Part shown: in pieces, positions 1 through 42,915 of the stretch
How positions within the stretch are numbered: the stretch's first letter is position 1
How the letters are laid out: each line of letters opens with the position of its first letter
From: a virus
Virus record (IMG/VR): IMGVR_UViG_3300045284_000413
Span: 1-42,915 of that record
Strand: one strand, 5' to 3'
DNA: 42,915 nt
Notes under the pieces: generated by a model
Told to the model about the DNA's origin: nothing
Database searches by the model: none
What the model saw: the letters and a program-made list of their open reading frames with translations, nothing else
Made by a program: the position numbers and the translations under genes

Positions 1-92
1 ATCGGCGTCTTCACGGGCGCTCCGGGCTTGCGCGACGTGAACAACCCGCTCACCGGCGTCGGCATAGCGGGATTTTTCTTGGGCCACGCCAT
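1..92 (-). CDS. small Lys/Pro-rich protein, 5' part (second copy caused by the overlap)
   Basis: This is the first part of the 57-residue protein that is complete at 42707-42880. It is cut by the end of the contig. The ATG at 92 overlaps the TGA of the upstream basic protein (TGATG), the same coupling seen across this genome. It should be counted only once. Confidence 0.75.
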   Translation of the reverse strand, partial: MAWPKKNPAMPTPVSGLFTSRKPGAPVKTP

Positions 93-127
93 CAGTGGAA
101 CCCTTTCAGCGTCTTCGCGAGTCGGGC
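1..127. repeat. terminal assembly overlap, left copy (identical to 42789-42915)
   Basis: The first 127 bases match the last 127 bases exactly. An overlap of exactly 127 is a common de Bruijn k-mer size, so this is best read as the join of a circular contig and not as a biological terminal repeat. It means the minus-strand gene order continues from base 1 to base 42788. The short gene starting at 92 is the same gene as the one at 42707-42880. Confidence 0.93.
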
Positions 128-316
128 GCGCTTCCCTTCGAGGCCGGGGGCCTTCGCGGCCGTCGCGAGTGTCTTCGCGGGAATCTTTTGACCTTGTGGC
201 ACGCCCAGCTCCCGATGGAGCGCGCCGGGCTTCTTGATCGCGCCGGCAATCCAGTCCTGGCCTTTGCGCTTCCGCGTCGCACTCGGACGCACCGGCCCGT
301 TCCACGTATTGGCCAA
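92..316 (-). CDS. small basic phage protein downstream of terminase
   Basis: A 74-residue protein rich in Lys and Arg. It carries the segment KKPGALHRELGVPQGQKIPA followed by a basic C-terminus, a pattern I know from many small phage proteins of unknown function in head or packaging regions. A TTG start at 316 is preferred because GGGAGG lies 8 bases upstream, just after the terminase stop. The longer open frame to 373 would overlap the terminase. The end overlaps the next ATG (TGATG). A nucleic-acid-binding or head-associated role is inference from charge and position. Confidence 0.72.
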   Translation of the reverse strand: MANTWNGPVRPSATRKRKGQDWIAGAIKKPGALHRELGVPQGQKIPAKTLATAAKAPGLEGKRARLAKTLKGFH

Positions 317-332
317 GGATGGACCCTCCCGT

Positions 333-1835
333 TCAGTAGCCGCCGCGCCGGGCCGATGGGCGCAGTCTAGCACGATCCGCCGGATCCGCGTCCCGCTGCG
401 CCTGTTTGAGTTGCTGCCGTGCCAACGTCGTCTGGAGTTTCTGGGCCTGTTCGTAACTCATCGAGGCTGCTCCAAACCGTAAGAGCGTATAGAGCCAGCA
501 ATCCTGCAAATGGTTGTATTCGGTGTCTCGCCGCTTGTCGGGGGTCTTCACGCTGCCCAACGTGCCAGCATATTGCCGATCCGACCAGATGTAGCCCGCC
601 TCGAGCCCAAGCGCGAACGTCACACACCCTTCATCGATGATCAGCGCCGGCTGCGTCCCAATCGTCTGCCGCAACAGCCGCATCGTGCTCTGAATCGCCC
701 CGTACTCGGTCTGCGGCGCGTTGTAGCCCTTCACGGTCTCGAAGTCGGCGACAGCCACGCCTTTCTGCAGGAGCACGTCCACGGCCGTATGGGGGCTGCC
801 CTGGCTGCTTTTGGCGAACCCGGCGGGGTCACAGACGCTCTCGAACCGAAACGCCTCTGGGAACAATTGCGCCCGGTAGGTGAGCGCCATGTCCGCGAGC
901 TCATCGAGGGACTGATTACTCCCCATGAGTTCCCCGAGGATCCGCCATTGCCCCTGGACGAACTGACTCCAGAGCACCGCGGGGTGCGTGTAGCCAAAGT
1001 CCCAGCCTTCGAAGATCGGAAAGCGCCGGTCGTAGAGCACCTGGGGCCGGACGTGCCACGGCACGGCTTGCTGGTCAAAGCGGAGCGTGCGGTTGAAATA
1101 GCCCGCGTACACCGGCTTCCCGCCGAGCCCGAGCCCCCGATCGCCGTCGATAAACCGCTTGCGAAACGCCGTCCCGATCGGGTGCCGGGCTTCCATATCC
1201 GCGATGTAGGCTTCGCCTAAAATGTGGCGATTGTCGTAAATGCTGCTGTGAATGTAGAGGTGATGGGGCGGCAAATCCTCGAGCGGAAACCAGCGCGCCA
1301 GCCAATGATCATTCCCGACCGGATTGGGCGTGAACCACGCCTCGTGCGGAAAGCCGACTTGGCTCAATCTGGCCGGCAGGTAGGCCAACACCACGTCTTC
1401 ATCGCTGTTCCCGATTTCTTCGGGTTGGTCAATCCAGAGGATCGCAAGTGTCAACCCGGCAAACTTACTGAAGCGTTGGCTATCTTCACCGGCGTGCATC
1501 GCGCGGAGGTAGATCCGGCTCCCCGTGCCGACCACTTCGTCGTATTGCTCATCCCCGTGCCATTCGAGATGCAAGCCCCGGGCTTGGGCCGTCGCGCGCC
1601 AGAGCGGCTTGACCTGGGCGTCTAAGGCGTCTTGCGTCCACCGCGCCGCCCCCATCGCGATTCCTGGATACTGCACGGCATACCGGGCGAGCTTCGCAGC
1701 CGCCGGGGTACTCTTCCCGGCTCGCACGGCCCCTTCGTGGTCAATCCAGAGGGTCGGGCCGTCAATCTCGGCGTTCGTGGTCAGAAAGTGCGATTGGGGC
1801 CGGTTCCAGTAGAAATCAACACGCTCATCCTGCAC
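333..1835 (-). CDS. terL: terminase large subunit
   Basis: A 500-residue ATPase/nuclease that pumps phage DNA into the prohead through the portal. Visible motifs are a Walker A-like GAVRAGKST near residues 35-43, a Walker B-like ILWIDQPEE near 132-140, and a nuclease-domain start GWDFGYTHPA near 277-286 with a later CDPAG. Length and motif order fit the family. It starts with GTG at 1835, 21 bases after the small-subunit stop. The Shine-Dalgarno match is poor (AGGAAAAGG lies rather far upstream), so translation may depend on coupling. The packaging strategy (headful or cos) cannot be read from this window. Confidence 0.92.
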   Translation of the reverse strand: MQDERVDFYWNRPQSHFLTTNAEIDGPTLWIDHEGAVRAGKSTPAAAKLARYAVQYPGIAMGAARWTQDALDAQVKPLWRATAQARGLHLEWHGDEQYDEVVGTGSRIYLRAMHAGEDSQRFSKFAGLTLAILWIDQPEEIGNSDEDVVLAYLPARLSQVGFPHEAWFTPNPVGNDHWLARWFPLEDLPPHHLYIHSSIYDNRHILGEAYIADMEARHPIGTAFRKRFIDGDRGLGLGGKPVYAGYFNRTLRFDQQAVPWHVRPQVLYDRRFPIFEGWDFGYTHPAVLWSQFVQGQWRILGELMGSNQSLDELADMALTYRAQLFPEAFRFESVCDPAGFAKSSQGSPHTAVDVLLQKGVAVADFETVKGYNAPQTEYGAIQSTMRLLRQTIGTQPALIIDEGCVTFALGLEAGYIWSDRQYAGTLGSVKTPDKRRDTEYNHLQDCWLYTLLRFGAASMSYEQAQKLQTTLARQQLKQAQRDADPADRARLRPSARRGGY

Positions 1836-1856
1836 GGTGACGATCGCTGCCTTTTC

Positions 1857-2135
1857 CTAAGCTTTTGGCGGGATCGCGAAGTGGTCATGCACTGGAATCG
1901 GCCCGCCGTCCGGGCCACTGACCTCATGCCGCTCAATCGCTTTCCCGTAAATCTTCGGCAGCAGGTACGCCTCCAGATGGGGCGCCTTTCCCGCACTCAT
2001 GCGCGCCTTGGCATTCTCTTGGTACTCGCTCGATTCAAAGAACTTATGCCAGCAATCCCGTAATTCGCGCGTCGTCCGATTGGGCGTGCCTTTCGATCGG
2101 CCACCGAGTTTGCGATCGCCTTTCTTGAACGGCAT
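1857..2135 (-). CDS. terS: terminase small subunit (putative)
   Basis: A 92-residue protein directly upstream of the large terminase. The N-terminus, with GGRSKGTPNRTT, resembles the DNA-binding start of many small terminases and related packaging proteins. The middle PHLEAYLLPKIYGKA is also typical. It would recognise viral DNA and load the large subunit. It is the first gene after a 159-base gap holding a promoter-like extended -10 at 2150-2158. Assignment rests on the motif and position. Confidence 0.7.
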   Translation of the reverse strand: MPFKKGDRKLGGRSKGTPNRTTRELRDCWHKFFESSEYQENAKARMSAGKAPHLEAYLLPKIYGKAIERHEVSGPDGGPIPVHDHFAIPPKA

Positions 2136-2149
2136 CCTATTGCATCGCT

Positions 2150-2158
2150 ACTGTAGCA
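2150..2158 (-). promoter_or_regulatory. extended -10 promoter upstream of terminase genes
   Basis: The minus strand reads TGCTACAGT, an extended -10 (TGn plus TACAGT). The expected start of transcription is about 2143, giving only about 8 leader bases before the ATG at 2135. No good -35 box is visible. The same string GTGCTACAGT occurs on the plus strand at 17462-17471, just before another gene start, which supports function. Confidence 0.5.
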
Positions 2159-2294
2159 CGGTGTTCCTCATGTCGGCGGCTCCTGGGGAGGGGGAGGCAC
2201 GAATGCAACGATCAGAAAATCCAAATCATGCCTCGCGTTACCGACCGACGGGGGCGCGCTCGAAGTCCGGTCCACGCGATCGCACCGCCACGAG

Positions 2295-2690
2295 CTACGT
2301 TCCGACTTGCTTGCCATTGACGAACACTTTCCCACCGCGCGCCAGATATTCGGCCGTTTCCATCGCACACTCGGCGTTGCAGAACCCCTCTGAGCTATAG
2401 AGCAACGCGCCACAATTGAGACAATGCCCGGTCGGCTCGGGACCAACGTATTCCTCGTAGTCGCCCATCCCACACGATGCGAACTGCTCGACCGTTGGAT
2501 CGATAATCCGCCCCTCTGGAGTGACGAGCCACCAATGAGCCCGACGTCCGTCAAACGGGCAAAGATAGTGACCGCGCACACGACGCAATTCTGGGAACGC
2601 CTCAGCCATCGCTTTCGTTGTATCGACACACTTTCCGCGCGGGTCGGTCGGTTGATGGGCGGCAATCCACTGCTGATAGTTCGGGCTCAT
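2295..2690 (-). CDS. conserved phage protein with C-terminal zinc-ribbon
   Basis: A 131-residue protein. The N-terminal half (KCVDTTKAMAEAFPELRRV, then RAHWWLV and DPT) resembles a phage family of unknown function that I recall from many dsDNA phages. The C-terminal half has CLNCG and a later CNAEC, a probable zinc site. The frame 2168-2665 overlaps it but looks like a shadow. It is the last gene of the early block. A 159-base gap follows that holds the terminase promoter. Confidence 0.78.
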   Translation of the reverse strand: MSPNYQQWIAAHQPTDPRGKCVDTTKAMAEAFPELRRVRGHYLCPFDGRRAHWWLVTPEGRIIDPTVEQFASCGMGDYEEYVGPEPTGHCLNCGALLYSSEGFCNAECAMETAEYLARGGKVFVNGKQVGT

Positions 2691-2799
2691 GCGTCGTTCT
2701 CAACGGACGCTGAAACTAACTCGGTCGGTCGATGCGGTAGCCACGGACGATGAAGCCATCACGACACGTCACCGCGCGCTAAAGTCTTCGTCTGGTGGC

Positions 2800-3024
2800 T
2801 CATCGCGTCACCCGCCGATAGTCTTTCGCACCACAGATGACGCAGACACGCTCCTGCACGAGACGATCCGCGCCACGCACCCATAACTTCGGCTCAGTCT
2901 CTGGATCGAGATACGCCGGATCGCTGATCGACGGCAATCGATGCTGGACTTCATAGACACCGAAGTCTGTCCAGCGATCCCACTGGTGGAACAACCAGTG
3001 CCAGCGCGCGCGATCCGGGCTCAT
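2800..3024 (-). CDS. hypothetical small protein with CxxC
   Basis: A 74-residue protein, Trp- and Arg-rich at the N-terminus (HWLFHQWDRWTDFG), ending in a VCVICGAKDYRR segment that could be half of a zinc site. The ATG at 3024 overlaps the upstream TGA (ATGA). I do not recognise a family. Downstream, 2691-2799 holds only very short frames and no gene I can support. Confidence 0.65.
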   Translation of the reverse strand: MSPDRARWHWLFHQWDRWTDFGVYEVQHRLPSISDPAYLDPETEPKLWVRGADRLVQERVCVICGAKDYRRVTR

Positions 3025-3266
3025 GGGTGCGCTCCAGCAGGCCGCGCAGGAACAACTCCACGCGCATCAGCGAGATAGGCGTTTGCCGCATCGCGCACTT
3101 CTGTGATTGCCTGCTTTGATTCGTCGCTAAATCCACCGATGCCGTCCGGCCAGATTTGCGCCGTGGCCCCGTGCAGCATCGCGCTGGGAACGGCGGCCAA
3201 GACAAACCACGAGAACGCCTCGTCCGGCATCAGCGCCAACGCCAGAAGTAATCGCATTCGGTTCAT
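3021..3266 (-). CDS. hypothetical protein with PARPAG tail
   Basis: An 81-residue protein that begins with a hydrophobic stretch (MRLLLALALMPDEAFSW). Its last residues, VPARPAGAHP, are encoded by one copy of the recurring linker repeat (3032-3050). The same tail ends several neighbours that are otherwise unrelated. ATG at 3266 overlaps the upstream stop. Function is unknown. Confidence 0.62.
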   Translation of the reverse strand: MNRMRLLLALALMPDEAFSWFVLAAVPSAMLHGATAQIWPDGIGGFSDESKQAITEVRDAANAYLADARGVVPARPAGAHP

Positions 3267-3499
3267 ACGTCGTCTCTCCCTTCCTTCACAGCGGGCCGCG
3301 CAGGCTCACTCTTCCCGGCCTTGTCGAAGTGGATAGCGGTTGGGTATACCGGAGCATTCAGAGCCAGCCGCTTATTAAATAGCACGATGCTGGCCGTCAG
3401 CCGCTCGTTGTGTTCGATGATGTGATTCTGGCAAGCCGAGCCATCAGGGAGCGGTGACGAGTAGAACCGGCCGCACCAATCGCAGCGGTAGACAGGCAA
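3263..3499 (-). CDS. small zinc-finger-like protein with PARPA tail
   Basis: A 78-residue protein starting MPVYRCDWCGRFYSS, with a further Cys and His in SACQNHIIEHNE, which fits a small Cys2His2 or treble-clef zinc site. The start is TTG at 3499, with GGAGA a few bases upstream supplied by a repeat copy (3506-3523). The C-terminus SEPARPA comes from another repeat copy (3287-3304). The domain resembles small phage zinc fingers, and no function is assigned. Confidence 0.66.
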   Translation of the reverse strand: MPVYRCDWCGRFYSSPLPDGSACQNHIIEHNERLTASIVLFNKRLALNAPVYPTAIHFDKAGKSEPARPAVKEGRDDV

Positions 3500-3526
3500 T
3501 CTAGTCTCCAGTGGGCCGCGTGGCTC

Positions 3527-3679
3527 TCATCGTGTAGGCGCTTTCTGAATCATGGCGACGGCGACGACGATCTCAGGACGAGTCGATTTGCCGCAGTGCT
3601 GACAATCGAAGAACACTTCGACATCGCCGTGCTTCTCCTTCATCGCTGTGAGGAGTTCGATGGCACGTTGAACGGTCAT
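3527..3679 (-). CDS. very small zinc-ribbon protein
   Basis: A 50-residue protein starting MTVQRAIELLTAMKEKHGDV, then FFDCQHCGK. The N-terminal pattern is common in short phage proteins of unknown function. The ATG at 3679 overlaps the upstream TGA (ATGA). The longer open frame to 3892 belongs to the upstream gene. After its stop, an untranslated repeat copy provides the ribosome site of the next gene. Confidence 0.68.
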   Translation of the reverse strand: MTVQRAIELLTAMKEKHGDVEVFFDCQHCGKSTRPEIVVAVAMIQKAPTR

Positions 3680-3951
3680 ACTTTCTCTCCAGCGGGCCGC
3701 GCAGGCCGCAATAAATCGTAGACGGCCACATCGGGTTCTCGCCCTTCCTTCGCCGCGATAAACCTCACGGCAGCCGAGGCCGCATCCGCATAGCCCGCGC
3801 TGATATTCCAGTCGTCGCACTGTCCGGCGCGGTAGGTGCGCCAGATGGCATCGCGCATGGCCTTGGGTAGCGAGAACCAGTGACGACGACACATGAACAT
3901 CTCTGGAGGCACGCGCATGTCGCAGGCAGTGGCGTGACAGGTGTGAGCCAT
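3676..3951 (-). CDS. conserved phage Cys/His protein (MPPEMFMC type)
   Basis: A 91-residue protein with the pattern HTCHATACDMRVPPEMFMCR, then HWFSLPKAMRDAIWRTYRAG. This matches a small family seen in many phage accessory regions. The Cys and His residues suggest metal binding. The tail LLRPARPAGEKV is encoded by repeat copy 3687-3705, which replaces whatever end the family normally has. It starts right after the upstream TAA (TAAATG). Confidence 0.8.
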   Translation of the reverse strand: MAHTCHATACDMRVPPEMFMCRRHWFSLPKAMRDAIWRTYRAGQCDDWNISAGYADAASAAVRFIAAKEGREPDVAVYDLLRPARPAGEKV

Positions 3952-4317
3952 TTACTGTCCTTCTCCAGCGGGCCGCGCAGGGACCGCCCTCTTGGCATAT
4001 TCATCGGCGAAGTATTTCTTAAACTTATCGAGAGACGGCTGAATGGGTTGCCCGCTCATGTCTACCGGCAACCACATGCGTTCGACCTGCTGCTTGGCGG
4101 CATCAATCGCGACGTTCCACTGAGCCTGCGCAGGCGTGAGCCGACTCCCTTTCTGTCCGGCCTTCATGACCATCGACATCTCGCGCAGCGCGAACTGAAG
4201 CAACAGCTTCTCTGCCGCCCCGACAAACACGTGCGCACCCCACGTACCAGTACCGCCGAGTCCTTCTGGATGGTGGAAGAGGTCATCAGGCGGCAAGCCG
4301 CATTTGAGGCATGTCAT
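3952..4317 (-). CDS. hypothetical protein with N-terminal CxxC and PARPAGE tail
   Basis: A 121-residue protein starting MTCLKCGLPPDDLFHHPEG, a possible Cys2His2 zinc site, followed by a helical segment with KKYFADEYAKRA. The tail VPARPAGEGQ comes from repeat copy 3963-3981, which also contains the GGAGA ribosome site for the next gene. ATG at 4317 overlaps the upstream TGA. I do not recognise the family. Confidence 0.68.
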   Translation of the reverse strand: MTCLKCGLPPDDLFHHPEGLGGTGTWGAHVFVGAAEKLLLQFALREMSMVMKAGQKGSRLTPAQAQWNVAIDAAKQQVERMWLPVDMSGQPIQPSLDKFKKYFADEYAKRAVPARPAGEGQ

Positions 4318-5585
4318 ACGTTTTCCTTCAAGGGCCGCGCAGGGACCGCCACGCCGGGAGGATCAGGCAACGGCATCCAGTGCGTCGGGTAAATCCGATA
4401 CCCAGCATCACCGCGCCACCAGCCGCCTGCTTCATCTCCTGTCACCCACCATGCGACGAACGGTACACGTCCACCAATCATCATCAGGTAGGCGTGCCCA
4501 TCCTTCGGTGCTGTCTCAATCTTCTGCCAGCGGTCCGGTGGGGGCGACGGGATCGCGGCTGCACTCCCAGATTCGCGGCTCTGTCGTGATGCCTCTCGCC
4601 AACCACGGTCCCACGCGAGCGCCTCAATCGCGGAATCGCCCTTGAAAATATCAGGGATCTCCACCTCATGAGGAAGTTGCCGCGTATTCGGATGCCGCCT
4701 CTGCCACCACGCTTTGTAGCAGCGGGGACAGGCTTCGCCGTCCATCTGGCAATCAGAACAGCGCATACCGATGGGAGCTGAGGCGTGTTCTTTGAGGTTT
4801 ACGCTAATCATGTCAATTTCCTGTGGGGGTGGGGGCGACGGGACCGCCAGGCTCTCAGCTTTGACGAGTGCCGCTTCGATGGCTGCTGCCGCCGCTGCCC
4901 ACTGATCCCAGGTCACGCCCCCGTCTATCCAAGGGCGTGGAAACACCTTGTAGGCCAATCGTAGCGCGGCGATCAACTCGTCAAGGTCAGGGGGCGACGG
5001 GATCGCCTCCCCGCCCGTCAGTTTTTCGAGATCAGCAATTGGGCAATCAGCACCATGAGTCAACGTCGCCCCCCATCGATGCTCGCAGTTCACGCACAAC
5101 ACTTCGACAGTTCCATCTTTGCCGCGCGTCACCGTGTAGCGTGCGATCAGCGTGCGAAGAGCATCGTGAGGCACCGGCACGAGCGACTCGGGCACCGTGG
5201 GATCATCGAGGGGCACCACGACGGGTTCACGCATCGCTTCTACTTTTTGCGCGCGAGTTTCAGTGCCAGCCAAATGATCACGGCTGGCATCACGAACAGA
5301 ATCGAGATCACTTCCAATCGGCCGGTCCAAATGTCCATCAGAACTCTCCTCCTTCCCAGACACCGGCACGAGCGAGTAGGGCACCGTGGGATCCTCCAGG
5401 GGCACTACGACGGGTTCACGCGGCTCGGACGCGGTGTTCCGCTGTTCGACGCCACGCGCACACGCATGGAACGCCAACATTGCCGTCGAGAGCGTATCCA
5501 CGAGCGCCGGAGTGGCGTGATCAGGGTCGGACGGTCGTAACCACTCCGCGGCGAATAAGCGAGCCAGTCGAGCGGCATCACTCAC
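4314..5585 (-). CDS. large modular protein, possibly several fused small genes; C-terminal DUF551-like domain
   Basis: An open frame of 423 residues starting with GTG at 5585 (GTGA overlap). It looks like modules joined by short linkers. The order is an N-terminal helical unit, a VVVPLEDPTVP segment, a VVVPLDDPTVP segment, a unit with VNCEHRW and a DCP Cys, a unit with RCSDCQMDGEACPRC, and a final WQKIETAPKDG to YPTHWMPLPDPP stretch that matches the DUF551 family of phage proteins. Linkers AIPSPP, AVPSPPPP and AIPSPPP separate units. Internal ATGs at 5234 and 4811 (AGGAAA upstream) could start separate proteins. The two PLxDPTVP segments are a 61-base DNA duplication. It ends in the PARP tail. 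Confidence 0.62.
   Translation of the reverse strand: MSDAARLARLFAAEWLRPSDPDHATPALVDTLSTAMLAFHACARGVEQRNTASEPREPVVVPLEDPTVPYSLVPVSGKEESSDGHLDRPIGSDLDSVRDASRDHLAGTETRAQKVEAMREPVVVPLDDPTVPESLVPVPHDALRTLIARYTVTRGKDGTVEVLCVNCEHRWGATLTHGADCPIADLEKLTGGEAIPSPPDLDELIAALRLAYKVFPRPWIDGGVTWDQWAAAAAAIEAALVKAESLAVPSPPPPQEIDMISVNLKEHASAPIGMRCSDCQMDGEACPRCYKAWWQRRHPNTRQLPHEVEIPDIFKGDSAIEALAWDRGWREASRQSRESGSAAAIPSPPPDRWQKIETAPKDGHAYLMMIGGRVPFVAWWVTGDEAGGWWRGDAGYRIYPTHWMPLPDPPGVAVPARPLKENV
5172..5232 (-). repeat. 61-base direct repeat, copy A
   Basis: Matches 5362-5422 at 56 of 61 bases by eye. Both encode PVVVPL(D/E)DPTVP-type segments in the same frame. The two copies flank a small membrane-peptide frame (5240-5338). 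Confidence 0.88.
5240..5338 (-). CDS. nested single-pass membrane microprotein
   Basis: A 32-residue frame inside the 4314-5585 open frame but in another phase. It has a strong ribosome site (GGAGGAGAG, about 6 bases before the ATG at 5338). The product has a short N-terminal part, a hydrophobic core ISILFVMPAVIIWLALKL and a positive ARKK end, a classic single-pass membrane peptide with a cytoplasmic tail. It stops five bases before an ATG (5234) that may start the next unit. It lies exactly between the two 61-base repeats, which suggests insertion by duplication or recombination. Whether the outer frame is also translated here is unknown. Confidence 0.6.
   Translation of the reverse strand: MDIWTGRLEVISILFVMPAVIIWLALKLARKK
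5362..5422 (-). repeat. 61-base direct repeat, copy B
   Basis: Second copy of the repeat at 5172-5232, with five differences by eye. Together the copies bracket the nested membrane microprotein. Confidence 0.88.
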
Positions 5586-6031
5586 AGCGTAGCCTCATCA
5601 TCGTCATCGTCAGCCGTGTCATCGAAACCGTCCGCGTTGTTGTAATCGTCGTTGTCGTCGGCCGGAGGTAGCGCGTGACCTGGCGGCAACGCGACGTTCA
5701 TCAGCGGTCGCGGCTGCGTTTCTTCACACGCCTTCAGCGCCGCCTCTTTCGTGCAGGGCGTGATCGCGTAGATCGACCCCGCGCCGATCAGCTTCGAGTA
5801 GCCTTCCACCGCGCCTTCCTGCACCACGGTCCCCGCCGGACAATAGCCGCGCCCTGAGATGTAACCGGGCGCTTTCATGGTCCGCTCGCGCGCTTCGAGC
5901 GCCGGCACGTCGATGCGAAACAGCACCGCTTGCCCGTAGGCCTCCGTCGTCACGTAGCCGACGTATCGCTGATGCCCGAGCACGTCCACGATGGCCCACC
6001 CGTCAAACTTCGATTGCTGCGTCTCAGTCAT
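5582..6031 (-). CDS. conserved phage protein (GWAIVDVLGH family) with acidic tail
   Basis: A 149-residue protein. Its start, with FDGWAIVDVLGHQRYVGYV, and the later YAITPCTKEAA match a family found in many phages of Gram-negative bacteria, whose function I do not know. The C-terminus is a run of Asp and Glu after a Pro/Asp/Asn-rich stretch, which could mimic nucleic acid or be a flexible tail. ATG at 6031 overlaps the upstream TGA, and its TGA overlaps the next GTG. Confidence 0.85.
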   Translation of the reverse strand: MTETQQSKFDGWAIVDVLGHQRYVGYVTTEAYGQAVLFRIDVPALEARERTMKAPGYISGRGYCPAGTVVQEGAVEGYSKLIGAGSIYAITPCTKEAALKACEETQPRPLMNVALPPGHALPPADDNDDYNNADGFDDTADDDDDEATL

Positions 6032-6504
6032 TTCCGGCCCCCAATCGAGTCAATCGGCCACTCCCGTTCATGCTGTGCCCGCAAGGCTTTGTCCAACAGT
6101 GCGCGCTCCTCTTTGCTCAACGTGGCGACATAGGCCCGCGCCGAGTCAAACGTCACAGGGATCGCCTCCCCGGCCAACTTTTCGATTCGTGCGGCGATAC
6201 CTTCCAGACAGCGCGCGATGGTTTCGTGCGTGTCCCAATGATGACCGACGCGCCATTGTCGCGCGAGAATTCGCAGAAACGCCGCCTCGCGGACACGAGG
6301 ATGACGGCCTTCGAGATCAAGGAGCCGTTCCCAATCCGATTGGCTCTCTGACGCCTCCCCGGCTCCGGCGCGCAACGCGACTGCGGCAATACAGCGTGGG
6401 CAAAAGACATCGCCCTGAAGCACACAGCAATTCTCGTCATCGTGTGAGCAGCGGCAGTCTGTTTCATCGACAGCGATTGATTTCAAGGCCTCAAGTAGTG
6501 CCAT
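6028..6504 (-). CDS. hypothetical protein with Cys-rich N-terminal part
   Basis: A 158-residue protein starting MALLEALKSIAVDETDCRCS, with further Cys in NCCVLQGDVFCPRC, a probable zinc site. The middle part is helical (FLRILARQWRVGHHWDTHE). A segment LAGEAIPVTFDSA carries the AIP-type linker, whose DNA (6158-6172) is identical to 4999-5013. ATG at 6504 is chosen for GGGGAG seven bases upstream. An ATG at 6560 overlapping the upstream TGA would add 19 residues. Function is unknown. Confidence 0.68.
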   Translation of the reverse strand: MALLEALKSIAVDETDCRCSHDDENCCVLQGDVFCPRCIAAVALRAGAGEASESQSDWERLLDLEGRHPRVREAAFLRILARQWRVGHHWDTHETIARCLEGIAARIEKLAGEAIPVTFDSARAYVATLSKEERALLDKALRAQHEREWPIDSIGGRK

Positions 6505-6560
6505 CGGTCGCTCCCCGCTACTTATTTTCGGAAAAGACAAATCACTTCTCGCCGGATTCA

Positions 6561-6947
6561 TCACTTTTTCTCTGAAATCACGCTGGGATCTACCGCATCG
6601 AGGGCCGGTGGTGATTCCAACAACGAATCGACAAACGTGCAGAACGTCTGCTGCGCCTTCACAATATCCACGAGGACGCCAGCTTTCGTCTGCGAGTGTT
6701 CGATGAGCGCCGCCTTGAATTTTTCCCACGCCTCGCGATCGAAACCGGTGATGACTACTTCGCGCGTTCTGAGAATACGCGCGGGACGCGCCTGCTGCGC
6801 ATGAATCTCGATCGAGGCTTGTTCATAGCCGCGTTCATAACCACGCTGATACCCCTGCCGTAACGCCACGTCCATCGCTTGGCCGAGCGCCCAGTAACAA
6901 ATAGGCGGATCGATGTCCGCGAACATCGGATGAATCGGGTGTGTCAT
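6561..6947 (-). CDS. hypothetical protein with GY(Q/E)RGYE repeat
   Basis: A 128-residue protein with a short tandem GYQRGYERGYEQ near residues 32-43 and a helical C-terminal half. GGGGAGAGAG precedes the ATG at 6947. I do not recognise a family. The Tyr/Gly/Arg repeat suggests a short helical or self-interacting segment. Confidence 0.66.
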   Translation of the reverse strand: MTHPIHPMFADIDPPICYWALGQAMDVALRQGYQRGYERGYEQASIEIHAQQARPARILRTREVVITGFDREAWEKFKAALIEHSQTKAGVLVDIVKAQQTFCTFVDSLLESPPALDAVDPSVISEKK

Positions 6948-6995
6948 CGCAGCTCTCTCCCCGCTGGACGATCCCGTCCTGCACGAAGGACCGGA

Positions 6996-7619
6996 TCATG
7001 CAATCTTCCGCTCGGCCATCAACCTGTCCATTCGCGCTCGGTAGGCCGGCGTCTCGCGGTCCAGCGCGTCGATAACCCACTCCGGCGCGTACTTGATAAA
7101 CTGCGGCGCCGCCGGTTCCTTCAACCAGATCACCCAACACGCGCAGACCGAATCGGTCGTCCACTTCCCCGTCGTTTTGCTCCGCTGATAGGCGAAGCGC
7201 GGCAACCACAAGATCCCAGTCGGCTGATGCTCCGCCATCCACGTTCGCCGCACGCCGGTCTTTAGCACTTCGTGAATCGAGGCCCGGAGGTGCATCGCCA
7301 CGCCGACCCGTGAATACTCGATCGCGTGCGTGATGATCTCGATCGCTGGCGTGAACGGCGGATTGCTCACCGTCCAATCGAACTCGTGCGCCTGCCATAG
7401 CGTCCGGTCGGTGGCGTCCTTGTGAACATCGGCTGACCAGCGCGGATCGAGATCGTTCGTGAACCACTGCACGCCATTCGGTGGCCATCGGGCTTCTAGG
7501 ATTGCTCCGCTGCCGACACACGGCTCGAAGACGCGCCCGCGCACGTGGATCACCTCGAACAGCCAATTCGAGAAGGCGTGCGGCGTTTCGTAGAACTCGA
7601 AATCGGCCAACTGGCTCAC
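6996..7619 (-). CDS. DNA N6-adenine methyltransferase-like protein
   Basis: A 207-residue class I SAM methyltransferase. FEPCVGSGAI at residues 31-40 is motif I (SAM binding), and VSNPPF near 84-89 is the catalytic motif IV of N6-adenine (or amino) methyltransferases. It lacks a large recognition domain, as in many short phage enzymes. It starts with GTG at 7619, overlapping the stop of a nuclease-like gene (GTGA), with GGGAG upstream. It may protect phage DNA from host restriction, or act as a pair with the neighbouring nuclease. Confidence 0.82.
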   Translation of the reverse strand: MSQLADFEFYETPHAFSNWLFEVIHVRGRVFEPCVGSGAILEARWPPNGVQWFTNDLDPRWSADVHKDATDRTLWQAHEFDWTVSNPPFTPAIEIITHAIEYSRVGVAMHLRASIHEVLKTGVRRTWMAEHQPTGILWLPRFAYQRSKTTGKWTTDSVCACWVIWLKEPAAPQFIKYAPEWVIDALDRETPAYRARMDRLMAERKIA

Positions 7620-7993
7620 GCGGTCGCTCCCAGGAGGATCGCCAGTTCTTTCAAACAGGCTCCCGACTCGAGCTGCCGTGGCGTAAACTGTAAATATTTC
7701 CAGCCCGCTATTTGCGCCAAGTTCGATTTCTCCATGTCGCGCAAGACGCCGAGGCCCGTGGAATGCCCGCCTGCGGCTGAACCGCCGCCTTTGCCACCGC
7801 GAAAGATGCCGCCGTTTTTTTCCACGATCAGCATTGCCTCCGGCCAGGCGTAGTCGGCCCTAAATTTTCTGCCAGGCAGAAACACAAATTCGGTCTCCGG
7901 CGTCGGCAGCCCGCGCGCTTTCAGAAGCGCGATGAACGGATCAAACTTCGGCGCTCGAGGACTGCCGATCAACTGACGGGCGGATCGCGTCAC
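7616..7993 (-). CDS. PD-(D/E)XK-type nuclease-like protein
   Basis: A 125-residue protein. FLPGRKFRADYAWPEAMLIV, then EKNGGIF, then a GGHSTGLGVLRDMEKSN block and a GWKYLQFTPRQL end match a family related to very-short-patch/DUF559-type PD-(D/E)XK nucleases. Asp47 and Glu58 are candidate metal ligands. The usual family segment after the acidic strand is EGG or EIEGG, here EKNGG. GTG at 7993 is chosen for GGAGAGG upstream and GTGA overlap. It could be a Holliday-junction or recombination nuclease, or the cutting half of a restriction pair. Confidence 0.75.
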   Translation of the reverse strand: MTRSARQLIGSPRAPKFDPFIALLKARGLPTPETEFVFLPGRKFRADYAWPEAMLIVEKNGGIFRGGKGGGSAAGGHSTGLGVLRDMEKSNLAQIAGWKYLQFTPRQLESGACLKELAILLGATA

Positions 7994-8178
7994 TGATCCC
8001 TCTCCGCGCATTTCTCGCACCGGATGCGCACTCTCTTGACACGGGGGAGCGTGATTTCAAGGTAGTTCGCGCTTTTCGTGATCGATGCCAAGCAGTAGCC
8101 GCAGATGAGGGTCAACTTCGCCGTCTTCCAAATGCGACCGACGAATGGTTTCTCGCGGAGGTCGCTAATACTCGTCAT
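7990..8178 (-). CDS. small zinc-ribbon protein
   Basis: A 62-residue protein with CGYC (residues 26-29) and CEKC (54-57), a four-Cys zinc ribbon separated by beta-strand-like sequence. It overlaps the HNH gene by 14 bases and the nuclease gene by GTGA. Its role is unknown, possibly a nucleic-acid or protein adapter. Confidence 0.72.
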   Translation of the reverse strand: MTSISDLREKPFVGRIWKTAKLTLICGYCLASITKSANYLEITLPRVKRVRIRCEKCAERDQ

Positions 8179-8782
8179 GGTCGCCCCATGATGTATCGCG
8201 AGGAATCGGCCCGTAAATATCCATGTGGAACGGATCCTCGCCTTTCGGAGCCGGCCAGGATTTGATCAATGGCGCAAAGTCCATCCGCACAAGAAATTCC
8301 CTGGCTTCCTGGTGAGATATTGGGCGGCCTTGAGTCGTTCGCTCGTGGAGCTCCGATGCCGTTTGCGCGGGCGGCGGCGTGACACGACTGGAGGCTGAGA
8401 GCACGGAGAGTGCCTTATCAATCGCGGTAAAATCGGCATGAATTCCGAGTTTGGCACAGCGGTCCTTCACGTCAGATGCTAGATCGGCGAATGTCGCATA
8501 GGGCTGCTCTTTGAGCACTTCCGCCGCCAACTTGAGAAATACCCGAGCCTGCGGGATATCGTGCATTTGTTGGATGGTTTCGCCGCGGTGGCAGTCGGCA
8601 CAAAGCACTTGCAGGTCTTCGTCCCATTCCGCGCCTACGCGGTCATAGGTTCGGTGATGAACCTGAAGCGCACGCCCAGCGCCGCACTGCTGGCACCGAT
8701 AGCGAGCAAGCTTCATCGCTCGGTTTCGTCGTGTCCTCCATTCAGGACTGCCGAGGTATTTCCGATAGCTTTCTGTATTCAT
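8165..8782 (-). CDS. HNH endonuclease
   Basis: A 205-residue protein with the HNH fold at the N-terminus: SPEWRTRRNRAM, CQQCG (Cys30, Cys33), LQVHHRTY (His42, His43), then LCADCHRGE (Cys61, Cys64, His65). The C-terminal 130 residues are helical and have no family I recognise. It would cut DNA with a metal ion. It may be a replication/recombination nuclease or a homing-type gene. A hairpin at 8793-8808 lies just upstream of the ATG, and there is no clear Shine-Dalgarno. Confidence 0.86.
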   Translation of the reverse strand: MNTESYRKYLGSPEWRTRRNRAMKLARYRCQQCGAGRALQVHHRTYDRVGAEWDEDLQVLCADCHRGETIQQMHDIPQARVFLKLAAEVLKEQPYATFADLASDVKDRCAKLGIHADFTAIDKALSVLSASSRVTPPPAQTASELHERTTQGRPISHQEAREFLVRMDFAPLIKSWPAPKGEDPFHMDIYGPIPRDTSWGDHDEY

Positions 8783-8792
8783 GGGGAAAATT

Positions 8793-8808
8793 TCGCGGTC
8801 TTCCGCGA
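8793..8808 (-). promoter_or_regulatory. hairpin before the HNH gene (terminator or RBS control)
   Basis: The minus-strand RNA can form TCGCGG/CCGCGA with a four-base loop, followed by AAUUUUCCCC and then the AUG at 8782. It resembles a weak intrinsic terminator or attenuator, or a structure limiting ribosome entry, as reported for some phage homing endonuclease genes. Confidence 0.5.
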
Positions 8809-8861
8809 GGTACTAATTCTCCAAACTAGCTACCAAGAGCGCAGAAGCAAGAGCGTTGAAG

Positions 8862-9302
8862 CTAGCTTGATCCTCTTGCTTTTGTATCTGCTTCTGATCT
8901 TGCTATTGCTTCTGATGTGGTTACGCTTGCGTTACTACTGCGTTTCCGTTCTCGGTGACGTTTGACTCTAAGTCGTGTCTGCTCTTGAATTAACGCCTTA
9001 GTGACCATCGCGCGGTGCTTTTCGGCGTTCAGGATAAGCCAGCCACCTGGCACCCGCTCGAGCCGCCGACCGTCGTTGTCTGGGTCGGACGATTCCGTAT
9101 CGGGCCCCTCCAAGGCCACAATCGCCTCCTGAGCCTCGATCAGCGTCACTCTGGCCCGATGGGCCACATTCCCGACAGAAGCGAACTGCGCGAATCCTGA
9201 TTCATCCATGGCGGCAATGAAGGTCAACCACACAATCCGCGTCGCGGTCGGTTCGAGCCAGATCGAGGAATCGAGAATTTTCGTGAACAGCTTGTTATAC
9301 AC
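8862..9302 (-). CDS. replisome-organiser-like (helix-turn-helix) replication protein
   Basis: A 146-residue protein. The N-terminus (LFTKILDSSIWLEPTATRIV, then VWLTFIAAMDESG) and the PGGWLILNAEKHR motif match the N-terminal winged-helix-like domain of phage replication or replisome-organiser proteins. The C-terminal third is a basic RLRVKRHRERKRSS stretch and a low-complexity Ser/Ala/Glu tail coded by repeated AGAAGCA-type units. No helicase or DnaC-like partner is seen. It starts with GTG at 9302, only about 5 bases from the predicted transcript start, under a promoter with an operator-like palindrome. Confidence 0.72.
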   Translation of the reverse strand: MYNKLFTKILDSSIWLEPTATRIVWLTFIAAMDESGFAQFASVGNVAHRARVTLIEAQEAIVALEGPDTESSDPDNDGRRLERVPGGWLILNAEKHRAMVTKALIQEQTRLRVKRHRERKRSSNASVTTSEAIARSEADTKARGSS

Positions 9303-9313
9303 GAATGCGCGAT

Positions 9314-9342
9314 ACCGTAACGCGAATTACGTTACCCGTCAA
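9314..9342 (-). promoter_or_regulatory. promoter with operator palindrome for the replication gene
   Basis: On the minus strand TTGACG (9337-9342), a 17-base spacer and TACGGT (9314-9319) make a good sigma70-type promoter. A perfect inverted repeat GTAACG/CGTTAC (9317-9335, 7-base centre) covers the spacer and -10, where a repressor would block polymerase. Predicted start about 9307, with GTG at 9302. Confidence 0.6.
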
Positions 9343-9461
9343 GCACGTTCTGCACGGCCTGCGCGTCTTGCACCTAAAACAGCGATTTCTGCGTCACGTG
9401 CTCACTGGCCTCTCGCCCTAACGGTTGATACGGCAGATACCGATACGCACTCCGATAGGGA

Positions 9462-9467
9462 ATTATA
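9462..9467 (-). promoter_or_regulatory. possible second promoter (-10 TATAAT)
   Basis: The minus strand reads TATAAT, a perfect -10, in the 190-base gap after the methyltransferase stop. No good -35 is visible at 16-18 bases. It would give a leader of about 150 bases before the replication gene. The rest of 9303-9492 holds the other promoter and no gene I can support. Confidence 0.35.
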
Positions 9468-9492
9468 TACTTGAGTGCGAAGCATGATTGAG

Positions 9493-10503
9493 TCACCAGC
9501 GTATCCCGCGTTGAGCCGTCCGCTCTTTGGCAAGCGGCTGATACGTCAGATCGGTGCCAACCCATCGGCGGCCGAGCCGTTCCGAAACCGCTCCGACCGT
9601 GCCCGTTCCGAGGAAGGGGTCGAGCACCAGACCGCCGAGCGGACAGCCGGCCAGAATGCACGGCTGAACCAACGCCTCCGGGAACGTCGCGGAGTGGTCC
9701 CCGGCGTACGCCTGCGTCGAAATAGTCCACACGTCCCGCTTGTTGCGCTCGTCTACCAGCTCGTTGATTGCGCCCGAAAAGCTGGCGTTCTGTTTCTCGC
9801 GCCAGCGTTCGTTGAATCCGTCCTTGCGTCTGTCGCCGGACCGCTCGTTCTTGCCGGCCTTCGGGTTCACGCCGGCGCCGCGCCGATGCGATCCGCCGGT
9901 CACGGGCTCTTTGATGGCCGCCGCGTCGTAGTAGTACCGCTCCGACTTGGCGAGCAGAAACAGGTAATCGTGCGCGCTCGTCGGCCGGTCAGTGACCGAC
10001 TCCGGCATCGGGTTCGGCTTGTGCCAGATGATGTCCGAGCGCAGGTACCAGCCGTCGGCCTGCAGCGCGAAGGCGACGCGCCACGGGATGCCGACGAGGT
10101 TCTTAGACTTCAGGCCGGGAACCGATTTATGGGCTGCGTCTTCCCGTGGTCCACGGTCACGATGGAACGAGGAACGAACGCCGCGACGCTGGCCGGCTCG
10201 CTTACTCGCTTCCTGCGATGCAATCGAGCCCTGCAGCCCGGAGTGGCCGGTATCCCCGCCGCAACCGGACGCGGTATGGCAGTCGCCCAGGTTCAGCCAC
10301 AGCGTTCCGTCGTCCTTCAGCACGCGCCACACTTCCGCGAAGACGGCTCGCAGGCTGGCGACGTAGGCGTCTGGCGTGGCCTCCAGGCCGATTTGATTGG
10401 CTGGGCCATAGTCGCGGAGCCCCCAGTACGGCGGGCTCGTCACGACCGCCTGGACGCTGCGATCCCGGAGCGGCAGCCGGCGAGCATCGGCCACGATCAG
10501 CAC
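9493..10503 (-). CDS. site-specific DNA methyltransferase (beta class, N4-cytosine/N6-adenine)
   Basis: A 336-residue enzyme. The catalytic motif VVTSPPYWGLRDY lies near residues 20-32 and the SAM-binding motif DPFLGTGTV near 294-302. This order (IV before I) defines the beta class of amino-methyltransferases. Between them lie LVGIPWRVAFALQADGWYLR, a variable recognition region, and HDYLFLLAKS, all typical of phage and restriction enzymes. GTG at 10503 is preferred: it follows the upstream TAA and has an AAGGGA ribosome site. The open frame to 11004 runs antisense through the IS fragment and is not real coding. It probably protects phage DNA. Confidence 0.88.
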   Translation of the reverse strand: MLIVADARRLPLRDRSVQAVVTSPPYWGLRDYGPANQIGLEATPDAYVASLRAVFAEVWRVLKDDGTLWLNLGDCHTASGCGGDTGHSGLQGSIASQEASKRAGQRRGVRSSFHRDRGPREDAAHKSVPGLKSKNLVGIPWRVAFALQADGWYLRSDIIWHKPNPMPESVTDRPTSAHDYLFLLAKSERYYYDAAAIKEPVTGGSHRRGAGVNPKAGKNERSGDRRKDGFNERWREKQNASFSGAINELVDERNKRDVWTISTQAYAGDHSATFPEALVQPCILAGCPLGGLVLDPFLGTGTVGAVSERLGRRWVGTDLTYQPLAKERTAQRGIRW

Positions 10504-10504
10504 G

Positions 10505-10636
10505 TTACTTTCCCTTCGCAATCTTCGCGGCCCGGCGCTTCCGCCGGCGAGCTGGTTTCGATTCTGGATGCTCCGTGCCTCGCAGGATGCGATGAATGGC
10601 GTCGGCGATCTCACGCTTCTGATGAACAGAAAACAT
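10505..10636 (-). CDS. 43-residue conserved phage protein (MFSVxQKR type)
   Basis: This short protein starts MFSVHQKREIADAIHRILRG and ends in a Lys/Arg-rich tail. The N-terminal pattern (FSVxQKRxIADAxxxxLR) is one I recall from small phage proteins next to DNA-modification genes. It starts one base after the previous stop and ends one base before the methyltransferase GTG. High third-position GC and tight spacing support it. Confidence 0.68.
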   Translation of the reverse strand: MFSVHQKREIADAIHRILRGTEHPESKPARRRKRRAAKIAKGK

Positions 10637-10637
10637 G

Positions 10638-10802
10638 TTATGGGAACCTTGAGAACTGCCGTGGCTGATCCTGATCCCGTCGCTCGAACATCTTCCGCCC
10701 CGTCAGTACCAACTGCACGATCGCATACGTCGAGACGGCTTGAATCGCCAAACAAATCGGCACAAGCCACGCCAGCGTCCGAATCGTTTCGTCGGCCGTC
10801 AT
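10638..10802 (-). CDS. 54-residue single-pass membrane protein
   Basis: Starts MTADETIRTLAWLVPICLAI and continues with a hydrophobic AVSTYAIVQLVLTG, then a charged RKMFERRDQDQ tail: one membrane segment with a cytoplasmic C-terminus. Its ATG overlaps the stop of the frame ending at 10799 (ATGA). Function unknown. Confidence 0.65.
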   Translation of the reverse strand: MTADETIRTLAWLVPICLAIQAVSTYAIVQLVLTGRKMFERRDQDQPRQFSRFP

Positions 10803-10996
10803 AACCGAAATCGCAATCTGTCGAGATCGCCAGTGACGATGATCTCGGTGTCAGCATCGCCGCTGATCTGGATGATCCCCTCGCAAGCATTTGGATCGTT
10901 ACCTTGACGAATTCGAATTCCGCTACAACAACCGAAAGAATGCCTATCTCTTCCGCGACACGCTGATGAAACTCGTTCAAACCGAAGCGATGCCAT
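10799..10996 (-). CDS. truncated or chimeric small gene next to IS fragment
   Basis: The last residues of this frame, CEGIIQISGDADTEIIVTGD and then LDRLRFRL, look like a genuine protein end, and the stop overlaps the next ATG in the usual way. The upstream part (to the ATG at 10996) is antisense to a transposase fragment and does not look like coding. I infer that the original 5' part of a phage gene was lost when the IS-derived DNA came in. Whether the remaining frame is translated is doubtful. Confidence 0.35.
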   Translation of the reverse strand: MASLRFERVSSACRGRDRHSFGCCSGIRIRQGNDPNACEGIIQISGDADTEIIVTGDLDRLRFRL

Positions 10997-11016
10997 ATGA
11001 ACAACTCACGGCTTAG
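10876..11016 (+). pseudogene. IS1595-family (ISXO2-like) transposase C-terminal fragment
   Basis: The plus strand, in one open phase, reads HLDRYLDEFEFRYNNRK, then YLFRDTLMKLV and PYEQLTA followed by TAG. This matches the end of ISXO2-like/IS1595 DDE transposases as I know them (HLxRYxxEFxFRYNxRK, then xFxxTL and a YxxL end). In-frame stops lie just upstream (10873, 10864), so only about 46 codons remain. It is one of the few coding-like plus-strand segments. It abuts, by 4 bases, the AT-richer membrane protein gene at 11013, so both may have arrived together. Confidence 0.62.
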
Positions 11017-11423
11017 TTCAGAGTCAACACTGCTTCTTTGGTCCTGGTTTTTAGTTCCGCTAGTTTTCGTGTGGCACGCCGATAATCACGTCCAGCATTA
11101 ATCGCGCTCACGAAGGACAAACCCAGAGACGCCCAAAAAGATCCAACGAACGCCATATGCTGCGTCTGAGAAAGGGGAACGGTTCCCCACACAATAGCCA
11201 CTGCGATAAAAGCTCCAAAGAAAATTCCCAATAACGTGAAATGCATAGAGCTACCCAACGTCGCAACCTCATTTAGTTCTGATTCCAACAGTAACAACGC
11301 ACGCACCTCTCGATCGGAGCAAATACACAGGGTCAGGTCGAAGCCGCAACTGCCGCAGTACTCCGCGCGATCCGCATAGGGATCATCCGGTTCGTCAATC
11401 AGCCGTGAGGTGTCGTAACTCAT
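11013..11423 (-). CDS. membrane protein with N-terminal zinc-ribbon
   Basis: A 136-residue protein. The N-terminus has CGSCGFDLTLCIC, a likely zinc site. Two membrane segments follow (MHFTLLGIFFGAFIAVAIVW and MAFVGSFWASLGLSFVSAIN), then a basic helical tail. Its DNA is visibly poorer in GC than its neighbours, and it ends inside the IS fragment, both signs of later acquisition. ATG at 11423 overlaps the upstream stop, so it is still in the operon. Function is unknown. Confidence 0.7.
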   Translation of the reverse strand: MSYDTSRLIDEPDDPYADRAEYCGSCGFDLTLCICSDREVRALLLLESELNEVATLGSSMHFTLLGIFFGAFIAVAIVWGTVPLSQTQHMAFVGSFWASLGLSFVSAINAGRDYRRATRKLAELKTRTKEAVLTLN

Positions 11424-11656
11424 GATGCTGCCTGCGTTTCTTCCGCCAACTCCACAGAATCAATGCAATGGCCCCAGAGCGTGTCCACCGGCGTGATCGT
11501 GATGGCGCGTTGCTGCTGATACGCCCGTTCACACAACGCCGCTTTCCACTGGTTGAACGTGTAGAACGGGCGTTCGCGTCCAGGCCCCACCGACATCACG
11601 ACCGTCGTCCGCAGGCCGGGCCACACAATTCGAGGCACGCCGGTCACCGTCGTCAC
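11420..11656 (-). CDS. hypothetical 78-residue protein
   Basis: Starts VTTVTGVPRIVWPGLRTTVV and continues with YTFNQWKAALCERAYQQQRA. GTG at 11656 is chosen because it overlaps the upstream stop (GTGA); the longer frame would overlap that gene by 57 bases. The second half suggests a small alpha/beta domain. I do not recognise it. Confidence 0.6.
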   Translation of the reverse strand: MTTVTGVPRIVWPGLRTTVVMSVGPGRERPFYTFNQWKAALCERAYQQQRAITITPVDTLWGHCIDSVELAEETQAAS

Positions 11657-12222
11657 GCGAACACTCCGAACGCGAGCGCGGTCAACGGCAGGATGAACGG
11701 CACGATCCACGCGAACGGGATGTCATCCGCCGTTAACGGCTCATCGTCGACTTGCCCGGCGGCGTCGCGATCCTTCACCCGCACGTAGGCCTTCGGTTCG
11801 ATCTTCTGCATCCCTCGCCCGAGCGGCACGATGCTCACCACGTTGCCGTAGGTCTGCCCATTCTTCGTCACCTGTTGGATGTTGATCTGCGCGTTGGCCC
11901 CGATCAGCTTCTCTAGGTCGAAGCCTTCCAGTTCCTCTTGCGTGAACTGGCGACTGCGCCAACTTTCGAGTTCCTTGCGGAGCGTGGCCTTCTCATGCAG
12001 CGAGTTCGTGTACCGCTTCTGCGCGAGGTAGGGCCGCCCGTCTTTCATGAGTTCATCGAGTTGCCACACGAGGCGGATCTTCCACTGCTCTTTCTCTTTG
12101 CCGCCGTAGGTCACCTTCAAGATTCCCATGTCCACGACATCCACACAGACGGCTTGATGCAGGCCAGCGGGCGCGGCTTCAAACAACTCGCCACTCGGAC
12201 CAGCTTTCGCGATGATCGGCAT
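11653..12222 (-). CDS. SSB-like phage replication/recombination protein with hydrophobic tail
   Basis: A 189-residue protein. Residues 20-150 match a widespread phage family with the pattern GLHQAVCVDVVDMG, KIRLVWQLDE, LHEKATLRKELESWRSR and NGQTYGNV, which I associate with single-strand-DNA-binding or recombination roles (OB-like fold). After an acidic linker comes ADDIPF, the kind of C-terminal tip by which SSB proteins recruit partners. Here it is not terminal: 17 or so hydrophobic residues follow (AWIVPFILPLTALAFGVFA). That could be a membrane anchor or a read-through fusion. The next gene overlaps by GTGA. Confidence 0.75.
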   Translation of the reverse strand: MPIIAKAGPSGELFEAAPAGLHQAVCVDVVDMGILKVTYGGKEKEQWKIRLVWQLDELMKDGRPYLAQKRYTNSLHEKATLRKELESWRSRQFTQEELEGFDLEKLIGANAQINIQQVTKNGQTYGNVVSIVPLGRGMQKIEPKAYVRVKDRDAAGQVDDEPLTADDIPFAWIVPFILPLTALAFGVFA

Positions 12223-12368
12223 TACGGGTTCTCCACCTTTCGGAGCGGTTTGGGGGCCAACTTCTTTTTGGCGTCGCGAAACGCCTTCAAGGCGTCATTG
12301 ACGGCCATGAGCACGCGAATCTTTTCGTCGTTCTCGGCAATCGCGAGGTCATACTTGGACTTCTTCAT
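12222..12368 (-). CDS. 48-residue basic helical protein
   Basis: MKKSKYDLAIAENDEKIRVL followed by another Lys/Arg-rich helix and KPLRKVENP. ATG at 12368 overlaps the upstream TGA and its TAA overlaps the next ATG (TAATG). Strongly helical and basic, with no recognised family. Confidence 0.62.
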   Translation of the reverse strand: MKKSKYDLAIAENDEKIRVLMAVNDALKAFRDAKKKLAPKPLRKVENP

Positions 12369-12580
12369 GGCTCACCGAGAGGCAACCCGAGCGGGTTTTC
12401 CATCGCGGCGGCGGTCCGTTCCATGGCCGCATCCGTCTCGGCTTCCTGCACAAGAAACGCCGCGCACGTCGAGCATTCTGGTTCGGAAGAATGTTCGTGC
12501 GCAAAAATATAAAGACTGCACGCAGCTTGTTGTTTCCGGCCGAGTTGGCGCGTAAACGCTGGCAAATAGTGACTTGGCAT
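12365..12580 (-). CDS. hypothetical 71-residue protein with Cys pair
   Basis: Starts MPSHYLPAFTRQLGRKQQAA and has CSLYIFAHEHSSEPECSTC, which could bind a metal through Cys and His. ATG at 12580 is chosen for GGAGGG seven bases upstream and TAATG overlap with the previous gene. The frames 12372-12614 and 12365-12601 are longer readings without a better start. Confidence 0.62.
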   Translation of the reverse strand: MPSHYLPAFTRQLGRKQQAACSLYIFAHEHSSEPECSTCAAFLVQEAETDAAMERTAAAMENPLGLPLGEP

Positions 12581-12711
12581 TAGCGATCCCTCCGCGAACA
12601 CTGCGAGGGTTCATTCGCTGACGACGCGATCACTGCGAAAAACCACGCCATGAGCACGCCAAAGCCGAGCGCGGTCACGAGCATCACCGCCGCGATGATC
12701 CAGAGCGTCAT
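12580..12711 (-). CDS. 43-residue single-pass membrane protein
   Basis: MTLWIIAAVMLVTALGFGVL, then MAWFFAVIASS and a polar tail. One long hydrophobic helix starting right at the N-terminus. Coupled on both sides (ATGA at the start, TAATG at the end). Function unknown. Confidence 0.65.
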   Translation of the reverse strand: MTLWIIAAVMLVTALGFGVLMAWFFAVIASSANEPSQCSRRDR

Positions 12712-12950
12712 GGTTGCACCTTTCGAGAGGGATGGCCCGCCGCTCGCGGAGGCGCGGCTGATTCATATTTCTCGATGCGAAATTGAAAGCGCGCGAGGCG
12801 ATCCAGTCGGGCGCGTTCAGTGGCTGCTGCCGCCTGCTGATTCGCGCGTCGATCTATGAGGTATTGCACGCTCGCGACGATGAACACGAGCGCACAACAC
12901 GCCACGGTCCACCAGAACAACAGCACCGCCCAATGTTCAAGATGTTCCAT
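12708..12950 (-). CDS. single-pass membrane protein, first gene of early operon
   Basis: An 80-residue protein: MEHLEHWAVLLFWWTVACCA, a hydrophobic segment up to VASVQYLI, then a basic helical tail rich in Ala and Arg. ATG at 12950 is preferred over 12986 because the latter lies inside the promoter -35. The predicted transcript starts at about 12950, so the message would be leaderless. As the first early gene it may act at the host membrane. Confidence 0.7.
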   Translation of the reverse strand: MEHLEHWAVLLFWWTVACCALVFIVASVQYLIDRRANQQAAAATERARLDRLARFQFRIEKYESAAPPRAAGHPSRKVQP

Positions 12951-12956
12951 GCGCCA

Positions 12957-12986
12957 AGAGTAGCCCAACCACGCATACGCTGTCAA
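12957..12986 (-). promoter_or_regulatory. early minus-strand promoter
   Basis: Minus strand: TTGACA (12981-12986, perfect -35), 18-base spacer, TACTCT (12957-12962). Predicted start about 12950, the A of the first ATG. The -35 lies in the centre of a perfect palindrome, so a bound regulator would block it. Confidence 0.62.
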
Positions 12987-12992
12987 GCGTAT
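12975..12992. promoter_or_regulatory. operator palindrome 1
   Basis: Perfect 18-base inverted repeat ATACGCT-GTCA-AGCGTAT. It covers the -35 of the minus promoter and touches the -35 of the plus promoter. Likely binding site of the adjacent plus-strand helix-turn-helix protein (inference). Confidence 0.68.
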
Positions 12993-13004
12993 TTACAAAT
13001 GCGC
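12987..13004. promoter_or_regulatory. operator palindrome 2 (one mismatch)
   Basis: GCGTATTT-AC-AAATGCGC, an 8-2-8 inverted repeat with one mismatch, overlapping palindrome 1 by six bases and covering the plus-strand -35. Overlapping sites would allow mutually exclusive binding, as in phage switches. Confidence 0.55.
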
Positions 13005-13021
13005 GTAATCCGTGCTATCCT
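12992..13021 (+). promoter_or_regulatory. plus-strand promoter of the regulator gene
   Basis: TTTACA (12992-12997), 18-base spacer, extended -10 TGC-TATCCT (hexamer 13016-13021). Start of transcription about 13028, at most a few bases before the ATG at 13031. No Shine-Dalgarno is present, so translation is probably leaderless. Confidence 0.6.
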
Positions 13022-13030
13022 GCCGTTGGT

Positions 13031-13225
13031 ATGAATAGAACCGCCTTCGATACGATGCTCGCCGCACTCATCAAACGGGCAGGCTCGCAAGCGGCCGCCG
13101 CCGCAGAACTCGGGATTTCCACGGCCTATCTCAGTGACGTGAAGAACGGGCGTCGCGCGCCTGGCGACAAATTGCTCGCGGCACTCGGGCTCAAACGCAG
13201 CATTCAATATGAAAAGGCCTCATGA
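13031..13225 (+). CDS. Cro/XRE-type helix-turn-helix regulator
   Basis: A 64-residue DNA-binding protein. Residues 19-50 (SQAAAAAELGISTAYLSDVK, then NGRRAPGDKLL) form a clear helix-turn-helix of the Cro/CI (XRE) type, and the length fits Cro-like repressors. It is one of only two likely intact plus-strand genes. It sits divergent to the early operon, with two overlapping palindromes between them, so autoregulation and repression of the early operon are expected. Without an integrase or a CI-sized repressor it need not mean lysogeny; it may simply turn early genes off. The gene has no ribosome site. Confidence 0.88.
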   Translation: MNRTAFDTMLAALIKRAGSQAAAAAELGISTAYLSDVKNGRRAPGDKLLAALGLKRSIQYEKAS

Positions 13226-13230
13226 GGCCT
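13215..13230 (-). terminator. convergent hairpin, terminator-like for the late operon
   Basis: AGGCCTCATGAGGCCT is a perfect 16-base palindrome. On the minus strand it is followed by TTTTC, giving a short intrinsic terminator at the end of the late transcripts whose last gene stops at 13239. It overlaps the stop codon of the plus-strand regulator and may also fold in that transcript. Confidence 0.55.
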
Positions 13231-13238
13231 AGGGCGCT

Positions 13239-13430
13239 TCAGTTGCCGGCCGCGCGGTTTACATCCGTCCACAGCGCATCGAACTTCGCCTGCAGATCGG
13301 AGATGGCGGCATCGTCCGCCGCGACACCGGCATCGATCATCGCGGCGTGAATGACGCTCCAGGATTTCACGCCGAGCCCGACCGCATTCGTGATGAGGCC
13401 TTCCCACGCCAAGACTTGTTCGGCTCCCAT
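13239..13430 (-). CDS. hypothetical 63-residue protein, last late gene
   Basis: Starts MGAEQVLAWEGLITNAVGLG and ends DLQAKFDALWTDVNRAAGN. Its end resembles the SDLQAKFQTL segment of the coiled-coil protein at 16110-16472, perhaps a shared short helix. No family recognised. It ends just before the terminator-like hairpin. Confidence 0.62.
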   Translation of the reverse strand: MGAEQVLAWEGLITNAVGLGVKSWSVIHAAMIDAGVAADDAAISDLQAKFDALWTDVNRAAGN

Positions 13431-13432
13431 GG

Positions 13433-13894
13433 TCAGGCTCCCTTCACGGTCAAGACAATTTGAAATGCGGCGAGCGCTGCAGACTGGGCGATCTGAATAT
13501 CCTGCACGATGGTCGTGCGCGTGGACCCTGCCGGGAAATCCGCCACGATGGCTGTGAGGGATTGCCCCAAGCTATTGATCAGCGTCACGATTTGCGGCGG
13601 CGTCGGCGTGCCAGGCTGCCAGGTCGCGAGCACACTATTGAACTGGCGGCCGGCATCCACGGCGGGCAAGAGTTTTTGATTGAAGGCCTGCGATTTCGCG
13701 AGCGTCCAGCCGGGCACGGTCTCCACCTTCGAGGAGCCCGCACAGGAGGAGAGGCCGCAGAGGGCCATCTGCTCGCCGCTGTGGATGTCATTGAGCACTT
13801 CAAAGATGGAGCGATCGGCGGCGACGGCGATGTGTCGCGTACTGGCGCTGCAGCCCGCGAACGTGAACGCGAGGATGAGAATCAATCGCTTCAT
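13433..13894 (-). CDS. phage lipoprotein
   Basis: A 153-residue protein with a type II signal peptide MKRLILILAFTFAGC (lipobox FAGC, cleaved before Cys15) and a soluble helical domain (QAFNQKLLPAVDAGRQFNSV). It would be lipid-anchored in the cell envelope, which fits an outer-membrane spanin-like or superinfection role, but the length exceeds typical Rz1. ATG at 13894 overlaps the holin-like gene stop (ATGA). The longer frame to 14176 lacks coding features upstream. Confidence 0.75.
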   Translation of the reverse strand: MKRLILILAFTFAGCSASTRHIAVAADRSIFEVLNDIHSGEQMALCGLSSCAGSSKVETVPGWTLAKSQAFNQKLLPAVDAGRQFNSVLATWQPGTPTPPQIVTLINSLGQSLTAIVADFPAGSTRTTIVQDIQIAQSAALAAFQIVLTVKGA

Positions 13895-14157
13895 GGTGTC
13901 CCTTTCGCAGCGTTCTGCGCCACCTGTTTCACACTGCCCGCAGGAAAAATCGTACTGCCATCTTGCGTCCCGGTGATCGGACTCACCCGCGCGCGCAACA
14001 GCCACGCAATCACGACGGCGACCAATGAATTGATTGCGGAGGTTTGCGCCGTCGTCAACTGGACCCCGAACGCCAAGAGCAGGATGAGCACGCCCTGCAC
14101 GACCACGCCAAGGCCCGCGACCAAGGTCCAGACCGGCTCGTTTTTGAGTGGATTCAT
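13891..14157 (-). CDS. holin-like small membrane protein
   Basis: An 88-residue protein starting MNPLKNEPVWTLVAGLGVVV, with two hydrophobic segments (to LLLAFGV and SLVAVVIAWLL) separated by a short polar turn, then RARVSP and a polar tail. The NEPxxxL...LLLAFG...RxRVxP arrangement is common in small phage membrane proteins annotated as holins. Its position next to a lipoprotein supports a lysis role. Not proven. Confidence 0.68.
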   Translation of the reverse strand: MNPLKNEPVWTLVAGLGVVVQGVLILLLAFGVQLTTAQTSAINSLVAVVIAWLLRARVSPITGTQDGSTIFPAGSVKQVAQNAAKGTP

Positions 14158-14306
14158 TTGTTCCCCAAGGCCGCATTCAGTTCGGCCAAATGTTTCGCTC
14201 TGGAGGCCGGATACCCGATGAGTACCGCGTCATAAATCATCCGATTACTCCAAACCACGTTGTTCAGATCCGTGGTCCTCCCCGCCTTCGCATACGCCGC
14301 GACCAC
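14154..14306 (-). CDS. hypothetical protein, start unresolved
   Basis: The C-terminal part reads VVAAYAKAGRTTDLNNVVWS and NRMIYDAVLIGYPASRAKHL and clearly looks like coding. Its TGA overlaps the next ATG. The open phase extends upstream (KPYDEQQGAAFQAD before the GTG at 14306), but no ATG, GTG or TTG is found there before a stop near 14440. Either the GTG at 14306 is used (50 residues), a rare ATT near 14343 starts it, or it is reached by frameshift from the gene ending at 14348, or there is a sequence error. Confidence 0.5.
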   Translation of the reverse strand: MVAAYAKAGRTTDLNNVVWSNRMIYDAVLIGYPASRAKHLAELNAALGNK

Positions 14307-14347
14307 ATCTGCCTGGAATGCGGCGCCCTGTTGTTCGTCATAGGGCT

Positions 14348-14770
14348 TTAGAGCAATTTGACATTGGTAGGCGCAGGCGGCAGTACCTGCTGGTTGAAAG
14401 AATTGGTCGGCGTACTCCTCAGGGATTGCAGCCCCGTGCTATCAATCGCCACCAGCGTCGAGAAATAGCCGAGCCCGTTCGGCAACGCACTCAACAGCGT
14501 CGAGCTCAAGGTCGCCAGACAGACGCGCCCCGCGTTCGCCGGATCGTCAAACAGGATCCGCGTGGGGTTCGTGAGCGTGGCCGGAATCGCGGGCGCGACC
14601 TGATTGCAGGTAAAGGCCGATGCTTGATAGGTATTGCTCGTGACCGGACTCCCCACGGACGGATTGACGCCCGCCGCGAAGACGTCCTGTCGATAGCTCG
14701 TGATCTGTGCCTCCACGCGCGAGGCACTGATCACCATCAGCACGAGACACAGCACCGAGAATCGTTTCAT
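14348..14770 (-). CDS. secreted beta-sandwich (Fn3/Ig-like) protein
   Basis: A 140-residue protein. Signal peptide MKRFSVLCLVLMVISASRVEA, cut before Gln. The mature part has alternating strands (TRILFDDPANAGRVCLATL, YFSTLVAIDSTG) and ends PPAPTNVKLL, like the linker after an Fn3-like domain. ATG at 14770 has AGGAG eight bases upstream. It is probably exported to the periplasm or surface. Such proteins in phages can bind sugar or alter the envelope, but this is inference. Confidence 0.68.
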   Translation of the reverse strand: MKRFSVLCLVLMVISASRVEAQITSYRQDVFAAGVNPSVGSPVTSNTYQASAFTCNQVAPAIPATLTNPTRILFDDPANAGRVCLATLSSTLLSALPNGLGYFSTLVAIDSTGLQSLRSTPTNSFNQQVLPPAPTNVKLL

Positions 14771-15023
14771 GTAGCTGCTCCTGCGCGCGTCGGCGCGCAT
14801 CCTGTTCGCCGAGTTGCTGTAAATCTGCCACCGTCACGCCGAGCGCATCCGCGATCACTTGGCGCAAATAGCGATGCGCCTTTTCTGTCCGAATCGGGCA
14901 GTGCCGCGGCACGCGCTGTCCCCATCGGAGTTTCCCCGCACAGCGTACACAGCGCATAGACCGCAACGAAATCGGTCGGCCACAGTCACGGCACTGCGCC
15001 GCGCCTTTAACTTCCGCCATCAT
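14547..15023 (-). CDS. zinc-ribbon protein overlapping the secreted protein gene
   Basis: The first 85 residues are convincing: AQCRDCGRPISLRSMRCVRC is a four-Cys zinc ribbon, followed by GQRVPRHCPIR and a helix HRYLRQVIADALGVTVADL. The frame then runs 224 bases into the secreted protein gene in another phase, where it no longer looks like coding. Either the overlap is real, or a frameshift removed the true stop. ATG at 15023 overlaps the end of the upstream gene by 17 bases. It may bind DNA or RNA. Confidence 0.5.
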   Translation of the reverse strand: MMAEVKGAAQCRDCGRPISLRSMRCVRCAGKLRWGQRVPRHCPIRTEKAHRYLRQVIADALGVTVADLQQLGEQDARRRAQEQLHETILGAVSRADGDQCLARGGTDHELSTGRLRGGRQSVRGESGHEQYLSSIGLYLQSGRARDSGHAHEPHADPV

Positions 15024-16014
15024 TGAACCCGCTCGGCCGGATGGACATCGCCCCAGGCCCGCTCCCATCCGGGACAAGTGGTGTATTCATGAGCGCATCG
15101 GTATACGCCACGCCTTGCGCTTCGGTCCATTCGTCGCGGAAGGTTTTCGTCGTCGTGTTCTCGAAGTCATACACCCCGTCCGACAGGATCGGGTAGCCGT
15201 GAAACCCGCCCATCAAGCGCCGCGTCCAGTCCGCGATCCGCACTTGCCCCTGGACGAGCCCGCCGTCAAGCCAGCCGCTCACCTGGAAAAAGTACGCATT
15301 CAGGTTCGCGTCGGCTTTCGCGCGCGCCCAATCGACGAGGCCGTAACTTTCCGTCCCCGGATCTTGCGCCGTGAAATGCACGGCCAGCTTGGCGTTCGGC
15401 AAAAGCGCCCGCGCTTGCGTCAACACACCGAGCACCTTGTCGGCGCTTTGGAGCACGCCGTTGATCTCGTAGATGCCCATACACCAATCGATGAGGTCCG
15501 CGGCCTGGGGGACGACGGCCTGCAGGTATGAGAGGTCCGGCCCGCGATCGTCTCGGAAGGCCACGATGGTGGTGAGTTTAGCCGCTTTCATCTTCTGCAA
15601 GCCACGACGCAAGAGCGTGAGGTCCAGCGGAATCTCGGGATAGCCGGGATACGGGATACCACTCACTTGGATCTCGCCGTGGTTGTAGCCACGCAGGAGG
15701 GTCTGCCGGATCATTTCATCCTGCCGCGCCTCGGGTTCGTTGAGGAAGTTCGGCCACCAGAGCCGATCACCGAAGAGCGCCTTCGGAATGCAGAAGGCCC
15801 CACGGAGCGCATGGACATCCCCGGTCACTGGCGGAATGACCCCGAGTTCCGCCTGCAATTCGCGCCAATGTTTTTCTCGGGAGGCCGCGTAGCCCAGCGT
15901 CTCGGCATCGAACTGCATGCGCGCACAATTCACGCCGATGCGCCCGACATCGGTCGTGAGCTTCAGACAGTCCAGCGTGAAGGCGATCACTTCCGCTTCA
16001 TCGTACGGAACCAT
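15007..16014 (-). CDS. TIM-barrel, glycoside-hydrolase-like phage protein
   Basis: A 335-residue protein. Segments such as IPLDLTLLRRGLQKMKAAKL, TTIVAFRDDRGPDLSYL and LIDWCMGIYEINGVL look like alternating strands and helices of a TIM barrel with acidic residues at strand ends, as in glycoside hydrolases. I recall related proteins in other phages but not a proven substrate. In this module it may cut a cell-wall or surface glycan. GGAGGGAGGG upstream is an excellent ribosome site. No signal peptide is seen. Confidence 0.65.
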   Translation of the reverse strand: MVPYDEAEVIAFTLDCLKLTTDVGRIGVNCARMQFDAETLGYAASREKHWRELQAELGVIPPVTGDVHALRGAFCIPKALFGDRLWWPNFLNEPEARQDEMIRQTLLRGYNHGEIQVSGIPYPGYPEIPLDLTLLRRGLQKMKAAKLTTIVAFRDDRGPDLSYLQAVVPQAADLIDWCMGIYEINGVLQSADKVLGVLTQARALLPNAKLAVHFTAQDPGTESYGLVDWARAKADANLNAYFFQVSGWLDGGLVQGQVRIADWTRRLMGGFHGYPILSDGVYDFENTTTKTFRDEWTEAQGVAYTDALMNTPLVPDGSGPGAMSIRPSGFNDGGS

Positions 16015-16107
16015 CTACCCTCCCTCCAAGGACCAGATCACCCAGCAGCCGAGCACGATCGCGACGGCGAGCAGGACCGCCCAACTCACGGGCGTCAACC
16101 GACGCAT
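16015..16107 (-). CDS. 30-residue membrane microprotein
   Basis: MRRLTPVSWAVLLAVAIVLG followed by CWVIWSLEGG. A single hydrophobic helix with a positive N-terminus. The last codons (GGAGGGAGGG) are at once the ribosome site of the next gene, so the peptide and the site are co-encoded. Could be a lysis accessory peptide. Confidence 0.6.
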   Translation of the reverse strand: MRRLTPVSWAVLLAVAIVLGCWVIWSLEGG

Positions 16108-16109
16108 GG

Positions 16110-16472
16110 TTAGAGATTCGCTGCGGCGGCATTCACGGCCGCATCAGCCGCTGTGACGTTCGCCAGCAGCGTATCCGCCGACGCGCCGAGCGCGGTCAGA
16201 TCCGCCGCCGAGGCTGCCCCGCCCGCCGCCACTTGCGCCTGGAGGTCGGCGATCTGCTGCTTGAGGGCACTCGCGCCCGCCTGTAATTTCGTGATTGCGG
16301 CGTTGATGTCGGAGTCTTCTTTGGTCACCGCATCGGAGAGGGTCTGGAATTTCGCTTGCAGGTCGGACAGTGCGGTCATGATCTGCTCCTGGTGGCTGAT
16401 GAGATGATCGAGTCGGCAGATCAGCCGATCTTCAGACTCGTTGTGCGCGTCAGGAAATCGCGGGCGGTTCAT
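16110..16472 (-). CDS. coiled-coil protein
   Basis: A 120-residue protein. After NESEDRLICRLDHLISHQEQ comes a long heptad-like helix (LSDLQAKFQTLSDAV, ALKQQIADLQAQVAAG), then Ala-rich sequence. This is typical of small phage coiled-coil proteins near lysis or tail genes. ATG at 16472 overlaps the upstream TGA. Confidence 0.7.
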   Translation of the reverse strand: MNRPRFPDAHNESEDRLICRLDHLISHQEQIMTALSDLQAKFQTLSDAVTKEDSDINAAITKLQAGASALKQQIADLQAQVAAGGAASAADLTALGASADTLLANVTAADAAVNAAAANL

Positions 16473-16666
16473 TTGAGTCGCAGAATCGGCCCGGTGTTCA
16501 AGAGCCCGAACTGACTGACGAGCCAGAGAACGACGATCACGACAAACAAGACCGTGACGACGGTTTGAATCTGGCTCGGGAGACCAAACGCGCCCATGAT
16601 GGTTTTCAACGCCCACCAGAGTAAACACAGCCCTATCAAGGCGACGATCAAGCCGATGAGAGTCAT
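16469..16666 (-). CDS. Thivi_2564-type small membrane protein
   Basis: A 65-residue protein with two membrane helices (MTLIGLIVALIGLCLLWWAL and TVLFVVIVVLWLVSQFGLL) joined by a short loop. Sequence and layout match the Thivi_2564 family of phage and bacterial membrane proteins, of unknown function. A holin is possible. Confidence 0.7.
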   Translation of the reverse strand: MTLIGLIVALIGLCLLWWALKTIMGAFGLPSQIQTVVTVLFVVIVVLWLVSQFGLLNTGPILRLK

Positions 16667-17037
16667 GAGGCGTCCTTTCGATCTGACGTTTCCGCGAGCC
16701 TGTCCGTCCTGGCATCGGCCGATTGGCGGCCTTCTTTGCGCCCTTCGCTGGCCCCCTCGGCGTGAGCCGCGAGTATCGCGTTTTGCATGAACGCATCCAG
16801 TCGTGAATTGACCGATAAATGCGTCTCTTGCGCTTTCATGAAGGCCAAGAGACTCAGGGTCGTCGGGCCGAGGAAGCCGAGAATGGCGCCGATGACGAGC
16901 GCGTTATCCTGCCCACTGCGCATCACCGTCACGATCACCACGCCGAGCACGCCAATCGCCATCATGACCACCACGGCGATGATATACGGGGTGTTGTTGG
17001 GCGGTTGCACAATCGAGACGGACGGCGCAGAGGTCAT
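16663..17037 (-). CDS. membrane protein with charged helical tail
   Basis: A 124-residue protein. Two hydrophobic segments (YIIAVVVMMAIGVLGVVIVT and ALVIGAILGFLGPTTLSLLA) are followed by a long polar helix rich in Lys, Glu and Arg. ATG at 17037 overlaps the DUF5675 gene stop. Possibly holin or spanin related. Confidence 0.66.
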   Translation of the reverse strand: MTSAPSVSIVQPPNNTPYIIAVVVMMAIGVLGVVIVTVMRSGQDNALVIGAILGFLGPTTLSLLAFMKAQETHLSVNSRLDAFMQNAILAAHAEGASEGRKEGRQSADARTDRLAETSDRKDAS

Positions 17038-17474
17038 ACAGTGAGCCTCGGCGGATTCGTAAACGGCGACGCGGGCTGCTCCACGCGGATATACACGTGG
17101 CCGCCCGCCTCGAGGACCGGCCCGATCAGCACGGCAAACGCATGGACGGCTTCGCGCGATTCGAGGACGTGATCCGTCGTCTGTTGCAACCCGAGCAAAA
17201 TACAACCCTCGGTGTCCGCCGTGTCGTTCCCGGGATGGACTTCGATCCGGCTGCGGCCTGGCACGCCGACGAGCGTCGGGACTTGCCGTTGAAACTTCGG
17301 GGACCACGCGAGACAGACTTCGTAGCGACCCGGCGGAATGTCAGGATGCGCACCCGTGGTCCCAGGCTCGAGCGTCCATACTCTGAAGTCTCCACATTGA
17401 AGTTGCCCCAAGGTGACAGTTGTCGTCTGGGAGGTACGGGTTAACACGAACTCCAAGTCTGGTGCTACAGTCAT
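17034..17474 (-). CDS. DUF5675 family protein
   Basis: A 146-residue protein. FRVWTLEPG, IPPGRYEVCLAWSPKFQRQV, VPGRSRIEVHPGNDTADTEG and CILLG are the signature blocks of DUF5675, common in phage late regions. The His and Cys in those blocks (VHPGN, EGCILLG) resemble a cysteine-dependent active site like that of L,D-transpeptidase-type folds, so action on peptidoglycan is possible. ATG at 17474 stands four bases from the ATG of a divergent plus-strand microprotein, with no clear ribosome site. Confidence 0.82.
   Translation of the reverse strand: MTVAPDLEFVLTRTSQTTTVTLGQLQCGDFRVWTLEPGTTGAHPDIPPGRYEVCLAWSPKFQRQVPTLVGVPGRSRIEVHPGNDTADTEGCILLGLQQTTDHVLESREAVHAFAVLIGPVLEAGGHVYIRVEQPASPFTNPPRLTV
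17441..17471 (+). promoter_or_regulatory. plus-strand promoter for the hidden microprotein
   Basis: TTAACA (17441-17446) and extended -10 TGC-TACAGT (hexamer 17466-17471), spaced 19 bases. The -10 ends seven bases before the ATG at 17478, so transcription would start at or next to the A. The decamer GTGCTACAGT is shared with the terminase promoter. Confidence 0.45.
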
Positions 17475-17477
17475 CGC

Positions 17478-17624
17478 ATGAACATCTTCGCATGGACCGT
17501 TGCCGAACGCCCGAGAGATCACACCCCGACCGATTGGCCCGGCGTATTCGGCGCGCTGGCCATCATCGGCATACCGATGAGCGTCCTCTGGATCATCGGG
17601 CACTTTCTGGTGAAGTACTGGTAG
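17478..17624 (+). CDS. plus-strand membrane microprotein (hidden gene)
   Basis: A 48-residue frame on the opposite strand to its surroundings: MNIFAWTVAERPRDHTPTDW, then a hydrophobic GVFGALAIIGIPMSVLWIIG and a HFLVKYW end. Third codon positions are mostly G or C. It fills a 118-base gap between minus-strand genes (17475-17592), in a genome that otherwise has almost none. It has no ribosome site but has a promoter-like extended -10 directly before the ATG. It overlaps the 3' end of the neighbour at 17593 by 32 bases. Expression against the late operon suggests an early or uninfected-state role (inference). Confidence 0.58.
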   Translation: MNIFAWTVAERPRDHTPTDWPGVFGALAIIGIPMSVLWIIGHFLVKYW

Positions 17625-18840
17625 CCGCATCGCCCGCCCCCGCCGCGACCGCCTGCACGGCCCCGCGGAGGACATCCGCGGGAATCCCGCTCGCCCGGCC
17701 AGCCGCCGCCCACATGCCCCGCGCCAACAACGATTTCACCATCGGTGATTTATCGGCGAGGGCCGTCAAAAACGTCACCGGATGTTGCGCGACCATCGCA
17801 AAGCCCGCCGGGTTGCTCCGGCCCTGAATCGCCACGCGGCGCATGAGCGGATCGAGGGCCTGCAGAATCCCGCCTTCGCGCGCGTTGAGATCCGCGATGC
17901 CGGGCACTTGCGTGGCAATGTCTTCCTTCAAGCCGCGCGCCAAGGCCTTTTCCGCTTCCGTAGTCGCATTGGAGAGTTCCCCGTATTTGCCCGCGAGGCG
18001 CTGATACGTCCCCACTTTGAGCGCCTGCGCATCTGGCAATGAGAGGGTGCCTCCGATCGGATGGTCGAGAAAATTCTGCCCGACCTGACTGATCGCTTCG
18101 AGGTCGGCTTGCGGATTTACCTGCTGGCTGAATTTCCGTGCAGTATCGGTCAGCCGGCCAGCCACCTGGAGCGGATTCACGGCGCCCGGCGCGCTGGCAA
18201 TGTCCCGACTAATCGCTTGATTCGTCTGGCCCAAGATCGTCTGGAGTTTCGCCACGCCGCCAGGCGTCACATTGACCCCTTCGTCCAACAGCGTCTGGAC
18301 CACTTTCGGCGCATTGTCCGCCAGCGACGGTTTGACTGCTGAGGTCATCAAGCGACGCGCGCCGCTCTGCAAGAGCGCCCCCGCGCCGCGCGAGAACCCT
18401 TCACCCGCCGCCGCCGCCAGGCCTTGCGTTCCCATCGCTGCGGCGTTGCTGGCGACCGTGGGCAATGGTGCGGTGTCCCGATTCGCAAGTTCGCTGGTCG
18501 CGAGCCCCGCGCCCGCCCCACCGGCCCCAGCTAATCCCGCGAGGCCCATCGCCGCCGGAGCCGCCAAGCCGCCCGTCGCGAGGGTCATGGGCACGGACAG
18601 GGCCATTGCCCCCGCCGCCGCTGGGTGATTGCGAATCGCGCGGCCGATCGGTTGGAAGACCGTATCCAAAGCCCCCATCACGCCGGTGCGTGGCGGAAGC
18701 TCAGCCGCCGGATCGGGTTGCTTGGACAAGGCGATCAGCCGGGTCCGTTCGTCGCCATTCAACGCGCGCAGTAACGACGAATCGCCGGACTTCGCGACGG
18801 CGATCAATTGCGCGTCGGTGAGCGTCTCGTTATCGGCCAC
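17593..18840 (-). CDS. large hydrophobic virion-associated protein (internal/ejection type)
   Basis: A 415-residue protein. An N-terminal helical unit (TDAQLIAVAKSGDSSLL) is followed by a very Ala/Gly-rich hydrophobic region (AAPAAMGLAGLAGAGGAGA), then long amphipathic helices. This composition is typical of internal virion proteins that enter the host with the DNA, as in T7-like and P22-like phages. GTG at 18840 has GGAG five bases upstream and overlaps the previous gene by 11 bases. There is no recognisable enzymatic motif. Confidence 0.65.
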   Translation of the reverse strand: MADNETLTDAQLIAVAKSGDSSLLRALNGDERTRLIALSKQPDPAAELPPRTGVMGALDTVFQPIGRAIRNHPAAAGAMALSVPMTLATGGLAAPAAMGLAGLAGAGGAGAGLATSELANRDTAPLPTVASNAAAMGTQGLAAAAGEGFSRGAGALLQSGARRLMTSAVKPSLADNAPKVVQTLLDEGVNVTPGGVAKLQTILGQTNQAISRDIASAPGAVNPLQVAGRLTDTARKFSQQVNPQADLEAISQVGQNFLDHPIGGTLSLPDAQALKVGTYQRLAGKYGELSNATTEAEKALARGLKEDIATQVPGIADLNAREGGILQALDPLMRRVAIQGRSNPAGFAMVAQHPVTFLTALADKSPMVKSLLARGMWAAAGRASGIPADVLRGAVQAVAAGAGDAATSTSPESAR

Positions 18841-20464
18841 CACGACTCCGAAGAATCTGCGCAGCCCCGGCGAGATCCGCATCGGTCGGCGCCGTGGAGG
18901 ACGGCGCGGATCGTCCGGGCACGCCTTCGTTTTCCATGAAGTGTGACGAGAACTTGTTCAGCCCTCGAATAGCCGCAATCAACGATTCCGGCGTGTGGTG
19001 GCCGTCGAGCAATTTCTTGATCTGTTCCGCGCCTTGCGCGCTCCGCATCCCATGCACGCCCATGTTGGCGAGCGCAAAGGATTCAATCGAGCCAGCGAGT
19101 TCTGCGTATTGCGGCGGCGGATTCCCGATAAAATCGCGCAAACTGCTCGCCCGGCCCATGAGGGGTCCGAGGACTTTGGCGACGGCCGGATCGGACAATT
19201 GCGCGATGATGTCATTCCCGGTCTGCGTCACCGCGTGCGCACTCGCAAGACGGTTTTCGACGGTCTGCCCGGCCGGTTTCACAAACGTCTTGCCGCGTAC
19301 CTCGCTTTGCGGCAACCACTCGATCACCGCTTTGCCGGTGGTCGGATCCTGATGTTCCACCTTGACGAGTTTATCGGCCGCGTCTTTCGGCGGGACGTAC
19401 GGCGTCACGAGATCCGTCACGTCGGATCCGCGATACATGAGTTTGCCATTCTTCCGCTGCGCGACAATCGGCCGCCCGTTGAGCAGATAGTTGGCATCGG
19501 TGGAGGCGCCCTTGTCCTTCGTCGCCATCTCTAAGGCTTGCTGTTGGAGTGGGAGCCGAACCGCCGGATCCTCGGGGTTCTTCCCTTCCGCTACCGCCTG
19601 CTTCAAGAGCGTTTGGAAGATGCCATCGGCGTCGGCTTTGTTTTCCAGGGTCGTCCCTTTGGGATAGGTGATCAGTTGCCCACTCGCGTCCACCGCAAAG
19701 GGCTGCTTGGCAATCTGCGCCACGCGCAAGAGCGGCACCTGTTCCGGAATGCCGTCCCCATCCACATCGAAACTCACCATCACTTTTTGGAGTTGATCCG
19801 GGTGCTGCTGAATCAACGTGGTGTTCGCGGGATTCTTCAAGAACTTGTCAATGACCGAGGCCGCTTCTTTCTCGGCGGTCGGCTTTGTAAACGGCACCGC
19901 TTGTCGGAGCCAGTTCGCATCGAGGCGATACCCCGAGGCGCGCAGCGTGTTCGCGTAGCCTTCGATTTCCGTATCGTATGTCTCTTTGTCGGGAATGCTT
20001 TTCACGCGCGCTTCGATCGTCATGAGCGCGCCCTGCAATTGTTTCTGGCGATCGGCCTGTTCGGCCGCATCGGCTTTTTGCTGCGTGAGCACTTGGGCCT
20101 GCTGCTGGCGTTGCAGCGCCTGCCGTTTGTCGAGTTCGACCTGGAGGGCTTGCTGACCCGCCAGTGTGCCTTGACCGAATCCGGTCCCAAACCCGCTATG
20201 CGATCCGCTCCCGAGCATCGCCCCGAGCGCCGCCAGCAAGAGCAACTGCTGGCGCGGATCCTGGCTCACCATCGACGGTGGGGCCACCGGTGCCGGCCCT
20301 TGCGGCGGGGGAATGCCCAGCGAGGCGGGCGACAACGGTTGCAGCCCCAAGGCCGGACTCGGCGGAGGGGCGGGGATCCCAGCTCCCACGGATCCCCCGA
20401 ACCCGCCTTGCGGCTGCAAACTCACGTCGCCAAACGGGTCCGGTAAGGGGGTAAACGGTTCCAT
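18830..20464 (-). CDS. large virion-associated protein with Gln-rich coiled coil
   Basis: A 544-residue protein. The first 75 residues are Pro-rich, followed by LLLLAALGAMLGSGSHSGFG, a Gln-rich helix (ALQRQQQAQVLTQQKADA), an alpha/beta region with a DVDGDGIPE calcium-loop-like motif near residue 235, and a C-terminal helical part. Likely an internal or tail-associated virion protein. The Asp-rich loop looks like an EF-hand/dockerin-type Ca site (inference). TAATG overlap with the gene before. Confidence 0.66.
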   Translation of the reverse strand: MEPFTPLPDPFGDVSLQPQGGFGGSVGAGIPAPPPSPALGLQPLSPASLGIPPPQGPAPVAPPSMVSQDPRQQLLLLAALGAMLGSGSHSGFGTGFGQGTLAGQQALQVELDKRQALQRQQQAQVLTQQKADAAEQADRQKQLQGALMTIEARVKSIPDKETYDTEIEGYANTLRASGYRLDANWLRQAVPFTKPTAEKEAASVIDKFLKNPANTTLIQQHPDQLQKVMVSFDVDGDGIPEQVPLLRVAQIAKQPFAVDASGQLITYPKGTTLENKADADGIFQTLLKQAVAEGKNPEDPAVRLPLQQQALEMATKDKGASTDANYLLNGRPIVAQRKNGKLMYRGSDVTDLVTPYVPPKDAADKLVKVEHQDPTTGKAVIEWLPQSEVRGKTFVKPAGQTVENRLASAHAVTQTGNDIIAQLSDPAVAKVLGPLMGRASSLRDFIGNPPPQYAELAGSIESFALANMGVHGMRSAQGAEQIKKLLDGHHTPESLIAAIRGLNKFSSHFMENEGVPGRSAPSSTAPTDADLAGAAQILRSRGGR

Positions 20465-21744
20465 TACGCCGCCAAGCCAAACAGGGCTGCGAGCAATTGC
20501 GCGATCCCGCTGCCATAGTTCGCGCTCTGGTTATAGCCTTGGTTCTGAAACCCGCCGAGCAATTGGAGCAGCGAACTCGTGTTGATCGGCGCGATGGATC
20601 CCCCGGCCGCCCCGAGGCGCTGCATGGCCAGCGCGGGAATCGTGGACGCGAGATTCACCGCCTGGAGGTTGCGTGGATCCTGACTGTAGTACTGCTGCGA
20701 TTGCAGCGCACTGATCTGCGGGGCGAGACTCGCCGCCGTGGCCGCGTTCTGTCGAGCCAAGCCGACCGCATTACTGGCGAACTGGCCCTGGAGTTGTGTT
20801 CGCTGCTGCTCAAAGCCGCGATCGACTTGCTCGAGCGCCGACTGCGTGATCCCCGAACTCGGGCCGATGCCTTGCGCCCCGAATCGCTGAATGACCTGCT
20901 GACGGGCCGCATCGTGCTGTTGCTGTAACGGATCGAGCGCTTGCGTCTGCAACAAGTCCATCTGCCCAGGCGTGTACGCGGGGCCGTTCAACTGCTGGAG
21001 ATACTGCTGCAGTTGATCGATCCCCTGTTGATACCCGGGCGGTGTGTACGGCGTTTGGAACTTGTTGATCATGGAATTGAGCAACTGTTCAAATTGCGCC
21101 GTCGCCGGATCACTGAAGACGTTGGTCCCCCCATAGGGAGGCGGGGCCTGTTGCGTACTGCCGCCACCCGCATCGTTGAACCGCGGGAGGCCCATCTGCG
21201 AGCCATCGCCGCGATTGATGCGATCGAGCCAGTAGTTCCACGCACTGCCGCCCCCATTGGGATCGGCGCTAATCTTCCCGTACCAGTAGTTGGGATCGTC
21301 GGTGGAGTGCGCGGCGCTGAGGGCCTGCGTGATCCGTGACATGAGATCGCTGCCACCCGTCGTCGCGCCCGGCTGCGCCGTGGGATTCGTCGTGATCGTG
21401 TACGGACCGTTCGGCCCGACGCCTGTGGTCGTTTGCCCTTGGCCCGCCGCATTCCGCGCGGCGTAGGCCTGCGCTTCGCCGCTGCCCCGGATTTGATTTT
21501 GAATCCCCGTCGGATCGGTGGCCCCATACGCCCCGCTCTGCCAGCCAGAGATCTCATTCGGATTGGCCGACCGTCCCAGAAACAAGTTGTACCAGTTGGA
21601 AATATCTGTGGCATTCGCGCCGCCAGTTGAGGGCGGCGGCGTGCTCCCAGGCGACGGGATATTACTGCCGCTCGGGCCACTGCCCGGTGGCGGGTACTGA
21701 TTCGGATCGTAGGGATTGTTCCCGTTGACATCGACACTAGCCAC
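20464..21744 (-). CDS. virion-associated protein with DUF4214-like turn and Gln-rich helices
   Basis: A 426-residue protein. After a Pro/Asn/Gly-rich start, DISNWYNLFLGRSANPNEIS followed by GWQSGAYG resembles the short repeat of DUF4214-type modules. The middle is disordered (Pro, Gly, Tyr), and the C-terminal half has Gln-rich helices (QQHDAARQQVIQRFGAQGIG). GTG at 21744 is chosen for GGGAGG upstream, inside the end of the previous gene. Likely a structural or ejected protein. Confidence 0.64.
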   Translation of the reverse strand: MASVDVNGNNPYDPNQYPPPGSGPSGSNIPSPGSTPPPSTGGANATDISNWYNLFLGRSANPNEISGWQSGAYGATDPTGIQNQIRGSGEAQAYAARNAAGQGQTTTGVGPNGPYTITTNPTAQPGATTGGSDLMSRITQALSAAHSTDDPNYWYGKISADPNGGGSAWNYWLDRINRGDGSQMGLPRFNDAGGGSTQQAPPPYGGTNVFSDPATAQFEQLLNSMINKFQTPYTPPGYQQGIDQLQQYLQQLNGPAYTPGQMDLLQTQALDPLQQQHDAARQQVIQRFGAQGIGPSSGITQSALEQVDRGFEQQRTQLQGQFASNAVGLARQNAATAASLAPQISALQSQQYYSQDPRNLQAVNLASTIPALAMQRLGAAGGSIAPINTSSLLQLLGGFQNQGYNQSANYGSGIAQLLAALFGLAA

Positions 21745-22504
21745 CGGTGCCTCCCGGTTGCCCTGTTTTGGCAAAGTTCGGCAGCATGTCGTAATAGCCC
21801 TTGTTCACCGCATTGAACAACGGCGTCTGCGTATTCGCGCGCTGCGTGGCGATGTTCAGCAGATCCGACAGTTGCGAGGGGACCGCAGTCGATTGCCCCG
21901 ACTGATTGATCAACGCGCCGAGGCTCGTCCCGCCGAGCGCCGCGATCGCTTTCATTAAGGGCGAGGCAGTACCGGCCGCATTCAAGGCCGTATTCGCCAA
22001 GCTTGTGCCACCAGTAGTCGCTGGGACCAGGTTGCCGACCTGGCTGACCGTGGAGGTGGCCGGGACGGTCGTCCCGCCAAATCCACTGTCGGAGAGTCCA
22101 CTGACGGCCCCAGTTTCGCCCACGCCCACGCCACCGGCCGTCCCTCCGACATTCATGCCCGCATTCACTCCGGCGGCACCACTCGCGCCGGCCGGCGCCG
22201 TCGCCGCATCGGCGGCTTGCGCGACCGATAGCCCTTGCAAGAAATAGGCGCCGCCAAGGCCGGCGGCGGCGGTCAGCAGAAACTTCGTCGTTTCGCCGTT
22301 CCGTTCCCACCAGGTTTGTGGGCGGATCTGGCCCGTCTTCGCATCAATCGTGTAATCTGGCGGTAACGCTTTCGCGGCCGTCGTCACGTCGCCCTGCGAG
22401 AGATACGTCTGCGCCCGTCCCAACATCGATTGCTCGATCGCCGGCGTCATGTTGAACTGCTGGCCGGTGTAGGGACCGGGGGCGTTCGTTTGTGTGTCGT
22501 CCAT
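21737..22504 (-). CDS. Gly/Ala/Ser-rich virion-associated protein
   Basis: A 255-residue protein with a hydrophobic segment KFLLTAAAGLGGAYFLQGLS, then a long Gly/Ala/Thr/Val stretch, ending in helices (LSDLLNIATQRANTQTPLFN). It resembles the small hydrophobic member of the internal-protein set in podoviruses. Function inferred from neighbours and composition only. Confidence 0.6.
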   Translation of the reverse strand: MDDTQTNAPGPYTGQQFNMTPAIEQSMLGRAQTYLSQGDVTTAAKALPPDYTIDAKTGQIRPQTWWERNGETTKFLLTAAAGLGGAYFLQGLSVAQAADAATAPAGASGAAGVNAGMNVGGTAGGVGVGETGAVSGLSDSGFGGTTVPATSTVSQVGNLVPATTGGTSLANTALNAAGTASPLMKAIAALGGTSLGALINQSGQSTAVPSQLSDLLNIATQRANTQTPLFNAVNKGYYDMLPNFAKTGQPGGTGG

Positions 22505-22506
22505 CG

Positions 22507-23421
22507 TTACAACCCCACACTGACCCGCGCGAGTTGATCCTGACAGTCGGCCACTAAGGCATCGTACTGATAGAGTTCCTGCTGCAACGTACTGATCGAC
22601 ACGCGCCGGACTTTGATGGTGCCGTCATCTTGTGGTTCCTGCACCGTCGTCCACGGCTTCCATCGGGCCGCCGTCTTGAGCGCGAGCACGGTCCGTTCCC
22701 GCTTCACTTGCGCTTTGTGGAGATCCCACTTCAACGGATCGAGTTGCCGACGCGGCGAGGGTTCAAAGGCATACTGAAAACTCGCGGACAACACTGGCGA
22801 CGACACCGGCAGCACGAGGCAGCCGTCCTGCGATTCATAGCGCCGCAGGCCATCCGCCACCGTGATCGTCCGCTTCGTGCGCCCGAGCAGACACCCCAAG
22901 AGAAATTCAAAGTTGGGCCGTTGGTCGATGTACTCCGCTTCGGTCGAGAGATGGATGCCGTAGATGTGAACTTCCCGCGCCCCACGCAGAATCGCCAACG
23001 CCAGCATCCAGGCGGGCGTACTGGTGAAGTACCGTCCAAAGTGCGCTTCGACCTCCGCTTTGGGAAATGGCCGCGCCATCGGCCACGTCGCGGACGCCGG
23101 CAGTTGCTGCGCATGGTCGGGATGCAGCCAGATCGGAATCGTCTGCGTCGCCAGCCAGTCCAGATGCTGCGCGGGTCGCACGTATTTCCCGAGCGGGATC
23201 TGATGCGCGTAGATCGCCACTTTCTTCCCAGGCTCTGGCATCGGCAACAGATGAAAGTGATCGAGCGGATGGAGATCGAAGAACTCATCCGCGCGCTCGA
23301 AGCCGTCGATCAGGTAGGAATCGTTCAAGGCCCACAGCGGAAAGTCCACATCTTTCCACGGGGCATCCCGCCACGTCGCGGCGGTTCCGACAATCACGAG
23401 ACGATCGAGTGGGGTCATCAT
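22507..23421 (-). CDS. Rossmann-like phage protein, GT42/DUF115-like (possible glycosyltransferase)
   Basis: A 304-residue protein. LDRLVIVGTAATWRDAPW, then FPLWALNDSYLIDG, FFDLHP and the segment FTSTPAWMLALAILRGAREV with HIYGIHLS correspond to the nucleotide-binding plan of GT42 sialyltransferases and DUF115/Maf-type glycosyltransferases (a GxxxS-like first loop, TS-G/A-xxMLALA, and a YGI strand end). Related proteins are widespread in phage structural regions without known function. The C-terminal part is helical. With CMP-sugar genes in the same genome it is a candidate for the transfer step, which is inference. Confidence 0.55.
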   Translation of the reverse strand: MMTPLDRLVIVGTAATWRDAPWKDVDFPLWALNDSYLIDGFERADEFFDLHPLDHFHLLPMPEPGKKVAIYAHQIPLGKYVRPAQHLDWLATQTIPIWLHPDHAQQLPASATWPMARPFPKAEVEAHFGRYFTSTPAWMLALAILRGAREVHIYGIHLSTEAEYIDQRPNFEFLLGCLLGRTKRTITVADGLRRYESQDGCLVLPVSSPVLSASFQYAFEPSPRRQLDPLKWDLHKAQVKRERTVLALKTAARWKPWTTVQEPQDDGTIKVRRVSISTLQQELYQYDALVADCQDQLARVSVGL

Positions 23422-23774
23422 GGTTCAAGGAATCCACTGAACACGGCACTGGTGCTGCTGCTCTTGAGATAGACGTTCGTCGCGTCAGCCGCGCGACTCA
23501 CGGTTAATGGCACGATCTGGTCGTTGACTTCGTTGAGCCGGAGCACGGGAATAAAGCGCCCTGGTGTCGTCGCCAGATTGTGTTTGATCACGAACTCGGT
23601 GTTCGCGACACTTGCCGTCGTCGACTCCACCGGATACCACTGCGCGTTTTCCGCCCGCACGCCATCCCCGAGGCGCCAATTGTCCATGATGTAGTACAGG
23701 GCCTGACGGATCGGATAGCGGATGTCCTCCGGCAACGCATTGACATACAGATCGATCGCGCCTTTCGTGGCCAT
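23418..23774 (-). CDS. conserved phage structural protein
   Basis: A 118-residue protein: helical start (MATKGAIDLYVNALPEDIRY), then beta-rich sequence. It follows the fibre-like gene directly (TAAATG) and overlaps the next gene. A role as a small fibre, chaperone or neck protein is possible. No specific family recognised. Confidence 0.62.
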   Translation of the reverse strand: MATKGAIDLYVNALPEDIRYPIRQALYYIMDNWRLGDGVRAENAQWYPVESTTASVANTEFVIKHNLATTPGRFIPVLRLNEVNDQIVPLTVSRAADATNVYLKSSSTSAVFSGFLEP

Positions 23775-24566
23775 TTACTGCCCGGCCCACTTGTGGACGG
23801 TCCACTCGTACTTCAAGGATCCGCCCGCCGTGACCCCGCCGTGCCGGAGCCCGAGCGTCCAGGTTCCTGTCCAGGGGGTGGCAACCGAGGCAAAGCTGAA
23901 CGTGCTGTTCGCGGTCCCCGCGACGTTGCCCGTCACCAGACTGACGGTGTTGGTGCTGTTGCCTTGCCGTTGCGAGAGGATCACTTCATTGTACGCCCCC
24001 TGCCCGCTCCCCAGGATGCCTGCGGCAGAGACAGAACAGAGCGAGACCGCATCAGTCACGTTGTACAAAATGATGTTCGCGACGTTCTGACTCGACGCCT
24101 CCAGCAACGCCACCACTTTGATCCGGTCGTTCGCCGTCAATCCCGAGAGCGCGATACTGTCGACCGTCGTCGCGCCTGCCGAGGCATCCGTGCCGTTGTT
24201 GGCTTTCAGCAACACCGCCGCCGGCACGGCGGGGGCCGCCACCCAGGCGAGCGTCATCGTGCTGCCGCTCGTGCTGCCGACACCGAGCAACTGGCCGGTC
24301 GAGCCCCCGCTGGCGGGAAAAATGTACGGGATCGCGCCGATCGTGATGGTGCTAGCCAGCGTGGAATTACCCACGATGTTCATCCCCGCCGTCACGGAGA
24401 GATGCACGAGTGTCGAATTGGACGAATTGAGCGGGGCGGTCCCATTCAACAGGCCGGTTTCGATCGCGGTCACTTCGGCTTGTAAGTCGTCGATGTGCGA
24501 GGCTTGGATCGTATCGCCGGTGTTTTTGGTCGTGAACGCCACGACACTGTTGGGGTAACTGGCCAT
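23775..24566 (-). CDS. fibre-like virion protein (tail or head fibre)
   Basis: A 263-residue protein. The N-terminus YPNSVVAFTTKNTGDTIQAS followed by HIDDLQAEVTAIETGLL is a widespread attachment/coiled-coil start of phage fibre proteins. The rest is Ser/Thr/Gly/Ala-rich beta sequence ending LKYEWTVHKWAG. It probably contributes to host recognition. GGAATAG precedes the ATG. Confidence 0.72.
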   Translation of the reverse strand: MASYPNSVVAFTTKNTGDTIQASHIDDLQAEVTAIETGLLNGTAPLNSSNSTLVHLSVTAGMNIVGNSTLASTITIGAIPYIFPASGGSTGQLLGVGSTSGSTMTLAWVAAPAVPAAVLLKANNGTDASAGATTVDSIALSGLTANDRIKVVALLEASSQNVANIILYNVTDAVSLCSVSAAGILGSGQGAYNEVILSQRQGNSTNTVSLVTGNVAGTANSTFSFASVATPWTGTWTLGLRHGGVTAGGSLKYEWTVHKWAGQ

Positions 24567-24569
24567 GAT

Positions 24570-26483
24570 CTATTCCGAAAACGCGCGACTGCGCGGCTCA
24601 GGGACAATCCCCACGTGATACGAAAAGAGCTTCCACTTCTCTTGCCCGACATAGGTGAGCCGTTGCACGAGAGTCCGGCCGTCCGCTTCGAGGTGGAGCG
24701 GCGTGTAGAACTGTCGGCGTCCACTGCCCGCATACAGCGCCGTGCCATACGTCCCGGTCCCATAGACCGCTTGCCCCGCCCCGATCGGAATGGCGATACT
24801 CGGCAACACGCTTTCATCAACGACGGCTTGAGCCGACAGCGCGCCGCCATGCGGTTCGTATTCTCCGCGCAGATCGACCCAGCGTCCGCGAAACGCCCCC
24901 AACGTCAAGCCGGGGCCTTCATACGATCCCGTCTGATTCCCACCATCGGCGGTATAGCCCACCGCTTCTTCCATCAACTTGGCTTGGGTACTCGGCCAGG
25001 AGAGCAACCGTCCGCGATTCCCAGCCACCGTTTCCGGACCATCCCAGGGGATATAGCCCGTGATGTCCCGGTCTGTCGCGGTCCAGGCGGTTTGTCCGTT
25101 CCGTGATCGATTCATGTCGAGCACCCATTCCCCTGGCGCCCCTGAGGGATACCTGCGCGGCACGGCGATCCGCAATTCCTTCCGCTGGAGGTGGTACGTA
25201 CAGGCCACGCGCGCCAGCGCATCCGCCGCCGCATTGGCGACCAAATCTTTCCACGCCGGATCGAGGTCATAACTGAGCAAGCGATCGCTCACCCCGTCAA
25301 AGATCCAGACGCCGGCCGCCCCGGCATGAATGACGCCGTTCTCGAGCACACAGACCGCGCGAGGCCCGAGCGCGCCGTCCTGACTCGCCAATGTGGGCAA
25401 CACTTCAAAATCCAGTGAGGTCTGCCCGAGAATCAGGAAAATCTTCGTCGCGCCAAAGACGAGCAGCGTGTTCCCGAGCGAGATGATCGCTTGAATGCTG
25501 TCCCCGCGTTCAAAGGGAATGTCAATGTAAAAGAGCGCCGGCCAGGACTGCGGCTGGAAAATCTGCGTGAAGCGCAATCGGTTCGTCGTGGTGGCATCGC
25601 GCGCCCACCAGCGATTCTTCCAGACCACGCCAAAACTCAAGGCGACAGGCGCATCGTGATCGGTCGGCAAGGGATCGTTCGTGGTCCACGCCGTACTGGT
25701 AATCACGAGTGTCGAACTCACGCCGGCCGATTGCGCGAGGCTCGAGACCTTCCGCAGGATGGTTTCGCCGCTCGTTTTCTGCCGGGCATAGACCACAATC
25801 GCGTTGACATCAGGGTTGGTCGAGTTGGTCAGGATCGCGTTGATCGCGCCGCTCGAGGCGCCAATCGTGATCGTGGATCCCGTGACGGCTCCGTTACTCT
25901 CCACGGCCAAGCCGTGCGCTTTGTACGTGAAGTTGATCTCGTATTCCCCGGAACTGAGTCCACCCGTGGAGAGACTGGAGAGTGTTGGCCCGGCCGCTGG
26001 CCGCGTCAGGCCAAAGGCCGTCCAACTCGAACCGTTGGTCGACTTCATCAAGCGGCTCGAGCCGTCCATCGCCACGACGAGATCCCGATCGGCGGGGAAG
26101 TACACCTCGTTCGTGGACAGTCCCGAGAGACTGGCCACATTCCAGCCCCCGCTATCGGTGGCACTCACGATCGTCTGATTGAATGCGACGAGGGTCACAA
26201 TCGTCGAGGTAGGCGTGGGGAGGGCGGTATTGAGATAGATCCGCGCGCCACCTTGTAACCGCGCGGCCCCTAGCGCGGAGGTGGAGAAATGGAGAAACCC
26301 CGGTCGCATCACCAAGGCGCCCGGTTCCTCCAGCGAGAAGTTGATGAGCGTCCGCGCGCGCCCCGGGGGTAAGAGCGTTTGCGACAGACGCAGGTCGACA
26401 CCCTCCGAGGGCCCAATGACGGGGACCATCTGATAGCCCTTTTGGCTCGTCGCTTTGCTGGTCGTCGCCTGCGGTTTCGCCAT
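24570..26483 (-). CDS. large tail hub/stabilisation-type structural protein
   Basis: A 637-residue protein, beta-rich throughout. LINFSLEEPGALVMRPGF near the N-terminus, the central RLRFTQIFQPQSWPALFYID with FERGDSIQAI and LLVFGATKIFLILG, then GVWIFDGVSDRLLSYDLDPA, are typical of beta-propeller-like neck/hub proteins similar to the P22 gp10 class, which plug and stabilise packaged DNA. ATG at 26483 is preferred; an ATG at 26504 would overlap the gene before. Confidence 0.66.
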   Translation of the reverse strand: MAKPQATTSKATSQKGYQMVPVIGPSEGVDLRLSQTLLPPGRARTLINFSLEEPGALVMRPGFLHFSTSALGAARLQGGARIYLNTALPTPTSTIVTLVAFNQTIVSATDSGGWNVASLSGLSTNEVYFPADRDLVVAMDGSSRLMKSTNGSSWTAFGLTRPAAGPTLSSLSTGGLSSGEYEINFTYKAHGLAVESNGAVTGSTITIGASSGAINAILTNSTNPDVNAIVVYARQKTSGETILRKVSSLAQSAGVSSTLVITSTAWTTNDPLPTDHDAPVALSFGVVWKNRWWARDATTTNRLRFTQIFQPQSWPALFYIDIPFERGDSIQAIISLGNTLLVFGATKIFLILGQTSLDFEVLPTLASQDGALGPRAVCVLENGVIHAGAAGVWIFDGVSDRLLSYDLDPAWKDLVANAAADALARVACTYHLQRKELRIAVPRRYPSGAPGEWVLDMNRSRNGQTAWTATDRDITGYIPWDGPETVAGNRGRLLSWPSTQAKLMEEAVGYTADGGNQTGSYEGPGLTLGAFRGRWVDLRGEYEPHGGALSAQAVVDESVLPSIAIPIGAGQAVYGTGTYGTALYAGSGRRQFYTPLHLEADGRTLVQRLTYVGQEKWKLFSYHVGIVPEPRSRAFSE

Positions 26484-26487
26484 CGGC

Positions 26488-27048
26488 TCAGTACTGCTGG
26501 ACATCCGAGCCCGGCCCGGACCCCATCCCGCCCCCGCCTGACGGCATCGGCCAGTCCGCGGTCGGCCCTTGTGTGGGCGCGGTACGATCGAGCGGCGGAC
26601 CGGCCGGCGGCGGATTCGGCCCGCTTCCAGATCCAGGCAACAGCTGTGGCGTGCCAGGGTGGGTATACACGACATTGACGGGTGGACCGCCGCCACTGGA
26701 TGGCCCCAGCATCGCGCCCGAAGCGCCTCCTGGCGGCAAAGCCCCCGCCCCGGGCGAATGGCCGAAACCTCCGTATTGCCCAGGTTGTCCCGGAACCCCT
26801 CCGAGGCCCATACCGCGGAACAGCGCCATCAACATGGCGGTCAGGCCAGGGTTGGGTCCGGTCTGTCCACCAAGAGCGGTCGGGCCCCCCATGATCCCGC
26901 CGGGACTTGGCGCCGACGCCCCCACGTTCTGGGGAAGACGAAACGACAGCATGCGGATCGCGTCCTGCAACGGGTTCGTCTGGGCTTGCCCGGTCTGCCC
27001 CGGTGACGGCGTTTGGTTCATCGGCGAAAATGAGAGTCCTGCAGCCAT
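26488..27048 (-). CDS. Pro/Gly-rich protein in the tail region
   Basis: A 186-residue low-complexity protein (runs of Gly, Pro, Ser). Only the segment LQDAIRMLSFRLPQNVG looks folded. Similar linker-like proteins occur between adaptor and hub genes. AAGGGGTAG precedes the ATG. Function unknown. Confidence 0.58.
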   Translation of the reverse strand: MAAGLSFSPMNQTPSPGQTGQAQTNPLQDAIRMLSFRLPQNVGASAPSPGGIMGGPTALGGQTGPNPGLTAMLMALFRGMGLGGVPGQPGQYGGFGHSPGAGALPPGGASGAMLGPSSGGGPPVNVVYTHPGTPQLLPGSGSGPNPPPAGPPLDRTAPTQGPTADWPMPSGGGGMGSGPGSDVQQY

Positions 27049-27051
27049 GGT

Positions 27052-27216
27052 CTACCCCTTCTTCAACGGACTGGATCCGATCCCGGTGATGCGCGGTGGC
27101 GGCGCGTCCACGACGGTGACTCTCGTCTCACGGCACTGCGGACACTGCGGCGTGGTGAACCCTGGCGCGTCAGGATTGACATCGGCCCTATGCCCGCAGG
27201 CAAAGCGGACGATCAT
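27052..27216 (-). CDS. 54-residue zinc-ribbon protein
   Basis: MIVRFACGHRADVNPDAPGF, then PQCPQCRETRVTVV: one Cys-Gly-His and one CxxC knuckle make a four-ligand zinc ribbon. ATG at 27216 overlaps the upstream TGA; the longer frame to 27246 is not needed. Possibly a small structural or regulatory protein. Confidence 0.68.
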   Translation of the reverse strand: MIVRFACGHRADVNPDAPGFTTPQCPQCRETRVTVVDAPPPRITGIGSSPLKKG

Positions 27217-28007
27217 CGGTGCGGATCCAGTCGGCGGAAGTCCCACCCACTCCGCGCCTTGAAGTAGCTGCGCGCCTGCATGATCGAGCGGCCACCTTTC
27301 ACGCGCAAATCCTGCAGATACCGTGAGACGTAGCCGAGAAACTTCTGCAACTGCCGATCACTCGCTTGGTCATCGCGGCGGAGCTTTTCCAGTTGACTCG
27401 CGGCATAATGCACCAGGCCTTGATGATACGTCGCGAGATCGGTCCGGACGGAACTGTTGAACGTGAACGGCACGTCCGTGCTGTTGACAAGCGTCGGGGC
27501 GTTCGCAATGTAGGGCAACCGGACGAGCGCGCTCGCACTCGATCCCGTCGACGGCACCGGCGTCAACCCCAGAAAGAACGCCGGGCCATCCGCGCGCACG
27601 TAATGGAGTTCAGGCCACTGACTCACACTGCTGGCGACGGTCGAGAGCCGCCAGCCCTCTCGGTAGCGATCCAGCCACCGAATGTCCCGGCGCGGCAAAC
27701 TGTCGCCCGAGAGGATCGTGACGTTGGAACTGGCGTCGGTGTACTGAAACTCGACCGGCTCTTTCGCAAAGTCGTTGAAATCGCCGGCCGGAATGATCAG
27801 CGTGCTATTGAGGTCGTATTCGGCGACGCCCCCCACAATGGGAAACGTCACCCACCGCGTCAGGCATTCGGTGAGATCCGCGAACTCTTGCGCCCCTTCG
27901 TTGATGGCCGACTTCCGACGCGCCGTGGTAAACAGAATCGTCGCGTCATCGGTGCCGAGTTCCCGATCGAGGCGAGACGAGTAGAGATTCGAGAATTGCG
28001 GGCACAT
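27213..28007 (-). CDS. head-tail adaptor-like protein
   Basis: A 264-residue protein. The N-terminal helical unit (ARRKSAINEGAQEFADLTEC) with a following beta region (LTRWVTFPIVGGVAEYDL) and a C-terminal helix (LVHYAASQLEKLRRDDQASD) match the layout of podovirus-type adaptors that sit under the portal. Position before the hub-like gene supports this. Confidence 0.68.
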   Translation of the reverse strand: MCPQFSNLYSSRLDRELGTDDATILFTTARRKSAINEGAQEFADLTECLTRWVTFPIVGGVAEYDLNSTLIIPAGDFNDFAKEPVEFQYTDASSNVTILSGDSLPRRDIRWLDRYREGWRLSTVASSVSQWPELHYVRADGPAFFLGLTPVPSTGSSASALVRLPYIANAPTLVNSTDVPFTFNSSVRTDLATYHQGLVHYAASQLEKLRRDDQASDRQLQKFLGYVSRYLQDLRVKGGRSIMQARSYFKARSGWDFRRLDPHR

Positions 28008-28010
28008 GCC

Positions 28011-28532
28011 TTACCAGATCGGAATCCGGCCCGTCGATTCGGCGCCGGCGGTGCCGTACTGGACTTCCACCCACGTGACCGGATTCGCCGCGCGCGGCCC
28101 ATTGGTGATCGTCGCGGCTTGCGCGAAGGTGGACAAGACTTGCGCGTAATGACAATACCGCCCGATATGAATGTCGCGGATCGTATTGCCGGTCGATCCG
28201 ATGTCGGCGGCGTTGCTGCTATTCGGCGTCAACACGCCCGCGCGACTGAAGAACCACGCATCTGACCCGTTGCCGCCCGCGAAGAGAATATTGCCCCCGC
28301 TTTTGATGCGGATGTCGCGTGAGGAACCACCCCCGCCGATCTCTTCCCCGAGTTCCAAGACGTTGGTATTCCAGCGCATCGTGCCCAGTTCGTAGGCCGC
28401 ATTGGTGGAGGTGCCCACGTTGAACACTTGCACCGCCCCGGCCGAACTCGGCACCGACACACCACCGGCCGACTGAAAAATGCCCCCGGTGAGTTTAGGA
28501 ACGCCGTTGACGCGGACGCCGTAGAGACTCAT
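28011..28532 (-). CDS. fibre/appendage-like structural protein
   Basis: A 173-residue protein rich in Gly, Ser, Thr and Asn with beta pattern (SAGAVQVFNVGTSTNAAYEL, DIRIKSGGNILFAG, ADIGSTGNTIRDIHIG). The last motif resembles the repeats of fibre shafts or chaperone-bound tail fibres. A head or tail fibre is likely. Confidence 0.62.
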   Translation of the reverse strand: MSLYGVRVNGVPKLTGGIFQSAGGVSVPSSAGAVQVFNVGTSTNAAYELGTMRWNTNVLELGEEIGGGGSSRDIRIKSGGNILFAGGNGSDAWFFSRAGVLTPNSSNAADIGSTGNTIRDIHIGRYCHYAQVLSTFAQAATITNGPRAANPVTWVEVQYGTAGAESTGRIPIW

Positions 28533-28535
28533 CGC

Positions 28536-28883
28536 TCAGTTCCCATAGAGTTCCACGACGACGGCGTTCGCCGTGCTGTTGAGCGTCTTCACGCGCGGAT
28601 AGGCATAGGCGAGCGGTCCGGTGAGTTGCACGATGTCACAGGCTGAGGTGCCGAGGGTGCCGCTCGAGAGCACCACTTGCCCGCCCGTGAGCGTCCGCGA
28701 CGTGATGATCTGATACGAACACGTCGCCGCCGCGTCCGTCTCGATGTAGAAACTCTGCTCCCGCGCCAGCCCGAGCACCGGGTAGCGTGTCCCAGTCCCC
28801 GTGGCGCCGAGCACGGCCCCGCTTTCTCCGCTCGGGGCGGTCCCGAAACACCACTTCGCCCGGACTTCCGCACAGACCCCCAC
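28536..28883 (-). CDS. hypothetical structural protein
   Basis: A 115-residue protein of beta character (SFYIETDAAATCSYQIITSR, GGQVVLSSGTLGTSACDIV). GTG at 28883 lies three bases after the stop of the endonuclease VII gene, whose insertion may have moved its original ribosome site. No family recognised. Confidence 0.6.
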   Translation of the reverse strand: MGVCAEVRAKWCFGTAPSGESGAVLGATGTGTRYPVLGLAREQSFYIETDAAATCSYQIITSRTLTGGQVVLSSGTLGTSACDIVQLTGPLAYAYPRVKTLNSTANAVVVELYGN

Positions 28884-28885
28884 GG

Positions 28886-29392
28886 CTACTCTGCCCTCGT
28901 GGCGATGAGATATTCGGAAGCCTTCATCAGTAAATCCTCGCGATCCTTGAAGTGGCCGAGACCACTGTTACAGGTGGAGCACAACAGCCCACGCACACGC
29001 TTTGTTGTATGACAATGATCGACCTTCACTTGTCGATGATTGGCAAACGGCTTTAAGCAAATGCGGCATCGGCCCTCCTGCAGCCTGAGTCGTTCAAGAA
29101 ACTGCTCATGCGTGATTCCGTATTTCTTCCACCGTCGATATTGTGAGGTCGCCGCGCTATATCGACCGCGGTATCTCTCCTGTAGTTCCTTGGCGCGCTG
29201 CGGGTTTTTCGCTCGCCAGAGCCGCCCCTTTTCCGCATTGAGTCGCCGAAATTCTTCCAGCCCGAGACGTTCGATCTTACGACGGTTATGGGCCTTACGA
29301 ATGTGCCCCCACTCCTTCGGATGTTCCCGTCGCCATTGCGTCTGATATTCCCGCTGATATGAACGCCTGTCATCGATGTCCTTAAAAGGCAT
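28886..29392 (-). CDS. endonuclease VII-type (homing) nuclease
   Basis: A 168-residue protein. A basic N-terminal half (RREHPKEWGHIRKAHNRRK) precedes the catalytic fold YGITHEQFLERLRLQEGRCR, ICLKPF, VDHCHTTKRVRGLLC, and STCNSGLGHFKD. This is the recombination endonuclease VII family (zinc-binding His-Me fold). Copies stranded among capsid genes are usually free-standing homing endonucleases, not the gp49-type resolvase. It has its own extended -10 promoter just before the ATG, and AT-richer DNA. Confidence 0.88.
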   Translation of the reverse strand: MPFKDIDDRRSYQREYQTQWRREHPKEWGHIRKAHNRRKIERLGLEEFRRLNAEKGRLWRAKNPQRAKELQERYRGRYSAATSQYRRWKKYGITHEQFLERLRLQEGRCRICLKPFANHRQVKVDHCHTTKRVRGLLCSTCNSGLGHFKDREDLLMKASEYLIATRAE

Positions 29393-29398
29393 TCATTC

Positions 29399-29407
29399 AT
29401 TATATCA
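29399..29407 (-). promoter_or_regulatory. extended -10 promoter of the endonuclease VII gene
   Basis: Minus strand TGATATAAT: perfect TATAAT with a TG extension, ending seven bases before the ATG at 29392. Transcription would start at the start codon. No -35 is visible. Its position overlaps the 3' end of the neighbouring structural gene. Confidence 0.6.
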
Positions 29408-29905
29408 CTCTGCGCGAGTCGAGCTTCTGAAGCGGATGTAGCCCATCACGCTCCACGTCACGCCGCCCATCGGCGTCGAACCCGAACTGACCACGCGCAA
29501 CGAGGATCCCGCCGGCACCCACGCGCCTTCGTATTCGGCGGCATCGCCGCTCACGGTCGCCCACGTGGAAAAACTCGTGGAGGTTGTCGGCGTGTTGTTG
29601 AGCGTCGCCAACGTCGCGGCGCGCGTCGATCCGTTCCCCGGCGCTTCGAGGTTGGGATTGATCGTCGTCGTCCCGCCTTCGGTTTTGAGAATCAGCGCGT
29701 TGGACTGCGAACTACAGGTCGAGCAGGCCGCCCAGAACTCCGTGATCAGCCAGTCCTCATAGGGCGGAACCGTCCGATTGCTGTTGACGTTGGTCCCCGC
29801 AAAGGCGGCCGTCGTCGCGCCCGAGGATCCCGAGGTCGCCGGCCCGTAGGACCAGAGACAGGTTTTGGCCCCGTAGACGGGACCTTTCATTCTCGTGATG
29901 CCCAC
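29405..29905 (-). CDS. hypothetical structural protein after the capsid gene
   Basis: A 166-residue beta-rich protein (Thr, Ser, Gly) with a Cys cluster CSTCSSQSN. It follows the major capsid gene with a folded intergenic RNA between them. GTG at 29905 has AAGGAG seven bases before. Could be a head decoration or appendage protein. Confidence 0.62.
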   Translation of the reverse strand: MGITRMKGPVYGAKTCLWSYGPATSGSSGATTAAFAGTNVNSNRTVPPYEDWLITEFWAACSTCSSQSNALILKTEGGTTTINPNLEAPGNGSTRAATLATLNNTPTTSTSFSTWATVSGDAAEYEGAWVPAGSSLRVVSSGSTPMGGVTWSVMGYIRFRSSTRAE

Positions 29906-29928
29906 AGCTCAACTCCTTCGCATCAGTG

Positions 29929-29985
29929 GACGCCGGAGCCTAGGCTGATGCTCCACACCCCTGCGGCGAGGGGCACTCCGGCGTC
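29929..29985 (-). promoter_or_regulatory. branched RNA structure between capsid and downstream gene
   Basis: Outer stem GACGCCGGAG (29929-29938) pairs with CTCCGGCGTC (29976-29985), ten perfect pairs. Inside lie a CCCCT/AGGGG hairpin (29958-29973) and an AGCCTAGGCT palindrome (29937-29946). It forms a branched or alternative fold, with no U-run. It probably sets the ratio of capsid to downstream products by pausing, processing or RNA stability. Confidence 0.6.
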
Positions 29986-30005
29986 TCGTTCACCGCTCGT
30001 CTTGC

Positions 30006-30926
30006 TTACGCCCCGGGTGACCCATACGTTCCTTGCCACGCCCAGGCCCCCACGGAGAACCGATGCCGGACTTTGAAAATCCGGTTGTTCGTCCGGGGAT
30101 CTTTGTCCATTGGATCGAGCGTGATGGGCACGCGGCGGTAGAACGTCAGCGCGTGATTGCCTTTGTTCGCCGCCACGAGGAACCACGCATCGTTGTCCGT
30201 CAGACGCGGATTCACGATGATCTCCCAGGACCGCCGGGCTTTCATCGGGTTGCGATCGTTGTCGGCGCTCGCCGGCAAGCCGACGCTGTTGAGCAACCGA
30301 TCGGCCAGGAACTCCAAGGCCGGCGGCACGTAGAGAATCCAACTGTTCACCGGATTCGCCAAATGCCCGGCTTCGTCTTTCTGGTCGGTCTGCAGATCGA
30401 TCAGCGCCTGGGTGAGGGAGGTCGCCGAGAGATCCGCCGCCGTGGAGAGCGTATTCTTCGCCGTGCCGCCGCCCTTCAAGAGATGGGCACTGTTGAACAA
30501 CGACAGCCCGTCCGGCGTGGTTTCGGTCGAGAACCCGTTGTTGAACGGATTCGCCGCCCGGCCCTCTTCGACGTATCGCGCCGAAAACGCCAGCCAGTCT
30601 CCTGCGCGTGAGAGGATGTTTTCGGCATCGTCTTCGAGCGCGGTTTGCGTCACCTCGAACATCAGCCCGTTTTCCGTGTGGGTGAAGTCCTTGGTGTTGC
30701 CCTGCCGCAGGAAGTCCATCGCGTACGTGTCGCCTTCGCCCTTGGTCTGGGTATCCCCAAACGGGACGTAGGTCACGACGCGCTCGAATTTCCGGTCGGA
30801 GGTTTTGACGTTGAAGAGATCCGTGTAGATGCGCGCCAGCTCTTGGAGTCGATCCTTCATGATCGCCTGAAGGGTCTTGTCCACATTGTCATAGAGCGCA
30901 TCAAAGACGCCGCGTGTTTGGCTCAT
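30006..30926 (-). CDS. major capsid protein (Mu gpT-like)
   Basis: A 306-residue protein. The pattern FDALYDNVDKTLQAIMKDRL, KFERVVTYVPFG, MFEVTQTALEDDAENI, LFNSAHLLKGGG and a final VRHRFSVGAWAWQGTYGSPG follows the Mu-like major head subunit family with the HK97 fold. AGGAG precedes the ATG (30926) at good spacing. It is flanked by a decoration-like gene upstream and by a structured intergenic RNA downstream, fitting high expression. Confidence 0.88.
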   Translation of the reverse strand: MSQTRGVFDALYDNVDKTLQAIMKDRLQELARIYTDLFNVKTSDRKFERVVTYVPFGDTQTKGEGDTYAMDFLRQGNTKDFTHTENGLMFEVTQTALEDDAENILSRAGDWLAFSARYVEEGRAANPFNNGFSTETTPDGLSLFNSAHLLKGGGTAKNTLSTAADLSATSLTQALIDLQTDQKDEAGHLANPVNSWILYVPPALEFLADRLLNSVGLPASADNDRNPMKARRSWEIIVNPRLTDNDAWFLVAANKGNHALTFYRRVPITLDPMDKDPRTNNRIFKVRHRFSVGAWAWQGTYGSPGA

Positions 30927-30936
30927 TGATTAGCTC

Positions 30937-31515
30937 CTAGACAAAGAAGGCGAGCAGTCGCCCGGTGGAGAGGGACGAGTTCGGATCGTGCGTGCAGAAG
31001 CGGAACGTGACGAGGCCGCCCGAATCCCCGGAGTTGTCCAGCAACCCGGTCACGACGACGCGCGGGATCGGCGTGGCGAGCGAACTGGCCCCGCATTCCA
31101 CGAGATCGATGTTCAGCGTGGAATCCCGGTAGAGCCCTTTCATCACGCCGACCATCGTGGAGTTCAGCAGCCCGTGCCCCGAGCGCGCCTTGAACTCGAC
31201 GTTGGGATTGGCTTCCCAGACGGGAATCAACGTGCCCGCTGTGTTCGTGCTGGAGGGACCGCCAGCCGCCGCGCCAGGGCCTTCCGCTGCCACGCCGACG
31301 ACGGCCGTGGAGATCAGACAGCCCGAACTCACTGAGGACGGCGTGATCTGCGACCAGCCGTTCGTGGTGTTCTGGTCGAGCCCGACGACCGTGCCGACGC
31401 GAATGATCTGGGACGAAATGCCGGTCGAGAGGGGCATCAGCCGCGTAGGGAAGCCTCCCCACGGGGATCGATACGGGCGCATGATGTCGCCCGAACTGAG
31501 GACGAAATCGGTCAT
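30937..31515 (-). CDS. capsid decoration/head protein (putative)
   Basis: A 192-residue protein with small beta motifs (SQIIRVGTVVGLDQNTTNG, TAGTLIPVWEANPNVEFKAR, GVMKGLYRDSTLNI) as in head decoration or stabilisation proteins that precede major capsid genes. The ribosome site GGGAG six bases before the ATG (31515) can be buried in a hairpin in the leader, which suggests translational control. Confidence 0.68.
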   Translation of the reverse strand: MTDFVLSSGDIMRPYRSPWGGFPTRLMPLSTGISSQIIRVGTVVGLDQNTTNGWSQITPSSVSSGCLISTAVVGVAAEGPGAAAGGPSSTNTAGTLIPVWEANPNVEFKARSGHGLLNSTMVGVMKGLYRDSTLNIDLVECGASSLATPIPRVVVTGLLDNSGDSGGLVTFRFCTHDPNSSLSTGRLLAFFV

Positions 31516-31521
31516 ACGACA

Positions 31522-31618
31522 CTCCCACGACGGACCATGGGCCCGTCAGGTGCAATTCTTGGTGTGTGGGAGGTTCAGAAGAATGCAGGGCGATCGGCTG
31601 ATCCTGAGACCCGATCGC
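31522..31618 (-). promoter_or_regulatory. structured leader upstream of the capsid genes
   Basis: Three inverted repeats: a nearly perfect eight-pair hairpin with a CAT loop (31529-31547); CTCCCAC/GTGGGAG (31522-31528 with 31566-31572), whose GTGGGAG on the minus strand contains the GGGAG ribosome site; and GCGATCGG/CCGATCGC (31590-31597 with 31611-31618). The 224-base gap (31516-31739) holds no gene I can support. It separates the sugar cassette from the capsid genes and may carry a late promoter that I cannot place. Confidence 0.62.
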
Positions 31619-31739
31619 TCGACAGCGCCCGTTGAAACACGGCGGCGGCCCGCGTGCGACGCCCGAGACAGCGGCGGCCTGAGACTCCACGACTAAGGAT
31701 TCGCCCGATCCCCGGCGGCGGGTGCGTCGTGAGTCGTCC

Positions 31740-32813
31740 CTAGCTTACTCCTGTGCCCGCAGGAGTCAAGGACGTATCCAGCTTCGGCCCAGGGAGGATG
31801 ATCGTCGTATCCGGCAATACGGACTGCATCATCGGGATTTCCCCGAGCCGCACGACATGAAAGGACAGATGGTGGCGCAACGCGATCTGTTCTGAGAGTT
31901 GCCGATGCGTGATCGCCGTGCCGCCCCATTCGGTGAAAAAGCTCATCGAGGATTTCCCGAGGCGCAGCGCCAATTGCGACATGCCCCCGTACGTGCCAAT
32001 GAAGCCTTGCGCGTGCGCGAGGACCGCACTCTGCACCAAGAGATTGGTTTCCACCGTCAAGGGCCAGAGCCGACTCAGGCGCAAGAGGTTCGGATGATCG
32101 GGGACCGGACAATCCAGATGATCATCGGTCGCAAACGGACTATCGAGGACCACCACAGGACTTTGATCCGCGAGTTTGAGCAAGACCGCCGCCGTCGCTT
32201 GTTTCGCGGCTTTATCGGGATACGGCCATGTTTCCCGACTGTAGAACCGCGCCGCGACAAACACCTCGGGTAACACCAACCCATCCGGCAGCGACGGGAT
32301 CGAGAGTCGGCTGTAGACCGTGCGGGCCCCTAACCAAGTCGTCCCACGCCATCCAGTCCAGAACGGGGCCAGTAAGTGAAACATCCACGCCGGATGGAGC
32401 ACGTGATACTTGCGCCCGAGTTTTAGGGTGTCCACGGCATCGCGAAGCACCTGTCGATCAAACGCCGTGACCGTGACTTGCTTCTGAAGGCCGGTACGAT
32501 CCGCTTGCACGTGATTCTCGATGCGGACCTGTTGCGGCGTCCGCATCGCGTAGAGTTCGATCCCCTGGGGACAGGCGTACCACGAGCCGGCCCCGCCTCG
32601 GGTGATGGGGATCAGCCGCTCCGCCGCGAGGCCCAAGGCCTTGAGATGATCGAGAAAGGGAATCCAGTACAACACCTCGAAGCCCACTTCGCCGCGCCAC
32701 GGCCCGACAAGAATTGGCCAGTCGCTATGGATCAAGCGTTGCAGATAGAGCGGCCACGCCAGATGCCGCCAACTGGACCGATGCGTCGGGAGGGTCGTAT
32801 GACGTGACTTCAT
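31740..32813 (-). CDS. glycosyltransferase-like protein
   Basis: A 357-residue protein, last gene of the sugar cassette. ILVGPWRGEVGFEVLYWIPF near residue 35 and the late block FIGTYGGMSQLALRLGKSSM resemble a GT-B-type transferase, the second being the usual nucleotide-sugar binding region. The short KSRHTTLPTHR start is basic. ATG at 32813 overlaps the NeuA-like gene stop (ATGA). The donor sugar is not evident; a CMP-nonulosonate would fit the neighbours. Confidence 0.62.
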   Translation of the reverse strand: MKSRHTTLPTHRSSWRHLAWPLYLQRLIHSDWPILVGPWRGEVGFEVLYWIPFLDHLKALGLAAERLIPITRGGAGSWYACPQGIELYAMRTPQQVRIENHVQADRTGLQKQVTVTAFDRQVLRDAVDTLKLGRKYHVLHPAWMFHLLAPFWTGWRGTTWLGARTVYSRLSIPSLPDGLVLPEVFVAARFYSRETWPYPDKAAKQATAAVLLKLADQSPVVVLDSPFATDDHLDCPVPDHPNLLRLSRLWPLTVETNLLVQSAVLAHAQGFIGTYGGMSQLALRLGKSSMSFFTEWGGTAITHRQLSEQIALRHHLSFHVVRLGEIPMMQSVLPDTTIILPGPKLDTSLTPAGTGVS

Positions 32814-33547
32814 GCAGCCACCAACACCGCAGGGAGTGTCACCACGCCGGCCGCCACCCACCGCTCCGCCGTCGCGAAGTCGTCTTCCGTGTTGATGTCG
32901 AGCCAAGACGGCCCGCTGCATTCGTACGCACGGATCCGGTCCCCGCTAATCGAGTGCTGTGCGGTGACCGTGATCGTCCACGCCATCTCCAACCCAGCGT
33001 TTTGCACCACGAACCGTTTCAGCGTCTGGGACGGCCGCGAATGCCAATACGTCCCATCGGATTCTTTGTACGGTAAGAGCGGCAACAACAGCCCATCCCT
33101 CAGCACCTGAAACATTTTCGCGGGATGTTCGAGGACGGGACGGACGGCGCGGATCGAATCAACGTGTGGTTCGTCCTGTAACATCCGCCACGCGACGCGG
33201 ATGTCCGTGGGGGATCGAAACGGCGTCGTCGGGCGCAGAATCGCAAACGCCTCCGGCTTGGGCGTGGTCTGGCCGAACCAGCGCAGACAGTCGGTGACCC
33301 AGACTATATCGGCGTCCTCATCCGCGAATCCTCTGGCGCGAAGATGCGCATGGTCCGCGCCGTAGTCCTTCGCAATCCGACTCGTGGTCAAGTCTTCGGT
33401 GGAGACAACGACCGACGCAAAGATGCCGCTCGCCTTCGCAGAGGCGATGCTATACGCGAGCAAGGGATGCCCCGCCAAGAGGCGCGTGTTTTTCCCTGGA
33501 CAGCGTTTCGAGCCGGCCCGCGCCGGAATCAGCGCGACAATCGTCAC
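32810..33547 (-). CDS. neuA: CMP-N-acylneuraminate cytidylyltransferase-like (NeuA family)
   Basis: A 245-residue enzyme predicted to join CTP with a nine-carbon nonulosonic acid (sialic, legionaminic or pseudaminic type), giving the CMP-activated sugar. The start VALIPARAGSKRCPGKN carries the catalytic R-x-G-S-K-x(5)-N nucleotide motif; RPTTPFRSPTDI and WLDINTEDDFATAE are family blocks. GTG at 33547 overlaps the cupin stop (GTGA). Length is normal. Bacterial paralogues include PseF, LegF and NeuA, and the exact sugar cannot be told. Confidence 0.86.
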   Translation of the reverse strand: MTIVALIPARAGSKRCPGKNTRLLAGHPLLAYSIASAKASGIFASVVVSTEDLTTSRIAKDYGADHAHLRARGFADEDADIVWVTDCLRWFGQTTPKPEAFAILRPTTPFRSPTDIRVAWRMLQDEPHVDSIRAVRPVLEHPAKMFQVLRDGLLLPLLPYKESDGTYWHSRPSQTLKRFVVQNAGLEMAWTITVTAQHSISGDRIRAYECSGPSWLDINTEDDFATAERWVAAGVVTLPAVLVAA

Positions 33548-33888
33548 GCCGGCACCCGATCGTCGAAGACGGGCGTGCTCGCCTCGAAGAACACACACTC
33601 GGTGTCGGCAAGCACCTGATGGATCACGCCTGGCGCAATGTGATAGCTCTCGCCAGGTCGCATCGGCACTTCCGCAATGGCCCCATCCGCGTCTTTCCAG
33701 CGCACCGTGGCTCGGCCAGACACCAGATGAAAGGTTTCATCTTTCCTGACGTGATACTGCATCGGGCCTTGACTGCCGGCGCGCATCGTCAGGATCTTGC
33801 CGATGTAGTCCTTCGTCTCGGCGATCAGCAGTTCCTGGCCCCACGTCTTCGGCCCGAGCTCGCGCGGCTCGAATCGTTCTGGGATCAC
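33544..33888 (-). CDS. cupin-domain protein of the sugar cassette
   Basis: A 114-residue single cupin. KTWGQELLIAETKDYIGKIL, then MQYHVRKDETFHLVSGRATV and PGESYHIAPGVIHQVLA give the two cupin motifs (H-x-K-x-E and H-x-x-x). It resembles the small cupins found beside nonulosonic acid genes and mannose-6-phosphate isomerase-like domains. It may bind or isomerise the sugar. GTG at 33888 with AGGAG seven bases upstream is preferred to earlier starts. Confidence 0.8.
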   Translation of the reverse strand: MIPERFEPRELGPKTWGQELLIAETKDYIGKILTMRAGSQGPMQYHVRKDETFHLVSGRATVRWKDADGAIAEVPMRPGESYHIAPGVIHQVLADTECVFFEASTPVFDDRVPA

Positions 33889-34823
33889 ACGCGCACTCCT
33901 GACTCCTGTTCGGCTTGGGTGCCGATTTGCCATTTCCCGTCCACGAGCCAGCGGCGCATCTTCGAGATCGGTGCGTACTCACTGGGATAGAATTTCTTCA
34001 CCCCATCACCGAGGGCCTGATGCGCCCGGTCGAGATCCCGGCGCAGTTTCCGCAATCCGGATGGCTCAATCGAGAACGCATGGTCGGTCCCTTTGTTCGC
34101 GCGATTGCTCGTGAAATGCTTTTCGATGATCCGGGCGCCGAAGGCATAGGCCACCATCGCCATCGCGATCCCTGAGTCATGGCCCGACCAGCCAATCACC
34201 AACTCGGGATACCGCTGTTTCAGCGTGACGATGCACCGCAAATTCAGTTCGCCGAAGTCGCGGACCGGATACGCCGCCGTGCAGTGCAAGAGCGCCAACG
34301 GCACATGCGGCGCGATGAGATTCACGGCGCGATCAATATCGTCGGCCCCGCCGCCACCTGTCGACAGAATGACGGGCACCCCCAACCCGGCCACGTGCCG
34401 CAACAGCGTGGAATCCGTCAAGCCGCCACTGGCGATCTTAATTGCCGGCACGCCGACGCGCATCAAGCACTCGGCGCTCGCTTCATCGAAGGCCGTCGCG
34501 AAGAAATCGACGCCCGCGCTTTTCGCCACACACCGCAAGCTCACGTACTGCGCTTCATTGAGTTCCAACGCATCCCGATGGGCCCCGTAGGTCGCGCCGA
34601 AGCTGTGCGTGTGGGCGTACGGCTGCGCGCGCATAGCTGGGGTATACAGCGTGGCGTTGTCCCGCTTCTGGAGTTTCACCGCGTTCGCCCCGCAGGCCGT
34701 CGCCATCCGGATCAGACTGGCGGCGGTCTCGACCGATCCGGCATGGTTGTGCCCAAGTTCGGCCACGAGATACGCTGGGGCATCGTCCGCGATCCGGTGC
34801 CCATTGAGAATCAATTCAGACAT
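33885..34823 (-). CDS. neuB: N-acetylneuraminate synthase-like enzyme (NeuB family), without SAF domain
   Basis: A 312-residue enzyme that would condense phosphoenolpyruvate with an acylated hexosamine to make a nonulosonic acid. Visible blocks are VAELGHNHAGS, NAVKLQKRDN, IKIASGGLTDSTLLRHVAGL, VILSTGGG, LLHCTAAYP, IGWSGHDSGI and IIEKHFT with GTDHAFSIEP. Bacterial NeuB has about 340-350 residues with a C-terminal antifreeze-like SAF domain that closes over the partner active site. Here the chain stops at KMRRWLVDGKWQIG plus a short tail, so SAF is missing. A KDSA-like or altered reaction is possible. Confidence 0.85.
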   Translation of the reverse strand: MSELILNGHRIADDAPAYLVAELGHNHAGSVETAASLIRMATACGANAVKLQKRDNATLYTPAMRAQPYAHTHSFGATYGAHRDALELNEAQYVSLRCVAKSAGVDFFATAFDEASAECLMRVGVPAIKIASGGLTDSTLLRHVAGLGVPVILSTGGGGADDIDRAVNLIAPHVPLALLHCTAAYPVRDFGELNLRCIVTLKQRYPELVIGWSGHDSGIAMAMVAYAFGARIIEKHFTSNRANKGTDHAFSIEPSGLRKLRRDLDRAHQALGDGVKKFYPSEYAPISKMRRWLVDGKWQIGTQAEQESGVRV

Positions 34824-35664
34824 GGACCGTCGTCTGCTGCAGAATCTGGATCACGCGGTCCCAACTGTAGACCGACGCCGCCTTGAGGCCGCCCGCGCGG
34901 ACTTCGCGACACTGCGCGGCATCCGGCCACTCCGTCAACTGGGCAAGATCGAAGACGCTGGTCGCATGCAGGAGCTCCACTGGCGAGTCCGCGTCCAAGT
35001 TCGTAATCACCGGCGTCCCCGCCTCGAGCGCGGCCCAGAGGGTCGTATTGTTCGCGCGGACGGCCGGATGGTAGAACAACGCGATCATGTGGGCCTCGCG
35101 GATTTCTTTCGCCAAGGCGTCGTCAGCGAGAAAGCCGAGGTAGCGCAGATGGTCCCCGAACACGCCGCGCATCAACGTTTCGTTCTCTGCCGTCGTCACG
35201 TCCCAGGGATGCCCCTCGTGAATCCCGGTGGAGACACAGACCGTATACGGCGCGTGCAGGCGGTCGAGCACGTCGCGCAGTCGCTCGAAGTGCGTCACTT
35301 GGAACTTGTGGGCAAAACCAAATGTGAGCACCGTCACCCCTGGCCGGTCCGCTTTCCCTCGCAGCGTAGACGGGCACCCCAGATCCTTCGCGTACCAGAC
35401 CTGCTCCGCCTTCGCGCTCACTTCAGGAATGCCGGCATCGTGCCAGAGGACGGAGAACCCCCCGGACACGTGCATGGTTTTCAAGAGTGAGATCGACAAT
35501 GGACTGAGTTCAGAGGCTTTGAGCGACAGCAATGGATGCGTGGCCTGACCAGACGCAAAGAGACCGTAATGTGGGACACTGAGTTTCGCGGCGAGTTGCT
35601 GATTGAACTTGGTTACTCCGCACACGTCAGCTTTCGTATGGTACGAGACTATGGCGTCAATCAT
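34816..35664 (-). CDS. GT-B glycosyltransferase
   Basis: A 282-residue protein. IVSYHTKADVCGVTKFNQQL is the usual first strand/loop of GT4-like transferases. The C-terminal domain has YTVCVSTGIHEGHP, IREAHMIALFYHPAVRANNT and TLWAALEAGTPVITNLDADS, the donor-binding block (E-x-x-A/G-x-G-x-P-V-I). It lies between a methyltransferase and the NeuB-like gene, overlapping both. Acceptor unknown. Confidence 0.78.
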   Translation of the reverse strand: MIDAIVSYHTKADVCGVTKFNQQLAAKLSVPHYGLFASGQATHPLLSLKASELSPLSISLLKTMHVSGGFSVLWHDAGIPEVSAKAEQVWYAKDLGCPSTLRGKADRPGVTVLTFGFAHKFQVTHFERLRDVLDRLHAPYTVCVSTGIHEGHPWDVTTAENETLMRGVFGDHLRYLGFLADDALAKEIREAHMIALFYHPAVRANNTTLWAALEAGTPVITNLDADSPVELLHATSVFDLAQLTEWPDAAQCREVRAGGLKAASVYSWDRVIQILQQTTVHV

Positions 35665-36350
35665 ACGGCGCGCTCGTAGACCAACACGCGATGCTTCTGC
35701 TGCCAGTCCATCTTTTCTTCCAGGTCGGCACGCCGCCTGAAGCCTTCGAGCACGAACAACACGCGGATCAGATCCTTCGAGGGCAGCGTGATATGCGTCG
35801 GATCGAGATCATCATGCGTCTCGACACGCAAGAGATCGTGTTCGGAGGAAAAGCGCGTGGTCACATACACGAACGTCAGCGAACTGTGACAGAGATTCGT
35901 TACCGCCTGCCGAATCTGGCGCAACGTGAGATGTTCGAGCACTTCTCGGCAAATCACTAACTGAGCCCGCCGAGCGGCGCGACCCACAACGATGTCCAAT
36001 CGCTCGATGATGTCACCTCGCAACGTCACCGGCAACGGCCAAGAGGTTTCACGGTCCACGCCATAACAGTCTACATCGATGTCTCTCAGCATTCTCACGA
36101 GATGCCCCGGTCCGCAGCCGACATCGAGGACGCGATCACTCTCGTTGGAGACGAAGACATCCTTGATTAACTGTGGATGAATGCCTTCGATCTGCTTGCG
36201 TCCTTCGAAGCTGTAATCGGTGACGGGCTCCCAGGGCTTGGACGCTGGGCGCTGGGAGAGGACGAACGATTCAAACGCCGCGAGATTCTGCGCCCAATAA
36301 TCATCGGCATGGATCGGAACCGACGTGTAGACTTCGCCCTTGGTGATCAT
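35661..36350 (-). CDS. class I SAM-dependent methyltransferase of the sugar cassette
   Basis: A 229-residue enzyme. DRVLDVGCGPGHLVRML near residue 73 is SAM motif I; LVICREVLEHLTLRQIRQAV is the post-II/IV block seen in sugar O-methyltransferases and related enzymes; the end WQQKHRVLVYERAV is typical. ATG at 36350 overlaps the nucleotidyltransferase stop (ATGA). It probably methylates a glycan intermediate, inferred from neighbours. Confidence 0.78.
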   Translation of the reverse strand: MITKGEVYTSVPIHADDYWAQNLAAFESFVLSQRPASKPWEPVTDYSFEGRKQIEGIHPQLIKDVFVSNESDRVLDVGCGPGHLVRMLRDIDVDCYGVDRETSWPLPVTLRGDIIERLDIVVGRAARRAQLVICREVLEHLTLRQIRQAVTNLCHSSLTFVYVTTRFSSEHDLLRVETHDDLDPTHITLPSKDLIRVLFVLEGFRRRADLEEKMDWQQKHRVLVYERAV

Positions 36351-36727
36351 CCCAAGAACTCCAACCGCTCCCGGCTGCTCTTCGCCTGCGTCTCCACAAA
36401 GACGATCTGCGTCCCCGTCTCCATACACGCCTGCACCACATCCTCCGGCAACTGATCGATCCAGTCTTTCCCCTTGATCAGATGCGTCGGGCGATGATCG
36501 CGCACGGCATCCGCGAGCGTGGGCGCCGTACACACGAACTGCACGGGGCGTATCCGGCGAATCGTCTGCAATCGTTCGCTGTGCGATTGAAACGGCACGC
36601 GCCCTTTCGCCCGAATCGCGTCGTCACCGGCACAGCGCACCATCAACGCGCCGTACTGCCCGGCCGCGTCGAGGTACTGCACGTGCCCGTAGTGAATCGG
36701 ATCGAAACAGCCATCCGCGAGGACCAC
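36347..36727 (-). CDS. nucleotidyltransferase (RfaE C-domain/GCT-like)
   Basis: A 126-residue enzyme. VLADGCFDPIHYGHVQYLDA carries the HxGH motif (HYGH, residues 12-15), and KSSRERLEFLG near the end corresponds to the S-S/T-x-x phosphate block. It transfers a nucleotide to a sugar or polyol phosphate (heptose-1-phosphate, glycerol-3-phosphate or similar). It starts the sugar cassette. GTG at 36727 has GGAG upstream. Which substrate is used cannot be told from sequence. Confidence 0.82.
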   Translation of the reverse strand: MVLADGCFDPIHYGHVQYLDAAGQYGALMVRCAGDDAIRAKGRVPFQSHSERLQTIRRIRPVQFVCTAPTLADAVRDHRPTHLIKGKDWIDQLPEDVVQACMETGTQIVFVETQAKSSRERLEFLG

Positions 36728-36730
36728 GTG

Positions 36731-37285
36731 TTACTCCGCAGTTTCCGGCAACTTCTCAATCCGCTCGTAGTTATCGGTGACGTTCATCACCCGTTTGACC
36801 GCTTCCATTTGTTCGGCCACCTGCGGCCCTAATTTCTTGCTCGCGGCTTCGAGCGCGCGATTCTGCTCGCCGGTCGTGTCGCGCATGAGTTCGAGATTCT
36901 TGCGCGTCTTGGCCAGTTGGAGGCGGTTCCAGAAGTCGCGCTCGATGCACATCAACACTTCCTGGCCACGCTCCCCGCGACAGACCCAGCCTTCGGGTGA
37001 TTGACTGTAGCTGCCGATCTGCTTCAGATCGATCACGTCCTCCGGCTTGACCCCTTTCCAGCCGTTTTCGCCCGCGATGTAGAAGCGATCGTGTTGCAGG
37101 GAGTTGTTGAACCAGCGAGGAAACATGGTCTTGTCGCGGAGGCGCACGGGTGCCGCCGGCATCCCAAACGGGTTTTGGAGGCGGCGCTCGAGGACGGAGA
37201 CCCGTAACGCCTCTGGCTGGTCTTCGATGCCCACATTGGCGGCGGCGACTTTCGCGGCGCGCTGTTCTCTGGTCAGTCCTGCCAT
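36731..37285 (-). CDS. conserved head-region protein
   Basis: A 184-residue protein. MFPRWFNNSLQHDRFYIAGE with NGWKGVKPEDVIDLKQIGSY and an EGWVCRGERGQEVLMCIER segment look like a small structural protein found near scaffolds in several phages. The C-terminus is a helix (LEAASKKLGPQVAEQMEAVK). GGGG precedes the ATG. Role unknown. Confidence 0.68.
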   Translation of the reverse strand: MAGLTREQRAAKVAAANVGIEDQPEALRVSVLERRLQNPFGMPAAPVRLRDKTMFPRWFNNSLQHDRFYIAGENGWKGVKPEDVIDLKQIGSYSQSPEGWVCRGERGQEVLMCIERDFWNRLQLAKTRKNLELMRDTTGEQNRALEAASKKLGPQVAEQMEAVKRVMNVTDNYERIEKLPETAE

Positions 37286-37295
37286 ATCGGTGCCC

Positions 37296-37541
37296 CTATT
37301 TGACAGCCTGGACGAGATCGCGCATCGTCTCGGCCGTCCGTTCTTGGTATCCGCAACTCGAACATTCCCAGACCCGTCGTAATCCGTACTGGTCGCGATG
37401 CAACACATCTTGGGCAGCAATCAAGGCATCGGCTTCGTTCTCATAACCGATCACAGTCACCGAAACGCCCCAAACCGTTTTCTCGGCATTCGGTTGACCG
37501 TTATAGGCAACAAATTCCCAATGCCAGTGTCGCGCAATCAT
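37296..37541 (-). CDS. small rubredoxin-like zinc protein
   Basis: An 81-residue protein: MIARHWHWEFVAYNG, a beta region (VWGVSVTVIGYENEADALIA) and VWECSSCGYQERTAE, a CxxC zinc knuckle. It overlaps the scaffold stop (TGATG). Perhaps an assembly accessory, no proof. Confidence 0.66.
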   Translation of the reverse strand: MIARHWHWEFVAYNGQPNAEKTVWGVSVTVIGYENEADALIAAQDVLHRDQYGLRRVWECSSCGYQERTAETMRDLVQAVK

Positions 37542-38401
37542 CAATCTTCCAATTGCGTCGCCCGCCCGGGTTTCCAGTCTTTCGTGAGCTTCGCGTACTT
37601 GTCTTCTGGCATCCCGCGCGCTTCAATCACGGCCCGCTCCGCATCACTGATCCGAGCCGTCCGAGACGGCGGCGCATTGCCCGCGCCTTCGGTATGGAGC
37701 GGGGCGTTCGCCGGTGGCAGCGGGGCCGGCGGGAGCTTACTCCCGTTCCCTTGCGCCGCTTCGAGCCCCAAGGCGATGATCGGCATCATCTGCGCCACGC
37801 GCGGATCGGCCGTGTAACTCGGGGGCAGATTGTTCCACAACAAGTTCAAGGTTTCCGCTTTCGGCTTTTGCCCTTGCGGATTGGTGAAGTTCGCGGCAGC
37901 CTGATAGTTGGCGGCACTCGCCGTGCGGGCGGTCTGTTCATGCAGCGGCCCCACCATCTGCTGCGCAATCTTCGTCGCTTGGCGTTGAATGATCGCCGCG
38001 TGCTTCTCGGCCCGACCGAGGTCGGGACTGCCGTCGGGCTTGAAGTAGTCAAGGGAGCGCGCGAGTTCTTCGAGCTCAGGATCGGGGCCGGCGGGGCCTG
38101 GTGCGGGGCGCGATTGTTGGAGTTGCTGCTGAATCTGCTGGAACGTCGCCAGACTGCCTTGAGCTTGGGCGAGTTGCTGTTCGAGTTGCGGCAGACGGGC
38201 GGCCTGATCCTTCGCGGCCCTCGCTTCTGCGCGCGCGGCTTTCAGGGCTTCGAGGGGGACGTGCTTGCCGCCTTGGACTTCAATCGCCCCGACTTCATCG
38301 GGATCGGCCGGAGGTTCTGGCACCTGGGGCGGCGGCGCGACAGCGGCCGGCGTTGGTGGCGCGGGTGGCGCAGGATCTTCGACGTTCACGCCGTCAGCCA
38401 T
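37541..38401 (-). CDS. head scaffolding protein
   Basis: A 286-residue protein with a Pro-rich acidic start, a long Ala/Gln coiled coil (RLPQLEQQLAQAQGSLATFQ, QIQQQLQQS) and a charged helical C-terminus (YAKLTKDWKPGRATQLED). This is the standard make-up of phage scaffolds, and it lies between the portal and the capsid gene. GAGGTG precedes the ATG. No protease gene was found nearby. Confidence 0.78.
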   Translation of the reverse strand: MADGVNVEDPAPPAPPTPAAVAPPPQVPEPPADPDEVGAIEVQGGKHVPLEALKAARAEARAAKDQAARLPQLEQQLAQAQGSLATFQQIQQQLQQSRPAPGPAGPDPELEELARSLDYFKPDGSPDLGRAEKHAAIIQRQATKIAQQMVGPLHEQTARTASAANYQAAANFTNPQGQKPKAETLNLLWNNLPPSYTADPRVAQMMPIIALGLEAAQGNGSKLPPAPLPPANAPLHTEGAGNAPPSRTARISDAERAVIEARGMPEDKYAKLTKDWKPGRATQLED

Positions 38402-38540
38402 GTAACACCTCTAACTTCGCGTCAATTTCGCGCAGATCGCTGGCCGCGTCTTGGACGGCGTGCCAGTCTTGGGCCGTGACTTTACTGAGCAGATACGCTA
38501 CGAGTTGTTGCCGTAGGGCCGACAGTTCTTCAATCGTCAC
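38394..38540 (-). CDS. 48-residue helical protein
   Basis: VTIEELSALRQQLVAYLLSK, then VTAQDWHAVQDAASDLREID. Two amphipathic helices, probably a small head accessory protein. GTG at 38540 overlaps the co-chaperonin stop (GTGA). The longer frame to 38663 runs antisense-like through that gene. Confidence 0.62.
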   Translation of the reverse strand: MTIEELSALRQQLVAYLLSKVTAQDWHAVQDAASDLREIDAKLEVLHG

Positions 38541-38842
38541 AGGATCAACTCGTTCGCTTCCACCGTGACCCCTGCGCCAATCACGCATAAGAGATCGTCT
38601 TCGCGCATCACCAGATACCGTTCGCGCGCGTCGTCCAACAGAATTTCTTGGCCGCTTTGCCACGAAAAGAGCACGGTATCACCAACGGCCACGCCCTGCA
38701 ACGTCGCTTTCTCACCAAGAGAAACGACGGTCCCCAGTTGTTCCGGTTTCCGATGCTCAGAGAGATGCAGCCCGGCCGCGCTCATCTGCGGCGGTAACGT
38801 CGGCTTGATCAACACGCGATCCCCGAGTGGCTTGAGAATCAT
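38537..38842 (-). CDS. GroES-like co-chaperonin
   Basis: A 101-residue protein. MILKPLGDRVLIKPTLPP, MSAAGLHLSE, QLGTVVSLGE, VAVGDTVLFSW and REDDLLCVIGAG follow the cpn10 fold from end to end. No GroEL gene is present. As with T4 gp31 it would work with host GroEL, most likely to fold the capsid protein, and it lies next to the scaffold. The mobile loop has a Leu-rich QMSAAGLHL tip. ATG at 38842 overlaps the upstream TGA. Confidence 0.88.
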   Translation of the reverse strand: MILKPLGDRVLIKPTLPPQMSAAGLHLSEHRKPEQLGTVVSLGEKATLQGVAVGDTVLFSWQSGQEILLDDARERYLVMREDDLLCVIGAGVTVEANELIL

Positions 38843-39114
38843 CGGCCCCCACGCGACATGGACACCGGCCGCGCCTCCGTCGGCCCGAGCCGTTTCAATT
38901 CCTGCTCCGGCCACCCCACAAGCGCGTTGACTTCATCGGTCGCTAACGTGAGCACTTTCACGGCAAGTAACGGCTCCGGCCCCTCGACGGCGAGCCGCAT
39001 CCGTCGACCGTAGGCCGACGCGCCGTATTCCTGTCGGGCCTGCTCTTTGAACAAGAGCCACCCCGGCGACGTGATCAGATCCTGCAACGCCTCTTGTACC
39101 TCGCGCCCGGTCAT
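38839..39114 (-). CDS. hypothetical head-region protein
   Basis: A 91-residue protein: MTGREVQEALQDLITSPGW, then LFKEQARQEYGASAYGRRMR and AVKVLTLATDEVNALVGWPE. Helical, typical of small phage head proteins just after the portal. ATG at 39114 overlaps the FkbM gene stop. No named family. Confidence 0.66.
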   Translation of the reverse strand: MTGREVQEALQDLITSPGWLLFKEQARQEYGASAYGRRMRLAVEGPEPLLAVKVLTLATDEVNALVGWPEQELKRLGPTEARPVSMSRGGR

Positions 39115-39764
39115 GCGCGTCGACAGAGCCAGTTCGCATGACTGAGTGGCGTCCGCAGCCCAAGCACCCACCGCGCGGTCCGTTCCCAACTGACGAAGCG
39201 CCCGTCCACGTCGTAGACGAACAGTCCGGCATCGCGGAGCCGGGACCAGAGGGATTCCATACTCGCCCCGGCCGCCATGAGGCCATAGGGCCAGACTTCG
39301 AGAATCCAGGCCGGGCAGACCGTCAGGAGTTTCGGCGCCCCTTCCAGTACGTCGAGCTCGCCGCCCTGCACGTCAATCTTCACCAGGTCCGCGTACTCGA
39401 CCAGATCGTCCAGACGCGCCACCGGGACATCGGTCCGATCCGTCGCATGCATCACGGCCGCCGCCGCTTTGTAACAGGATGACCCGGAGAGCGGCTTCGT
39501 GAGATAGAACGGGCGCGTCCCTGGCGTATCGCCGCACGCCACGCCGTGGATCACGTCGGCGGTCGGAATCTCCGTCACGCGCGGTTCAATCGCGATCACC
39601 TTCCCGGTCGGTCCCACACACTGGCGCATCGTCGCGCAAATCTCACCTTCGGCCGCCCCGACATCGACCGCGACTTGGCCCGCCTGCAGGACCGTTTGTA
39701 CCATCGTATGCACGGACCCTTTACCCATGGAGCGCAGAAAGTCCACGTCGAGAAAGGTGCTCAT
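39111..39764 (-). CDS. FkbM-type methyltransferase
   Basis: A 217-residue enzyme. AVDVGAAEGEICATMRQCVG and GKVIAIEPR are SAM motifs; VKIDVQGGELDVLEGAPKLL is the FkbM signature. FkbM enzymes O-methylate sugars or other small groups. Being second after the portal it is likely expressed late together with the head genes. ATG at 39764 overlaps the preceding methyltransferase stop. Confidence 0.8.
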   Translation of the reverse strand: MSTFLDVDFLRSMGKGSVHTMVQTVLQAGQVAVDVGAAEGEICATMRQCVGPTGKVIAIEPRVTEIPTADVIHGVACGDTPGTRPFYLTKPLSGSSCYKAAAAVMHATDRTDVPVARLDDLVEYADLVKIDVQGGELDVLEGAPKLLTVCPAWILEVWPYGLMAAGASMESLWSRLRDAGLFVYDVDGRFVSWERTARWVLGLRTPLSHANWLCRRA

Positions 39765-40447
39765 CGATGGGCCAGCAGGCAGAGAATCTGCCGGACATGA
39801 TGCGGCTGTTCCGAATCGTCCACCACCCAATCCACGGGATCGACGTGCGGCCCGCTCCAGCACGCGCGCGCATCGCGGCGATAGTAGGCCACCTCGAGCC
39901 GGGGCGCATTCGTGAGACAGGCGAACGGCTCCAGATCCGTGACGTAGTGCCACTTGGGATGCCGCCACGGCGTCACCTTGAACGGCACCGAGATCACGAG
40001 TCGGCCTGCACACACCCGCCACAGTTCGGCGATCGCTCGCGTCACCGAGGCGGGATCGTCTTCCTTCGGCGCCAAGTAGCCGGAATTGTCGCAGCCGATG
40101 TGCTCGAGCGTCGACATGCACACGATCCGGTCAAAGTGGCGATCAGGAAACCGTGAGAGATCGCGCAGGTCCGCCGAGACGTATCGTCGATTGGTCTGTT
40201 GGTATTGGTCCTCGCTCTTGACGTTCTGCGTGAGATGCGTGACCTCGGCGACGGGCGGGACTTCCATGATCGCGTTACACGCGCACCCCGCATCGAGCAC
40301 GCGGCCGGGGTGATGCAGCCCCATCAGCCCTTCCGCCAACGGGAGTTCGATGCACCGTTCACTCTCCCATTTCAGCCCCTCGATCGGTTGGCCCCAGGCG
40401 AGTGGCGCGAACCGCACAGTACGGCGGGGTTGCTGCGCGACGGCCAT
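39761..40447 (-). CDS. class I SAM methyltransferase next to the portal
   Basis: A 228-residue enzyme. GRVLDAGCACNAIMEVPPVA is motif I in unusual form (GCACN in place of GCGxG), YVSADLRDLSRFPDRHFDRI and VCMSTLEHIG are later motifs; GRLVISVPFK precedes the C-terminal part. It resembles sugar- or lipid-directed methyltransferases of capsule and LPS clusters. It starts four bases after the portal stop. Confidence 0.75.
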   Translation of the reverse strand: MAVAQQPRRTVRFAPLAWGQPIEGLKWESERCIELPLAEGLMGLHHPGRVLDAGCACNAIMEVPPVAEVTHLTQNVKSEDQYQQTNRRYVSADLRDLSRFPDRHFDRIVCMSTLEHIGCDNSGYLAPKEDDPASVTRAIAELWRVCAGRLVISVPFKVTPWRHPKWHYVTDLEPFACLTNAPRLEVAYYRRDARACWSGPHVDPVDWVVDDSEQPHHVRQILCLLAHR

Positions 40448-40450
40448 ACG

Positions 40451-42526
40451 TCAGTGCAACATCCCCGCAGGCGGCGGGAGTCCGGGCGGCATCGGCGGCG
40501 GCCCGCCCATTGGATGCGGCTGCGGCGGCGGACCGCCCTGTCCAGGTATCCCGGGCGGCATCAGACCAGGCGGCGGCGTCGGGGGCGGGGGGGGCGGAAT
40601 ATACGACGGCAGGGGGAGTGCGCTGACTTGTTGCTGGCTCTGGAGATCCTGACTCGGCGACCCGAGAAACGCCTGTAGGTTCTGGACGTTGAAGACCCGC
40701 AAGAATTGCCGCCCCATCGCGTAGGCCGCCCGCGGACTGGCGAAGCGTGGGCGCAACTCAGGGAACGCTTGCAGCAGCATCGGCAGCGCCTGCATCATCC
40801 CGACAAAATCATTGCGCTGACGATTGAGGTCCGCATTCTGCACCGAGCCGTACGGTTTGCCACGAAACGGGCCATCGAGCATCGCGGCCGTGATCTTGCC
40901 GTTCGGCATGTACTGGTCGATCGGCACGCCGCGCCCCTCGAGCCCAATCAGCACACTCTCGGGGGCGTCAATGCCCTCGGGTTGTTCCGCGAGCGTCCGC
41001 TTCCAAATGGCGTGGCGAATCTGCCAGAGGTCCTCCATCGCCTCTTGAAAGCGCCGGACCACGAGATCCATGCGGACGAAGGCTTGCTCCGTCGCCATCT
41101 GGATTTCGCCGAGCGTTTTGTCGCCCGCGACAACTTGCCCGCTCGCAATGTCATTCACACCTGACAGGCGATCCGCCGTGCGTTCGCACCGATCGATGTT
41201 GGCGTACACGCTCGCGGGCGCATCCGAGACTTGCACTTCGCTGATCTCTTGGGGACTGCGGACCGTAATCACGGCTTTCGGCCCCCAGGGCTGTTCGTCT
41301 TCGTCCCAGAGCGCGCCCTGCAATTTGAGAATCGGCTTATTGACCGCTTTGGACGTGGCGTCCGCGCCCATGTTGCGATACGCGGTATGTTCTTCGATCG
41401 TCGTGACCAGTTTGTGGCCGATGAACGAATAGCCTTCCGTGGCGCGATCTGGGCGCGGAAACAGCATCAACGGGACATAGCGACTCCGCTCGAAGTCGTC
41501 GTGATTCCACCGCAGGAGCACGCCGCTGCGTTGGTGAATCGTGACGAGGTACCAGCGCGCGCCGGCCTTCACGCCTCTGATCGGATCCTGCCCGCGGCTG
41601 TCGAGGATGCTGTTGACATCACAGAGGATCAAGCCTTCCCACAGTTCTTTCTCGGCCGTCTCGCGCTGTTGCGGCGCCACGCCCATCCCGGAGCGTTGCA
41701 GCGCCGCATCGGGCTCTTTGTCCCCGACCTCGGTCAACCGCCCCACGGCGTCCACGTCATACACGCCATCGGCCGCCCGCGCTTTCAGATCGCGCAGTTG
41801 GGGGAAGATCCGTTTCGCGTAGCCCCACACTTCGTCTTTGTCTCGCGCGTGCCCTGGCAGGATCAGACTGTCGCGATACGGAATCACGCGGTACTGCGGC
41901 CCGGACCGGACGACATCGCTGCTGTCGATGACCGTCGTGACGGCCACCTCGTTGCCCTTCGCTTCCGTATACGCGCCGTTGGCGTCCTGTTCGAGTTGGG
42001 GCATCCCCTTCTCGTCGAAGAGGATCCCGCCGTCTGGCGTCGTCTTGGGCTTCGCCTGGATCTGCTTCCGCGTCGGCCGCCGCTCGCTCGATTCGTAGAC
42101 TTCGAGCAACCCACGCGGCTCGATCAGCGCCATGAGCGCCCACTTGTCCAGCACCGACTGCAACCGTTCCTCTTCGGCTTTGAACTGGTGGAACTCTTCC
42201 ACGAACGGCGCGCGATCCGCCGTCTCGCCCCACCCTTCGACGGTCCAGAGCGGATTGACCCAGACCGTCCGCATGATGCGCGCGTGGATGCTATCGACTT
42301 TTTCGCAGGGGATATAACTCGTGAGGTCGGCGGCGTCGGGCCAGGGGAGGTTGTCTTGACTGCGGGTCCGGGCTTGTTCGTAGAGTTGATGCCAGTAATC
42401 GACCTCGGGCTCGAGCGCGCTGCGCGCGGCCAGGGCGTTGTAGAGCTCGGTCTGGAGCCAGTTGGCGAGCGCCTGGCGCTGATCCGTCGTGAGCGGAATG
42501 TCGAACGCAGTCCGCGCTTGCGCCAT
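40451..42526 (-). CDS. portal protein (P22-like class)
   Basis: A 691-residue protein forming the ring through which DNA enters. DADAADLTSYIPCEK-like block (DAADLTSYIPCEKVDSIHAR), then TVWVNPLWTVEGWG, RSGPQYRVIPYRDSLILPGH and VLLRWNHDDFERSRYVPLML fit large podovirus-type portals in sequence and size. The last 60 residues are nearly all Pro and Gly, an unusual flexible tail. It follows the terminase and small basic proteins across the circular join. TAGATG joins it to the gene before. Confidence 0.86.
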   Translation of the reverse strand: MAQARTAFDIPLTTDQRQALANWLQTELYNALAARSALEPEVDYWHQLYEQARTRSQDNLPWPDAADLTSYIPCEKVDSIHARIMRTVWVNPLWTVEGWGETADRAPFVEEFHQFKAEEERLQSVLDKWALMALIEPRGLLEVYESSERRPTRKQIQAKPKTTPDGGILFDEKGMPQLEQDANGAYTEAKGNEVAVTTVIDSSDVVRSGPQYRVIPYRDSLILPGHARDKDEVWGYAKRIFPQLRDLKARAADGVYDVDAVGRLTEVGDKEPDAALQRSGMGVAPQQRETAEKELWEGLILCDVNSILDSRGQDPIRGVKAGARWYLVTIHQRSGVLLRWNHDDFERSRYVPLMLFPRPDRATEGYSFIGHKLVTTIEEHTAYRNMGADATSKAVNKPILKLQGALWDEDEQPWGPKAVITVRSPQEISEVQVSDAPASVYANIDRCERTADRLSGVNDIASGQVVAGDKTLGEIQMATEQAFVRMDLVVRRFQEAMEDLWQIRHAIWKRTLAEQPEGIDAPESVLIGLEGRGVPIDQYMPNGKITAAMLDGPFRGKPYGSVQNADLNRQRNDFVGMMQALPMLLQAFPELRPRFASPRAAYAMGRQFLRVFNVQNLQAFLGSPSQDLQSQQQVSALPLPSYIPPPPPPTPPPGLMPPGIPGQGGPPPQPHPMGGPPPMPPGLPPPAGMLH

Positions 42527-42610
42527 CTACTTGTGCTTCGGCTTGCGCTTGCTGCCCGTCTTCTTCACGTTGTCGTAGAGCGCCGGCAGGATGCCCGAGG
42601 TCTGCGCCAC
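42527..42610 (-). CDS. 27-residue basic microprotein
   Basis: VAQTSGILPALYDNVKKTGS followed by KRKPKHK. The TAG is directly followed by the portal ATG. The very basic tail suggests nucleic-acid contact. GTG at 42610 starts one base after the upstream stop. Short but in tight register with both neighbours. Confidence 0.55.
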   Translation of the reverse strand: MAQTSGILPALYDNVKKTGSKRKPKHK

Positions 42611-42611
42611 G

Positions 42612-42707
42612 TTACGCGCCGTCCTTCTGCTTCACGGGCGAACTCGGCTTGGTACTGTTCCCGAACGTCTTCGGGTTGCTTTGCTGCCCGACCCATTTCG
42701 AGGCCAT
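42612..42707 (-). CDS. 31-residue Ser/Lys-rich microprotein
   Basis: MASKWVGQQSNPKTFGNSTK, then PSSPVKQKDGA. ATG at 42707 overlaps the upstream TGA (TGATG), with AAGGCGG upstream. Disordered, no family known. Sits in the terminase-portal gap with two other small basic genes. Confidence 0.55.
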   Translation of the reverse strand: MASKWVGQQSNPKTFGNSTKPSSPVKQKDGA

Positions 42708-42880
42708 CAGAGACCGCCTTTCTTTTTCTTGGGGAGCGAATCCATGCGGAGTTGCGAGGCGGCGAACCGCGCCGCGCCAGTGCCGAGCATCGGCGTCTTC
42801 ACGGGCGCTCCGGGCTTGCGCGACGTGAACAACCCGCTCACCGGCGTCGGCATAGCGGGATTTTTCTTGGGCCACGCCAT
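42707..42880 (-). CDS. 57-residue Lys/Pro-rich small protein
   Basis: MAWPKKNPAMPTPVSGLFTS, then KPGAPVKTPMLGTGAARFAA and a C-terminal LPKKKKGGL. Basic and mostly disordered. ATG at 42880 overlaps the stop of the 74-residue basic protein that lies at 92-316 on the joined circle. The Lys-rich tail includes the ribosome site of the next gene. Possibly DNA- or virion-associated. Confidence 0.66.
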   Translation of the reverse strand: MAWPKKNPAMPTPVSGLFTSRKPGAPVKTPMLGTGAARFAASQLRMDSLPKKKKGGL

Positions 42881-42915
42881 CAGTGGAACCCTTTCAGCGT
42901 CTTCGCGAGTCGGGC
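42789..42915. repeat. terminal assembly overlap, right copy
   Basis: Identical to 1-127. The circular unit is 42,788 bp. Confidence 0.93.

Follow-up and report, generated by a model that had tools for sequence, protein, structure and literature searches.

A linker repeated at the borders of unrelated small genes in a phage genome, and junction repeats in related phages

In the IMG/VR virus record IMGVR_UViG_3300045284_000413 (42,915 bases, analysed over its full length and called the window here) we found a short, mostly translated element repeated at six consecutive head-to-tail gene borders. With a probability of about two in three, this linker is a copied gene joint that was put behind unrelated small genes during gene addition, duplication or replacement. 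Joints of the same kind, with other sequences, recur across a group of related phages, including one insertion that is bounded by such a joint.

Linker copies in a chain of small genes

The window carries a terminal repeat of 127 bases. On its minus strand the genes P9, P8, P7, P6, P5, P4 and P3 form a head-to-tail chain that runs from 5585 down to 2800. It begins with a long mosaic reading frame (P9, 4314–5585) with internal AIPSPP linkers and a DUF551-like last domain; this domain scores E 0.0012 against DUF551, just under the Pfam cut-off, and P9 scores E 7e-7 against phrog_924. P8 (3952–4317, 121 aa), for which no relatives were found, is followed by P7 (3676–3951, 91 aa) of the CHATxC..PPEMFMCRRHW family (phrog_18063, E 1.4e-27), by P6 (3527–3679, 50 aa; phrog_38414, E 1.5e-4), which has a tail-less end, and by the CxxC protein P5 (3263–3499, 78 aa), which starts with TTG. 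P4 (3021–3266, 81 aa) and P3 (2800–3024, 74 aa) complete the chain. The small genes flanking the linker copies are mutually unrelated. No relatives of P4, P5, P6 and P8 were found in cultured phages, searches with P8 and the terminase returned nothing close, and at the DNA level the only relative among cultured phages was a fragment of a methyltransferase gene.

The linker consensus is the 19-mer CCTGCGCGGCCCGCTGGAG, and every copy lies on the minus strand. Copy 1 (4332–4350, GGCGGTCCCTGCGCGGCCC) joins the end of P9 to the start of P8 and forms an exact 19-nt repeat with 3970–3988. Copies 2 (3963–3981, P8 to P7) and 3 (3687–3705, P7 to P6) match the consensus without mismatch, and copy 4 (3506–3524, 4 mismatches) is located past the P6 stop, just upstream of the P5 start. 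Copy 5 (3286–3304; 3289–3304 as CCTGCGCGGCCCGCTG, divergent beyond) joins P5 to P4, and copy 6 (3032–3050, 1 mismatch) joins P4 to P3. Four copies (2, 3, 5 and 6) are thus present at up to 3 mismatches, with 0.06 expected from dinucleotide shuffles; together with the two weaker ones (1 and 4) they bear out the near-identical element at six small-gene junctions put forward in the original prediction.

That prediction also held that the element encodes a PARPAG(E) tail and, in the same bases, the GGAG ribosome site of the next gene. Five of the six copies are indeed translated, all in one phase, giving (P)ARP, then AG or a variant, then 2–8 residues. The protein ends, given here and below up to the stop codon, are ..VAVPARPLKENV for P9, ..AVPARPAGEGQ for P8, ..LRPARPAGEKV for P7, ..SEPARPAVKEGRDDV for P5 and ..VVPARPAGAHP for P4. 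GGAG is found inside the repeat in only four of the six copies; at the ends of P9 and P5 the repeat diverges and the ribosome site (AAGGA and GGAAGGGAG, respectively) lies just past it. Stop and start codons overlap as ATGA at P9/P8, P7/P6, P5/P4 and P4/P3, and the P8/P7 junction reads TAA-ATG. Copy 4 had been regarded as untranslated and hence as evidence that the nucleic acid itself is kept. It lies, however, in the linker phase of a putative 9-codon mini frame at 3501–3530 (ATG AGA GCC ACG CGG CCC ACT GGA GAC TAG, MRATRPTGD), whose ATG overlaps the TGA of P6, and therefore fails to demonstrate conservation of the nucleic acid alone. When the linker was folded against shuffled sequences no stable or significant hairpin was obtained, and a hairpin or terminator reading was rejected.

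The codons of the linker are rare in the window genome (CCT 4% of Pro, GCT 4% of Ala, GGA 8% of Gly), and the chance of an independent gene giving PARPA by the same five codons is about 1e-4. Judged by these shared rare codons, the linker was copied as DNA, and its copies have a common DNA ancestry and descend from one sequence. The homologues of P7 in four other metagenomic phage contigs (62–76% identity) stop where the linker begins: they end ..VYDMLDPER, ..LYEILEPE and ..LYDMFLARE, whereas P7 reads ..VYDLL and continues with RPARPAGEKV. Comparable linkers were not found in the phages carrying these homologues. About 50 DUF551 homologues commonly end soon past HWMPLPxPP, some with long extensions, and the linker peptide of P9 begins at the point past such an end. 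By comparison with both sets of homologues the linker is an add-on, appended outside the conserved protein bodies. When the genes were exchanged linker by linker in silico, the frame was kept in all 15 combinations, with the next start at most 4 nt from the stop, so that on paper the joint could serve for small-gene swapping.

Junction repeats and gene content in related phages

About 30 related phages, whose terminase has the same position, were found via the portal protein. In 25 regions plus the window we surveyed the stretch upstream of the portal for exact repeats that were non-tandem and no shorter than 15 nt. Both copies were located at gene ends in 15 of 52 such repeats (about 1.1 expected). 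Pairs of junction zones shared a 15-mer in 14 of 5,302 cases within genomes versus 10 of 114,993 between genomes, a ratio of about 30 with a Fisher p of 1e-13 (3e-7, from rounded pair counts, when the window and one gene duplication are set aside); as the pairs are non-independent and genes in the relatives were called with a simple script, these p-values are indicative. Several junction repeats include start-codon or Shine-Dalgarno letters, which raise the number of chance matches; the between-genome control was meant to exclude this trivial effect and corrects for it. For mid-gene zones the fraction sharing a 15-mer was 1/1,950, the single case coming from a genome with a gene duplication (L139), and against mid-gene zones alone the within-genome junction excess reaches only p 0.06.

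The junction repeats of the relatives lie upstream of the terminase, are specific to each genome and are unlike the window linker in sequence. In L135 two adjacent unrelated genes both end in AAK[YH]DGTGKDWR, with TAATG or TAGTG, and the differences between the two copies are mostly synonymous. Neighbouring genes in L146 end in RRFEKELEAVRGERT and RRFEKEFEAIRDERT (RRFEKE.EA.R.ERT), with ATG next in both, and L142 has the tails ..PQEDRP and ..PQEDRKP. L131 contains a duplicated joint of 43 nt; a 74-aa gene begins with its downstream copy, and the mini frame MRLPTRTPRQASA is left between two genes, an oddity like that of the mini frame between P6 and P5 in the window. A repeat in L150 that was junction-like by its coordinates was rejected, as it could not be assigned to a convincing gene border.

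One change in gene content coincides exactly with a repeated joint. The tail RATRHEI[RT]VTR, with ATGA, is common to two genes of L139, one for an HNH protein and one for a cytosine methyltransferase. In L138 the HNH gene is directly followed by a gene beginning MKLSEAIRLGAM; between the homologues of these two genes L139 has three genes, which L138 lacks, and the first of them is the methyltransferase with its copy of the HNH tail. The tail is native to the HNH gene, since that of L138 has its own version (..CHQRAQRHEITVEAPR), and a methyltransferase homologue in L143 shows the natural end ..YTEYIGKQLLEAIR (..YIGKQLLEAIR). Next to the methyltransferase, L139 also carries a duplication with 959-bp spacing (1993–3350) that takes in a zinc-ribbon gene together with the first half of the HNH gene, and because of this partial HNH duplicate a duplication with replacement of the gene body is as likely as an insertion. 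Six further insertions or exchanges (in the pairs L157/L160, L146/L162 and L155/L156) all coincide with gene borders, in most cases with no long repeat present; the near-identical relatives L131/L132/L133 and L130/L134 contained no informative indels. The expectation that gene content changes exactly at the repeats thus agrees with L139 versus L138 and mostly fails for the other six. As close relatives mostly change genes without long repeats, the linker copies are probably footprints of small-gene gain or replacement, and given these repeat-poor changes they may be by-products only.

Both the linker and the genes P2–P12 are absent from all 32 relatives examined. Exact 18-mer matches in IMG/VR numbered 8, all single, unrelated and inside genes, and among 58 loci from a degenerate codon scan for VPARPAG(E/D) none had repeated junction copies. 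A search of other genomes for the 19-mer consensus, suggested together with the prediction, therefore yielded no multi-copy form in IMG/VR and no copy in the relatives. A fixed gene order with divergent junctions in the relatives, which would have spoken against the predicted role, was not what we found, as their gene content differs in this region. No relative shares the small genes of the window, so the events that shaped the window linker are not observed directly.

Under the favoured reading of a copied gene joint, the joint would comprise the 3' coding end of a gene and, in the majority of copies, also the ribosome site of the gene that follows; the borders concerned belong to a hypervariable operon located upstream of the terminase. 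Its copies would have arisen by unequal or short-homology recombination aided by illegitimate joining, and products with intact gene bodies and translational coupling would have survived. The copies might then offer short stretches of homology where additional loss or exchange would do no harm. Much of the predicted joint for swapping small genes is retained: it is an add-on, was copied as DNA, would allow exchange with coupling preserved, and gene content does change at junctions. The other part, homologous recombination at the repeats as the cause of the swapping, is no more than a possibility.

Competing explanations and comparable systems

The closest published case is that of Island3, where gp68, a small gene that has no relatives and comes next after gp67, matches it in the 18 C-terminal residues, at the DNA level as well; from comparison with Brujita, recombination between junction sequences of about 50 bp was inferred, the first such event in mycobacteriophages according to the authors (Pope et al. 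2011, PMC3029335). Our junction test recovers these gp67 and gp68 tails (YQLAHVREVAGRKRRRR and YQLAHVRDVAGRKSRRR) and found no repeats in the right operon of either lambda or P22. As in Island3, neighbouring unrelated proteins have like C-terminal residues encoded by like DNA. A relative without the intervening gene is seen for L139 versus L138; the small genes of the window have no counterpart in any relative. Island3, however, has two copies once, whereas the window has six in series plus additional linker families and stands among many related phages with different joint sequences each. The same kind of joint is therefore now seen as multi-copy and group-wide.

The Island3 precedent also favours an active recombination joint, at which homologous or annealing-type exchange would swap small genes between phages and keep the copies similar, as do the 15 coupled in-frame exchanges, the up to 20 identical bases shared between copies and the L139/L138 change exactly at a joint. 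Against it, close pairs mostly change genes without such repeats, no population variants without a gene between linkers came to light, and integrase, RecT and ERF families were not detected in the window genome. Exact identities among the linker copies extend over just 16–20 nt, which is short for general recombination. We regard active swapping as possible, though on balance doubtful. Also rather unlikely is a group-wide self-renewing border system, in which each genome evolves a private in-frame joint carrying a ribosome site. If it were true, the joint would be copied onto incoming small genes, later exchanges would yield complete, coupled genes, and each lineage would build its private "cloning scar" for small-gene turnover. 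A selected C-terminal peptide (a degron, localisation signal or partner-binding tag), the purely protein-level explanation named as a possible refutation of the prediction, would account for the single phase of all five in-gene copies and the mostly synonymous differences in L135. It appears very unlikely in view of the identical rare codons across copies, the copy outside any normal-length gene, the related AIPSPP linkers in frame inside P9, the unrelated peptides forming the tails of relatives and the P7 homologues without a tail.

An element kept for binding of a factor or the ribosome at translation initiation would explain why GGAG is placed 6–11 nt ahead of the start in four of the six copies. 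Start-associated sequences in cluster K mycobacteriophages, an asymmetric element of 13 bp (GGGATAGGAGCCC) with cluster-wide conservation (PMC3203893), likewise precede the starts of unrelated genes, and all six linker copies are at a junction. The linker consensus differs from GGGATAGGAGCCC, and the linkers code for gene ends and are genome-specific. Moreover, the most conserved part of the linker (CCTGCGCGGCCC) lies upstream of GGAG and is not Shine-Dalgarno-like, two copies without GGAG use a neighbouring site, the element is confined to one gene cluster and forms no significant hairpin; such a role is highly improbable. A series of small genes in which a repeat of about 19 bp comes after every gene would also fit site-specific recombination cassettes of the integron attC or shufflon type. 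No tyrosine recombinase (PF00589) was found in the window genome, the linker has no GTTRRRY core as in attC, its copies are direct with none inverted, and there is no hairpin. The missing recombinase and core site largely refute this explanation, which we consider negligible.

Conserved boundary sequences of lambdoid phages have been proposed as module recombination sites at gene borders (as cited in PMC3029335). They resemble the linker as short border sequences with overlapping stop and start codons, but are common to different phages at the same border, while the linker is repeated at many borders within one genome without being shared between genomes; the 32 relatives gave no copy of it, and IMG/VR no multi-copy form. 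The ninR genes of lambdoid phages are interlinked. T4-type phages reportedly contain PeSL promoter/terminator cassettes, for which modular shuffling between small ORFans was proposed (work of Arbiol in 2010 and Comeau in 2014). PeSLs are intergenic promoter/stem-loop elements; they too are short repeated elements between small genes, but the joints of the window are translated and have no hairpin.

It has long been asked how phages add or swap tiny genes and leave their operons intact; boundary sequences have been proposed, but at most mosaic borders they could reportedly not be identified (PMC3029335). A group of phages in which many genomes contain recent, readable and genome-specific joint copies gives a view of the process of gene turnover. 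The comparison of junctions within and between genomes is applicable to any phage collection. For annotators there is a warning: when small proteins encoded side by side have a C-terminal tail in common, it can be a copied joint and not a functional domain.

Further repeats in the window and in relatives

The whole window contains 16 exact repeats with a minimum length of 15 nt (2.4 expected), 11 of which involve 3.2–6.2 kb. A second linker family is found between the parts of P9 as three in-frame copies of GCG[AG]TCCCGTCGCCCCC on the minus strand, at 4540–4556 (GCGATCCCGTCGCCCCC, ahead of the DUF551 domain), 4831–4847 (AVPSPPPP) and 4990–5006 (GEAIPSPP). P9 further contains a 64-nt repeat, likewise on the minus strand, at 5169–5232 (encoding REPVVVPLDDPTVPESLVPV) and 5358–5421 (encoding REPVVVPLEDPTVPYSLVPV); the copies match at 91% and give the peptide pattern REPVVVPL.DPTVP.SLVPV. 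Exactly between them, on the same strand and out of the P9 frame, lies a hydrophobic frame of 32 aa with a strong ribosome site of its own (5240–5338, MDIWTGRLEVISILFVMPAVIIWLALKLARKK). P9 may thus comprise at least two genes.

A 15-nt repeat at 6158–6172 and 4999–5013 (minus strand) encodes EKLAGEAIP in the gene at 6028–6729 and EKLTGGEAIPSPP in P9, another linker-like piece common to otherwise different proteins. Tandem repeats were observed in two relatives: 9-bp arrays in an early gene (L131 1–180, L130 517–777) encode Ala-Trp/Arg-rich sequence (AWDAWDAW..), a 219-aa gene of L131 contains a long GCC/TAC array (AAAYAADAAA), and a methyltransferase-like gene of L130 has a perfect 28-bp tandem duplication (3950–4005) that apparently breaks its frame. 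In the late region of the window (32810–34823) frames start like sugar-nucleotide enzymes, with VALIPARAGSKRCPGKNTRLLAGHPLLAYSI (cytidylyltransferase-like) and AELGHNHAGSVETAASLIRMA (NeuB-like).

Follow-up and report, generated by a model that had tools for sequence, protein, structure and literature searches.

Organization of the Locus

The DNA considered here, hereafter the window, is the whole 42,915-nucleotide stretch of a viral record (IMG/VR IMGVR_UViG_3300045284_000413). Positions 36727 to 31740 of its minus strand are occupied exactly by a single overlapping run of seven genes in the order NT-MT-GT1-NeuB-cupin-NeuA-GT2 (Table 1). An earlier note on this DNA, made without database searches, had proposed this set of genes between a scaffold-side gene and the capsid side of the operon, and gene calls and family matches have borne out both identities and position. 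Its statement that every junction shows ATGA or GTGA coupling was slightly overstated, as such 4-nucleotide overlaps are found at five of the six junctions, the sixth (GT1/NeuB) being an overlap of 8 nucleotides (ATGTCTGA). The ATG listed for GT2 in Table 1 is preferred to the start at 32921 given in the list of open reading frames because it overlaps the NeuA stop and so fits better.

Only 3 nucleotides separate the stop of the upstream gene S184 from the start of NT. Downstream of GT2, about 224 nucleotides hold no called gene and are followed by a decoration-like gene and then by the capsid gene, so that the cassette is not in contact with the capsid gene itself. A promoter scan gave no signal above chance. 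Chance can be ruled out for the cassette as such because dozens of independent contigs share its gene order.

Table 1. Genes of the cassette and other features of the window discussed in the text
Feature	Position	Strand	Remarks
S184, scaffold-side gene immediately upstream of the cassette	36731..37285	-	
NT, HxGH nucleotidyltransferase	36347..36727	-	GTG start
MT, class I SAM methyltransferase	35661..36350	-	
GT1, GT-B glycosyltransferase, C-terminal domain GT4/GT41-like	34816..35664	-	
NeuB-family synthase without SAF domain	33885..34823	-	
Cupin, possible sugar (phosphate) isomerase	33544..33888	-	GTG start
NeuA-family CMP-sugar cytidylyltransferase	32810..33547	-	GTG start
GT2, GT-B glycosyltransferase, GT9 (heptosyltransferase)-like	31740..32813	-	
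Decoration-like Ser/Thr-rich protein, precedes the capsid gene	30937..31515	-	S+T 21.9%; possible glycan acceptor
Major capsid protein	30006..30926	-	PF25209, 1.3e-16
Small Ser/Thr-rich (28%) protein, follows the capsid gene	29405..29905	-	Possible glycan acceptor
Tail-module gene with weak GT42 (sialyltransferase)-like motif	22507..23421	-	Candidate CMP-nonulosonate transferase

Putative Enzymes of Sugar Synthesis and Activation

Enzymes of the NeuB and NeuA families synthesize and activate sialic-type sugars. Both proteins of the window are clear members of their Pfam families, NeuB matching PF03102 over the whole profile (1-241 of 241; 2.7e-67, 227 bits, gathering cut-off 22.1) and NeuA matching PF02348 (1.5e-14, 54.8 bits, gathering cut-off 22.6); their matches to the structures 6ncs (4.9e-39) and the NeuA 9ftb (6e-16), respectively, agree. 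The metal and PEP residues of NeuB, which we take to be E25, K53, T110, K129, S132, Y186, S213, H215, H236, and D247 in the numbering of the Neisseria meningitidis enzyme, are present in the alignment with 6ncs, and in the family alignment T110, K129, S132, Y185, S213, H215, H236, and D247 are invariant, with E22 and K50 nearly so. In the N-terminal nucleotide-binding motif of NeuA, R10, G12, S13, R15, K19, and N20 are likewise invariant. The C-terminal metal pair of NeuA is more variable: the meningococcal enzyme has D-x-D, whereas the clade of the window's enzyme has D-x-N (D217-x-N219 in the window, D-x-N in bacterial relatives), and several phages have A/S/N-x-D. The loss of catalytic residues, raised in the earlier note as a possible outcome, is not seen in the alignments, where the key residues are retained.

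Assignment to a particular sugar is another matter. NeuB falls below the equivalog cut-offs of both the Neu5Ac synthase (TIGR03569, 223.2 vs 399.65 bits) and the pseudaminate synthase (TIGR03586, 176.9 vs 340.25 bits), and NeuA matches PseF (TIGR03584) with 2.1e-29 but at 102.8 bits does not reach the cut-off of 205.7. Because these cut-offs are missed, the sugar is not nameable as Neu5Ac or pseudaminic acid, and the earlier note needs correcting in that neither "sialic" nor "pseudaminic" is warranted as a name. A Pfam search found no C-terminal SAF (antifreeze-like) domain in the window's NeuB, and most of its relatives in the alignment are without one too; the domain (PF08666) occurs in one bacterial NeuB (L060), and two phages (L026 and L030) have tails that are SAF-like as judged by sequence. 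Lost along with this domain is the residue corresponding to Arg314 of the meningococcal enzyme, which presumably contacts the N-acetyl group.

Three other members of the cassette can be placed at the level of broad families. NT matches PF01467 (1.1e-11), and its HxGH motif is invariant across 13 homologues; its score of 55.1 bits against the heptose-1-P adenylyltransferase model rfaE_dom_II (TIGR02199) does not reach the cut-off of 181.5. MT matches PF13489 (4.5e-10) and is fused to NT in one bacterial homologue (L060). The cupin matches PF07883 (2.7e-8) and the D-lyxose isomerase family PF07385 (1.6e-4), with Q44, H46, E51, and H90 invariant.

Glycosyltransferases

Neither GT1 nor GT2 has a match in Pfam, PHROGs, or NCBIfam, and searches of PDB sequences with their profiles gave no useful match, but AlphaFold2 models of both are GT-B folds (pLDDT 94.4 and 91.5, respectively). 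For GT1, represented by a 35-row alignment that includes bacterial homologues, the likeness to GT4 enzymes rests on the C-terminal domain (VIA-align Z about 15). The model of GT2 resembles, as a fold match only, 3tov (Z 13.7) and the GT9 enzymes WaaF (13.3), WaaC (12.6), and the autotransporter heptosyltransferase TibC (4rap/4rb4; 11.0). TibC is a cytoplasmic protein glycosyltransferase; the identity of GT2 to these GT9 enzymes is 16% or less.

A further lead lies in the tail module, where one protein (Table 1) has no Pfam match. In a profile search of the PDB, its best eight matches are all GT42 sialyltransferases with weak E-values (0.11-1.2), and hhalign against GT42 gives 33% over 24 columns, controls giving 0.1-0.5%. 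Its possible role as a CMP-nonulosonate transferase is a lead only.

A simple hydropathy scan found no membrane-like segment in any of the seven cassette proteins and no open reading frame in the window with more than two such segments, and thereby revealed no polytopic transferase or flippase. This differs from the gtrABC serotype-conversion systems, which have both.

A Counterpart Operon in Bacteria

Acidobacteria and other bacteria carry an operon, GT2-NT-MT-GT1-NeuB-SDR-ALDH-NeuA-transketolase, adjoining polysaccharide genes; at one such locus (L061) a WecA/MraY-like protein, judged by sequence, lies nearby. In these operons (Acidobacteria type, L052-L062, L088, and L098) the order GT2-NT-MT-GT1-NeuB-...-NeuA is collinear with the phage genes and the proteins are homologous, whereas the phage cassette has a cupin and carries GT2 at its end. 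The bacterial loci retain a SAF-bearing NeuB and a polysaccharide-gene setting, along with SDR, aldehyde dehydrogenase, and transketolase genes, these last three being absent from the window. The earlier observation that precursor enzymes are missing is therefore confirmed by comparison with the collinear operon. Because bacteria carry this block beside polysaccharide genes, capture from bacteria is proposed, the phage cassette having the look of a glycan operon that was taken up and lost the genes for its precursor steps. To our knowledge, the SDR-ALDH-transketolase set of the bacteria and the SDR-Tkt set of related phages lie outside the known Neu, Leg, and Pse routes; no relevant open literature was found on a NeuB-transketolase pathway.

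Distribution and Conservation

Among records of uncultivated phages with a capsid protein at least 72% identical, here called the core clade, NeuB is present in all 13 long records, and it is present in seven of nine informative distant relatives. S184 adjoins the cassette throughout the core clade, including where an inversion has separated the capsid gene. In distant relatives the cassette is often upstream of the terminase, past the tail genes, or on the opposite strand. Residence within the capsid operon, as first noted for the window, is a feature of one clade; because the cassette moves in distant relatives, a virion target is not proven by its position in this genome.

The family's 29 NeuB proteins group in a single clade (SH-aLRT 95), which indicates a single old origin of the cassette in this family. 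For the closest pairs, dN/dS is 0.11 for NeuB, 0.14-0.17 for NeuA, and 0.07-0.15 for GT2 (values for distant pairs, mostly near saturation, were left out). As judged from these sequences, the cassette is intact and under purifying selection, and the decayed copies in related phages that the earlier note had envisaged are not seen, reading frames being intact. Apparent internal stops in GT2 of three records (G021, G023, and L018) are normal gene ends. Four core-clade records taken to lack the cassette do not stand as such: L031 and L033 hold it intact beyond an inversion, and L032 and L034 are short fragments. G056, with NT-MT-GT1 and no NeuB, was rejected as a relative, being chimeric at 3.3 kb, where GC changes from 0.42 to 0.62 near a TypA-like gene. 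GT2 is not tied to the sugar made by NeuB, as it also occurs in G057, a seemingly complete relative that lacks NeuB. In host searches, the capsid profile had no match in 12 bacteria with NeuB relatives and one distant match only in 396 Acidobacteriota.

NeuB in Head Modules of Unrelated Phages

The association of NeuB with head genes is not confined to this family. In unrelated HK97-type phages, NeuB-SDR-NeuA(-transketolase) lies directly between terminase and portal, in the arrangement TerL-NeuB-SDR-NeuA-(Tkt)-FkbM-portal-protease-MCP, and in several further phage groups NeuB adjoins head genes. By a count with a limited marker set and no formal null, a head gene lies no more than 3 kb from NeuB at 42 of 68 viral loci, and in each of these 42 cases the two share a strand. 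It is this recurrence, going beyond what was envisaged in the earlier note, that best supports glycosylation of the virion. Unrelated tailed-phage groups may have placed nonulosonate biosynthesis in head modules independently, and virions bearing sialic-acid-like sugars could be a trait that recurs among environmental phages and has yet to be described, a generalization we offer tentatively, at somewhat less than even odds. No relevant open literature was found on phage-encoded nonulosonate decoration.

Possible acceptors adjoin the capsid gene. The decoration-like gene stays beside it in relatives, and the small protein on its other side is conserved in the core clade. Ser/Thr contents in head proteins are 28%, 22%, and 20%, the mean being 13%.

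A Possible Route to a Glycosylated Virion

At a probability of about one half, we favor a reading in which the captured operon makes a nonulosonic-acid-like glycan for virion proteins. The phage would express this bacteria-derived operon together with its head genes; NeuB would condense an aldose of host origin, which the cupin may help to provide, with PEP, and NeuA would convert the product to a CMP sugar. NT and MT may supply a second building block in activated, methylated form. Transfer would occur in the cytoplasm through the soluble GT1 and GT2 and perhaps also the GT42-like tail-module protein; the likeliest acceptors among the virion proteins would be the Ser/Thr-rich ones next to the capsid gene. 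We infer the direction of capture, the sugar, the pairing of transferases with donors, and the virion target. Weighing against this reading are the location of the cassette apart from the head genes in distant relatives, the polysaccharide surroundings of the bacterial operon, the occurrence of GT2 without NeuB in G057, the lost counterpart of Arg314, and the D-x-N of NeuA. The earlier interpretation is thus supported in part: identities, coupling, and position stand, but the placement is limited to a clade and the sugar is nameable neither as sialic nor as pseudaminic.

Host-surface remodelling, in which nonulosonate added late to a surface polysaccharide masks receptors and limits superinfection or re-adsorption of progeny, accords with the polysaccharide setting of the bacterial operon, with the variable position of the cassette among distant relatives, and with the way in which LPS-type glycosyltransferases of phages are usually interpreted, as in pelagimyophages (PMC7029224). 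We nevertheless consider it rather unlikely, as the cassette includes neither a membrane transferase nor a gene for a flippase or lipid carrier, and as remodelling would bring most benefit early in infection or during lysogeny, whereas these genes are joined by overlaps to late head genes; nor does it need convergent placement among genes for terminase, portal, and capsid. Virion glycosylation in the cytoplasm is favored over it because of that convergence, the soluble transferases, and the failure to find membrane serotype-conversion genes.

The remaining alternatives concern the sugar and the role. NeuB and NeuA might make some other 3-deoxy ulosonic acid, not of the Neu, Pse, or Leg type, from an unusual aldose, possibly still for the virion. 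The missed Neu5Ac and Pse synthase cut-offs, the SDR-ALDH-transketolase or SDR-Tkt neighbors in bacteria and related phages, and the absent SAF domain of the window's NeuB and most relatives point this way, but the strong overall similarity to NeuB and NeuA and the retained PEP and metal residues make it improbable. A cassette of no fixed role, carried as accessory cargo or recently inserted from a host, would suit the bacterial relatives of the whole block and the differing position between clades; this reading is largely refuted by the occurrence in 13 of 13 core-clade records, the single old origin, purifying selection, and intact frames, and we regard it as extremely improbable.

Comparison with Known Systems

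We know of no glycosylated mycobacteriophage with nonulosonate synthesis of its own. Glycans on mycobacteriophage capsids and tails are attributed to phage-encoded glycosyltransferases (Freeman et al. 2023, as presented in PMC12619734 and PMC13313380); there the glycan has been shown on virions, whereas here it is inferred from genes, which add a sugar synthase and CMP activation. In the flagellin glycosylation of Caulobacter by FlmG (PMC7591256), a CMP-nonulosonate route feeds soluble protein O-glycosylation, as proposed for the cassette, although no FlmG-like transferase is recognized here, GT1 and GT2 being GT4-like and GT9-like, respectively. Pelagimyophages also carry sugar-nucleotide and glycosyltransferase genes, including rfaE, but often in a hypervariable tail-fibre region and read as O-antigen modification, in contrast to the fixed head-operon cassette described here.

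Because this type of cassette recurs in HK97-type phages, the idea is testable in isolates. If it is true, a synthase and CMP activation held family-wide in a head operon would represent a new kind of virion coat, one that would affect how bacteria, protists, and the immune systems of animals recognize the particles and would bear on their adhesion and survival in soil, as well as on the reading of capsid mass and structure data.

The cassette and its enzymes

The window is an entire virus record of 42,915 bases, in which seven cassette genes follow one another through five 4-nt ATGA/GTGA overlaps and one 8-nt overlap. NeuB scores 227 bits against a Pfam cut-off of 22.1 and NeuA 54.8 against 22.6, and the nucleotidyltransferase (NT), methyltransferase (MT) and cupin each exceed the cut-off of their own Pfam family. 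As the cassette proteins searched fall short of the NCBIfam equivalog cut-offs for Neu5Ac synthase, pseudaminate synthase, PseF and heptose-1-P adenylyltransferase, the sugar is not nameable. Family searches returned no match for the two glycosyltransferases, GT1 and GT2; AlphaFold2 gives both a confident GT-B fold, GT1 resembling the C-terminal domain of GT4/GT41 and GT2 the GT9 heptosyltransferases, among them the protein glycosyltransferase TibC.

Features of the window (all on the - strand)
Feature	Coordinates	Observation
NT-MT-GT1-NeuB-cupin-NeuA-GT2 cassette, 7 genes	36727 to 31740	gapless run
Scaffold-side gene	37285-36731	flanks cassette on NT side
Decoration-like gene	31515-30937	flanks cassette on GT2 side, with capsid gene
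Capsid gene	30926-30006	flanks cassette on GT2 side, with decoration-like gene
Tail-module protein, GT42-like motif	22507-23421	no Pfam, PHROGs or NCBIfam match
FkbM-type methyltransferase domain	39111-40121	PF05050, 2.2e-13; between portal and GroES
Methyltransf_11-like protein	39761-40447	between portal and GroES
GroES-like co-chaperonin	38537-38914	phrog_3188, 3.6e-14; adjoins scaffold gene, retained across phage family
Endonuclease VII/HNH-like ORF	28886-29392	among small head genes; by sequence, looks like a homing endonuclease insertion

These enzymes appear intact. NeuB can be aligned to the solved synthases 6ncs, 1vli and SiaC, and the residues that we take to bind metal and PEP are invariant or almost so among 18 viral sequences. 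NeuA retains its nucleotide motif and has D-x-N, as its bacterial relatives also do, in place of D-x-D, and the cupin keeps its His/Glu/His metal set. Closest-pair dN/dS is 0.11 for NeuB, 0.14-0.17 for NeuA and 0.07-0.15 for GT2. The C-terminal SAF domain is absent from the window NeuB and present in that of a bacterial homologue (contig L060); because the phage relatives L026 and L030 retain a SAF-like tail, its loss probably took place within the phage family.

Elsewhere in the window, the overlap of the two methyltransferase calls suggests that the FkbM gene truly starts near 39758.

Distribution and origin

Some 30-odd IMG/VR contigs encode a capsid protein 72-84% identical to that of the window. 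This core clade includes 13 long records (at least 27 kb), and every one has NeuB; cassette gene order is retained nearly throughout. The NeuB-less shorter contigs checked, L018 and L227, both begin within the cassette. In two members (L046 and L047; records G001 and G003), an inversion between GT2 and the decoration and capsid genes parts the latter from the cassette, which remains beside the portal, GroES, scaffold and scaffold-side genes; those for capsid and tail lie on the strand opposite to this group. The broader clade, with capsid proteins 45-60% identical, has nine informative long records, of which seven carry the cassette, at other positions. It precedes terminase or portal in G024 and G025, lies past the tail genes in G018, G022 and G019, and is on the other strand in G021, G023 and G026. 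GT2 often stays next to terminase when the cassette is displaced. The cassette is absent from all four long records whose capsid identity does not exceed 37%. The tailoring step also looks variable, a DegT/DnrJ/EryC1 aminotransferase occupying the MT slot in relative L021 (3411-4592, +). One record (G056; L277:1-3300) was set aside as a probable chimera in the public record: at about 3.3 kb, virus sequence meets bacterial DNA of low GC that holds a TypA-like gene.

Since the 29 NeuB proteins of the family form one clade (SH-aLRT 95) in which core and broad members are intermixed, their phylogeny fits a single capture followed by exchange inside the family. A bacterial genome scan found NeuB relatives at 51-59% identity, and in Acidobacteria, Acidimicrobiia and Tistlia the order is GT2-NT-MT-GT1-NeuB-SDR-ALDH-NeuA-transketolase or similar, with polysaccharide genes nearby. 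The phage version of this block lacks the SDR, aldehyde dehydrogenase (ALDH) and transketolase, and has a cupin behind NeuB and GT2 last. Family member G026/L159, which retains NeuB-SDR-NeuA-transketolase-GT2, is an apparent intermediate. The steps absent from the phage must be supplied by the host or bypassed. For the bacterial operon of L060 (NeuB-SDR-ALDH-NeuA-transketolase, 11082-16239, +), the literature searched describes no pathway, and the product may be an undescribed ulosonic acid.

Placement of NeuB in head modules extends to unrelated phages. In an HK97-type set (L155-L156, L158, L160-L166, L168, L169, L173, L175, L007), NeuB-SDR-NeuA-(transketolase)-FkbM sits between large terminase (TerL) and portal genes, followed by protease and HK97 capsid genes where the contig extends far enough. 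Other groups have TerL-portal-NeuA-NeuB-capsid (L182-L185), TerL-NeuB-portal (L188-L192) or NeuB-TerL (L151, L153). A detectable head gene lies within 3 kb of 42 of 68 viral NeuB loci, on the same strand in 42 of 42, in a count that drew on a limited range of markers and had no formal null. These groups are scattered in the NeuB tree, so head-module placement probably arose several times. A 59-kb viral contig (L149), carrying NeuB twice along with a fragment of NeuA, does not fit this head-module pattern.

Function

The simplest account of the cassette has virion proteins glycosylated late and in the cytoplasm. A CMP-nonulosonate-like donor would come from NeuB and NeuA and a second one from NT and MT, and the sugars of both would be attached by soluble transferases. 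Operon coupling and convergence on head modules count in its favor, as do the Ser/Thr-rich composition (28% and 22%) of the small proteins flanking the capsid gene and a search that found no membrane transferase or flippase. The main rival is remodeling of the host surface; against virion glycosylation stand the shifting cassette position in distant relatives and the polysaccharide surroundings of the bacterial operon.

The tail-module protein with a GT42-like motif is a lead to a further candidate transferase. Its family is common in the head-tail modules of NeuB phages, many of which have a member close to NeuB; a member is also present in a relative that lacks NeuB. Its top eight PDB profile-search matches are all GT42 sialyltransferases, but at E-values of 0.11-1.2, and an hhalign comparison with a single GT42 sequence reached 33% across 24 columns (controls, 0.1-0.5%).

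Relation to known systems

The window NeuB matches no PHROGs family, and relatives, each less than 38% identical, occur in only 3 of 50,697 phage records. Our search of the open-access literature found no paper that links nonulosonate biosynthesis to the head genes of a phage. Glycosylated virions are themselves already on record (Freeman et al. 2023, cited in PMC12619734 and PMC13313380).
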